DNA from: Monoraphidium neglectum | Taxonomy: Eukaryota > Chlorophyta > Chlorophyceae > Sphaeropleales > Selenastraceae | Length of the DNA stretch: 64,000 bases | Assembly: GCF_000611645.1 (NCBI RefSeq) | Contig: NW_014013614.1 | Span: 1 to 64,000 of the forward strand | Direction: 5' to 3' | Part shown: positions 1 through 64,000 of the stretch, piece after piece | How positions within the stretch are numbered: the first letter of the stretch is position 1 | Layout of the letters: each line of letters opens with the position of its first letter | Position numbers and translations under genes: made by a program | The notes under the pieces: model-generated | The model's input: only the letters and a program-made list of their open reading frames with translations | What the model was told of the DNA's origin: nothing | The model's database searches: none

Positions 1-1149
<1,149 letters not shown>

Positions 1150-2557
1150 AGATTGAATGACAGCCTCTCACGGCGTCTGAGAGCGCTCGGCAGTAAGAGG
1201 TGCGATCTGTCTGTGCAGCGGCGAGCTTCAATTCCAGTTGTCAACGCATGTTTATATCGCCGATGGCACAGTGCACTGGCGCATTGGGACGTCGGTGGCG
1301 ACTGGTCACTGCAACACTGGCGCACTTGCTGGGTGCACGCCAGAGCCGCAATGCAAAGTTCTCGCTGGGACAGAAAGGTGCACATGCGAATGGTCAACAT
1401 GTGAATTCATGTTGCTTTTTTGAGGGTGGTGATCGGGCTAGGCGTGCATGGGTGCACTAGATGGGCTGAGGTGTGTGGTGCTGCATCGCTAGTACGCTGC
1501 ATTGACCGGTGCTTGACCGACATAACGCTGGCGTGAGAGCATGGTCGACTCACTGTACAGGCGAACGTTTACCAAGGTTCAATTGTGAGAATGCAAGCGT
1601 GGCGTGCGGAGGCTGCGTCAGTCAAAGGCACCGTGCAGGGCGGCACGTCGATTGGATGGCGGGCTGGGTGCGCCGTCTGGTCAGACAGCGTTTGCCCATT
1701 GAGTCATAGAAAGGGCACAAGTACAAAAATAGTATGGTATGTGTGACAGTTTAGATGTGCCTTGATTTGCCAATTCATGTCATGGGTCGTGGTGCGCTTG
1801 AACAAAGTCGCTTCGTGCCTGTCTAGGGCCTGCCTGACTAAGCGACAAGCATCTGCACCTCTGCAAAATTAGCTGCCCAAGTCTGATTTGCCGCAACCCA
1901 CACCGAGACGAGATGAGGGCAACAAGGGCATGAAAGCAAAAACTGGGCTCGGCTGCAAGAGGGCTGTGGCAATGGCCCCGCCTTGAGCAGCACACAGCCA
2001 CCAGAACACCAGCCATGCATTGCTGCCAGGGGCGGCCATGTAGGCCCACGCAGTAGACGGACCGCTACCCATCCGCCTCAACAGCGCGTGTCAAAAGCTA
2101 ACATGTGCTGTGCGCACTGCGGCAGGAGCTGATGCGTCAGCACCTCGCGCCCTTCGCGCGCTCTTGGACCGACGACGGGGCCTCCTGACCATTGCGGCCG
2201 GCACACTGCCCACCCACCCAGGAAGAAGAAGGGCAGGGGGTCCTGACTCCCCAGACACACAAACAGGGGATGGCCATGCATAAAGTCCGGCGTTCACAGG
2301 GACCCCTAGCTGGGGCCAACCGTCTCGCCATACTGTACGTGTGTAATGTGTCCTGCAAAAACCGGCCACACCAACTACTAGCAGCACCTCGGTGTCAGTC
2401 TCGCAATCATGACCGCTGGTTGCCAAGCCCACAGGACTGCTGGTGACAGCTGACCTGTGTGACAGCCTCAGCCGCCGCTGCTTCTCTGCAGCCGCTGCGG
2501 CTGCTCTGGCTGCCGCCGCAGCTGCAGACCAGTGGCGGTGTCGCGGTGCTGGCAGGA
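1150..2557. other. Intergenic, no gene seen
   Basis: This stretch holds the upstream region of the arginyl-tRNA synthetase gene and the 3' flank of the HECT gene, both read leftward. Short open frames here have no recognisable domain, no coding-like composition and no convincing splice structure. A Pro/Ala-rich GCC/GCT-dense patch at about 2460-2530 is low complexity. Confidence 0.5.
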
Positions 2558-5500
2558 TCAGCTCAGCGCCATGTACCTGCAGACGTGTGGGCGTCGTGGT
2601 AGAGTTTCAGGGACAGGACACGACAGGTTGGAGCGCAATGTGTGTTGAATGATGCCGCAGATGGCCTCTCCAGACCCGCCTCAGCCTGCCGCGATGCTCA
2701 ACATTGACGACAGCAATCCCACAGCTCGCTCAGCATCCCACAGGGCCCCGGCCCCTCACATCCCAGTGCCCCGGCCCCCCCGATGTACACCCCCACGACC
2801 GGCCTCACCCCTGGCCCATGGTGATTGCAGTGACCACCTTCTCGCGCAGCTCCTCATAGCTGCGATACCTCGGCAGGTCCAGCTGACGGAAGCAGGTGTG
2901 CGCTGCCGGCAGCCGCGCGGTCCTGTCGGTGCGGTCGTACATGCGGTCGACGCTGACAATGTGGAACGCCGGCTCCAGGGACGCAAAGCCCTCGACGGGC
3001 ATGCCGTCAGAGCCGCTCCAGAACTGCAGCAGCTGGCGGCGCTGTACGTCGTCAAAGGACTCCACCGCGGCCCAGAACCACTGGACCTGGTCCTCCTTGC
3101 CTGTGTAGCCGTCCTCGTACTTGCAGCTGGAGCGCAGGTCACTGATGTCGATGGCCTGTTTTCAACAGGAGCACAAGGAAGATTGAGCCGGCACAAAAAG
3201 CAGGCGCCCAGCGTCATGAGGGGTGCTGGTTGGAGCAAGCAAGCTGTCCGCGCAATGTCGCCCTGGTACGGCTGCGATTTTTTTGCATTGCCGAGGGCTC
3301 GTACGGCGGCGGCGTGCCTACCCCGCTCCGGCCAGATCCAGCTGTCGCAGCCGCACCCAAAGTCAGCCTGTCCCGATCCCCGGGGGCGCACCTGCTCCCC
3401 GCAGACCAGCAGCTGCAGCTCCAGGGGCGTGAAGCCGTACTTGTCCACCAGCTCGCGCGGCACCAGGGAGTGGAAGGCGTCGATGACGGCGCTCATCTGC
3501 GTCTCCACTGCGCCCATCAGCATCTTCTGGGCCTTCAGCAGCACGTACTCGCGCTTGTTGGCGTTGGTCACGCGCACGTGGCTGCCGCCGGGCTTGAGCG
3601 GGATGCTCGCCTCCACCTTGGTGCTGCTGTCGCCGCTGAAGGGGCTCGCACCGCTGGGCAGCGCAGGCACCTCGGGCTCGTCCTTGCCGCCGCCGCCGCG
3701 CCGCGTGTGTGTGAAGCTCCAGGCGAAGGTCTCGAATATGAGGCCGTCGATGTCAAGCTCCAGGATCTGCAGCAGCGACCTGAACTCTGTGGGGTCGAGG
3801 GCCTGCAGGTCCAGCAGGCTCAGGGGGATGCCCAGCATCAGCTTCCAGAAGGGCTCGCAGAAACGCAGGTTGAGGGAGATGGGGCCCAGCTCCTTGGCGC
3901 GCGCCGCGCTCTCGAGCAGCGCCTTGGCCATGAACATGCCCACAAAGTGGAAGCGCTTGAGGTGGCTGGGGCTGGACGACAGCGGGTTGACGTAGAGCTG
4001 GTTCGTGTTGGGACCCCCCGCCCAGAAGAGGTCCAGGCTGCCGCGCGACAGGGCTGAGCAGATGCACGAGAACCACTCGCGCGTCACGCCGCCGCTGTCC
4101 ATGCCGGCCTCGCCGATGAACGTCACCTTGAGCGGCTGCCGCCATACATTCTGGCCCTTGCCGCTGAACGTGTTGACGCTGTCCTTGAAGCAGCGGCTGC
4201 GGCGCACCTCAATCTGGAGGCGGGGAGGGCGGGCAGTGGTCCAAGTGTGGGGGGTGGCGTTTCAGTGGTGCTGTTGAGTTGAAGAGCGAAGCAGCCTGCC
4301 TGGCCGACCACTTAGTCAAAACCTGCTGCTGCTTTTGGCTCGGTGACACCGCCTTTGCTGGTCTTGTAATGTGCTTGCTCTGGCCGGCTACACGAGCGAT
4401 GCGGCACAGCACAGGTGCGAGCGTGGCAAGAGCAGCTCGGCGGTCATGGTTCCCCTGTCAGCTGCTGACCAGGCCCCTCACCTTGTGGATCGGGCCCTCC
4501 GCTGCCAGCTTGGCTGCCTCCTCGATGAACAGCCGCCGCCGCACCTTGAAGTCCTGGCGCACCCAGCGCCGCCCCCCGCTGCCGCCGGGGATGGAGCCGG
4601 GAGCCGCCAGGGGCACCAGCAGCAGCTCCTCCACCGCCTCCCAAGACACTGCCGCAGCGCCCAGTGCAGCCAGCCGCGTTTTGAGCGCGGCCAGCGCAGG
4701 CAGCACGTCACGCTCCAGGCTCGTGCCAAAAATGCCACCATCGGCCTGGCTGCTGCCAATGCTGCCGCTGCCCTTGCTGCCCGTGCCCCCTGCCGCGCCG
4801 CCGCTGACGCTCTCCGCGCAGCGCAGCGCCATGCGTGCCATGTCCTCGCCGATAGACACCACCTCCTGCCCTGCTGCTGGCGTGCGGGGCACGAGGTTGA
4901 ACAGCGTGCCCGCGCGCAGGGCCTGCCGCACTGTCCCCAGCAGGCCGGTGGGCTGCTGCTCCGTCAGCAGCTGCAGCAGGACAACCGCAAAGCCGTACAG
5001 CGGGTCAAACACTGCCGCGCCGCCGCACTCTGCCCCTGCTTCACTGGTGCCGGCCCGCGGGCCGGTTCTCGCGCCGCTGCCAAACATTTGGGAGGGGTGG
5101 ATGTAGGGCATCAGCTGCTCCTGCGCCTCGCAGATGCGCGCGCCCATTGGTGCCAAGCCCAGGCTGAACTCGAGCTGCGCCAGCATGGCTGGCACCAGGC
5201 TGAGCTTGGCGGCGCCGCTGCCAGCCGCCAGCTGCATGGCCGACGGCGCGACCATATGCGCCACTGCCAGGGGCGACAGCGGCGCTGCGAGCGCGGGGCT
5301 GTCGCAGGCAAGTGCACCGTCGTCCAGGCCCGCGCAGGGCGCAAGACGCTGCACCGTCTGCAAGTAGGCGAGCGCGGCGCCGGCGTCCGCTGCTATGGCC
5401 ACTGCGTGCTGCCACGACAGCAAGCCGCGATCGAGGCGCGCTGCCAGGCTGGTGTCGCCGTGGCGCTCCTCCACCACCCACAGCGTGCACCCGCCCTCCA

Positions 5501-8308
5501 ACAATCGGTCCTCAGCGCCGCCGCCACCGTCGCTGCCGTTTCCGCCTTCACCGCTGCTGTCATCCCCGCCGCTGTCCTCATCCATCGGCGTCGCTGCGTC
5601 GTCTGGCTGGATGCACGCCCCCAGGATGGCCGCCACGTTGGGGTGGGCGCAGCAGAAGCGGCTGCAGGCGCGCTGCAGCTCCAGGGCACTGACAGGCTGC
5701 GGCAGCGCGAGCCGCCACACGCGGCAGGGGGTGCCCTTGTAGGCGCCTGCAAAAACGTTGGTGTCGCCGACGCGCACCGCAGTCGATCCGCGCACAACCT
5801 TGGTCACTTCCGCCCCGCTCAGCTGCTGCACGCCCAGCGCAGCCAGCAGCTCCGCGCCGCCTGCACTGCGGTCCGGGTACACTGCGGTGCCGATCTTGCC
5901 GCCGCTGCTGAGGCTGTCTGCCGCGGCCAGCTTCTCGGCCATGGTGCCGCCACCGTTGCCGGCGACCGCCTTGCCGCCGCCACCCAGGACGGCGAGCTCA
6001 TCCTCCTCATCCACCAAGTCTCCACACTGCCCTCCACCAGCTGGGCTGCGTGCGCCGGGTTGTGGCGACCCGCGCGTGACGCGGCGGTGCGCCTTGGTGT
6101 CGCGGATGACGGCGCGCGTGTCGTCGGGCACCGAGCCGCGCCCGCCAGCCGCGCTGGCGGTGCCGCGCTGCAGCGTGGCCTCGAGCTCCGCGATGCGCGC
6201 CATGGCGCCCGCCATGCGCTGCTGCAGCTCCTGCAGCTCAAAGCTGCGCAGGTGGCCAACCTCGCCCTGCGATTGCCGCGTGGGTGGGGCCCAGCAGTGA
6301 TGCAGGTCCTGGACAACCTGTCCAGAAGCGACGACTGCCTTGGTGGTCATTCTGGCTGCCGGTCGGGACCCGCACTTGCGCGTGTGAGCGCCCCTCAATT
6401 GCTGCGAGCCGAAGTAATCACAGCCTGCCACTGCACCATCAGGCGGCTGCAAGCAGCTGCCCTCACCCTCCTCACCCCCACATTATCCTGCGCACCTTGG
6501 CCTGCTCGAGCCCCTTCCTGTGCTCCCGCGCCTTGATGCGCGAGATGGCCTCCTGCACCTCCCAGGGCGTGGGGTCCTCCAGCTCCCCAAAGTCTCCCGA
6601 CACCTTGGCCAGGACAGACCGCACAAAGTTGTGGGGGTCAGCCCCGCCGCCGCGCGTCAGCAGCAGCAGCTCCTCCTCCAGCACCACCACGGCGCGGCCG
6701 CTGGGCTTCAGCAGGCTGAGGAACGTCGGCAGGTCCTCCTCGCTGACGCTGGTGTCGCAGTACAGCGCGTCGTACTGCACGCCCTCCGTGCACTCGGGCA
6801 CCAGCACGTTGCCCAGGCTCAGCACAGCCCCCGACAACGCCTCGACCGCATTGCTGGCCGCGGCGGCCGCCGGCGTCGCAGCGGCAACAAGGTGGTTGCT
6901 GGACGGCAGCCGCTCGCGCAGGCGCCGCAGGTTGCCGCGCGCGCCCTCCAGGCGGCTGGCGACGCACTCGATGCCGTGCACCGCGCTGCCGGGGCCCACC
7001 ATCATCGCGGCCACCGCCGCTACGTAGCCGCTGCCGCAGCCAACGTCTAGGAAAGAGCGGCCGGGCGCCAAGTCAAGCGCCTCCAGCGCGGTCGCCACTA
7101 CGCTGGGCGGCGGCATGGTGAGCGTGCTGCCATCCGGCATGCGGACCGTCACTTTCTGGTCCCTGCGGAGACAGGTGCACGCGTAAGAGGCGGGAATGCG
7201 AAGGCTTGACTTTGTGACTGGTCAATGGCCCAGGGCACGGAATGGACGGGGCTGCAAGTGGCGCAAGGTCGTCGCATCTTGGCCTTTGCACCTGGAACCC
7301 AGCTCATGCATTTGCCTACCCCTCGTTCCCCCGCGCTAGGCACGCATGCGCGTCGTCGCGCTGCAGCCTGCTTGCAGAAATGCACCTGAACGCCTCGCGG
7401 TGGCGATCGCGCGGCACAAAGAGGTCTCGGGGCACCAGCAGCATCGCGGCCTCCGCGCGCGGGTTGTTGAGGTGGCCCTTGGCCTTGAGGATGTTGACCA
7501 GCTCCTCCGCGGTGTGCTCCATCTTGCCGATGGGGCCGGGCGCCAGCACCGCCGACTGGCGCGGGCTGGTGAGCGTGAGCGCGGCGTGCAGGGGCCCCTT
7601 GACGTTGGCGATGGTGCCGATGCTGTGGCCGCCGGATGAGAAGCGCAGGGTGCCCTCCTTGAGGTCTAGCGTGAGGGTGATCTCGCAGCGGCCCTCGTGG
7701 AAGGTGAACATGGGGCCCGCCTTGCCCTTGTGGCGCGCAGTGCTGCCGCGGCAGGGCTTGGCGACTGCCTGCCACTGGCTGAGGTTTGACACGTGGAAGT
7801 AGCGGCCGTTGACGTAGATGTAGCCGTAATAGTCCAGCCCGATGCCGCAGCCCTCCTGGCCGATGGAGTGGTTGAGGTCCATGCCCGCTGGCGCCACGCC
7901 CACCAAGAAGTTGGTGGATAGCCCATCTGAGGGCTGCTCCAGGCGCACCACCCAGCTGTGCACCTCGGTCTTGGAGTACTCGCGCATCCCCAGGACCGTG
8001 GCCTGGCCCAGGAAGCTGTCCAGCGCGGCGGCGGGCTTGAGCGTGGCCACGCTTCCGTCTGCGCTGATGTTGGCCCAGGGTGAGGCCCTGAGCGCGTTCC
8101 ACTTGAGGGAGAGCGCGAGGTCAAGGAACATGCTGCTGCTGTGGAGGGTGATGGAGTCCATGATGTTGTCCAGGGAGATGTAGGGCCACACCTCCTCTGC
8201 GGGGTGGGTTGTTTACGGGGAGGGGAGGCCAGGGGGAATTGGTGGGCCCAGGCGCAGGATGGGATGTTGGGTTGTTGCGGTGTGCGACAGCCAGACGTAT
8301 GCCTTGGC

Positions 8309-8354
<46 letters not shown>

Positions 8355-11300
8355 TGTGTGCGCACGTGCGCAATCGCGCGCACCAACAGTCGCACGGCAT
8401 GCACCTGGTGGTGCAATACAAATCAGATGTCACGGCCAGGCCAACCGCACTCATCCTGACAAAAATTGAAGTGCGCAGAGGGCCGTGGGCCCCCACCCTC
8501 ACCAGGGAGGCCATCTCCAGCACCCTGCAGCACGCCGTTCTTGTAAAAGGCGATGTGGCGCGACGTGGCGTCCATGTCAAGCTGCACTGTCACCAGGTCG
8601 CCCTCCGCGTACGGCTCTGCGCAGCGCGTGACCAGCTTGCCTGCCAGGGAGCATCGCATGGGGTCGCGGGGCTCAAACACAGGAGCGTGTGGGTTGCTGG
8701 TGAACAATGCCCACAGCTGGGGACTGTTGGGCCCACCAAATAATTGCACAGCCTGGCCGCCAAAAAGGAAATGCAACCCAGCCCCACAGAGTCTCTGGAC
8801 CCACCTGCGACGCGGATGGTGCCATTGGAGAGGTAGTAGGTGCGGCTCTTCATCTCCTGGGGGTCCGCGTTGAGGTCGTGGCCGCCTACTGTGACGCCAA
8901 TGAAGAGGTTGCTGTCTTCCACGTGGTTCACGTACACGTTCCAGCTGTGCTGCCCGCTCGCAACGCACAGCGTGCCCAGTACGGTGGCATAGTCGCCGCC
9001 TTCGTTGCTCATCTTGGTCACAGTGAGGCCGTCGATGACGTGCAGGTCGCGCCCAGCACGCACCTCGTCCCAGCGCAGCTCGCCTGGCAGGGTTCAAGGG
9101 ATTGGAGAAATTAGCAGAGTTGCGTGTATGAGTCAACCGGGTTGCTTGCCAGCTTGGCTGGATCCGCTCTAGGCACAACATCACTCGTGCATCTGACAGC
9201 TACATAGACACACCCGTGCTGCCCTCCCCTTCCCATGCGTGTTTCAAAATGTTCTTGCCAGCGCCACCTCCTACCCCCCAGCTCACCCGTATACTCCCCC
9301 ATGTTGAGCACAGTGGGGCGGTTCTGGATGGTCACCTTGCTCTCCTCGCTGGCCAGCGTGACCGCCGCCACCAGGGGCCCAGTGACGCCCGTGAAAGCCT
9401 CCCCCAAGTGGACGCCGTTACGGCTGAAGCGCAGTGTGCCGCGCCCAAGATCCATGCCCACCGTCAGAACATCGCCGTTTTTGAATGCCGCTGTGGGGCA
9501 AGTAGGCAAGCATCATGGGGCGCGTCAGCTGGGAGGCTTCTAAACGCCGTGGTTACCTTTGCCAGCGGACTCCAGCAGTTCGTTGGGTGCCCTCTGCAGA
9601 TACGCCACCCCCAGCAGTGCTGAGCGCGGCCCCTGACAACGAGGCCACATACCCTGCCACAGGGCCCCCCACGCCCCGCCACACCCTCACATGTGAACTC
9701 CTCCTCGCGGCCGCCAAAGCGGCGATCGCCGTCGCTGTGCAGCGCCCAGCCGCAGCCAGCGTCGCCGACGCATTTGGCCGTGTCCATGGTGGGCGCCGCG
9801 ACGCCGACCCAGATGCCGTCTGGCCCGAGGCTGTCCAGGATGACGTGGAACTCGTGGCAGCCGCGGTCCGCGTACAGGATGGTGCCCGTCACAGTGGAGG
9901 CGGCCGCGCTGCTGCTCTTGGTGGCCGTGAGGCAGTTGGAGGACAGCTCCAGGTCAGCGCCGCGGCCCACGGTGTCCCACTCCATGTCCGCGAGGGTGCG
10001 CGGCGTGCGGTTGAGCGGCAGCGTGTAGGAGCCTGCAGGGGCAAGGAGGGGCACATGGCGCGGTAGAATGTGGGGCCCACCTGGAGGGATGAGCCCTGGG
10101 TCCATTAGGCCCGTGCGTTGCAGAGGCTGTACGCCAGGAAAAGGGTCCCCGCTTGTTCATGACGGTGCCAACCTTGTCGCTCGTGAGCTCTCGCTTCCTC
10201 AGCCTCCCCAACGCTCACACCGCTCACCCAGCAGTGTGATCTGGTCCAGCTCACTGTCCATCGACACAAAGGGGTAGAGCCGGCCACGGATGCCGCGCGC
10301 TCGGCCCTGTTCGATGCCATTGCGCAAGAACACAATCTCGCCCTGCCCAGGGTTACGGAGCGCAAGCAGGAGGCGTGGAGGTTGGGGTGGAAGGCGCAAA
10401 GTTTGGAGGCGTAAAAGCTAAAGCCAAGAATTTTGCTACTTACAATAGCTTCCGGGACCACAAAGTGTTGCAAGACATGATACTGGTGCAGCCATTAGCC
10501 AAACACAAAACCCCGCTGCCATTGATGTTCAGCCCGAATCCCCCAAACCCCCAAAACACCAAAGCTGGCCGCAGATGTCAGCGCCTCCCGGACAGCGCCC
10601 ACCTGGTCTGCGTCCAGCACGACACCCACGATGTCGCCCTTTGTGAAGTTGGCATTGCTGGTTGCCACGCGCCGGCCGCCCACGCGGATGACGCCGTTGC
10701 TGAGGTAGTAGGTGCGGTCACGCAGGTCCTGGGGGCGTTTCAAGGTACATCCAGGTGCGGAGGGTCGAGCTTGAGATGCAGCCACTTGTGGGGCAAAGGA
10801 AGAGTCATCATGGAGGCCATGATCACCGACGCCCCGCATGTCTCGCTTGCCATCTCAGCCACGCAAGCTTTACGCGCCCTTCATGCATCGCCCCGCTCCC
10901 AACATCGCCCTGTGTCCTGTGGTCCCCACGCACCTGCGGGTCCTGGTCCAGCGGCATGCACCCCCTGCAGACGCCGATGAAGATGCTGTCCGGCTCGCTG
11001 AGGTGGTTGACCTTGACCAGCCACAGGTGCACCCCCGAGATGAAGCCCTGGTTGGCCAGCACCGTGGAGTAGTCGCCAAACACCTCAGACACCTTCTGCA
11101 CCGAGCGCCCGCTGATGCGCAGGTCGCCGCTGCAGGCCTCCGCATTCCACTCCAGGTCAAGCTGCTGCAGCTTGGTGATGTTGACCAGCCCCGCCTGCAG
11201 GTGCTGGTTGGCTCCCTGCAGGAAGGCCAGCGCGGGCGAGATGGGCGCCACCAGCCCGGTAAACGCGCTGCCCAGCAGGTGGCCGTTGCGGAAGAATTTG

Positions 11301-12976
11301 GCGTAGCCGCCGATCAGGTCCAGGTCCACCGTGATGCAGCAGTGGTTGCTGCTGCTCTCGACCACCTGAACGCAGCCGTCATGCGGCGGCGGTGCGCTTG
11401 AGGCCGCCGTGACCCCGGCGCTGCCCGGCAGCTTCACCCACACGCCCCACTTGCCGCGGGGCACGTCAGCGACGGCATCGGTGGCGCTCGCTGCAGGTGC
11501 TGCAGCCGCCTGCGCACCAAACGGCAAAATTGGTGACTGAGCCACAGCAGCGGCTGCAGCTGCAGCCGCTGCCGCAGCTGGGACGGCCGCTGTGCCGCTG
11601 CCACCGCCGCCACCGCCGCTGGCTGCTGAGGGGGATGCGCCCGGGGCCGCCTGCTGCTGCGCCGCGCCAAGAGCGCGACCCGCGAGCGCCTGTGGCAGCG
11701 ATGCAGCCAGGATGCTGCTGCTGGGCGCCTGGGTGTGCTCCGAGCTGACGAGGCCCACGAACACGTGGCCTGGGTGCGGCCCCATGTTGTCCAGCTGCAC
11801 CGTCCAGCGGTGGCGGCCGCCTGTGAAGGTGGTGGACCCGTGGAACTCGCCAACGCCGGCCGCGTTGGTGGCCGCGGTGGTGTTGTACTTGACGCATGTG
11901 TCGAGGTCCGCCATCTGGATGTCGGCGGTGGCGCTGGTGGGCGAGTACCACGTGAACAGCGGGCTGGGCGTGAGCGCCTCGTGCAGCGACACCACCATGC
12001 CGGGCTGCGCCGTGATGAAGGGGTACATCTGCAGCGCCGCAATGCTCGCGCACGGCAGCGCCGCGCGCATCAGCGGCGTGTCATTGTGCGCGAGGGTCAC
12101 CATGATGACTGGCTGACCGTCCTCCTTGGGGGACAGGTCCATGGACAGGATGTCGCCGCGCGCAGGGCGCGCCACGCACGCAGTGGCGCAAATGGCATAG
12201 AGCGCCTTGCGCGACGGATTGTCCACGCTCATTGCCGTCACGGGGCTGGCCTTGTTGGGGCCGTGAGGGCCGGCCGCCGCGGCGCCAAAAGATCCCATGG
12301 GCAGGGGGCTGCTGCTGCTGGCCCTGCCACTGGCGTTTGCCGCTGTGCGCGTTGGGCTGCCTGGCACAGGCGAGGCGCTGCTCCCGCCGCCGGCACCGGC
12401 AGGGTGCACGACGACGTTGGTGTTGGCCAGCGCCGGGCAGGGCCGCAGGGCTGCCAGGCCCCAGGTCAGACTGAGGCCAGGGGCGGGAAACATGGCAGGG
12501 TGCTCTTGAAACACAAAGGCACGGTCAGCGGCGAGTGACAGCTTGGCAGTGGGGCGGCCCTACGCATGCATCAAAAAGATCATGGGCCCAGTCCAGCCTG
12601 TTGGTTGGGCTGGTCCTCTCGTTGCTCATACCCGCTTGAACGCACAAATCTACCTCTCTCCCTCCCTCAGCCTACATCGCCAAACTTGTGCGCACCTGTC
12701 GACAGGGCCGTGCTGCAGATCGTCCACGCGCAGCTTGATTGTGAGGCCGCCGCAGTAAGCCACAAACTTCATGACCTCCAGCTCCATCACGCCGTAGCAT
12801 TCCTTTGGGGCGGCACTGCGGCTGGGCTGCGTGATCTTCTGGCACTCGATCGTCAGCGCCTGGCTTGACAGCGGCCGCGACCAACCGGGGATAATGGCGG
12901 TGCTCTTGTGCACCGGGGCGGGCGGTCGTGGCGCCGCAGGCCCTCCAGCGGCTGGGGCAGGGGCGGCGGCTGCCAT
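2558..12976 (-). CDS. Giant SPRY(x5)-PCMT-like-pseudokinase-HECT E3 ubiquitin ligase
   Basis: The model has 14 phase-consistent exons: 12976-12696, 12470-10934, 10728-10603, 10342-10228, 10032-9691, 9490-9287, 9083-8805, 8640-8503, 8196-7386, 7162-6496, 6266-4482, 4213-3392, 3155-2809 and 2576-2558, about 2,490 residues. Order of domains: N-terminal region; five SPRY-type beta-sandwich modules (about 150-1220); a PCMT-like domain (about 1225-1470; SAM motif FLDVGCGSGYVAA); a short coiled segment (about 1505-1540); a TKL-like kinase fold (about 1650-1980) lacking recognisable VAVK lysine, HRD and DFG; and a C-terminal HECT domain (about 2070-2490). The HECT part has GGVTREWF and the catalytic Cys in LPAAHTCFRQLDLP near residue 2457. 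The exon at 8196-7386 contains both SPRY and the PCMT start, and the exon at 6266-4482 contains both kinase-like and HECT-start sequence, so the domains belong to one gene. The start is uncertain: the ATG at 12976 has a strong ACCATGG context, but the frame stays open upstream. Expected role: ubiquitin transfer, with SPRY modules binding substrates. Confidence 0.83.
8311..8352. repeat. (GT)21 microsatellite in an intron of the HECT gene
   Basis: An uninterrupted GT dinucleotide run lies in the intron between the exons ending at 8503 and beginning at 8196 on the minus strand, where the transcript reads (CA)n. It is followed by an imperfect GTGAGTGTGTG tail. Confidence 0.95.
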
Positions 12977-14961
12977 GGTTGCCGTGACAACCTGCCATTT
13001 GGCATGGGAAAGAAGCGCCGTCTGTCCATCGTCCTGCTGCTGAGTAGCAGGTGTGCGGCCAGCAACCGCTTGGCCAAGCCGCTGCCACTGCAGCAGCAAG
13101 GTCTTGCACATGTGAGCATTGCGCACCACCAATCCAGCGGAAGCTAGCCGCCGAAGCACCACCCACGTCAGAGACGCACCTGTGCAACTGCTGAGCTAAT
13201 TGTGCCTCCCACTGCAGCTGCTGCTGATGTCCCTGCTCGTGAATCTGTTTCCACGCCTGAAAGCAGCTGCTGTCCAGTGGACACAAACGCCGGTGAGGTC
13301 CTGTTTGCCTCTAGTTCCGTCTGCTGTCCTTCACCTCCTGCGGTGTGGGTCATGGGGGGAAAGGCTTGCCACGGCAGCATGACCACTGCCAGGTGCTGTG
13401 GACGAACACCAGCCGGGCGGTGACATTTCTGCGCCACTCATATTGCTTGTTGGCATAGCTAAAGCTTATACATAACCAATATCCAATCAAGACGTTCAAG
13501 AAAAGCGTCAGCTGCACCGTCCGGCTGGCAAGGCGCGGCTGCTCGGCCGACGGCGCACACCGCCTAGTGTGTCTTGTTTTCGCAGACGCAGAGCAGAGTG
13601 CCCGCCATTGCCACAACAAGATGTGCGCGCACCACTTGGGACCTGCTCTGACGCTGCTTCGTCAGATGGGGCTCGCCGTGTGGAGCTCCCTTGGCCCATG
13701 GATGCAGTCAACTGCATCGACAGCAGGCGCGAGCACGATGGCAGCGCAAACAGTCAACTGCGCGCCGGAGGTGCGGGCCTGCTGGCACACGGCACCGGCA
13801 CACCAGTACAGACGACACACAGAGCGAAGGTCTTCCATCGTCTCTGCAGCCAGCCAGTCTGCCTGCACGCAACACCGTTGATGGAGGCCGCACTCACCCG
13901 CGCCCACGCCGGGTCTCATCCTTGGCGTAGTCCTATGGGCAAAGTAACATGGCCACTTGCTGCTTCCACGAATCCCGCCCCGATCTGCTGCACCGCCCGT
14001 CTGCGGTGAAGGTCAAAATGTCCACCCTCGGCTGCTGTGTAGTTGTCCTGCAATTGTATGTTTAGCCTAATTCACATACACCTGTCTCACACAACGATCA
14101 CCCTTGTACTGGCCCGGACCTCTCCAACCCCCACCCGCTCCCGTCGCAGGGCTACAGCTAAAACTCCCCTCCGTGCCTGCTGTTTTCACAGGAGCTTGAT
14201 TTGATGTTTATTCGTGTCTTCTTGCTCCACACCGTACAGTCCTCTTGGGGAGGGGCCCGCCAAAAGGTTGGGTGGACGGACCACCCTGCCGGCCACCCAG
14301 CCACCTTACAGGGTGACAACTTTTGCGACTCGGCCATCCATACCCATAAAGTGCGCCTGCTACTGTAGCTGTGAATAACACTCAGATACACACATGTGCT
14401 AGATACGGCCACACAGGCAACATATCGACACCACCCTGCTGAAGCTCCGACACGCAGCCTGCACACTCATGTTTATCATAGTTGCCAAAGAATTGAGGGC
14501 TTAAGAGTTTACACTGCTGCAGATGCTAGGCCGCACAGTGAAAATCTGATTCTCTGGTGGCACATACTAGACGCGTGTATGGTGCAAGTACTGATGGGAT
14601 GCTGCAGCACCAGCAGGCAAGATGTGATGAGGTTGGCCACGCCGATTGCCCCAAGGCAAATTTGTGAGGCGAAGAGCAATGCACGGGTATGTCATACATA
14701 TGTGGATGCACGCATTTATGATAGCCTATACAACAAAAAACCTTCGAAAAGTAGGGAAAATCAAGTGGGTCGTGCATAAGCTCGCCCGCACACTCACATC
14801 TCAGGCGGATGCACGCAAAATGCACTCAGGTGGAGCAGCTTCATTGAAACATGTATTGCGATTTGAGAGCTCAGGAGGTGTTCGACCAGCGTGTTTGCAG
14901 CCCAGCCGTTGGTGACGTGCGTTGTTACGTGCAGCGTGCCAGATAGACCAGGCAGCCATGC
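12977..14961. other. Intergenic / 5' flank of the HECT gene
   Basis: The region lies between two leftward genes. The part next to 12976 may contain upstream coding or 5'UTR exons of the HECT gene: the reading frame stays open to about 13162, and a Gln-rich minus-strand frame at 13286-13179 ends in a good donor (CAG/GTGCGT). I could not join these in phase. From 13,600 to 14,960 I see no supportable gene. Confidence 0.4.
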
Positions 14962-17900
14962 CTAGTGTCCAGGATGGGGCAGGTGGGATGGAAGGCTGAC
15001 TGCCAGGGAGGCGCCGGAAGGCGCGTTGGAGCGAGAAGTTTGGGGTCTGGACACGGCAACGAAAGACCTTTTGGCAACCCCGTCCTTGGGACCGCACGTG
15101 TTGACCAACGGCGCGACCCTCAGCAGCCCCATTGTTGCTGCAAACGCGGGTGCAGAGAGGATCAGCAGCCACAGGGCAGGTATCAGCCGGGCGGCGGCAG
15201 AGGAGGATCCCACAGCCATGCTCAGCGCCGTCACGATGGCAGGCGCGACACCACCCAGGGCGCAGCCGGTGTTGTACGACAGGCTGAAGCCTGTGTGTGG
15301 GGCAGAAAAATGTTTGAGGATGTTGAAAACTGACTAGACAAACTCAAGACTGCGCAGGGATAGGTAGATAGATAAGTTACTCATGCCATAGCATCACTGC
15401 CATCGCAGTGATGCGCAGGGATACACAGCCAGCCAGATATCTGCCCCTCATCAGCCCTGCGCAGGGCGGCATGCCGCACATGCGAGCCTCACCTGTAGAG
15501 CGCATCTCGGTGGGGTATACATAGACAAAAGCGGCCGCATGGATGCCTGCGTTGCACGCGTGTGCGCACGTATGTGTGTGTGTGTGTGTGTGTGTGTTGA
15601 TGTGCATGCGTAATTGCAGGTGGGTAGCTGGGGGGAGTAAATGAGTGGCAGCCAAACACTGGTTGCCATCTCTAGGGGTGTGTCTGGGGTGCAGCGTGTT
15701 TGTCAGAGGACGCGCTTGGCTGTGTAACCAGGTGTGGCACGGCCCTCATGCCACCGAGCAGGCCCAAGGGTGTCAACCTTGCTCCCTCGCTCTCACCCTG
15801 CCGTATCTACAATCCCCTTCTCACCAAGCGCAAAGCCACACCACCCCAGCCCTAGGTTTGTCATGATCCAAGCGCCAGCCACGGAGCCGGTGTCAAAAAT
15901 GGCGATGGTGCCGAGGCAGAAAAGAGAGAGCAGCCATGTGGACGCACTACACAACACCAGGCAGGGCGTGCGCAGTGCAACCCAGCCACCAAGAAGAATG
16001 CCCACGTACTCCACCACCTGTGTTTGAGGATAAGCAAACAAACCGCAAACCTGACCAATGGCGCACAATTCTGCGTGTCGATCAACAGCACTGCAGACGC
16101 CTCAAACAAGCTTGACATTTGCTTGCACACTGGCACTAGTACATGTCATGTGCTGGCTCAAATATTTTCTTGACCTCTGTGTGCCTTGGATTCAGTGTGC
16201 ATTGGTTCCAGTGTGCATTTGATTCAGTTGGATCGCACATCCCTGCAGGTTGTGGGTTGCTAGCATATCTCGACACCAGCCTCGGCGGGTGCAATCGCGC
16301 CCTCACCATGCTCGTCAAGACCATCCCGTAGGAGAGCTCTGTGGACATGACACCAGTCGTGCGCAGCCGAGCCGGCATCCAGGCATACTGGACAGAGGCG
16401 AAGGGTGCGTAATGCACGCAGGCTGAGCACTAAAACTTTTGTGTGCACGGTATGCATAAAACTTGCTCACACAGGTAAGCGGTTGCAGGAGCAGACCTAT
16501 CGCTGCAAGCATTGCAAGCCACGCAGCTGCAGCTGCGAGACCATCCTATCTGCACAGACACTGCCCACTCATGCTGTTTCAGCCTACATCCACACGTCCA
16601 CAGGCTCACCACAACGTAGATGGCACTTGCCAGCCACGTAACAAAAGTGACGTCCAGCAGCAGTCCTATCGGCCGCCGGCGCAGCAGGCGTACCATTGGC
16701 AATCGGTGGCCCGCCCATGAGAGAGCGCTCTGGCCCAGCGCCTCGCGTGCAGCTGGCGTGGCGACTTGAACCTTGCCCTGGTGCTCCTCGTCTGCATGGC
16801 CGCCCTCAACCCTGCGCACGGCCAGGAACTCATCGCTTTCCACCATGTGAACACGCAACAAGAATGCGGTAACAACAAAGGGAACTGCCACCAAGAACGG
16901 CAGGCGCCAGCCCCAGAGCCCCATTTGCGCTTTTAGCCAAAGGGAATGGAAAAGGTGAGAACAGCAGGAGAGGAGGGCTTGGTGAGAAAATGGACCGGAG
17001 CAGGGCGCAGCTGAATGGACCCCACAAAAGGAGCAGAGCTGGAGCCCTGTAACTGACGAGGTGTGTGCCGAACACAGCTTACCCATCTCATTACCGCCAC
17101 ACCTGCAAACGCCAAAGCAAAAGTGCGTCGTGTATGTTCCGCCCGGCCTCCACACCTTGAGTAGTGGTGGCGTTGACGATCATAACCACAGACATCCCTA
17201 CGATGCCGCCGAGCGCGCATGATGCCGCGATGAGCACCGAATGTATAGCCTTTTGGCTGCGCCGACCTGCTTCGTGCACGTACACGATGGCCGTGGTGTA
17301 TTCAGCACCCACTGCGAGCCCCATGCAGATGCGCAGCACTGCCAACAGGGCAGGCGCGGCAGGACCAATGTGATTGTACGTGGGTAGGCAGCCAATAAGC
17401 GTCGTTGATATGCCCATCAGCAGGATCGTAATCAGCAGGGAAACCTGGGGGAAAGGGCAGTCACACGTGACACCAATCATGCTGGGTGGTGGGGGCAGTG
17501 CGGCACTGGTATCGTGCGTCATGGTACTCTCCGCTAATGATTCGCTTGAAACATGCAACAGTACGTGCCTGTCCCTTTCGCATGCATGCACGTTCGCACA
17601 TGTGTGTATGTGTGTGCGAGTATGTGCATGCACGTGTGCATTCCTGCGTACCTGCGTGGCTGCTTGCGCGTGCTGATGTGCGCACGGCTGGTTGGCCCAG
17701 GCGGCCACGCTGACTGACAAGATGCAAGCTGGACTGTGGCTGCACTTGAAAAGATGATTGACCCCGCGGCCGCCACTGCATGCTCACCTTGCGGCCCCAA
17801 ATGTCTCCAACGCTTCCAAACACGATCGCACCCAAAGGTCGCACGATAAAGGCAGCTGCATAGACCTTGTCCACGCGCAGGTGCGCATGAGAAGAGGGCG

Positions 17901-18505
17901 TGAGCGCGGGTGAGGGTGCATGCGACGTAGTGTGATTGGACACTCTTGCCAGCTAGGCAGCTAGGCAACGGCGTATACATGCGTAGAAACGACGTGTGTT
18001 CTGCGGCGACGACGAGCGATTGGCGTCAGCAACTCGCGAGGGCTCGCGAGGGCGCATCTTCATTCACACCATCCAGAACGCCAGGGCCTTGGTCTCCTTG
18101 CTGGCATGAGGAGGGAAGAACGCGTTGGAGATTGGGGCGTCCAGCTGTGCCACGATGCTGAAGTCGTACTGCGACGGCGGCACAGCAAGCAGCGTGGTGC
18201 CAATATTGCTGCGGGACGCGCCAGGGGATCCACGCGAGCAGCCACCACGCCTTGCTCTCCCCGCCTTGGCGCGCAAGTTTACGCTTTATCCCGCCGTGCT
18301 GCCTCGGCATACCACTTACAACTGCTATGCAGCATCAAGAGAGTTGCCTCACCCATTCCATTACGGTGCCTAGCATCAGGGAGACTAGGACGAGCCTGGG
18401 GCAGGCTGGCTTGGAGGCTGCGCTGCATCCCTGGGCGCCTGCCAACGCCAGCCCCTCAGCGTTCCGGCCCGCCGCTTCGCCACCAGCAATAAATTCTTGA
18501 CTCAT
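14962..18505 (-). CDS. MFS transporter, metabolite:H+ symporter (MHS) type
   Basis: The model has nine phase-consistent exons: 18505-18353, 18168-18070, 17865-17788, 17444-17156, 16929-16610, 16387-16307, 16017-15825, 15546-15493 and 15290-14962, for 531 residues. The protein is polytopic. The MHS-family features are clear: a first helix ending GTVMEWYDF, the loop RPLGAIVFGSVGDIWGRK between helices 2 and 3, GLAVGAEYTTAIVYVHEA on helix 4-5, and PTEMRSTG before helix 11. Known MHS members import organic acids, proline/betaine or similar solutes with protons; the substrate here cannot be read from sequence. The start at 18505 (MSQEF) is preferred; an in-frame ATG also lies at 18532. The C-terminal tail after the last helix is long and Ser/Pro-rich. 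No targeting peptide is obvious, so plasma membrane or another endomembrane is equally possible. Confidence 0.85.
15573..15597. repeat. (GT)n microsatellite in transporter intron
   Basis: A run of GT repeats lies in the intron between transporter exons 7 and 8. It is flanked by GTGCGCACGTAT, which is also alternating purine-pyrimidine. Confidence 0.9.
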
Positions 18506-19252
18506 ATATGTATTTTTACTGTTCGCTCGCAAAGCTCAAGCAGGGTCACACATCAGTGGGTCACCCGTGGTTGTCTAGCACAAGGCGCGCGACGAAAGAT
18601 ATGAAGAAAGCCGTTATTGATGCCGAAAGTATTGACGCGTTATCTGCATGCACATATGCGGTGTGCGGCGGAGTGAATTGTCCGACACCTCGCTTCAAGC
18701 GGCGAGAAGCTGTCACAGTTGCGAAGAAGCGGGAAGTTGTGAGCTTTCTCAAGCTGCTTGCCGCACACTTTGCTACTGCGGATCCCCGGTGAGGCGGTTA
18801 CGGCCGACTACGACTCCAAGGTAGTATACTTTCCTTTCTCAACAGTGCAGGCACCAGGCGTGCCTGCTAGCGTGACGGTGGGGTGGGCGGCAGTCGAATT
18901 GCGGCATTGATGGTCACCAATGCAGTGAATTATGCAGTCATTCACACAGGTTCAAGCCGAGGGGATTGCTGCGTATGGTGCATCAACCGACGGGGTTCCA
19001 GCCGCCATCTTGCGGCAAAAGCGTGTCAAATGCGCAGCAGCACAACGCAACCCCTTGGATACACATTCCCGAATGCGCAAAGGTACTGAAGTGATGCTGC
19101 TCATGGGTGTTACAGCGGGTGCTCGAGTCTGCAGGTGCACTAACAGCTAGACAAAGGAGCGACAAGTCTGGTCAGAACAAGACACGCCAAGATATGGAAG
19201 TCAGATTCAACGGGGGAGGTAGCATGCGGAGCGGCAGCGCAAACGTCGCAGC
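18506..19252. other. Intergenic, with part of a dispersed repeat
   Basis: This is the upstream flank of the transporter and the 3' flank of the next leftward gene. A 94-codon plus-strand frame at 18508-18792 is rich in Lys/Arg but has no recognisable domain and runs into the repeat copy at 18757-18832, so I do not call it a gene. Confidence 0.4.
18757..18832. repeat. Dispersed repeat, copy A
   Basis: The sequence TGCTTGCCGCACACT, then ATCCCCGGTGA, then CGGCCGACTACGACTCCAAG and GTAGTA..TATACTTTC occurs here in the same order as at 20519-20600. The 20-base core CGGCCGACTACGACTCCAAG is identical in both copies. Confidence 0.8.
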
Positions 19253-21801
19253 TTACAGAAGCCCGTTGGAGGCCAGAAATCCCAACGTCAAGAGGACGAG
19301 CACGCCCGCGATGCCACCTGACGAGGGACAAACAACGACAAGAGAGGGTGCGTCAGGCACCAGCCCCTTAGTCATGAGGGGCATCGAATGCAAACACAGA
19401 ATTTGCACCAACTGTGCAACTTTGTACATGCGCCTGCACGCCACGGCGGTCCTGTCTTCTGACCCGGCATAGGCAGTGGCAGCATGTGCAGTGGCATGCG
19501 CTATACGGTGCCCTTCGGCAGCCCGGAAGCCCACCGGCAAGCTGCAGGCTCCTCTTCAGCATGTCAGCTGATGAGGCGCCGTTGTCCTCACTCAGGCCGC
19601 TGGTGACCAACCCTGCGTAGTACTCAACCCCCCCATGGGTTTGCGCCTTCAGCTGTTGCTGTTGCTGCTGCTGCTGCTGCTGCTGCTGGAGTGCTGGAGC
19701 GGAGATCGGCGACTCCGGTTGCTGCTCTTGTGGCTGAGGTGTGTGTGATGCCTGGGCCTGGGAATGCGTTGTTAAGCGACATGATAGGCATGGGAGCCCC
19801 TATGACATAATCAGGTGGATCAGCCGGGCGCGGTGGAAAGCGGCTGCTGCTGGAGCTTGGCCTCCTGCTAGTTCTTGCTCGCCGCCTTCCTCCCCCCGGG
19901 TTGCCGCCACGCACCGTCTGCTGCTCGGTTACAGACTGCACCATGTTGTAAAGCTCCGAGCACCCAATCTCCCGTGGCTCGCGTCTGGCACTCCGGCATT
20001 GCAGCACGATTGCCCGAGCCATGCGCCGTGGCCGCAGCGCGACTGCGTATCCTCGCGCACCCTGCCAGGCATTGCTGCCACAGGCGCCCAGAGCGTTGGT
20101 CGGTGCACACAGCATTGGGCTGCAAGCGATGCGTTATCGACGCGCTTTCAAATTATCAGCGTTCGGGAGAGACTGTGCGCAATTGCGGACAATGGGATTG
20201 CAGTCGAGATCGTCGGGAAGATCGTTGATCATAGGACTGTACACGGTACGATACCGTCCAAATCACAGGTGACAGATGTAAGGCATGGTTACATACTGCC
20301 GCACATGCAAGGCACGGAGGCTTGAGCTTGATCAGGGCACGCACCACCAAACTGTCGTGGCTCATCATCACGATCAGGTGCTGAGGCAGCGTGTCAGCGA
20401 GGCACTGGAAGGCCTGGTGAGCCCTGGTGGAAATCTCAAGTACTTCACCACGTACCTCTGCTGACAAGTTTGATGCAAGGTTGCGGGCAGGGATACCCCA
20501 CTCGCTTTGTGCACTCTGCTGCTTGCCGCACACTAGAATCCCCGGTGATGACACGGCGACGGCCGACTACGACTCCAAGGTAGTAAAGGTATACTTTCAA
20601 TTTTATATCGTAATATTACATGGTGTAAGCACGGCCCAATTGCAAACAAACCCATGACAACCCATGGTTGCTCAACCCCCGTTGTGCTGTTGAAGAATTT
20701 AGCCCTCCCCCGGCCCCAAACACTCCAGACGATCTCGCTCAAAGCGTGCCTGTGGCCCTTTGAATTGTTGACATCGCACTGTTACACATAACTCAGCTTG
20801 GAAACTAGTTGAAGATGCAGCAATGCAGCTAATTGATATTGACCAGCTCGCCTACAGGCACCACCTGCTCGGCAAGCAATATGTACTGTATGGAAATCTA
20901 CGGCAGAAGCAAGGTGGAGTAAATACCGCAATTCAAAGTTTAAGGCCCAAGGGAGTCGTCTCTGTTGTACCACTTAGCCGGTGTGGTTCTTGACCACACA
21001 AGGCCCACCGCCCTCACCGTAGCACCGCTGCTGCGCAGTGCACAGCCCCAAGGCGCATTTGCGGCCCCCAGCTCTACTGGACATCGTCCTGAGGGTGCAT
21101 ATATAGCAATGGTTGGCATGAGCAACAAACACACCAAGACCAGAGTGGGTGATGTCTCAAATGCGAGTGAAGCGGCTCTCGCACACACCGGAACGCCTGC
21201 AATCGGACCCATTGCCTTGACCCACCGTGGGGATCAGGAAGGGGCATGGCAGACCTAGCCTGTCTAAGAGTTTAATGAGCCCTTCACTCGGTGCACCACA
21301 CACCTTAAACGTGCCCCAGTTGCCGCGACCGCCACCCTCTTTCTTAGGACCCTCCTTCAGCTTGTGGCCATCACCTGTTGGGTTTGAAGGCACCACGCGA
21401 GCGTGGCGGGGGCGTGCGGGACCGAGCCAGAGGGCAACGCGGGGTCGGTGTGGTGCAGGGCGGCTGAGCCGGTGCAGCGTGTCATGGGTGGCAACAACTC
21501 TCCTCAACAGTCAGGCTAGCTTAAAGGGCCACAGCAAATCAGTGAAAACCTGCCATGCAGCATCCCTGCATCAGTGGCTTCGCTTCTGTGTGGCGGGATG
21601 CCTTATGCTCCTTGATTGTGCAGGACGCTGGCTTCAACGTCGCCCTACAAGCATGCAGTCGTGCAGCTTCATTACAAGGGGGCTAATACGCTCACCGCTG
21701 TGGCGCTCCATGCGTGCGTTCTTAGCCACTTCGTGCTTCTTGTGGTCATCATGCTTGTGAGCTATCTTGGCGCTGTGCTCGTCGGGCTTGACTGCCTCCA
21801 T
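19253..21801 (-). CDS. Small HABP4/SERBP1-motif protein with predicted C-terminal membrane anchor
   Basis: I propose four exons: 21801-21696, 21374-21304, 19757-19535 and 19317-19253, giving 154 residues. All phases agree and the total is a multiple of three. Exons 1-2 encode a very basic, His/Lys-rich segment ending GDGHKLKEGPKKEGGGRGNW, the glycine/lysine motif of the HABP4/PAI-RBP1 (SERBP1, Stm1) family that binds RNA and idle ribosomes. Exon 3 has a polyQ run and then VEYYAGLVTSGLSED and ADMLKRSLQLAG. Exon 4 adds one hydrophobic helix, GIAGVLVLLTLGFLASNGLL, directly before the stop. Each half is convincing as coding sequence. The join across a 1.5 kb intron containing a repeat is less sure: there may be two genes, and upstream exons are possible because the frame is open 5' of 21801. 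I do not recognise the exon 3-4 family. Confidence 0.45.
19651..19689. repeat. CTG/CAG repeat coding for polyQ
   Basis: A CTG run with TTG interruptions on the plus strand reads as CAG/CAA on the minus strand. It encodes about 13 Gln in the small HABP4-motif gene. Confidence 0.8.
20483..20600. repeat. Dispersed repeat, copy B
   Basis: This is the longest copy. It begins GGGATACCCCACTCGCTTTG, shared with copy C near 60,375, then TGCTTGCCGCACACT, CCCCGGTGA, the core CGGCCGACTACGACTCCAAG and GTAGTAAAGGTATACTTTC, all shared with copy A. It sits inside the long proposed intron of the HABP4-motif gene. Confidence 0.8.
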
Positions 21802-22642
21802 GCTCGACGGTCCTGCGCTGTCCTGCTGGTCAAGCGGCTGAAAGTGGCCAAGGAGCAGGTAAGGGGGCGGAAATAGAGGTCTGGCGCACAGTTGTCTGGG
21901 ATACATGGCAATCAGCAGCCAAAGAGTGCGGCGCGAGGGCACTTCAAGTTGCAAGCTGTCGTGCCCCTGTCGCATCGTTGCTGCGCCATGGGTGGGGCCA
22001 TGCCCCATGTGCGTGCCGCTCATCCCGTTCAACCAAGTGAAGCAAAACTCTGTACACGCTTGCTTTGGCTGTTGCATACGGGCTCGCTTCATTCCGTTTC
22101 GAGATCACGCATCCTGCCACGACAGCACCTCACCAAAGATAGGGAGCGACTGCGTCGAAGAGGATCCAGAAAAATCATGTGATTTTCACACTGTTGAAAT
22201 AGTCCCTCGGCACGAATGTGCTGGCCCAGAAGCCTTTCGCCCGTATGAGTAATATCATAATGGCTCAGGTGTTTGCCGAGCAAATGAGCAACGAAGGACG
22301 ATACGGTGATAACCACCGCAAATGGGCAAGCTTTTAAATTTTCAGTATCGTAACGCTAGCTGTAGACAGCAGCCAAATCGCTCGCCCAACCAACCGCGTC
22401 GACTGCTCGCAAATAGTGTACGGTACACTTCTTGCGCCATTCAGCGAGGACGGTTTGGCGGGTCTTTAGATTCAAATGTTAGTTCATGCACACGGCTGTG
22501 TAAGGGAGGCACACACCAAGCGCGTGTTGCGACCTGCTGCCCTGGCTCCTTTGTTGGCATGTGGCCCCGTCCCAACGCGCCGCTCCCTCCACACCATAAT
22601 ACAACACCATCCCAAGGGAATGCAGCTAGATTTTTGAAAGAC
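21802..22642. other. Divergent intergenic region
   Basis: This lies between the leftward HABP4-motif gene and the rightward glycosyltransferase gene, so it should hold both promoters. No clear TATA box or known motif stands out. Additional 5' exons of the leftward gene may lie at 21800-22300. Confidence 0.35.
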
Positions 22643-25600
22643 ATGCGTGGCCCACTGTTCACCGCGCTCTCCGGCGGAGACCCTGACCCTCGGCAACCGC
22701 TGCTGGTACAGCACCTCCGCCGTCGCCGGCGGACGAGTGCCGGGCGCCCCTGTGCAGTACCTGCAGCTGTAGCGCTCGCGGCTACGGCTCTCATCCTGCT
22801 GGGTTTGCTGGGCGCGTCGCTGCACCGCGCAGATTTGTTTGCTGGAGTGCTCGCAGGCGCTTTGAGAGGCGCCAGTAGCGCGGTCAGCTTGACGAAGGGC
22901 CCGAAGCCACTGGCCTACCCTGTTTGGTGGTGAGCATAGTGCAAGCGCCTGACTGGTGAAGCGCGGGCCTCAGGTACCAAGGCTTCCGCAGCTGTCGACA
23001 CTGACGGGTGATCGGCCGCTTGCGGCCCAGCCTATGTCATCACTGAATGCGCACAACCGACCCGTGCGCAGGTTTGCACCATTCTACTCAGGTTCTGGTT
23101 ACGGCAGTGAGGCGCTCAGCTATGTTGCAGCAATGCTGGGCACAGGGGCCTTCCGGCCGCAAGATGTGTGGGTGACTCATTCTGGTGACACGGTGACGCC
23201 GGCAGTTGTGAGGGCCATGGAGGCCTCGGGGCGCAGCATGCTCCAACAGCAGGTGCGGGGTAGCACACACGCAGTGGTCGGCAGCAGGCATACTACTGGA
23301 CTGAGCGGCGTGGCCTGGAGCTTGTCCATGAGAGGGTTGCTCTACAGGCAGCGACCAGCTCACCCTGGGGGCCCTGCCTGTACACACAACCATCCCTCTT
23401 GCGCGGCTAGAAGGCCTCCTCCCCTGAGCCCCCTCCCTCTCCAACATGCACCCACACCTGTGCGGCCAGGAGTACGCGCGCCTATCGCGGGGCGCTCTGC
23501 CTGAGGCCGACTTGCAGCGCCCCGCCATTGCCATCTGCCACTCTTTTCCCGAGTGCTGGGCGCGCCGCAAGCCGCGCACCTGGGCCGCGATGAGGGACGA
23601 TCCCCCAATGGCTGCCCCAGGCTGTCCCTGCCCCCCTAGCGGCTCTGATGAGGTCGCGTACCGTATCGGACGCACCATGTGAGCCCAGGCCGAGGTCCTG
23701 CTTTCCCTATTAAGCATGGAAGCTTGCTTGCTGTTTGCACGTGCTCTTAGCTATAGCGTCATCTGTATTGTTGCTCTCTCATGTTCTGCACACGTGTCGC
23801 CCCGCCTGCACTGGTCTAGGTACGAGACTGCAGGGCTGCCCCAGCACCTGGTGGCCCACTGCAACGCCATGGATGAGGTGAGTCAGGACTCATGGGAGCA
23901 CGCAAGAGTGACACGCAGGATGGAGATGCTCACACCATGTAGGTTTTTGCCTTCTCATGTGGCGTTGCACTGCCAGCTCACACATGCACTGTGTCCAGAT
24001 GTTGCCTCTGCCTCCGCAATGACCCTCCTGAGCAGGTGTGGGTGCCAACAGAATTCAACCGCCAGACGTTCATCACTGCTGGTGTGAAACCTACGAAGCT
24101 GCGGGTGGTTGAGGAGGGTGAGTGCTGAGAGTCGGCTGGGCAGAACACGCAATTTCGTTGCACTGCGAAATGACCACGAACAAGTTGCACCGGGGTGCAA
24201 GGAATTTACGTGTGTTATGCCACCAGTGACTGGCCCCAAAGTAACCGCGGTCGTCCACGCGCTACGACCCTGCAGGTATCAACACAACGCGCTGGGACCC
24301 ACGGGCCTTTGCCCCCTTGGACCCCCTGGACCTGGGGCCACAGCAGCTCACAGGGTTGCCCAGGGGAGCGGTGCAGGCAGTGGACCGTGACGCTGATCCC
24401 GGCGCTCGCAGCCTCAGCAGGCAGGTACTGGACAAAACTGGCAGCAGCAGTGCACCTGGACAAAGAGATTCAACAGGGGCCCAGAAACCATTTGGTGAGT
24501 GCTTGGCAACCCTGGTGGCGCGAGCTTGGTCAAAAGGTTATGTTGCCACCTGCTCGTGTTTTCGCATCATGATTATGGTTGGAACATACATGGCACAACA
24601 ATTGATATTGTGTGCAACCACCTCACAGTTTTCCTGAGTGTGTTCAAGTTGGAGGCCCGCAAGGGATGGTGAGCGGGGTCAGGCTTGATCAGCGAGGCAG
24701 GGGTTGGCCCTGCACTGCACTGACCCCCCTTTTTGGGAGCCTAGCACTTGCCGACATCACAAAAGTGACAGCAACCCTCAGCCCCAACCCCAGCCTCCCC
24801 CCACATCTTTCGCTGGGCCAGGGATGTGTTGCTGGATGCTTTCCTCTCAGAGTTTGGTCCCCAAGAGAACGTTGAGGTGCGTACACATGGTTGTAATTGA
24901 TTTGACCTAGGCAGGGCTCAAACGATTTAATCTCCCTGATTCGTGCGTGCCCTGGCAGCCATACCCGCCCTTGGGAGCATGTGAAGATGAGGGACCAACA
25001 CCCGACCCCATCTTGATGTGCCACCCCCTTGCGCCTGTCACACAACGGGTCACCAGCTGCACATCCTGACGAAGCCGTACCCTGGCAGCCACCGCAAGTC
25101 TGCCGACGGCGTAGAGGATGTCATGTGGCGGTGGCTGGAGCGTGCCAGGGGACTAACGCGCGAGAGGGATGCGGCAAGGCTGCCGCGCGTGTTTGTATAC
25201 GCGCGCCACATTGCAGACGATGTCTACCCTCGCCTTTACCTTGGTGCGCTGAGCGCACTCTCCACGGCCTCACGTGGCTTGCCCAGCCTGCGCAACTGCC
25301 GAGTATGCATCAGCAGCAGCGGCACACTCGCTATTGTCAAGTCAAGTGTCTGGCAATGCGACGAGCCATAGAAACGAGCTAAACGACGCCATGGATGCCG
25401 CCTTCCTTCCTGTACCTCACAGGTGGCGATGCCATAGTGCTGCCCACCCGTGGTGAGGGTTGGGGCCGTCCTCAAATGGAAGCCATGTCGCTGGGGCGCC
25501 CCCTCATCACCACCAACTGGAGCGGCCCCACAGCCTACATCAACCACAAGGTAGCCTACCCGTTGGCCTTTGAGGGCCTGTCGAACGCCGCCGAAGGTGA

Positions 25601-26798
25601 GTGTCAGCCTCATGCACGTTGAGAATGGCGGGGGTTTCAAAGGTGGGCCGGGCATGACAAGAAACTTCCCATTTGCTCACCATTCAATGCAGGATGCACC
25701 CCTCACATAAGCCGGCATCAAACAGAATTACATGCCTTAAGACTTGGACAGTCACCTCCTCACGCACCCATCCTACTCATCCACACATGTTTTCATCCTC
25801 ACACTACCTGCGTCGCTCAAGCCACCATGAACCTACCCATGCCAACCACCCACCCACCACCAGACATGAATGCCACAGACCCAGACGCATGGAACCCATG
25901 GTTTGACGGCCAGCTCTGGGCAAAGCCCTCCGCGACCCACCTGCGCCAGCTCATGCGCCAGGTCATCACGCATCCCGACGAGGCCGCGGCTCGCGGCCGT
26001 GCCGCGCGCCAGCACCTGCTGAACAAATTCACGCCCGAGGTGCTGGCAAGGCGTGTGCGCGACGAGGTGCTGCGCGTGCAGGCCAAGCTGCTGGCAGGTG
26101 GTACCCCCACGGCACGGCGACCGCGCTCTGACTCAGCCCTCCACATCGCACCGGGGGATGGTGACCGAGGGGGCCAGGACGACGGTGCCGCGCTGTCTCG
26201 TACGCTGTGGCTGGTGCCCGGAGCCATTCCCACCGCCAGTGGTCGAGGACAGCCGTCAGAGGGCACCTACTGCCACAGGCACCCTGACCTGTGCGAGCGA
26301 GCCGCTGCGGCCGCAGCAGCCGCGGCCGCGACTGCGGCCCCGACGCCCATGCTGGGATTTGAGCAGCAGCAGCCCAAAGCGACAGACTTAATGGCTCAAG
26401 CACAGGCGGCAGGGTTCTCACGCATCGGGGCGGGTGGGACTGCGGCTGGCCTCGACCCCGTGCGTACAACCCTGGCAGAAATGCTGGAGCGGCTCGAAGC
26501 CCCAAGGCCCATCAGAACGTATGCACGGCAGCAGCCACCTCAAGCGGCCATCAATGGACATCTCAGCAGTGTGGTGAGCGGTGCAGCGGCCGGCGTCGGC
26601 GAGCAGGGTCCGCCCCCCGCGGTGCTGGAGGAGGGTAGCAGCCTGGTACCTGGTCGCCACCCTGACGGGCAGGAGCCCCAAAAGCAAATGGCTGTTGGGG
26701 CCCGGTGGCACAGGGACCAGGGAGCAGTGCAGGATCAAGTGGAGGACGTTGATGGGGACGAGGAGGATGACGGCGCAATAGTCTTGCACACATGGTAA
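22643..26798 (+). CDS. Plant-type glycosyltransferase (GT4-like), type II membrane protein
   Basis: The model has eleven phase-consistent exons: 22643-22929, 23072-23252, 23470-23678, 23820-23877, 24036-24117, 24276-24494, 24629-24668, 24822-24876, 25057-25243, 25423-25596 and 25864-26798, for 808 residues. The N-terminus is short and Arg-rich, then has one hydrophobic helix (about 40-60), as in Golgi type II glycosyltransferases. The lumenal part has APFYSGSGYGSEALSYV, GRTMYETAGLPQHL, VWVPTEFNRQTF, SVFKLEARKGWDVLL, PRLYLGGDAIVLPTRGEGWG and RPQMEAMSLGRP. The last two contain the E-x7-E type nucleotide-sugar site of retaining GT-B enzymes. These blocks match an uncharacterised family of plant and algal glycosyltransferases. 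The catalytic part ends near residue 570. The last ~230 residues are Ala/Gln-rich and end acidic, longer than needed for the fold. Donor sugar and acceptor are unknown. Confidence 0.88.
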
Positions 26799-27609
26799 CC
26801 ACTGCAGGTTGCCTGCGGGCGCCTTGCAGGCGCAGCCAACGCCCTGTTGGTGTTTCATGCCACCGTTTTTGTGCTTGACAGCCTTGCACCTCTACACTTG
26901 AATTTGCTATGGAAACAATGAACGAACATGATGTTGAGGCTGACACAGGGCAGCTTGCCACTCGCTACAGCTTCCCACTGCGTCACCGAGATTGGGTCAT
27001 GCTGCTTGTTTACCTGTCGTGTGTCTGCAAGGCTGTGCTGCATATCACGTCTGGTGATTTGAGCAACATACTCACGCCATCGATTACATGACATTGCGTT
27101 GTTGCTAACGGACCCTAAATATGCGTGTTGGATGGCTGGCTGGCAGTTGTTGCCCTACTTCTGCTTACGATACGAAAGTCCAGTCAAACCTTGAGCACTC
27201 GCTATTGAAACCCTGCACACACGCAATCTGCAAATGTTACGCTTGCTCTCAGTAGAGTTGCAGGTGTGCTCGCACCGCATGTGTTTCGGGGCCCCCCAAG
27301 TGTGCCCAAATGCATTCAGCATGGTTGTCTGCCGACATGCGGGATTATATCTGGGCGGAGCGGCTCTGCTACATCATGCACGCTGTTATCTCTAAGTACT
27401 AATTCATGATAAGGCAACGCACAATCGCCACAGGAGCGGCCGGCGGGATCGGATGACATAAGGCAGTCATCGCGTCGTCACCACACCGCGCTATTCCCTA
27501 CTGGAATCTAAGAGCTGTGTACAAAGAGCACATGTATCGACGACCATTGCACCTGTTGAAGTGCTTCTGACACGTGATCTTCCTCCTTGTTGCGATCTGT
27601 CTGCTTGTC
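26799..27609. other. Intergenic, no gene seen
   Basis: This is the 3' flank of the glycosyltransferase and the 5' flank of the dehydrogenase. Composition is less GC-rich than the neighbouring exons, and no frame has recognisable coding content. Confidence 0.5.
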
Positions 27610-30231
27610 ATGGCTCCCGTGTACGTCGTTACGGGGGGATCTATAGGACTGGGGCTGTACGCTTCCATTGAGCTGGCCAAGCAGGGTGGCACGGTCGTCA
27701 TTGCGGCCCGCAACCCTGCACGCCTGGCGGAGGCAGTGGAGCGCGTCAAGGCGGCCAGTGCAGAGGCCGGCGGGACTGCGGTTGGTATTGAGCTCGACCT
27801 GTCCAGCCTGGCCAACGTGAAGTGCTTTGCAGATGATCTGCTTGCAAAGTACCCAGGGCAGAAGGTGAGGCTTGCGGGGCGAAGGGAGCGCCGCGCAGAT
27901 GGAAGCACCAGAGGCGGTTTTGGGCGGGCGGGCACGCTTTTTGTGCTTGGTTTCGAGGTTGATGACGGCCCGACTCGCAGCCCCTTCCCCACCCTTTTAA
28001 TCCTACAGCTCCAGGGCTTGGTGCTCAACGCGGGAATCAACACCCCCAAGTTTGCCTGGTCTAAGGACGGCATTGAATCCACGTGGGCCACGAACCACCT
28101 GGTGGGCTGCCGCGATTGCGGCCAGGCATCCCTTTGTGCGGGAGTGGGCAGGGGCTGGCACTGCCCGCGTCGCAGCCGTTATGTCGCTCTCCTACAGCAG
28201 AGACCACCTTGCTCACAGCCGCCACTGCGTGGCCAGGGCGTGTTGACGTTACCACTGAAGTTCTCTCATTTCCTGACCCCCCAGGGTCACTTCTACCTCG
28301 CCCAGCTGCTCCTGCCCCACCTTGCACCAGACGGCCGCATTGTGGTGACCAGCAGGTGCGCGTGGCACTTGATGATGTACCGCGCACAATCCTTGCCAGA
28401 GAAAGCGTGCATTCATGCCATGCTGAAAGGTGGTTTTGTGTGTTGCTGCTCTACCTACACGGGACTTGTGATTTGACAACTGACGGCGCTTTGTGATGAT
28501 GACGATGCTACCTCTCTATTCGCAACCCTGTTGCCGCCCAGTGGCACTCACGACCCGGCCGTCAAGGCTCCCCTGCCTGAGCCCAAGTACAACTCATTGG
28601 ACGAGGTTGCCATGATCAAGTGCGGTCAGGACCGGTCGCGCTGGGCGCTAGACCTGCACTTTCAAGCCGCACGCAGAGCCAATGATGGCTGTTATGCACG
28701 CAGCTTGCGTTCCGCCTGGATCCTTACGTTTCTCTTGCACCATCAACCTTCTTGCTGGCCGCATCATTGCGCTTCCCCTCAGGTCTGACCTCAACGGCGT
28801 CCCCCCGGCGCAGTTCAACGGGTGAGTGGCGCCCACTTACTGAGCAAACGGAGGAAGCGCCGTGATGTTGCCGAGTGACCTTCGGAAGAAGAAGCTTGCC
28901 ACTTGTTGTATGCACGACGGACTACGAAGGTCCTGCGCTTATGCCGAGGCATTGCCTGCAACCACTTCACCTCTGCAGCCGGCTGGCGTACACGCGGTCC
29001 AAGCTCTGCAACATCCTGTTCACGAACGAGCTCGCGCGCCGGCTGCAGCAGCAGGGCAGCGCCGTCACTGTCAACGCGTATGACCCGGTGAGAGTTGGCC
29101 CGCGCCAAAAGGGCACAGGGAAAGCATGGGGGGTGATGGCAAGCTCATGTGAGCGCAGTGCGGGGCTGTCAAGCATTGGCTGAAGTTTGAGCCATGTGCA
29201 GGTCATGCAGCATTGCTGCTGTGTTCATAGGGGCACCTGCAAAGTATGTGATCGCAAAGCCGTTTCTCTGCACCCACTCCTGGGTGCCACTGGAACGCCC
29301 ATGCGAAAGCAACCCCCAGGCCCAGGGCATGTGGTCCTCACCTGCTTTTGCATCTAACCCCTGTTCCCCCCACTCTTTGATGGTCAGGGCTTCTGTCCCG
29401 ACACGGAGCTGTCACGTGAGATGCCCTCTTTCCTGCTGCCAGTGTTCCGCACGCTGGTGCCCATCCTCATGTGGGTGACAGGCTCCCCGCAGCGGCCCAG
29501 GTGAGCTCGGCACAGTGTGCACCCCGTGCACGTTGGTGCCAGTAGTAGGAAGGGAGAGGCAGGTCCTGCTATTTGTGTAGCTGCTTCCACCCGGAGGCAG
29601 AAACGGCATGAACCCTGTCTGCTGCACACGGTGTTTGCAGCCTCGCTGCCCCCTGCACTTGCTGTGCTTGCATGGCCATATTACACCATGTTCTGCACAG
29701 CAGCCTCACTGCCAACCTTCGTCTCTCACTCGCCCACTCCTTCCTCCCCAGTACGTCCCCTGTGTCTGGTGCCTTCATGGGCCGCCTCGCCTACGACAAG
29801 GAGTTTGCCGGCGTCACAGGCAAGTGCTGGAAATTATTGTGTGCTTTTGTACACAGACTGAGCAGGGTGGTGACTTCTGCACATGCACACCAACCTAAAA
29901 GACAATCTGCAGCTGGCTGCTTTATCTGGGCTGCAATGCCTCATCCAGCCCCGCGCTTTGGCTGCAAGTACTATGATGCTCTGCACCGCCACGCTGCGTT
30001 CTCTGTGCTTCTCACTCTCCTTTGACCCCACAACCCCCTCAACCCATCTGGCCCCTGCTCTACCTGCGTCAATACCCAGGCAAGTACTTCAGCATCGACC
30101 ACCTGGAGGCATCCTCACCCGCATCCATGGAGGTGGCCAGGCAGGCCGAGCTGTGGGAGTACAGCGAGAAGCTGCTGGCAAAGCTGACGGCTGCCACAGG
30201 TGGACTGGCGCAGCCCACACCTGCGACATGA
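27610..30231 (+). CDS. Short-chain dehydrogenase/reductase (retinol dehydrogenase-like)
   Basis: The model has nine phase-consistent exons: 27610-27864, 28009-28101, 28285-28355, 28542-28619, 28783-28821, 28979-29087, 29388-29500, 29752-29819 and 30080-30231, for 325 residues. It is an NAD(P)-dependent oxidoreductase of the classical SDR superfamily. The N-terminal cofactor motif is TGGSIGLG, followed by the NAG motif (LVLNAGINTPKF), IVVTSS with the catalytic Ser region, and the catalytic YTRSK (Y-x3-K). The arrangement resembles plant light-dependent protochlorophyllide reductase relatives and retinol dehydrogenases/WWOX-type SDRs; the substrate is not predictable. The ATG at 27610 (MAPVYVVTGG) starts directly at the Rossmann strand; the frame is open upstream but has no other ATG. 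The intron after 29819 begins GC rather than GT. Confidence 0.88.
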
Positions 30232-30766
30232 GGAGAGTCACTGCGGGGTCGATGCAGGATACGCGAAATGACAAGAACACAAACGTCCGTAGCATTGCTT
30301 GTTGCTATCTTTGCCGTGAAGTCCATTGATCTGTGTCCCCCTGTACAGAAGCAACACAAATGTTTATCGCTAATGTTGTGGCTGGGGTTTATCTGTCTCT
30401 GTCTCCTTGCGGTAACTCAACGCGCCCATGACAACTTTCAAGCTAGAAGCGAGCGCCAACACAGCTTACAACAATGCTTGCACAAATGCATCGAGTGCAC
30501 ATGCCCAGTTTTAATGGCTGATGGCGGGTGGCTGCATGCATTTTGCCCATGCAATAGTTGTATATTTGCAGGAAACCCAAGCAGGATCAGTTCATCCATT
30601 GTCACAGAATTGCGTGTTGCAAGGCAAAGAAGGGCATGCCGTCTTCAGTTCAGCAGACACGTTGCATGCACATTGCCGTTAAATGTGTGCATGCAGTGTC
30701 ATAGGCAAGCTGAAGCCAAGCATCATGCGTGATACAGGGCGTGACGGCTACTTGGGCCCTCTTCTG
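30232..30766. other. Convergent intergenic region
   Basis: This holds the 3' flanks of the dehydrogenase (+) and the solute-binding protein gene (-). Nothing else is recognisable. Confidence 0.5.
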
Positions 30767-31951
30767 CTAGAAGCGCCGCGTGCCGTTCTGGGCGGGGGGA
30801 CACTTGATGAAGTCACTGGGCCACTTGCCCTGGGGCCCACCCTTGGTGTTGACCACGTAGGCATTGAGGGCATCTAGCAGCGAGGTATCGCGCTTGTTGC
30901 TTGTTGTTGGGGTGCGTGCGACGTAGCCCAGGTGCTCTGGCACCTCAGTGCCGTCCGCCAGCATGAGGCAGTGCACCCAGGCAGCTGCCACCCGACCCTT
31001 CAGCTTGTTGGCCAGGGCCAAGGCACCCTCTGCACCCGTGGCGTACGCAAACACCGGCTCCTTGCTGCCCTTGAGCACTGTGCCCGCAGCCACGTCAGCG
31101 CCAGCCTTGTCTTCGCTGTTGGTGTAGTGCAGTGTTGCCGTGACACCCGCCGCCTTCAGGCGTGCCTTGAGGTCAGTCTCCGCAGTGGACCCGTTGGTCA
31201 CCAGGATCACTCGGCCAGCCAGATCTTTCGGCCCGTTGATGACGACCTTGCGCGGCGCACCGCTTGCGGTGACGGACCGCACCGCCAGGGCGCGAGCGTC
31301 TGCGCGGTAATGCGTGGAGAATGACGCCCGGGTGCCAAGCTCAGTCACACGAGAAGGGGTGATGCTGATGCCCCCGGCGGCCAGGTCACAGTTGCCTAGC
31401 CCGGGCTGCAGCCAGATGCCCTTGAACGATGGCACCTCGACGACGGTGAGCGCCAGGTTGTGGGCCTTGGCAAACGAGGTGAGGTGCTGTACCTCCTCAC
31501 CACCCCAGGTGCCATTGGGGAACAGGATTGCAGCGGGCGGAAATCCTGCATAGAGGCAGACCTTTGAAGGTGGTGATGTTGGCGGTGGTGAAGGTGGTGT
31601 TTGGTGGGCGCCAGATGGGGTGTGCACGAAGTGCCTCTGCAACACCTGTGCTTTCGCGGCTCTCAGGGTAGGCAACACAGTGTTCAGAGCGCAGCCTTAG
31701 GCTGGACGCCACGAGGCTTGCAGCAGGCCAGTGCAAGGACCTGCAGGCGTTAGCTCTACCTTAAGCTTCCCAGGCTCGAGGGTGGTCAAGCGGGGCTGGA
31801 CCTTAGCAAGCAGCCAGCGCCTCGCGGACAGGAGTGCCGAACGGGGCAGGCTGGCACCGCGAGGAGTGCCGTTGGCGTGCGCCGATAGCGCCAGGAGGGG
31901 CAGCACCACCAGTATGGCTACCATGGCCCGTGACATGGCTGGGATTGCCAT
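30767..31951 (-). CDS. Secreted protein of the bacterial solute-binding protein family 3
   Basis: Two exons, 31951-31760 and 31561-30767, give 328 residues. The start ATG at 31951 opens a typical signal peptide (MAIPAMSRAMVAILVVLPLL, cleavage near ALSAHA). The mature part has the type II periplasmic-binding fold. The motif DLAAGGISITPSRVTELG corresponds to the family's D-x-I-A-G-G-x-T-I-T-P-x-R signature, followed by FSTHYRADARALAV. Bacterial members capture amino acids or are cyclohexadienyl dehydratase-like enzymes. In a eukaryote the protein would be secreted or enter the secretory pathway, with no ABC permease gene beside it. The single intron, GC-rich codon use and algal splice sites show that it is native to this genome and not a contaminant. 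Ligand and function are unknown. Confidence 0.82.
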
Positions 31952-32630
31952 GATCAGCAAGCTTCGGTTCGTTGTGAAGAGGGGGGTGGCACCAGGGGAG
32001 GGGTGACCAGCGCTTTATGAGTGGTAGCACACGCCAACGACCGCGCCATCAGCGCGAGCTGGTGCGTAACACCGCCAAGCCTCGTATGTCAACCCCAGCA
32101 TTCAAATGCACTAAGGCCGCACCCTCGTCCGTGCTCAGATCTCCGAGCTCGAAATAAGGTACTTGGCATGGGGCTGCCGGTTTGTAAATGCTAGAAGCAC
32201 TGCTGGTGACGATGATTCGTAAATCGACACTCACAAGGCTTCAACTGGCATGTCACTCGGCTGTCCACAACAGTCCTGTCCAGCTGACGCAGGCTCATCG
32301 GTCACTCGCCGTTATGGGAGGTGATCCGTGCACATCGCATGACGGATGGTTGTGCTGACGCGTTGTATGCTTGCATGACCAGGCACATTTTCATGTCAAG
32401 GTATACAAATGGAATAAGTAATGAAATACATAGATGCACAAAGCTCTTGATGAATGTATTCTACTGTAGGCCGCGCCAACGGCTGGGTGGTGCTGAAACC
32501 TGGCTGGCCACGGGCCCAATGCCAAAAATCTAGGGGAATACTGACCTAGGCTGGTACTGTGAGCTCACAGATGCCATACAAAGGCACACGCTGGTTACAC
32601 CGCCGTGCACGCTGCGTTGCACACACTGTC
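31952..32630. other. Intergenic, no gene seen
   Basis: This is the upstream flank of the solute-binding protein gene and the 3' flank of the acetyltransferase. A minus-strand TGTAA at 32595-32599 is listed separately. Confidence 0.5.
32595..32599 (-). terminator. TGTAA polyadenylation signal of the GNAT gene
   Basis: On the minus strand TGTAA lies about 32 bases after the acetyltransferase stop codon. TGTAA is the usual green-algal poly(A) signal. This is a position-based call. Confidence 0.4.
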
Positions 32631-33561
32631 TCAACCGCCCGTGTCATTCTTGGGGCCGCTGGGCGCCCGCCTGTCTGCCACCTGCCCTCTACCCAGCACC
32701 ATGCTCCATGAAGTAAAGGTGGTGCTGCTACCCCGCGGGGCGACCTGGGACTCCACCAAAACCCTGAAACCGTGGCGCTGGTACAGCGCCACCGCACCTG
32801 AGTCCTGGGTTGTCAGCATCACGCGGCTGCCCCGAGGCGCGTCCTCCAGCAGCCGGGTTATCAGGGCGCTGGCAATGCCCTGGCGCTGTGGGCGTCGTGT
32901 GGGTCAGAGGAGGAAAGGGGTGCACATGGTGTGGGCCGCGCCGCCATGGGACACACAGCTGCCTGCTGGTCGCGCTAGCTAAGTGGCAGTGGCAACACGT
33001 TTTCAACGAACCCAGGACGATTGGCTGTCATCAGTCACAGCTGCCATGCACAGACAGGGCCATTTCCCTGCGCCCTTTCTGCAACGTGCCTCCTGACGCC
33101 CTCACCCTGGACTCTGGCCGCACGGCGAGCATCGACAGGTGTGCAATGGCGCCGCCCTCGGAAGCTTCACCAGCGCCGAGCCGTTGGTCCAGGGCCAGAG
33201 CCCGCAGCATGCTGCCCCATCCCCACAGCAGCGGCCATGCCGCCATCCCGTGCCACAGGAAATCCAGCAGGCCAGGATACGTGCCAGGGAGTATGACGCC
33301 TCCCGCGCCGCATACCTCGCCGCTCGCCGGGTCGCGGGTCATGAAGAAGGGGTTGCCTGCTGCCAGCAGCGCCTGCAGCCGCCGCGCGAACAACCACTCC
33401 AATGCAGCTATGCGTTCACGCTTCTCTGAGGATTGGAAAATGCTGCCGTAGGCGGGGTTCGCGGCAAACACGTTTGCGTAAAGCGCCGCAACGCACGGCA
33501 CATCTGCCGGCGCGACAGCTGTCAGCGTGTGCATCGCCGGCGCTCCCAGACCAGCTGGCAT
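32631..33561 (-). CDS. GNAT-family N-acetyltransferase
   Basis: Two exons, 33561-33106 and 32879-32631, join in phase for 234 residues. The protein has the acetyl-CoA-binding GNAT fold: an N-terminal helix region (VAALYANVFAANPAYG), the strand LSMLAVRPESR, the pyrophosphate loop completed across the splice (R-G-I-A-S-A), and the late block SGAVALYQRHGFRVL, which matches the family's A-x-x-L-Y-x-K-x-G-F motif. The middle carries a Trp-rich insert (LLDFLWHGMAAWPLLWGWG). The substrate is unknown. No targeting peptide is evident. It is divergent with MLH1 across 391 bp. Confidence 0.82.
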
Positions 33562-33952
33562 GGGCGCACGCAGTTGCTGATTATAGCACCAGTAAGCATG
33601 TAATACGCCCTTGCGCTTGGCGGCGTGAGCAACCTATTCAAAGTCTGCACACGTCGACCTGGTGCGCACACCTACAGGTGGCGGCAGGCTTGGTGGCGGT
33701 GGCCAGGCAGTGGCGTGACCGGGTGATTTGTTCGGGACGCAGATGCGGTAATTACAGTCCAAAAGATTTTAGATGCAGACGGCGCTTTGCGCCCTGCTCG
33801 TCAGTCGTGATCGTCTCTTGTTCGTAATCGCCCTGACTTCGTCCGCCAAAGTTCAAATGTGATCTGGCCAGCACACCGAAAAGAACATTATGTCAATCTG
33901 AACATCTCGCAAGACTTTCACTTTCGCAGTCAGGCCAGGCCCAGCCACCTGC
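33562..33952. promoter_or_regulatory. Divergent promoter region, GNAT / MLH1
   Basis: 391 bp separate the two start codons, so both promoters must lie here or overlap transcribed leaders. No named motif is recognised. Confidence 0.35.
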
Positions 33953-35900
33953 ATGAGCGCGGCCATGGGCGCCGCAGCGCCGCAGCAGGCGCAGCGTGTG
34001 CCAGCTCCAACGCCGCAGCCTATCCTGCAGCTGCCCGAGGCGGTGGTGCACCGAATTGCGGCGGGTGAAGTGATCCAGCGTCCTGCCAGCGCACTCAAGG
34101 AGATGCTGGAGAACAGGTGGGGCCCGGCAACAAGCACACCGTGCACCTGCTCAATCAGCTGCAGCCCCTTGCGTGCAGCCGTGCTTGTGCTCGGCCAACC
34201 CTGTATGTCTCAGCCTCGCCACCTTGAATGTTGCACACCTTCAGCTCAAAATTCCCCCTGCCCTCTCTCCTTACCAACCCTCTGCGTGACAGCATCGACG
34301 CCGGGGCGACGCGGATCGCCGTGACGGTCAAGGAGGGTGGGCTGCGCCTGCTGCAGGTCGCCGACGACGGCTGCGGCGTGGCGCGCGCCGACCTGCCGTT
34401 GCTGTGCGTTCGCCACGCGACCAGCAAGCTGCGCGCCTATGAGGACCTGGAGGCCATCGCCACGCTTGGGTTCAGGGGTGAGGCCCTCGCCAGCATATCA
34501 TTCGTGGCGCACCTGAGCGCCACAACCATGACGCGTGGCGCAGCGCACGGCTGGCGCGCCTCCTACCAGGATGGCGCGCTGCTGGACCCCCCGGGCGCCA
34601 AGCCCTGTGCTGCCGTGCCCGGCACAGTGCTGACGGTGGAGGACCTCTTCTTCAACGTGCCGGCCAGGCGCAAGGCCTTCCGCGCCGGCGGCGCCGAGGA
34701 GGGCGCGCTGGTGCTGGACCTGATGCAGGTGGGGGTGCTGGCGCTGGTCTCTGACAGCGGCGAGGTTAGGGAAGGGGCGGGAACTGGTGATGTTTGTTGC
34801 ATGCGGCTGCTGGCACACGGCAAGTGGTCAACATGGTGTGCGATGAGGCGCTCGAGGGATGCGCCACGTCACCTGGCCTCCGCTCCCTTCATGTGTGCAT
34901 CATGGCGACACTCCCCGGTCCCCCGGGGCACTTGTGCCACGCACGCACCTCAATCACTCGCAGCGCTACGCCGTGTGGGCGGCCCCACGCGTTGGCTTCT
35001 CCCTGCGCCGCCAAGGCGAGGCACGCGCGGACCTGGCCACCTCTCCCGGCGCGTCGCGCCTGGACGTTATCCGCCAGCTGCACGGCCCAGACCTGGCCGG
35101 GTCGCTGCTGCCGCTTTCCGTGGCATGCGGCCAGGAACCGACAGCTGATCTCGCGCACGATGCGCCTGGCGGGCCCCACTTGCGCGTGGAAGGCTTTGCG
35201 TCGGGCCTGGCGTGGGCCGGGCGGCGTGGGACGCTCGTGCTGTTTATCAACGGGCGCTGCGTGGAGTGCGGACCGCTGAAGCGCGGTGCAGAGGCCGTCT
35301 ACGCGACGCTCGTGCCACGCGCGCCCAAACCGTGGCTATTTCTTGATGTGCGGCTGCCGCCGCGGCAGGTTGAGGTCAACGTCCATCCCACCAAGCGGGA
35401 AGTCGGCTTCCTGCATCAGGTGGGGCCGGGGGCTGGGGGCCGGGGCAGAGCGGGGCAAAAGGGCGTGGTAGGGGGATGGCGGCTAGAAGGCGCACAGCGG
35501 ATCAAGGATTTTGGGTGTAGGATTTCGGTCTCGTGAGTTTGGTGAGCTTGGATGCGGTGTGCTTAATTGGACAATCGCCCTGCTACATAGTGTTTGCTAC
35601 ACTCTCTGCCTGTTGCTGGTTTCGTCTTCTCCCGCCTGCCATTGCTTTAAGGCTCTTCCTGGCGGCTGCACAATCAACCATGTCCGTTGCATCTTTCCAG
35701 GACCTGGTGATCGATGCGATCTGTCGCCAGCTGGAGGCCACCCTGCTGGCCGCAATGAGCAGCCGTACCTTTGCCACGCATTCCACACCCGCCACCACGG
35801 CGCTGCGTCTCGCGGAGCAGCTGGTGAGTGGCGGCGGCAGCGGCAGTGGCAATGGCGGCAGCCGACAGAGTGCTCAGCAGACGCAAGGGCAGGCGAGCAC

Positions 35901-35931
<31 letters not shown>

Positions 35932-37449
35932 GCACAGCAGCAGATGCAGAAGCCGAAGCAGACTCAGCAGCAGACCATCTACAGGCCAGACAAGCTGGTG
36001 CGGGCAGACCACCGCACACGCACCATGGATGCCTTTGTGGTGCGCGGGGCGTCAGCGCCCGCGGTCAATGGAGGTTCGAAGACAGGCCAGCAAGGCGGCG
36101 GCGGCGGCGGCGGCGGTGAAGCCGACGTAGATGCTGTTGATGCAGAGGCGGATGCGAGTGCGGGGCTAGCAGGGCACACTGCATCTGCCGCTGCAAAAGC
36201 GGCTGTTGCTGTTGGCATGCCGCGCAAGCGGCGAGCCGCGGAGCGCGATCGGCTGGCCTTCAACAGCAGCATGGCAGCGGCAGTGGTGGGCAGTGGCGAT
36301 GACGGGGAAGAGCGGCAGGACGGGGTTGATGGACACCCTGACGCTGCGGAGAATTCGACAGCTGGAGCACTTGTGCAGCAGGCGCAGCAGCTACTGCCGC
36401 CCAAAGCACGCGAGCAGGGCAACCCCCCGGGCCCGCCGCCTGTGGCCGCGGCGCGCGAGCTGCTTGCAGCGCGAGAGGCGGCCTCCCCCGCGGGTCTGAC
36501 GGGCTTGGTGCGTCAGCACGTTTTCGTGGGGTTGGCTGACGAGGCTGGGGAGTGGGGCCTGCTGCAGTCTGGCACGCGGCTCTATCTCGCGGCCCTGGGT
36601 CCGCTGAGCCGGGACCTGTTCGAGCTGCAGGGACTGCGACGCTGGGGCCGCTGCCCCGCAGCAGCGCTGGCGGAGCCGCTGCCACTGGAGGGCCTGGCCG
36701 CGGCGGGGCTGGCACTGGAGGAGGCCGCTGGGAGGTGGCAGGTAAGGGTATGTTATCCATTTGTTGCCGGGGCGGGCCCCAAGCTCGAGTGGGTGAGGCC
36801 AGCCCCCCTGAATCTCAGCCCTCGCCGAGATCTTCCGCCCTTTCTTGTGCGCCCACCCTCGCAGCCCTCAGACGGTCCCATCCCCGAGCTGGCGCGCCTT
36901 GCGGCACAGGCCCTGTCCATGCGCGCCCCCGTCCTGGCCAGGCTAGGCGTGGTCGTCGATGACCAGGGGCGGCTGGCGACGCTGCCTGTGCTACTCAACG
37001 GCTACTCCCCCGACCCCTCGCGCCTGCCAGACTTGATACTGGCGCTGGTGAGAGACGTTCCCTGGGAGGAGGGTGAGGAGGCACGTGAGGTGGTGGAGGG
37101 CGTGGTGGCAGCGGTGGCGATGCTCTTCGCGCTGGCCCCGCTGGAGCGGGAAGTGGAGCGCGGTGCGAGCAGCGGCTATGGCGGAGACGGCGGGCAGTCG
37201 GCGGGTTTAGAGATGACGAGAGGGGCGGAGGCAATGCAGCTGGACGGTCCGGCGCGGGACGCCGGCCCTTGCCATGCGTCATTAGCGCCGCACCGCCGCC
37301 TGGCGGAGCGTGAATGGGTGGCACGGCACGTGGTGTTGCCGGCAATGAAGGCGCTGCTGCGGCCCAGGCCGTGCCGTGCCAATGACGGCAGCCTGCTGCT
37401 CCTGACCTCCATGGAGCGGCTATACCGCGTCTTTGAGCGGTGCGGTTGA
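33953..37449 (+). CDS. MLH1: DNA mismatch repair protein MLH1
   Basis: Five exons, 33953-34116, 34293-34728, 34964-35419, 35701-36741 and 36865-37449, join in phase for 893 residues. MLH1 pairs with PMS1/PMS2-type subunits and acts after MutS recognises a mismatch. The GHKL ATPase is intact: KEMLENSIDAGATRI (catalytic Glu and Mg-binding Asn), DDGCGV and ATLGFRGEAL. The transducer domain ends with VNVHPTKREVGFLHQ. The C-terminal dimerisation domain has LPVLLNGYSPDPSRLPDLIL, and the protein ends YRVFERCG. Canonical MLH1 ends in FERC, so there is one extra Gly. The protein is longer than usual (about 740) because the linker in exon 4 holds polyQ, polyG and Ala/Glu-rich inserts. The 123-bp intron 36742-36864 is a multiple of three and has no stop, so its retention would keep frame. 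Confidence 0.95.
35902..35940 (+). repeat. CAG repeat in MLH1 linker
   Basis: CAG repeats encode about nine consecutive Gln and further Gln in the ATPase to C-terminal domain linker of MLH1. A GGC run around 36094-36117 adds polyGly. Confidence 0.85.
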
Positions 37450-37832
37450 GTGCCCGCCTCGAGCTCATGTCACATGCCATGCCCAGCAGGATGAGCCACC
37501 CAGCTTCTTTGCCATACTGCATGATCTCTCTGCAAAATTACGAGTCTTTGTTGATCATTTCAGGCACGGCAGCACTTTGTCCAAGGTGTGCTTCGCTGAA
37601 CGATGGCGCTGCAAATTGCCGCTGCTTTTTGAATTTCCCCCCATAGTTCTGCAAAGTCAGACTTGCGTCGTCAGATATGTGTGATTGTTGTGAGCAACCA
37701 GCAGACAAAATTGGGATAGCTGTCGACAGAAGCACTCACAAGGTCTGCTACACTTTTATGAATTCAAATCAATAATTAAGAAGCACCACCCATTTGCAAG
37801 TCTTGCAGGGACGAGAGCCAGCTGTGCGGCAT
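37450..37832. other. Convergent intergenic region
   Basis: AT-richer 3' flanks of MLH1 (+) and the following leftward gene. Nothing else is seen. Confidence 0.5.
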
Positions 37833-40800
37833 TCATTCTACTCCCCCTGCCCCCGTCGCCCAGCGGCCCCGAACCCAGCCCCCAAGGCTGCCAGCTCCAC
37901 CGCCGCTAGATGGCCGTGCTTCACCCGGCCACGCCGCCTCAAGGACTGCCGCCTGCTGCAGCGCCCAGCAGCGCCGCAATGGCGACCCGCCTCCCTCGCT
38001 GCTGGCTGCCCCGCCGGCGGACTCGTGCGCTGTGGCGCCATACGGCGCGCCTCCACAGCTGCTGAGGACATAGTCAACTTGCTGGCTGCACACGCGCCAC
38101 GCCCGGCGCTCTGCCTCTTCTTCCCACCGCTCGCGCAGCATAACCAGGGCCGCAGGGGGCAGAACGCTGTCAGGGTCAGGTGCGGGGCTGTCGTGTCCGC
38201 CGCCTACCGGCACCAGCCGCCCTGTCAGCGTGCCCAGAGGTTGCTGTGCATGGTGCGCCAGCTCCTCCTGCAGGCCCTCCAGCTCACAGCCCAGGTCCTG
38301 GCGTGGGGAGTGGGCAGGAGACGGGGGCCAACACCGTGTCAGGCCAGAAAATGGCAAACCAGGGCGTGTAGTGTTTGCGCATGTGCCCTAAAGTGAGGGG
38401 AGCGCCGCTGCAGCATTGATGGAGCCAGCAAGTCCCTTTCACGCGACAAAGACACACATAAACCACGTTTCTGCCTCTGTCCTGACTGCCTCTTAAGGGG
38501 CGGCGCCGGAGCAATCTTGCTTGCGCACCGCGGGGGCTTCTCCGTCCTCAAGCGACTGCGGCGGCGGCATCAAGCCGCCTGGAAGCGGCAGCGGCACTGG
38601 AAAGTGGGGACTGGCAGGCCCTGTCGACCGCCGTGTCGACATTCGCAGGCTGTCACAACCTCCCGCATTTCCTGCGGCGCTGCCGCTGCTCTGCCATGTC
38701 GCGCGGAGCTGCGCCACGCCGCCGCCACTCTGTCCTTGCAGTAGGGCCCCGTTGGACTCGTCACCAACATCGCCGACGCTGCACATGGGCAGCTCCTCCC
38801 CCTGCAGCATACCGCATTCGCTGTCCCCCTGGTGGCCAAACCCGCGCGCCAGGCGTTGCAGCCGCCACGACATGGCCATCAGCAGCTCGCCTCCGTCGGC
38901 AATCGAAGCTGCGTCCTGGTCCCAGCCCTCTCCCCCTGTGCTGGCGACATGGCCGGTCCCAACCGCGCTCACGCTGCCCCCGCCGTAAGACCAGGGCCGC
39001 TGCAGACGTCCGGGAGGCAGGCCGCCAGAGGCTAGCTGCGACGGCTGGCCAATGGCCGCCATAGTGCCAACCAGACGCGGTGGTGGCCTCTGGTGGTGCT
39101 GGCTCCGCTGCTGCCAGTAGCGCCTCTGCTGCTCCGTCACACTCTGCTGCGAATGGCGCTGCCACGTGTGTGCTCCATTTGGCAGCTCACCAGGATCAGG
39201 GCTCTGCCAGTTCTCCAGGTTCCACTGCTGCCGCTGCTGCTGAAGGTGCTGGTCCTCCTCCTGCAGCTGCCGCTGTCCTTCTTGCTGCAGCTGCCCCTGC
39301 TGAAGCCGCTCACCGCAATGGCGCTGCTCGCGCCTGCAGGCGTTCACACGCAGGTCCTCGCTGTGGTCCTCCCTCTGACCCTGCTCTTGTCCCTGCCACT
39401 TCTCAGGCCTGGGCAGTGTGGTTGTGCTGCTGGCTGGGTCCAGCAGGCCGACCAAGGTGTGCGGCCGCGGCAGGCTAGAGCGCAGCGCGTTCAGGGTGTC
39501 TGAACGCCTGTCACTGCCACCGCTAGCCTCTGTGCGCTGATTTGCTGCACTGAATTTTACATTGCCACTGAGCTGCGACAAGGCCACGCTTGCCATGTCT
39601 TTCTGGGTGCTGAGGCAGGCTCCAGCAAGCGGCACCGCCAGGCTGCTCGTGCTGTTTGCGGGTTCGCCCGTGGCCATTCTGCAGCGTGCCTCTGGCTCAA
39701 GCACATCCACAGCGCCGTCAATACCCTGCTGCTCAAGTACACCCAAGGGGGGGCATTTGCTGCCACAGCCGTCCCTGCTGCAGTTTCCGCTGCTGCCGTT
39801 GCCACCGCTCCCATCATCTCCGTCGGCAACCTCGTGGCTCCCATTGCTGAGCTCCTGCAGCAACCCTGTCACACGCGAATTGGCTTGCCGCACCTCTGAC
39901 AAAGCCTCCGACAGGTCGCGGCCCTGGAAGGACGATGCGTGCGAAGACAAGTGGACACGGCCCAAGTCCTGTGCGGGCAGAAGGCCGAGCGCGTCAAGAG
40001 CCTGCTCAAGGGCTGCGCCGTCAGCGTGACTCTCGGCCTCTGCGCAGCGCAAAAAACCCGCTGTCTCCACGGCAGCTACCTCGGTCGTGCCACATGCTGC
40101 TGCCTCCGCCACGGCTGCTGGCTCACCACCGCCAGCGCTGTCTGGGCCCCACCCCGACAGGAACTCGCTGGTCTGCTGTTGCCATTGAGCGCGCTGCCGC
40201 GTTGGGCGCGCGCCGTCTGCCGCCTGGACCTGCTCAAACATGCGGTCCAAAGTGTCCTGCCCCGGCCGACACCCAGCAGCCAGCGGGGACCCCCGGTGGC
40301 CGAGCGGCCCCAGGCCGCTGGCCCCTGGCAACACCTGCTGCAGCACACGTGCCACCATGCCGTGCATGGGGCTGTCCCCAGTGTGACTGCCTGCTCGCTG
40401 CGGCGAACAGCCCGCCGCGACGCCCCTGCCAGTGTCGCTGTCACCCGGTGCGCTGCCCACTTCGGTCTGGAGGGGTGGCCTGGCGTCCACCATGTCTGCT
40501 GGCGAGCCAACCACAATCTCTACACGCCCGTAGAAGTGGTGGGCCACCTCGAGCCGTGCGTCCGGCTGCAGCGCCGCGGCCGCCTCCCCGCCGTACACCG
40601 CCATTGGCTGCAGGCGGTGCAGCCAAGGCGGAGGCGGGCCCGGCGACCACTCGGCCTGCGACCCCGCGTCGATGGAACGCCGCAGGCCTGGGAGTGGCGC
40701 TGGGTCCTGGTCCTGCTTGGCGCCCGGAGAGGCATCGACCTCCTCCGCCAGCTGCTGGCGCCGCGGCGGCGGCGAGGGCGGCGCGTACACCTGCACCCCG

Positions 40801-42535
40801 AAATCAAGCAGCTCCCCCTCGAAGGGCTTGGGGCGCTGGAAGTGGCGGCCGGAGCTGACGGTCGCAGGGGCCTTGAGCGGGGCGCGGCGGGCGCGACGGA
40901 CCTTGTTGGGAGACCTGCCGCTTGCGGGTGAGCTGTGGGCTTCTGTGGCGCTGCTGCTTGGCGTCGCTAGGCACAGCACCGCTGTTCGCGCCTCAGATGC
41001 CGCGACCCTGACTGCCGCAATCTGGTCGGATCTGCAGCGCTCCAGCGCAGCCAAGAGCCGGGACCGCTGAGACGACAACGCCTCTGCTTCCCCGGAGCCT
41101 GCGGCAGGCCCCGTGCCGAGTGTTGTTGGCGCACTGGCACGCTCTGACGCCGCGGAGTCTGCGACGACAGTCATCACCAGCGCCGCCAGCGTCTGCAGCG
41201 ACTCTCGGCGCACCTGTAGGGCGCGTGGTGCATGCACGAGGTGGGATGAGGCATGATGCAAAGCGCCCTTTACGCTACCCTTCAAGGAAAAGCTTGCAGC
41301 TGGTTTGAGTAGCCGGCCAGCCACGGATCGCCCGACCTCTCCACCCCACACCTGCCATGCCTCCTTGTCAGCAGCGCCCCTGCAGCAGATAGACGCTAGG
41401 CGCCGTGCACCCTCGGCGCCCAGCTGGCCGCCGCCCACCACCACCACCCAGGTCTTGAGCGGGGCGTACGCCGCCGCGACATGCCGCGCTGCGCTGCCGC
41501 CCCACATGTGCTCCAGCGCTGCTGCAAGGCCAGCCCGCAGGGCGACCGCGACAGACGGTGAGGTGCTGGCGACGGGCGCCAAGGCGGTCAGGACTGTGCC
41601 CAAAACTGCCGAGCCCGCCGCCACACGACTCATCTCCGGGTCGCGGTACGTGGTACGCACCAGCGGCTGCAGCAGCTCCTCAAACAGCCACCGCCCCTCC
41701 TCTGCAGGACCCGTGCCACACGTCTGGCGCTCGCCGTCCCGGCAGCCAACGAGGCGGTGTGTGGCTGCCGCCAGCAACGCCGCAAGAGCTTGGGCTACGC
41801 CTGCATCCCGCCTGTGTGCAGAGAGACACGCTAGTGCCTGCAGGGTTTGGAAGGAATGCGAGCGCGCGGATGACGTGCCGCGATACGGTGGGAGTGTGCG
41901 GGTCACGGCCGAGCCGCAGTGCGCATGCCTCGAGGGTGCCACCCCCGGGGGGGGACCCTGTCGTCAAACGCTTTGCATCTGAACCCACCTGCTTGACGGC
42001 AATGGGTAGCAGGTCGACCAGCTGGCTCCTCTCTATGCTGTCTATGAGGGGCGAAACCGCCAGCTGCAACCGCAGCTGTGCAGCGCGTTTGCCACATGTA
42101 TCGATGCCTGTGCAGCATGTGGCGTGACGCAGCAGTGGTGCAACAGCAGACAGCCGCGGCAGCAGCAGCGGCGGGGGCAGCACCGGCAGCGGCGGGGGCA
42201 GCGCCGGCAGCGGCGGTGGCAGTTGCAGCGGCAACAACAAGCGCAGCAGCAGGAGCTTGAGCAGAGCACTGCCGGTCTCACCCGGCTTGCTCAAGGCATG
42301 AAGTTGCTCACATGGCATATATAACTTAAAACAGGTGCGTCAAATCCGACCTACCTCTAAGGACCTCAACCAGCGCCTGCCGCGCCTGCACTCGGTTGTT
42401 ACTTGAACAGCAGTCTGCGAGGAGGTCGCGCGCCCCCACCAGCGCGCGCTCTGCAGCATCGCTGTTCTCGAAGCTGGACAGCAAGAAGTGTAGCCGCTGA
42501 TTAAACTTCAAGGGAGACGCAGGGCTGCTTCGCAT
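37833..42535 (-). CDS. Large HEAT/ARM-like protein, resembles TORTIFOLIA1/SPIRAL2 microtubule-associated family
   Basis: Exons: 42535-~42355, ~42306-41989, 41837-38529 and 38297-37833; about 1,400 residues. Junctions 2/3 and 3/4 are in phase; the junction 1/2 cannot be fixed by eye. The first ~450 residues are Ala/Leu-rich amphipathic helices in repeat order, ending with RLLAALERCRSDQIAAVRVA, which resembles the last HEAT units of plant TORTIFOLIA1 (cluster before a K/R-rich linker, here NKVRRARRAPLKAP). The centre is a long disordered region, with Gln-rich and Ser/Gly-rich blocks. The last exon (DLGCELEGLQEELAHH and on) is predicted coiled coil, also as in TORTIFOLIA1, whose members bind cortical microtubules. 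No residue-level signature proves the family, so this is a resemblance call. A Leu/Pro-coding minisatellite lies in exon 2. Confidence 0.5.
42153..42233. repeat. GC-rich minisatellite in exon 2 of the HEAT-like gene
   Basis: About three imperfect copies of a 24-base unit built on GGCAGCGGCGGGGGCAGC follow a CAG-rich lead-in. On the minus strand they encode Leu-Pro-Pro-Pro-Leu-Pro type repeats. Confidence 0.8.
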
Positions 42536-44270
42536 GATTGATGGTTCGGAGCCCGCGGCTGCCCATCAAAGTCAAAGCCGCTTGGCTCGATCTGCATCAA
42601 CAGCAGGTGGTATTCAGAAACACGAAAAACTACATCGCTGCAAAATGTCGCAGTATTGTATCCAGACCGTAGCGGTGACCCATTCCCGTACAGTAGCAGC
42701 ACCACCACGACTGTGGCGCGCCGCAGGCTGGGCCCTTCTCGTCCCCTGTATCATGCCTTACAGTAGTACTGGATCCTCTGTGGCAACACTGCGTGGTACT
42801 GGCCTGCTCTCATAAGCTAGGCCATTCAGAGTTTTGCAGTGACGGGTGAAACGGACTGGTCAGCTGGAACCGGACCTCCAGGCAATGAAGTTCGCTGCAC
42901 CCTGACACAATACATGACGATACTTGTTGGTGGAGGATAACTCCAACCTAGTCGCCTGCCGTTCACAATGTCTGAACCTGCCCTGGCTAGTTGGTTGTTC
43001 GCTGGCTCCATCCTGGCAAGTGCTGCCACTTCTGGGCGGGGAGGTCAGGAAACAATCAAAGCAGCAAGCTCGTCCATCAATGGATGAACTGCGGAAGGAG
43101 GTCGGCGGGGCGACACGGTGCAGCTTTGTGGCGTTACGCACATGTGCAGGTTGACACACCCGTGGAGAATGCAGCTGGTGCAGCTGGAGGTTAGCCCAAA
43201 CAGCCTCTACCATGCACGGCGCAGCCGTGCAGATGGATTGCCGGGCGTTTCACATGCAGTTGTATACACGACTCAGGTGTGTCATTTTGGATGGCATGCC
43301 AACGTTGTTCATGTTGCACGCCACCCCAGTGCGCACTGCAAATCCCTGGCCTGCCAGCGCGCTTGTATCGCAACAACCCATCACCTCACATGCGCAAGCG
43401 CTGTCGACCCGACTTGTATTGCCCCCTCACATGCCCTGCCCGCCATTCCCTCTGCGCGGCCGGCCGGCCCGCTGGCCGGGCGACCGCGTGTGGCCGCCAG
43501 TTGTGGTGCCGGATTTGAGGTACACGCGTAAGCAGCGAGTCAACCGGGAAGGCTGTGTGGGCTGTGAGTATCGCACGACGTCTGCCCCTTGCGGCCTTGT
43601 TTGCCGTTGTAAGTAGGTTGCTGAGTCCCCAGAAAGCCCACATCTGATGCAGTCGGGCAAAAGTGCCCCGCTTTGTGACCCTGCTGCAGAATCCCGATGA
43701 CGCCGCCCAGGCATCTGATCTCACACGAAGCGCAGTGCTGATTGGGAAGTGCACAGCCACCTGGCTCTTTACTCGGGAGCATGATATCACCGTATTCTCG
43801 AAGTCTCACCCGCGCCGATGATGTCAATACTGTATAGTGAGCAAACGAGCAGTGCCGGCATTCGTCAGGCGATTCTGTAAAGGTTGGACAGAGTTGAAGC
43901 TCGTGCGTCTGCAGGTAGGACGCAAGGTTTGGTTCTTGCGCTGTTGTATCAGCGATGGCTGCGGCTCGGGCTGCGGTTGCAGCGGGCAGGTGGCCGCCCA
44001 CAAGCGGAGCACGGACCCCACATTCCCTATACATGCCGTGGCTGCTGCGACGAATGGTCATGAAATTCTCTTAAGCATACGCAAGCAGTCAAATAACAGG
44101 GGCCCGATTCTCATGCTGCATGGCGGCGCGCCCGAGGCACGGTCGACCTCAGCACGCGCTCAGCAGGCGCAGCGCGAGGCCCCACCCTTGGCCGTGCACG
44201 CATCGCAGTTCTTCCGACCCTCCTGTGATGCTGTTGCCCAACACAGGCGACTCTGAGCTGACGTCAAACG
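42536..44270. other. Divergent intergenic region, no gene seen
   Basis: This is a 1.7 kb gap between the leftward HEAT-like gene and the rightward SPX gene. A 173-codon minus-strand open frame (43540-44061) lacks known motifs and splice support, and I do not call it. Confidence 0.4.
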
Positions 44271-45565
44271 ATGAAGTTTGGGCGTGTTCTCCGCGACTCT
44301 GCCGATTGCTCCCCGGACCTGCCCGAGCTGAGGGCGCTGTTTGACGCCTACAAGCAGCTCAAGAAGCAGGTCAAGGCCATCCCTGTGGTTGGGGCCGCCT
44401 CAACCACGCTGGCCGCAGAACAGCTGGCATTCGGGGCGTCCTTGGGCGGTGTGGTGGCGCGTCTGAACGACATGTGGCTTGAAAAGGAGGAGACCAGCGT
44501 GATACGCGTCGAGGCGCTCGAGGCTGCGCTTGCGGGTGCGGGGCGTGACGTGGCGCGTCTGGACGCGCTGCGGCGTGAGCTGACCGATTTTCACGGGGAG
44601 GTGCTGCTGCTGGTGCACTGGAGCATCCTGGCCTACACCGCCACGGTCAAGCTGCTAAAGAAGCACCACAAGCGCACCGGCCTGCTGCTCAACGCGCCCC
44701 TCGGGAACCTGCTGTCACAGCCCTTTTGCTCAACAGAGGTGGGCGCAATGGGTGGGACAGAGGGAGTGACGTGTGGAGCCAAGGCGGCGCTTTGCATAGA
44801 TGGTTGGCTGTGTGATGCAGCTCCATGGCTTGCGGACCTGCACTGAGGGGCCGCAACAACTGGGCCAGTAAAAACACAATATCATCCTCGCCCCCTCGGG
44901 CGAGCACACCACCGCCACAGCCCACTGTCGCCATCGCTGTGCTCACCTCACCTGCACCAGATGATGACGGATATTGCGCACCGCGTTGAAGCTGACATTG
45001 TTGCGCTGTGCCAACGCCTCCGAGCGTGCGGCAGAAGGAGCGCTGCTGTTGGGGCCCAAGGCGTCGGCGGCAGCGAAGATGCAGCTGTTGTCGGGGTGGG
45101 CTCAGCCGCCGGGCTGTGGCCTCTGGAGCTGAATGCCGCGCCGTTGGAGCCTTTGTGTGGACCAGCACCCCAGATGTCAATCAGCGGCCTCAACCTGTCG
45201 TCATGGCGAGCTGCTCCCACGGTCAGCGCCAGAACTCGTGAGGAGGCTGGTGCTGAGGGGGGGGCAGGTGACCAGCATGGCGCTGTTGGCGCTGTGGACG
45301 GCAGCAACGCTCGGGGTCGCGTGAGCGTGGCAGGGGGTGCAGCGGCTGCACGGCTGGTTGTGCACCACCAGGCATGGCAGAAGCAAGGGATGCTGGAAAC
45401 ACAAGGGCACTTCATAAGCCAGCAGGGTCAGACCCAGCAGCCGCAAGAGGAGGGTAGTGGCGGCGAGCTTGAGGCGCAGCAACCTCATCAACCACAGCGA
45501 GGTGCACCATTGCAGCAGCAGCAGCAGCAGCAGCAGCAGCGGCAGCAGCAGCAGCAGCAGCCGCT

Positions 45566-45625
<60 letters not shown>

Positions 45626-46085
45626 GCAGCAGCCGCAGCAGCAGCCGCAGCAGCAGCAGCCGCAGCCGCGGCCGCAGCAGCAACCCCAACGCTGCCATGC
45701 ACAGGTGCTGCAGCGTGGCGCAGCAGCGGGGCTGTTCCTGGCGCCGCAAGGGTCATTCTCAAACAGGGGCCTTGACAGCGACGCAAAGGTTGCAGGGCCC
45801 GCGTCTGGTGCCTCGCTACGGCCGGCCAAGCGCTCGCGTTCGAGCGAAGATGGCCTCTGTGACGCTGAATTGTGGCTCAGCCACCAGGCGCCCGTTGAGT
45901 TGGAGGCAGGCGGGCCCCAGGTGGCCCTGCGGCAGCCGGCCCCTGGTGCCATTTTGCGGCAGGCCCAGGTGGCGCTGCGCACGTGGGAGCATCTTTTGAC
46001 GTCAGCATCCACGCCATCCACTGTGATGGCGCACCCCACAGCAGCCAGCACGCCCACCAACACCACCCAGTCGTCTGCTGTGTGA
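44271..46085 (+). CDS. SPX-domain protein with long polyglutamine tail
   Basis: Two exons, 44271-44738 and 44961-46085, give 530 residues. Residues 1 to about 175 form a stand-alone SPX domain: start MKFGRVLRDSADCSPDLPEL, the helix IRVEALEAALAGAG, and the late helix TVKLLKKHHKRTGLLLNAPL, whose lysines correspond to the inositol-pyrophosphate-binding patch of SPX domains. The fold resumes across the intron (CSTE/MMTDIAHRVEADIV). SPX domains sense phosphate status through inositol pyrophosphates. No EXS, RING, MFS or VTC domain follows; instead there is a low-complexity Gln/Ala region with a CAG-coded run (about 341-395) and a short Lys/Arg patch (RPAKRSRSSED) that could be a nuclear signal. 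Plant stand-alone SPX proteins restrain PHR transcription factors; a similar role is inference. Confidence 0.85.
45513..45660 (+). repeat. Long CAG/CCGCAG repeat coding for polyQ
   Basis: About 148 bases of mostly CAG, with CGG and CCG interruptions, encode a Gln-rich run of nearly 50 residues with scattered Pro and Arg in the SPX protein. It is the longest trinucleotide tract in the window. Confidence 0.92.
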
Positions 46086-47581
46086 GCCGCAGCTTTGAAG
46101 CCGTTTCTGCGAGGGTGAGCAGAAACAATGCGCGCAGCTCAGGTCAAGGCTAATTTGCCCGACACTGTGCAGAAAATTGCGCACAGCTCAGGTCAAGGCC
46201 GATTTGCCCGACAATGTCGTGCTATTACCCCTCGCAATCTGATCTTGGCGGCATGGTCTGTTGTGCATTCTTTCAGCGCCCCTCAAACTAGAAAGCGCAG
46301 TCAACACCATTTACAAGCACGTGGGCTCTGTTCTGCAATGGGTTTTCGTGTCGTGTTTCACCTCCATCAACAATTGCGGTGTGCACGAGCGCCATGGATC
46401 ATGGCCGCTGCTGTTCTCATGCAGGTGCCTTGTTTTCAAGTTACCCTACACAGAGGATGATGCAAGTGATTACTGGTAATCACACCGCCAACAACAACCA
46501 GCCGGGCGGCACTCAATGTGGGCTGTTGTTGAAGAGAGCCTGGTGCTGCCGCCAGCATCTCAGCTGACTGCAACTCCCAACGTGCAGTTGCCCCATCACA
46601 TAGACAGCAGTCATGATGGGGAAAAGAGTGTGATGGAGATACAAACAAGCTAATCATATGTTCGATGGCGCATGTCACAGCGCCCAGAGCTACGTGCATC
46701 CCACCCATAAAACGGCGGGGCCCCAAACCAACGGGCAACTCTGCCGCTCCACACGGCGTGTCACCTCCGCAGTCAGCGGGAGACCCCAGCGTGGCCTGCG
46801 TGGCTGAAGATCTTTTGCATGCATATCCAGAAGGCCGCAGCCAGCAGTACGGTTGTCACATATCGTACCTGGCGCAGCACGGGATCAGTGGGCGACCGCC
46901 ATAGCGGCTCGTCTGTTGTTCACATGTGGGTTCAGGCGAGCTAGTTGTTCAGGTTCGTTCCTTTGGCAGCAAGACGGCTACGGCGCCGTTACGTTGAGCC
47001 CTGACAGTTAGGCACGCTGAAAAATCGAAAGGCAAGAGTGCAGCAACATGTTCCACGGCAAGGGTATGTGCTCGCATCATGCGCGTGGCGGCAGCGCGCC
47101 GGGACTCACCAGTGCATTGCGTAGCACACCCGCCGCCTCCGCGCGCACGGGCTGCCCCCGCCCCTTGCCCTGACTGTCGGCAATTTCTGTTGCCACGACC
47201 TCCCGATGCTGGTTCGCGCGCCGCCTATGCATACTCATGTCGGCGATCTCAGATCGCGCTGCAGATCGGATCTGCGAGGTTCTTTGTATAGCCGTGATGC
47301 TAATTGTCCAACAATATGTTCATCGTCCTGAAACAGCACTCCGCAGCACACACGCTACTCGCGGGGCCGCCGGCCACCTGCTCCTTACCGGGTGCCTGTC
47401 CCTTCCTCATTCTCTCATCTGCGCGTGCGTCTCACTCGCTCCACGACAGCGTTTGCCATCATCGTTGCATCAATATCTCAACAAGTACACGCATCTAATT
47501 CATACGTCAAGGAACGTTGATCAGGCAAACTGCACCAAGCGAGCCAGCCTCTGCGTCTGCGCCAGCTACCATCGAGCCGCC
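46086..47581. other. Intergenic, with a 48-base tandem duplication
   Basis: 1.5 kb between SPX and MTHFR. The proximal part (46131-46219) holds a two-copy direct repeat, listed separately. A tiny candidate first exon (MFHGKG, near 47048, with a GTATGT donor) has no recognisable partner exon, and I leave it uncalled. Confidence 0.4.
46131..46219. repeat. Imperfect 48-base tandem duplication
   Basis: GCTCAGGTCAAGG-C-AATTTGCCCGACA recurs 48 bases later as GCTCAGGTCAAGGCCGATTTGCCCGACA. It lies in the probable 3'UTR of the SPX gene. Confidence 0.8.
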
Positions 47582-51641
<4,060 letters not shown>

Positions 51642-52399
51642 AACGACCACTTGACGGGGGGCCATAGCGCACCCCGCGGGGGCATAGCGCAGGTCAGCAG
51701 CGGCAGGGAGTTGAGAGAGCATGGGGGGATGCCACTACGCGCCTTGCGTTGTAGGGCCCCACTGCGCCTGGTATTGCTGTGCGGTAACGGGCTGCAGTAT
51801 TGGATCCTGTCTGCGTCTCAGTCATAGGACCCTTGCTGTGTTCCCTGCCCTGCCCCTTGCTCTCTCTTTCTTTTATTTGATAGACTACGCACTATGTTTT
51901 GTTTGCGTTTCCAAATCTGCAATCACCCACTTGCACCCTTGTTTGAGACGCTGGCTGCTTGTAAAAGCTGGCTTGAGAAGGGACAAACAACAGCCGGCGG
52001 ATCAGACATGCTCATCCTGCTGGCAAAACATTCTCCCAAACAGGCTCGTATATGTGGGGTGTAAGATGTGCTGGCAGCAGCCACATCTTGACCCGCATGT
52101 CTGTTGAGCCAAGGAAAACCAAGCAAAGCCAGGGCAAGGCTGCACTTTACTCTCGCGTGAATTTCTTCTCGCTCTTTTCATGTTTATTTATTCTGGAAAG
52201 AGCGCAGAGATTTTGTGCCGTAGAGAGTGTTTCACGCTCACACACCTTTGATCAGCTTCAAACCCCCTCTGCTCAATTGACATGCCCAAGCCGCTGCACA
52301 GTTCATAAACAAAGTCAAGCACCTGGCTGCAGTAACAAAGCACCCTCACCAACCCATTAACGCCTGGCTGTCCCCTCCGCACACGCACAAACACGCACG

Positions 52400-52409
<10 letters not shown>

Positions 52410-52450
<41 letters not shown>
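52410..52450. repeat. (AC)n microsatellite
   Basis: About 20 AC units preceded by an ACGC/GCGC tract, forming a long alternating purine-pyrimidine block between two convergent genes. Confidence 0.95.
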
Positions 52451-52453
<3 letters not shown>

Positions 52454-52597
52454 CACATGCACACAAAAGCACGCATGTGCGCACACACACATTGCATGAA
52501 AATGCGTTGTAGGGTGGGTGCGACGCAATTCAACAACCAGCCTTGCGCGATGGGGAGTCGGTATGCACCTGATTGCGTCAGCAGCAAGAGGAACTGT

Positions 52598-52602
52598 TTA
52601 CA
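52598..52602 (-). terminator. TGTAA polyadenylation signal of chorismate synthase
   Basis: On the minus strand TGTAA lies about 29 bases after the stop codon, in the expected window for a green-algal poly(A) signal. Confidence 0.45.
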
Positions 52603-52630
52603 TGTACTCAAAATTGTTAGATGAAAGAGG

Positions 52631-54397
52631 TCAAGCGGACTTTGGCAGCAGCTCACACTGCGCGTAGTGCTGCAGCAGCTGGTCAGCCAGCACCAGCGCC
52701 ACCATGGACTCGACCATCGGAACTGCACGCGGCACGACGCAGGGATCGTGGCGTCCGCGCGCGCGCAGCTCAGTCTCCTGGCCGTCACGCGTGACCGTGT
52801 TTTGCGGCCGGCTGATGGTGGACGTGGGCTTGAAGGCGAGGCGAATCACAATGTCCTCGCCGTTGCTGATGCCACCTTGCACGCCGCCGCTGCGGTTGGT
52901 GCGCGTGCGCACCGCACCGCTGCCGTCGATGTAAAACTCATCGTTGTGCTCACTGCCCAGCTGCTCGCTGCCGGCAAAGCCGCTGCCAATCTCAAATCCC
53001 TTGGTGGCGGGCAGGCTCATCAGCGCCTTGGCCAGCTCCGCCTCCAGCTTGTCAAACACGGGCGAGCCCAGCCCTTTGGGGCAGCGTCGCACGACGCACG
53101 TCACCACGCCGCCGCACGAGTCTCCGCGGTTGCGCACCTCATTGATTGCTGCGCAGGCATGTGTAAGAGAGCAGATTCTCGTTTAAATAATTGAACAACA
53201 CTACAGCGGTTGCGGCAGGTAGGGCGCACAGCCCCTACATCCTGAGCTGCAACAAGCAGCCACGCCGTGCCAAAGCCGCAGGAAAGATGCTTTGCTCTCG
53301 TCGACCTCGTGGGCCACCATGTGCACAGCAGTGCTGCCGGTGAGTGGCCACTTGGCCAAAAGCTGGCACCACATTGATCCCCGACCATGACGTCCTCCGG
53401 CACCCCTGCCCTGCGGCTCCCACCATCAATCATCTTCTGCGCCGCGTCCTGGTCTGGGCAGCGTACGATGTTGCTCTCAACATCCGCCATGGTGAAGGAG
53501 CTGTTGTCCACGTTGCAGCCGACCTCACGGACCTGGCTCACGTATGCCAGCACCTGCGGGGCAGAGCAGCCAGGGTGTGGTGGGCGGGAAGGGGGGGAGC
53601 GTGTTGCAAATGCAGCATGTGACGCGACCCACACACAATGGCTGAGGTGAGAGGGGAACACACAAGCCCCCTGGCAAACGCTCCAGCTGTGTGTCCTCCC
53701 AAAACGGTAGGGGCGGAGAATAGTGCAGGCAGTGAATAGTGCAGGCCCATTGCAGCCACAGCACTGGCCGCCATACGGTAGAGCCCTCGCACCCCAACCC
53801 TGGCAGCTGACTTTGGATACCCCCGTCTACCACCGCCCGCACCTCGGTGCCGCCGACCACGTGCAGCAGCTTCTTGGCGATGGCGCCAGCCGCGACCCGC
53901 CCAATGGTCTCGCGTGCTGAGGAGCGGCCGCCGCCGGCGATGGCGCGGATGCCGTACTTAAAGTCGTAGGTGGCGTCAGCGTGAGAGGGGCGGTACGCGA
54001 CGCTCATCTCCGAGTAGTCATTGCTGCGCTGGTCTTTGTTGCGCACAAGCACTGCAATGGGCGTGCCGAGGGTGACGCCGTCAAAGACTCCTGACAGGAT
54101 CTCGCAGGTGTCCTCCTCCTTGCGCGGCGTGGTGATGATGCTCTGCCCGGGGCGCCGCCTGTCCAGCTCCAGCTGGATCTCCTCAGTCGTAATAGCCAGC
54201 CGCGGGGGCACGCCGTCCACTACACAGCCCACACCCTTGCCATGAGACTCGCCAAATGTGGTCACACGGAACGCATTGCCGTACGTGCTGCCAGCGGCGC
54301 GCACCACCACCACAGCGTGCCGTCCGCCACACCCTGCACGCCGCTGCGGCGGCCGTGCTGCCCGTTGACGCGCTTGCTGCATGGGAGCAGTCTGCAT
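52631..54397 (-). CDS. Chorismate synthase, plastid precursor
   Basis: Three exons, 54397-53843, 53553-53424 and 53148-52631, join in phase for 400 residues. It performs the last shikimate-pathway step, converting EPSP to chorismate with reduced FMN. Residues 1-35 are a plastid transit peptide (Gln/Arg/Ala-rich, start [20 protein letters not shown]). All family signatures are present: [17 protein letters not shown], the Arg-rich [50 protein letters not shown] and RGRHDPC. Its start codon is only 258 bases from that of the divergent SART1 gene, so the two probably share a bidirectional promoter. Confidence 0.96.
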
Positions 54398-54655
54398 GGT
54401 TTCCGACCAACGAATTAGACCTCGGTGTTGCCTAAAATTGCTTTGGGCTGGAGCTCAGCAGCAGCGGCCAGTGGCTCGTCGAGACTGTGGTGGCTATCGA
54501 GCAAGCCGGATTGTACGCAATAAACACTTGCCAAATGGACCTAATTGCAGTGTAGTTTTATTGACACCGATATCGTGACTGGCACTGCTTAGAAACAATC
54601 ACAAAGTGATCTGCATTAGCAGCGTGCCACCCGATCGGAGACTTCCGCACGCAGC
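54398..54655. promoter_or_regulatory. Bidirectional promoter candidate, chorismate synthase / SART1
   Basis: 258 bp lie between the two divergent start codons. The segment is clearly AT-richer than the flanking exons. No TATA box at a convincing position or named factor site was recognised. Confidence 0.4.
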
Positions 54656-54977
54656 ATGGCGACCACGGGCGAGGGCGACGTGGCGCTGAGCATCGAGGAG
54701 ACCAACAAGCTGCGGGCCTCCCTGGGCCTGAAGCCGCTGTCACTCGAGCCGCCCAAGCAGCAGCAGCGCGCCGAGCGCAAGGCGCCCGCCGAGGAGCTCA
54801 AGCCCGACGCCGATGCCATCCGCGCAAAGCTGGCAGAGTGAGAAGCCAAATGCGGGGCCAGGCGCGGCGAGGGCTGGGCATAGGTGCCCTGTCAAGGCGG
54901 GAGCAGGGTCAGCAATACTTGCCATCGCACTAATGCATGGCTGCTGCCGCTGCTGCTGCTGCTGCCGCCGCCGCCGC

Positions 54978-55035
<58 letters not shown>

Positions 55036-56993
55036 GCTGCTGCTGCCGCTGCTGTGCCAGCACGTCACCGGCCTTGTGCGACCTAGAAGTGCTTCTTTTG
55101 GTCAGTGAACCCCCCGTATGTCGTTATGTACCAGGGCACGGGACAAGCGACGGCGAGAGCAGGAGCTGCAGCAGACACGCGGCCTGGGAGAGGCAGGCGG
55201 AGACGCGGACGACGCTGCTACATGGGTAGTCAAGATGCGCCAGCAGCCGCAGCAGCCACCAGCAAAGCGTCAGCAGCGCGAGGTGGGCGGAGATAGGCGT
55301 GGCCGGCAGCGGCGGAGTGGCGATGGTGGCGGCGGCGACGACGAGGAACGGGACGCCAGTGCCAGCGCCGCGGAGCTTGCAGGCGCTCGCGTGCGCCACG
55401 ACGCCGACGAGCTGGCTGAGGGCGAGACCATGGTGCTGACGCTGGCCGATGCGCCGATCCTGGACGCAGCGGGCGGCCTGAACGACGCCGGTGACGAGCT
55501 GGAGGAGGTTGCGCGTGCGCAGGACAAGGCGCGCGCTAAGGCGCGCCGCGCGGCCGGCAAGGAGGCCAAGCCGCTGTGGGCCGAGGACGGCAACGTGCGT
55601 TCCCTCCTGGACAAGTACGACGAGGAGGACGAGGAGGCGGGCTTTGTGCTGGACGCGGCTGGGGCAGCCGCTGCAGCGGCTGCACGCCAGGACAAAGTCC
55701 GAGAGCGCCTGGCAGCCGCGGCGGCGGCGTTAGACGCTGTTGCGGCCCCTGCGATGGGCGGGGCCGTGGACTACATGACCGCCGAGGAGGCCGCGGCATC
55801 GGCGGGCGGCGGGCTGAAGAAAAAGAAGAAAAAGCGGAAGCTGCGCACTACACGTGCTGCCGCTGACGAGGACACGGCAGACGGCGGCGGCAGTGCTGGT
55901 GGCGGCGAGGGCGGCCTTGACCTGGATGCGCTGGAGGCGGCCGCCAAGGCGGAGGGCGGTGGAGACCTGGGGTCACGCGAGGCGCGGCAGCAGCGCCGCG
56001 AGGCGCTGGAGGCGGCTGCGGCGGCGGATGCAGCTGATCGCGCCGCGCGCTTCCAACGTGCTGTGGAGAGGACCAACTGGGCATCAGAAGCGCTGCGTGC
56101 GCCTGGCCCTGTGGGTGACGAGGAGGACGAGGCGGAGGCGGAGCTGGCTGAGAGCCTCAGCCGCGTGCGAAGGCTGGCGCAGCGCAGCAGCAGCACAGCA
56201 GTGCCTGGCGGCGACAGCAACGGCAGTGGCAGGCCGGCGCCTGAGTCTGTTGAGGAGATTGCTCAGCGGCTGGGCAAGAAGCGTGCTGAGGATGAGGAGC
56301 GACTGAGGGACGAACTTGCAGCGGGAGGTGGGTGGTCAGGGTGCAGAACATGGGATGCAGGCGTAAGCGCATGGCGTGCAATGCTTTTGGTGAAAGGGCT
56401 CGACACAAGTGGAGCAGGGATCACAAACAGCGGCAGCTCAGGCGGCAGCATGGTCGCCTGCATCCCCCTGCACCGCCATGATGCCAGCCAGCTGCATTGA
56501 GCAACAGTGCGTCCAGCATGCATTTACTCAGTGACCAATGTTCGGCGTATCCGCACGCTCTGGCCAACTTGTGCTGCTCCCACCAGAAGCTTGCTCTGCC
56601 CTGCTACACCTGCTCTTTCCTGCTGCCTCCCTGCTGCCCTCATATCCTCTTTCCCCAGGTTCGGACCTGTTCAGCGCCGCTACAGAGTTTGTTCGCAACA
56701 TCGGCGGCGCGGGCGATGACAACGAGGGCGAGCAGCAGCGTGGCGGCGGGGGCGGGGGTGGTGGCGACGCGCCCTACATGGACGTGGAGATGGAGGAGGC
56801 GGGCCAGGGCAGGGGCCAAGGGCAGACAGAGGAGGAAGCACAGCAGAATGGGAACGCCGGCGACGCTGGGGGGGACGGCACCACCAGCACCGGCGCCGGC
56901 ATAGGTGCCGCCACTGCCAAGGGGCGCAACTACCGCAAGCGCAGCGGCTGGGTGTCTGCAGAGGATGAAGACGCGCAGCAGGCGGGCGGCGAG

Positions 56994-57024
<31 letters not shown>

Positions 57025-57989
57025 TGCTTCACAAGCAGCAGGGGCGTTCAGCAGAGGTGAGGAGCTGCAGTTTAGGGTGCGGGTAGCGCTCGCACGTGCA
57101 GCCTCTTGCCTGCGCCGAGGCGTTGCGAGGGGCCCAACTGCGGGTCCTTGGTGTCCGATTTCGAGATGCAGGGTACTCTCTTTTGCACAACCCCACCCCT
57201 CCCACTTCCTACCCCGACTGCTCCCCTTGAAAAACTCCCTTGCTTGTCTCTCCTCACAATCGCTCATCTCAGACCACCAGCGGCGTGTCTGCCGTGGCAG
57301 GCGAACGTGTTATTGGCCGCGGCCTTGCTGGGGCGCTGGGCATGCTGCAAGACACTGGGGCTCTCAAAGGCCCCGCGGACTGGGCGGGGCGCACCAATGA
57401 GAAGAAGGCCGTGGCGCTGATAGGGCTGGAGGATGTGTACACGGGCGGCAAACATGAGGACCGCATGGCGCGCAGCATAGAGGCAGCGTTGACCCAGCGC
57501 GACGAGTTTGGCCGTGTGATGACGCCCAAGGAGCGCTTCCGCAAGCTGTGCCACCAGTTCCACGGCATCGCGCCGTCCAAGAATACCGAGGCGCACCGGC
57601 AGCGCAAGTACCTGGAGGACGTCGCCATCAAGCGCGCCACCACCAGCGCAGACCCCAGCGCGGAGCTCGACCGCATACGCGTGCTGACGCAGCAGCTGGG
57701 CACGCCCTACCTCCCGCTGGACGGCAAGGCTGCGCTGCCAGGCCGTGGCGGCGACGATGATGACGGGCCTGCACTGCCCGTCGCTCGCGGGGCCAAGGGG
57801 GGCGGCAAGCCCCAGCTGGGAGGCGGCCTAACGCCGCTGGTCGGCGACAGGAAGGTGGAGGCGATGCTGGGCCTGAAGAAACCACCTCAGCCAGCGGGCG
57901 GGCGCGGCGGCGCCGCCGGCGGTGGTGGCGCCACAGGTGGACGCGGCAGTGGCGGCATGCCCCCCCCAAGGGCCAGAGGCAAGCCGTAG
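54656..57989 (+). CDS. SART1: U4/U6.U5 tri-snRNP-associated protein SART1/SNU66
   Basis: Four phase-consistent exons, 54656-54837, 55135-56327, 56659-57056 and 57273-57989, give 829 residues. It is a nuclear pre-mRNA splicing factor needed for tri-snRNP assembly into the spliceosome (Snu66 in yeast, DOT2 in Arabidopsis). The N-terminus has the family hallmark SIEETNKLRASLGLKPLSLE. Next come ARDKRRREQELQQTRGLG, MVLTLADAPIL, a charged Ala/Glu-rich coiled region and the Lys block KKKKKKRKLR. The C-terminus has ERVIGRGLAGALGMLQDTGA and the signature DEFGRVMTPKERFRKLCHQF with HG following, as in all SART1 proteins. The last ~80 residues are Gly-rich. Introns 1 and exon 3 hold CTG/CAG repeats. The start at 54656 fits the conserved motif position. 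Confidence 0.94.
54947..55054 (+). repeat. CTG/CCG trinucleotide repeat in SART1 intron 1
   Basis: About 108 bases of mostly CTG with CCG interruptions lie inside the first intron, close to the acceptor at 55134. Transcribed, it is a CUG repeat. Confidence 0.9.
56998..57022 (+). repeat. CAG repeat in SART1 exon 3
   Basis: A CAG run codes for about eight Gln just before the exon 3 donor (GAG/GTGAGG at 57056). Confidence 0.85.
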
Positions 57990-58297
57990 TGTGTATGAAG
58001 CTGTCAAGCCCGCCTTATGACCTTGTACCAAGTTGCTTTGATCGTTTTGGCGTTGTTTTTGGCAGGCTGGTCTGTGTTTCACACAGCTTTTGCAACGCTG
58101 GCAAGTAACAATCTTGTTCAAAATCTGTCCTGAGTATGGGAACAATGACATGTTTAGGGTATGCACAAATAAGCATTGCTTACAGCGAAAGCAAAAGCTT
58201 GCCGCAGCGGCCGCCATTAACGGCTACAATCTTCCAGCGTAACCCAGGCTCCTGCTGCCCTGCCTGCCTGCGCATGGCGCTGGCCGCCGCTGGTGCG
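57990..58297. other. Convergent intergenic region
   Basis: The 3' flanks of SART1 (+) and ribosome recycling factor (-) meet here. The minus-strand TGTAA at 58180-58184 is a candidate poly(A) signal for the latter. Confidence 0.45.
58180..58184 (-). terminator. TGTAA polyadenylation signal of the RRF gene
   Basis: TGTAA on the minus strand lies about 115 bases after the RRF stop. The call is positional only. Confidence 0.3.
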
Positions 58298-60128
58298 TCA
58301 GACCTTCATGAGCTCCTCGCTCTTGGTCTTGATGAGGTCGTCCACGGCCTTGACGTACCTGTCGGTGATCTTCTGGATGCTGTCCTCCAGGTCCTTGCGC
58401 GAGTCCTTTGGGAAGTCGTGCTTGTCCAGACGCTTCATCGCATCCTTGCGCACGTTGCGCACCGCCACCTTGCCGTCCTCACCCATTTTGGAGACCTTCT
58501 TGGACAACTCCTTGCGGCGGTCCTGGGTTTGGCAAGCACGTGCAGGGCTTATGCAAAAACGGCTCAGTGATGCTGGGGTGATGGTGATGGTAGCAAAACT
58601 GGGCACGCGCGGGATCACATGGGCACGTGCGTGCGGGATGAGCGCATGTCTGTGCGTCAGGAGCGTGTTTGTGTGAGAGCACACTGTGTATGCACATATG
58701 TGTGTGCCGGGCCTACCCATGCACATGCACACGCATCTGCACATCCGGACAGTCCTAGATTGCAGGTCGGCTAGCTGACAGGGCCCCAGGATGCAAAAAT
58801 GGTGAAATGTTGCTGCGACTGCAGTCCCGGCAACCTCCATCCTGCGACCTCAATATTTGTTGCCCCGTCCCGCAGCCTACCTGTGTCATGGGGGGTATGT
58901 TGAGGCGGATCTTCTCCCCGTCGTTGTTGGGGTTGATGCCGATGTCACTCTCCAGAATCGCCTTCTCAACATCGCGCAGGCCGCTGCGGTCAAAGGGAGA
59001 CACGATCAGGGTGCTGGCATCAGGCACCGCTACTGAAGCCAGGGACTTGAGGGGCGTGGGCACGCCATAGTAGTCCACCTGGCATGGCATACATGAGCGC
59101 GGGGCGCAGGAGAAGGCAGCGACGCTCGTCTTACGTTGCTGCAGCAACAAGGCACACGGCCCTGCATGGCCTCCCACATGGCAGACGTCTTGGTCGGGGC
59201 AGTAGACCGGGCACCAAAAAAAGCGTCATCATTTTGCTGCCTGTTGCTCCCTGCCCCTGCAAGAACACAGCAGCCACCCCAACCGGTATTTCGGCCCAGC
59301 TGAGGTAAGCCCCGCCTCGCCCAGCCCCCACCCCTGCCCTGCACATCGCGCTGCATCCCCACCCCTGACACCCACCATGATTTTGTCGAGGATCGCGGGG
59401 TTGGCACGACCCGTGCGCATGGTGTTGAAGTTCTCCACCACAACGTTGATGGCCTTCTTCATCCGATCCTCCTGGTGGCGCATGCAGGCACGGGGCACAC
59501 TAACGGGCAGCTCGCGGCGCTGGTGTATAGGTGCAGCAGCAGCACCACAGTTGCTGATCGCAGCATGCAAGCTACTCTGTGCAAAACTGATTGCCATCCT
59601 AAGGCAACTCAAGCGTCTTGCTGCGACTGGCTGAACGACCAGGTTGTGTGTGCTGAACAAGCACTGGCTCCTTTGCCCAGTGTGACCAGCTGGTTGTCTG
59701 ATGCACGCGTAGCATGCATGCCCTCCACCCCGTTGACACTTAGAAGTGGTACTTACAGCATCACTCTCTACCTCCAGAGCCACCATGTCCAAGTCCTCGT
59801 CGCCCGAGGAGCTTGCGGCGGATGACGCCTGCTCCTTCTGCTTCTTCGCGCGTGTGACGACAAGCCGCTCCTGCTGCCGCTGCTGCGCTGCCCCTGACCT
59901 GCGAAGCACGACGCGGGCCAGCCAGAGGTAATCAATATCGTCTGACAACGCATCGCGCTCCAAATGGATTCTCGTGGCCACTCGCACACACCTGCACGGC
60001 TGCTGCGCCTGCTGCACCGGCGACGAAACTGTTGTGCACGGCCTGGCAGCAACTAGAGCTGCCAAATTTGGGATCCGGGATACTTGCTGCGCATGGCCGG
60101 CTGCTGCGAAAGCACGGTGGCGAAGCAT
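58298..60128 (-). CDS. Ribosome recycling factor, organellar (probably plastid)
   Basis: Five phase-consistent exons, 60128-59992, 59898-59757, 59471-59376, 59078-58881 and 58522-58298, give 265 residues. It dissociates bacterial-type ribosomes from mRNA after termination, together with EF-G. The mature part is a complete [19 protein letters not shown] at the tip of domain [59 protein letters not shown] and [20 protein letters not shown]. An N-terminal extension of about 85 residues starts with an Ala/Arg-rich leader ([20 protein letters not shown]) and continues with a Lys/Glu/Ser segment, fitting an organelle-imported protein; plastid is more likely than mitochondrion but this is inference. 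The start ATG at 60128 is the only one that supplies the leader. Confidence 0.93.
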
Positions 60129-61549
60129 CGTGCCGACAAGGAGCCTGGTCGAGTCAATCCAGAGGCTTGCTTGTGTGAATATTAGTGTGCGTCTGCACAA
60201 ATAGGTGGGTTTCATGTAATCTCTTCGCCAGGTGTGGTGCCGCACGCCGCCTTGTCCTCCCAGCACCGACTGATCGGCGCCAGGTTGAAGCGCGCAGAGC
60301 ACGCGGCTGCCGCCTACACGCAATCTCCAATTATATACTATCAAGGGGTTCCAGTGAACAGGGTACGGGCGGGGATATCCCATTCGCTTTGAGCACACGG
60401 CTGCTTGCCAAATCTGCTGTGCGCGGTGTCGACAGTGCAGTACGGTGGTGACTACTCTAGACGCCCCACCGTAATCGATCCTTGTCACTGCATGCATGCT
60501 ACAACAGATTTTGTCTTTACACTGTGAATTATTTTTCTGGGATGACTGGGGTAGCTATGGGCAACCTGGGTGTGTTTGTGCTCGCATTCCAGTGGTGATG
60601 TGTGCGAGTAGGCCTACTGCGTGGTGTCACGTAGAGCAATACAAGGCCACAAACGAGCATGTGTGTATGATACTGCTGAAGGCAGCTCTCAAGTAACTAA
60701 TCATTGAGACCCAGTCTTTCTTTTGTGGGTTTGGCTCGTTCATTGCTGCGGCCACGCAGCTACTGCGCAGTCAGGCATCTAGCCAGCTACGACAAGTGCA
60801 CTGGCCCAGTAAACGCTGGCGAAATGCCCAAGTGCACCTGTATCAGCTGGCTGATACGGTGATTAGCGGGCAAAGTAACAGGGGCGCCACAGTCGGATGT
60901 GAGGGCCAGCGAATGCAGTGGCACATAGTCCACAAACTCACGCACTGCTTGTCTCGACCCAAGACCGGCCCCTCAGCACGTTCCTGCAACCCACACGCAG
61001 TGCTTACGTTCCTTACCGCTGTGACGTGGATGAGTGAAGAGTAAGCATCTGGTGATGCAGCTGCGGTTGCCTTGCAGTCCTCACCTCGACCTGGTCACCC
61101 GCTTTGCTGCCTCCCCCTCGCAGCACCACACGAGAGCAACATGGAGAGTTCTGTACTTCGATTAGCTATCCTGGATCAAATCCTCATAACGCGCCCCCAG
61201 CACCTGGATTCAGCTTTTGCATCGAGGCGTCCCAGCCTTCAATCACCCGTAGATCACCCGGCTGCACAGGCAAAGGCTAGAGTAGAAATCAACTACAAAA
61301 ATAGATATGCATGCCAACCTCACGTCTCCCGCAGCCCGTGCGCGGCTGGTGGGGAGGAGGTGTGTTCCTCGGAACCCCTCGCATACAGTCCCCGCACCGG
61401 CCTGCCGAGGCGCCTGGAGTGTTGTACGCAATAACTACCGCGTTTTCAGCCGGTTGTCGGCCAGGTGAGCGCGGCTTTGAGTCGCGTTGAACGCCTAGCG
61501 TCGTGCGCTCCACTGACACTGCGGGCGCTTGCGGACGTGGCGCGTGGCA
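60129..61549. other. Divergent intergenic region with a repeat fragment
   Basis: 1.4 kb between RRF (-) and the AlgH-family gene (+). It includes repeat copy C near 60,375. No coding region with recognisable content. Confidence 0.45.
60372..60411. repeat. Dispersed repeat, copy C (fragment)
   Basis: GGGATATCCCATTCGCTTTG followed by AGCACACGGCTGCTTGCC matches the left part of copy B (GGGATACCCCACTCGCTTTG ... TGCTTGCC), about 40 kb away. The right-hand core is absent. Confidence 0.6.
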
Positions 61550-63049
61550 ATGACGGCCCAAGCAGCGCAACCGGGCGTGTGTGGCTGCGGTAGGGGCTAT
61601 CCCGCGAGGTTGTTTGCATTTTGCTCCTCTTGCAGTTTGTTCCTCTTGGCAAACGTCCGACTGGGCATGGCGCAGGGCCGGCGGTGACGATGGTGCGGCA
61701 TCGGTGATTCCCGACGCGCTGCCAGTCGCGGGGCCAGACATGGACTGGCGTGCTTACAGGGCGAGGCTGGCGGCTATGGAGGCGGCGTCTGGCAGCAGCG
61801 GCCCCCCGCCTGCCTTCAAGGACAGCAAGTGGGCGCATGCGGTGCCGGTGCCGGAGGCTGGCTGTGTACTGCTTGCTCACCCCTCCATGTTCGGGGTGAG
61901 TTGTGGCGAAAGGGGTGGACACTCAGCACCGAGCTTTGACCAGCTTGATGGCGGACGAGAGCTGGCAATGGTGCAGCTCAAAACGGGCTGCTTGCAAAGC
62001 CACTGACCTGGCCCAGCTGCCCTTGAGCCTGCGCTCAATTGCTAATGCCTCTAGTCAGCAGAGATGGCGTCCCCTGGGTTGCTCGCCGACGATAATCGCC
62101 TCTTGATTTCACGGCCCATCCTGAGCAGGTGAACCAGCAGTATTTCAGGCTGGCGGCCATCCTGATCCTGGAGTGCACAGAGCAGGGCTCGCTCGGCATC
62201 ATCCTCAATCGCCCAACGGAGCACAGCCTGCAGGACGTGCGCTTCACTGTGGGCGAGGCCATGGACGCCTTTGCCTCCAACAAGCTCTACATGGGCGGCG
62301 ATGTGGGGGAGAGCAACGTCATTGTGGTCACCACCAGTGATGCTGTGGAGGGCGCGACTCAGATTGCCGCTGGCATTCGGGTGGCCACCGTGACGGCAGC
62401 GGCAGCCGCTGTCAAGGCTGGTCGCGCGCAGCCCGACGATTTCCGATTTTACGCCCAGTACAGCGGCTGGGGTCCAGGCCAGCTGCAGCGCGAGTGCAAG
62501 GCAGGGGTGTGGTGAGTGGGCAGTGAATGGAATGCCAAAAAACTGGGGAATCCGTGGCCGCCACATGCGCTACGCGCCTGCATCCCCTTGGCACTCTGGC
62601 GCTGCGGCAGCTCCCTTGCGCAACACGCACGCTCAGATTCCGCTGCCGTGATTGCCTGACGCCCGGCCTGCAGGTTTGTGGCAGCCGTGAGCAGCCCATT
62701 GGCGCTGGATGAGCAGCTGGCCAAGGGGCCTGAGCTGTGGCACGAAATTCTGAAAACCATGGGTGGTGAGATTGGCTGACCGCTCTTGCTGTGTAGGTTT
62801 TCATTGATGCACCATGCATCGTGTCTTCAGCTGGGGGGTGAGATTGGCTGACCGCTCTTGCTGTGTAGGTTTGCATTAATGCACCGTGCATCGTGTCCTT
62901 CTGCCTCGGCGACCTGCCTGAGCAAATGCGTCTGCACCGATAAATTGACGTGTATCCCCCTAGGTCCCTACTCTGAGCTGTCCGAGCTGGTGCGGGAGAG
63001 CGAGGCGGCGGCGCGGTCCCAGGAGCAGCTGCCAGGAGAGGGAGCCTAG
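61550..63049 (+). CDS. AlgH/YqgE (UPF0301, DUF179) family protein
   Basis: Five exons, 61550-61589, 61636-61895, 62129-62511, 62674-62762 and 62964-63049, join in phase for 285 residues. The conserved body begins at VPEAGCVLLAHPSMFG and includes QYFRLAAILILECTEQGS, LGIILNRPTEHSLQDV, KLYMGGDVGESNVIVV and FRFYAQYSGWGPGQLQREC, the core blocks of the family. Bacterial members are of uncertain function; plant members are usually plastid proteins. Exon 1 (MTAQAAQPGVCGC) and the 46-base first intron are the weakest part of the model; a start in another upstream exon is possible. The last intron contains a 72-base tandem duplication. Confidence 0.85.
62766..62907 (+). repeat. 72-base tandem duplication within an intron
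   Basis: GTGAGATTGGCTGACCGCTC and the following ~45 bases occur at 62766 and again at 62838 with a few mismatches. Each copy carries a GGTGAG donor-like and a GTGTAG acceptor-like sequence. Confidence 0.9.
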
Positions 63050-63564
63050 GGCATGGCCTGCGACCAGCCAAGCGTAGCGAGAACGTACGCGCTTTCTTGC
63101 AGCCATTCAAGAGGCACCGACAGGTACACCCACAGTAGTTTTGAACACGTGTTTGCCCCTGTATAAATGTGAGTCACCCGTGCAGACATCTGACAGAGAT
63201 CAGATGCAAGTATGCACGCCCCACGCTGCACCAACATACTGGCGCGCCTGGAGTTATCAATATCCGGCACCGTTGCAAGAGCAGCAAGTGTGAGAAAATT
63301 ATGGCTGTTTGGAGATTGCAAGGCGCTCATCAGCCAAGCCGCAGCAGGTTGCACCAGCAAACCACTGCAACTGATTGATCGAATGAGCGCCAGCAGGCAG
63401 CCTGTGGTGTCCTCACAGCAAGCGACACCCGTGTAGGCAGATTTGTAGAAATTCATGTACTGTACACCAACAATGTGTACGGAGCACACCTCACAGCGCG
63501 TATACGTGTCATCACAATTGAACCGCGAAGTTGACTGCGCGCCGTGTGCAGCTGGTGTCTATCG
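63050..63564. other. Intergenic, no gene seen
   Basis: The 3' flank of the AlgH-family gene and the upstream region of the Kazal gene. No further feature recognised. Confidence 0.45.
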
Positions 63565-63897
63565 ATGAGAAGCATTCGCGTTGGCTTGGTGATGAGTGCA
63601 TCATTCTCATTGGCCCTGATGCTTGCCGCTGCTGTGGCAGGTACGTGTTGAGCCACGCTGCCTGCGCGCCACGCAGCGCGCGCCACGCTGCTTGCGCGTT
63701 TCCTCCTTGGTGCTCCACCTCTTCCTTGCCATGCGCTCGGCCGCCAACGTGTATATGATCTCCTGCTGCAGAAGGATCCGCCAGGGCATGCGATGTTGTG
63801 ATCAATCCAATTTGTGGCAGCGACGGGCTCTCCTACATGAACCCCTGCGTCGCCATGCTCGCTGGAGTGCCTGTCTCCAGCCATGGATATTGCACTG
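63565..63897 (+). CDS. Secreted Kazal-type protease inhibitor domain protein, 5' part (continues past window)
   Basis: Two exons, 63565-63640 and 63772-63897, join in phase, with a further donor (ACTG/GTGAGG) at 63898. Exon 1 encodes only a signal peptide: MRSIRVGLVMSASFSLALML followed by AAAVAG. Exon 2 encodes a Kazal core, PICGSDGLSYMNPC, with the family spacing C-x7-C-x10-C and a final Cys in SHGYC. The position where Kazal domains have Cys two to three residues after NPC reads V-A-M-L, so one disulphide partner appears missing, and no earlier Cys pairs with it in this exon. Kazal domains inhibit serine proteases by exposing a reactive loop; this copy may be degenerate, or the pairing may be altered. 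Later exons could carry more domains. Confidence 0.7.
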
Positions 63898-64000
63898 GTG
63901 AGGCCCCCGCTGGGAAGAGGGGAGTGTGGAGTGTGCGTTGACTTCCCATAGAAAGCGAACCACAGCGCACACCGATGGTGGCTTGCCTAAGGCGTGTATG

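Follow-up and report, generated by a model that had tools for sequence, protein, structure and literature searches.

A green-algal gene joining SPRY repeats, a PCMT-like domain, a pseudokinase region and a HECT domain in one predicted ubiquitin ligase

In animals, PCMTD1 and PCMTD2 show that the PCMT fold can be put to use by ubiquitin ligases, which raises the question of what this fold reads. The two proteins are reported to be substrate receptors of CUL5-RING ligases (PDB 9oma; PMC10798966; Warmack 2022) and have been reported to be devoid of isoaspartyl activity. Among plant HECT proteins, subfamilies I-VI have been defined (Marin 2013, PMC3712016), and the available text of this survey describes armadillo, IQ, UBA or ubiquitin domains for all of them except subfamily IV. 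A single HECT protein from C. reinhardtii is classified there as 'Other', and the terms SPRY and methyltransferase are absent from that text.

We analysed a stretch of 64,000 nt, referred to as the window, in which neither tRNA nor Rfam matches were found. It codes for a protein that is, as predicted from its sequence, a single-chain HECT-type E3 ubiquitin ligase. No description of its SPRY-PCMT-pseudokinase-HECT combination was found in the open-licence literature, which is consistent with an earlier remark, made in a sequence-only reading of this DNA, that this exact domain order is not known to have been described experimentally. Judging by their titles, the publications that were returned deal with U-box, tomato HECT and CTLH ligases.

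Gene structure and occurrence of the fusion

The complete coding gene (2558..13699) is located on the minus strand, as are all features described below, and consists of 16 exons coding for 2,570 aa. In the sequence-only reading, 14 phase-consistent exons had been proposed. These were confirmed, as they are spliced into one open frame of 7,473 nt (2,490 aa) with GT-AG introns throughout and without internal stops. The proposed gene start at 12976 is not the N-terminus and was rejected in favour of 13699, because an MGQG/MGQV start was found in 6 of 13 relatives. This 5' extension adds two exons and lengthens the third. Exon 1 (13633..13699) codes for MGQGSSTRR..., an N-myristoylation-like start with MGQG counterparts in relatives, and its 3' end is unsure. 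Exon 2 (13180..13337) is in phase and bounded by GT-AG, and codes for a poorly conserved low-complexity linker. Exon 3 (12696..12991) is the former first exon, extended at its 5' end.

The splicing model continues with exons 4 (10934..12470), 5 (10603..10728), 6 (10228..10342), 7 (9691..10032), 8 (9287..9490), 9 (8805..9083) and 10 (8503..8640). Exon 11 (7386..8196) leads from SPRY5 into the PCMT-like domain, as seen from the domain matches, and exon 12 (6496..7162) codes for the remainder of that domain, as seen by Pfam. Exon 13 (4482..6266) codes for a long helix, the pseudokinase region and the first helix of the HECT N-lobe, the latter being aligned with HUWE1, and a structure model was also used in its assignment. 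The HECT N-lobe and C-lobe, both matched by Pfam, are on exons 14 (3392..4213) and 15 (2809..3155), and exon 16 (2558..2576) contributes the C-terminal residues and the stop, the protein ending on GYMALS as in 9 of 13 relatives. Thus exons 11 and 13 each span a domain border, as had been claimed.

All 15 junctions of the extended model were compared with 11 relatives (all 13 except P0003 and P0004). Around junctions 3 to 15, mean identity to the relatives is 52-100%, and these junctions are ungapped in all covering rows (8/8 to 11/11), except for junction 7 (8/10) and junction 9 (10/11). Junctions 1 and 2, with 12-17% identity and ungapped in 1/5 and 5/6 rows, respectively, are both unsure.

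From 19 matches, 13 relatives were found to have the same fusion, some of them as partial models. A true single-gene fusion, as first proposed, is borne out by this shared join, and the suggested search for the same domain order in other green algae was thereby successful. All seven relatives with a named organism belong to the Chlorophyceae, Chlamydomonas and Volvox included, and among named sources the fusion has so far been found in this class only. No other long PCMT fusion was detected among 2,867 candidates. A search for stand-alone PCMTs (7,997 scored candidates) returned 68 short matches, many of them pieces with 46-98% identity. Eight of these (P0020-P0027) end at or soon after AKV/ARV, which is the end of exon 12 in the window, and for this reason we take them to be single exons that were called as genes, a reading based on translations only. 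P0062 from Volvox and bacterial PCMTs are relatives of the stand-alone type.

N-terminus, SPRY repeats, putative pseudokinase and HECT domain

Proteins subject to N-myristoylation start with the consensus MGxxx(S/T). The window protein starts with MGQGSST, which fits this pattern. An MGQG or MGQV start with serine at position 6 is also present in P0005, P0007 and P0008, and MGQG occurs within a longer annotated start in P0001-P0003. The models of the remaining 7 of 13 relatives do not contain an MGQG-type start. Judging from this pattern, the protein is probably tethered to a membrane.

When Pfam was applied to the 2,490-aa model, HECT, SPRY and PCMT were all found above their cut-offs, and no kinase family was found at E<=1. 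SPRY was matched in 3 stretches (E 2.9e-33, 115 bits against a cut-off of 26.3). Taken segment by segment, SPRY2 (aa 655-757, 10256..11029, with introns inside; E 6.8e-10) and SPRY3 (aa 826-934, 9330..9856; E 1.9e-12) are above the cut-off. Those below it are SPRY1, a weak partial match (aa 548-597, 11201..11350; E 0.0086), SPRY4 (aa 994-1079, 8528..8949; E 1.7e-4; 86-95% identity to relatives) and SPRY5, a weak match (aa 1167-1301, 7556..7960; E 0.019). In the comparison with 11 relatives, SPRY2 and SPRY4 are the most conserved domains (84-95% identity).

Behind the PCMT-like domain follows a long helix (aa 1581-1614, 6165..6266; helix 3-34 of the exon structure model) which may form a coiled coil, and then the pseudokinase region (aa 1721-2140, 4587..5846). 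Here, Trp1764 (5717-5715) occupies the position of the beta3 lysine. The VAIK lysine column contains tryptophan in 14 of 14 members, and HRD and DFG patterns occur in none of the 14, the models of P0001, P0003 and P0013 being incomplete in this region. The earlier assignment as a pseudokinase is supported by the relatives and the profile, and weakly by the fold, but Pfam does not detect it in the window protein (E<=1). In the profile search, which was based on 8 of 14 rows (alignment A2), integrin-linked kinase was matched with no single stretch passing alone, and two unrelated enzymes are found lower down in the list (0.26, 0.27). The structure model of exon 13 is poor (pLDDT 50), with low kinase matches (TM-score 0.14-0.18 by query). 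With 37-50% identity to 11 relatives, this is the least conserved folded part of the protein. The region is a putative pseudokinase, supported by sequence and weakly by fold.

The HECT region (aa 2145-2570, 2561..4574) was assigned by Pfam (E 2.2e-70, 238.2 bits against a cut-off of 23.9) and by alignment with HUWE1. Alignment with the other members and with HUWE1 identifies Cys2537 (2892..2894), within HTCFRQLDLP, as the catalytic cysteine. It is conserved in all 11 members that reach this point, the other 3 of the 14 rows ending earlier.

The PCMT-like domain and its possible role

The PCMT-like domain (aa 1314-1573, 6517..7519) is found by Pfam (E 6.6e-20, above cut-off) and by a PDB profile, and a PCMT fold is predicted for the close homologue P0020 (pLDDT 86). 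AdoMet-binding motif I, FLDVGCGSGY (7024..7053), is intact. LDVGCG is present in all 13 rows that contain this stretch, which is missing from the model of P0008, and the glutamate after beta2 is kept in 14 of 14 members. The substrate loop is altered to STLTMPPPS (7102..7128), with Pro1375 (7113-7111) at the canonical PCMT serine position. The serine of the TIS(A/Q)P loop is replaced by proline in 14/14 members, which have MPPP, MPNP or LPPP where PCMT has ISAP. P0062 from Volvox, the PCMT1 structures of eukaryotes and the other PCMT of the genome all have an intact TIS(A/Q)P loop. The exons of the latter, with the loop NISAPHM, were located at C629 by a protein query, which also revealed more PCMT-like exons at C455. 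A motif pattern was not matched at the two C455 loci, and a search of the own genome with Pfam PF01135 returned only the window exon.

Our preferred reading, to which we give slightly less than even chances, is that of a membrane-tethered HECT E3 with a PCMT-like part that serves as receptor or sensor and not as isoaspartyl-repair enzyme. Myristoylation would anchor the protein at the membrane, and the SPRY repeats together with the PCMT-like domain would bind substrates, the latter perhaps only when loaded with AdoMet, by analogy to PCMTD1/2 in CUL5 ligases. The pseudokinase may be a scaffold or a switch. Cys2537 would then accept ubiquitin from an E2 and hand it on to the bound client. A more specific version, which we consider quite improbable, is that the PCMT-like domain senses AdoMet, so that the tethered ligase ubiquitinates clients or itself according to the level of S-adenosylmethionine, with the pseudokinase relaying the signal to the HECT domain. 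The protein would then be an all-in-one HECT counterpart of PCMTD-CUL5, of independent origin in green algae.

It is rather unlikely that the PCMT-like and kinase-like domains are ligand-independent spacers or interaction modules, with the SPRY repeats alone selecting clients. The superior conservation of SPRY2 and SPRY4, the far lower one of the pseudokinase, and a proline for serine that suggests loss of catalysis would all agree with this. However, a mere spacer would have no need for the conserved AdoMet motif I and the glutamate after beta2.

We give a chance as small as that of the AdoMet-controlled version to the model of the sequence-only reading, in which an active isoaspartyl methyltransferase recognises and marks age-damaged proteins that are then ubiquitinated by the HECT domain. 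Damaged clients might still be recognised by the protein and degraded, as that reading also proposed. The fold and the intact AdoMet motif are those of a PCMT, and the domain is 62-72% identical between the window protein and 11 relatives and is therefore under selection. With the pimt equivalog TIGR00080, the domain attains 76.1 bits (cut-off 159.05). This failure was dropped as evidence against isoaspartyl activity, because Volvox P0062, with its intact loop, misses the cut-off equally (76.6 bits). As bacterial P0076 and P0082 pass it, the cut-off seems unsuited to algal PCMTs. Nevertheless, the serine-to-proline replacement in all members, and PCMT exons with an intact loop elsewhere in the genome, argue against repair or marking of isoaspartyl damage. 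Loss of methyltransferase activity is inferred from one conserved site. In our view the domain is more probably a pseudo-methyltransferase acting as receptor or sensor than an enzyme that marks damage; as its AdoMet motif is intact, it is better explained as a receptor or as a sensor of AdoMet.

Even less probable is methyl transfer to a different substrate, for instance a small molecule or some other carboxylate; ubiquitination would then be its outcome or a separate activity. An intact AdoMet motif and a changed loop could mean a changed substrate, but positive evidence points to none. There is next to no chance that the fusion was created by errors in gene modelling or assembly: splicing was deduced from one genome without RNA, but the same join occurs in 13 relatives, in two cases on contigs that are not long enough to hold introns such as those of the window, and two window exons cross domain borders.

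Comparison with known ligases and methyltransferases

PCMTD1/2 are the best-documented parallel, as in both cases a PCMT fold with an AdoMet site would serve a ubiquitin ligase. PCMTD1/2 are small separate proteins with a SOCS box for Elongin-CUL5 and are recruited to a cullin-RING ligase, whereas the algal domain is an integral part of a HECT ligase, in whose 2,490-aa model Pfam found no SOCS box at E<=1. The best PDB profile match of the PCMT-like domain is PCMTD1. In each of the 11 members tested, PCMTD1 scores above PCMT1 from human and fly and below Volvox P0062 (54-94 bits for P0062, 25-60 for PCMTD1), and bacterial PCMTs score about equal to PCMTD1. For these reasons, PCMTD is considered an analogue and not a proven sister; in the PCMT tree (92/80, not starred) the PCMTD1 branch is long. 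A degenerate Pro-Pro loop as in the algal proteins was ruled out for PCMTD1, as the PDB alignment shows HLSAPC. PCMTD1/2 keep the LSAP loop, in contrast to the algal members, so that loop loss is not the route of PCMTD1 inactivation. PCMT1/PIMT shares the fold and the AdoMet motif, but the algal domain is fused to an E3 and has lost the loop serine.

With HECT ligases of the HUWE1/TOM1 and NEDD4 types, the protein shares a HECT domain with a catalytic cysteine, and among solved structures it is HUWE1 that gives the best match (E 6.4e-62). They differ at the N-terminus, which in the alga is SPRY-PCMT-pseudokinase; ARM, UBA, WWE, C2 and WW domains were not found in the 2,490 aa by Pfam at E<=1. 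The plant subfamilies, as described in the available text of PMC3712016, are likewise HECT proteins of the green lineage. N-terminal of the algal HECT domain, Pfam found no armadillo, IQ, UBA or ubiquitin domains at E<=1, and such domains are also missing from subfamily IV. The 'Other' HECT of C. reinhardtii could be a member of the algal fusion family.

The algal protein seems to represent a hitherto undescribed type of ubiquitin ligase that is complete in one chain and has a resemblance to the PCMTD-cullin ligases of animals. As relatives exist in Chlamydomonas, the question becomes testable there by knockout and simple assays. The one-chain fusion would be a second case of a PCMT-fold domain wired to ubiquitin transfer, here with an altered serine loop, and its comparison with PCMTD may separate what a ligase needs from this fold (AdoMet pocket, surface) from what isoaspartyl repair needs.

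Gene model and start of the protein

The fourteen exons proposed at 2558..12976 in the sequence-only reading were rebuilt on the minus strand. Every intron is GT-AG, the phases are consistent and the product of 2,490 residues has no internal stop, which confirms the exon structure. Third-position GC of this coding sequence is 0.88 vs 0.62 for the whole window. Pfam places SPRY, PCMT and HECT on the protein in that order, each over its cut-off, and thus the three domains do belong to a single gene as had been claimed. While the fourteen exons stand, the start had to be moved upstream, to an MGQGSSTRR start at position 13699. An in-phase route (13699-13633, 13337-13180, 12991-12696) connects it to the previous first exon, resulting in 2,570 residues.

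An MGQG/MGQV start occurs in six of the 13 homologues with the same fusion (P0001-P0013), being the first residue of P0005, P0007 and P0008 and located within a longer annotated start in P0001-P0003; the other seven models, which are cut or start elsewhere, are without it. Residues 1-9 are identical to those of the Scenedesmus relative P0002. Upon comparison with 11 of the 13 relatives, junctions 3-15 of the extended model are supported, while junctions 1 and 2 are in weakly conserved sequence. The consensus for N-myristoylation comprises Gly2 and Ser6. The start of the protein fits this consensus, making it a candidate for the modification.

Exons 10 and 11 of this gene are separated by an intron that contains a (TG)25 microsatellite (8311-8360). 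Elsewhere in the window there are arrays of 57 GCA copies (45512-45682, inside the open frame 44847-46085) and 38 GCT copies (54940-55054), which perhaps encode homopolymers. The open frame 35521-37449 has an Mlh1 C-terminal domain (E 7.8e-40) and represents the mismatch-repair gene MLH1, that at 55109-56500 has a SART-1 domain (E 1.2e-38) and represents a splicing-factor gene. On the minus strand, a frame at 38493-41963 stays open over 1,156 codons and has no Pfam match at E<=0.001.

Relatives and domain conservation

When residues 1001-2490 of the 14-exon protein were searched against 7,978 scored candidates, 19 matches were obtained, 13 from the fusion family and six from other HECT proteins. 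According to precomputed Pfam data, SPRY, PCMT and HECT are all present in 11 of the 13 relatives; P0004 is a fragment starting within SPRY5, and the P0008 model is without the stretch bearing motif I. Organism names are available for seven: Tetradesmus obliquus (two), Scenedesmus, Volvox africanus, Chlamydomonas incerta, Haematococcus lacustris and Dunaliella salina. Tetradesmus and Dunaliella are Chlorophyceae by taxonomy look-up, and the other four genera belong to the same class. The same domain order was found in other green algae. Database labels of the named relatives are hypothetical, HECT-type transferase, TOM1-like ligase or protein-L-isoaspartate O-methyltransferase.

P0005 (2,415 aa) and P0006 (2,381 aa) are each encoded on a single contig, of 8,436 and 8,465 bases. 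Only 1,188 and 1,319 bases extend beyond the coding part, compared to 2,946 intron bases in the 14-exon model, and we infer that these sequences are transcripts. P0010 and P0011 extend from SPRY3 as far as the HECT domain and resemble one long exon each, since they end as if at or into an intron. The fusion is a real, conserved architecture. With the PCMT stretch of P0005 as a further query, 2,867 candidates of comparable length yielded 13 matches, every one of the fusion family, and no other long PCMT fusion; as shared 5-residue words are required, distant fusions could be missed.

Among six segments scanned for SPRY, two match clearly by themselves (E 6.8e-10 and 1.9e-12), three match weakly (E 1.7e-4, 0.0086, 0.019) and aa 100-330 gave no match. 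Identity to the relatives is 84-95% for SPRY2 and SPRY4, 69-84% for HECT, 62-72% for PCMT, 37-50% for the putative pseudokinase and 29-50% for the helix region. The nearest solved HECT domain is that of HUWE1 (E 6.4e-62), and the alignment begins within the exon whose end carries the pseudokinase. The catalytic cysteine motif occurs in all 11 rows reaching that far (three end earlier). HECT matches on five other contigs show that this genome has further HECT genes.

Function and origin of the PCMT-like domain

The AdoMet motif LDVGCG is retained in all 13 rows having the stretch, and the Glu following the second strand in all 14. The loop serine of PCMT participates in substrate handling. In all 14 family rows, which include two strains of one species, it is replaced by Pro; the equivalent loop is TISAP in eukaryotic PCMT1 and TISQP in bacterial relatives with the canonical loop, and the serine is also missing in some other bacterial PCMT-like proteins (e.g. 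P0079, P0087). The domain reaches 76.1 bits against the isoaspartyl-methyltransferase equivalog (cut-off 159.05), which is uninformative because an intact-loop Volvox protein also stays below (76.6 bits). Exons of another PCMT-like gene with an intact NISAPHM loop occur in the same genome (L012, C629:12604-13520, cut by the contig end). The sequence-only reading had suggested that damaged clients could be recognised by the SPRY/PCMT part and sent for degradation. A role in isoaspartyl damage repair is unlikely, and a receptor or sensor role would be the better guess.

Against solved structures, an 11-member PCMT profile matches human PCMTD1 best (E 1.2e-15, columns 4-216), followed by an archaeal PCMT (E 4.4e-13, columns 5-127). 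For all 11 members, PCMTD1 (25-60 bits) scores above human or fly PCMT1 (7-34 bits) and below the stand-alone Volvox PCMT (54-94 bits); bacterial PCMTs are about level with PCMTD1. In the tree, PCMTD1, on a long branch, adjoins the family (92/80, not starred), and the Volvox protein comes next (98/97). We conclude from these comparisons that the domain descends from a PCMT, in the simplest case from an algal copy. For P0020, a close homologue, the AlphaFold model (pLDDT 86) has a PCMT fold. To judge by the short homologues P0020-P0027, the PCMT domain of the relatives seems to be confined to a single exon running from around GPIG to AK. Its borders coincide with the edges of the domain, which would be compatible with acquisition by exon insertion.

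Comparison with described ligases

The open-licence literature yielded no paper joining HECT, PCMT and SPRY, none on HECT, isoaspartyl and ubiquitin in Chlamydomonas and none on HECT, pseudokinase and SPRY in an alga; within it, the SPRY-PCMT-HECT architecture was found nowhere. In the available part of a plant HECT survey (PMC3712016), SPRY and methyltransferase are absent from the text and one 'Other' HECT is listed for C. reinhardtii, which might be the orthologue.

The best-documented parallel is provided by animal PCMTDs. In T cells, PCMTD2 is described as serving CUL5 as a substrate receptor, and PCMTD1 is stated to bind AdoMet as well as CUL5/ELOB/ELOC, with no isoaspartyl activity apparent (PMC10798966). 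That one study could not detect this activity is repeated in PMC11514484, which also mentions that a putative fly orthologue of CARNMT1 serves as an AdoMet sensor. PDB entry 9oma is, by its title, a PCMTD1-CUL5 complex. PCMTD1 keeps the loop serine yet is reported to be inactive, whereas the algal family has Pro, so that the two would have lost activity differently. The likeness concerns the way of working and is not a classification as PCMTD: by analogy, the algal fusion could function in the manner of a PCMTD ligase, within one chain.
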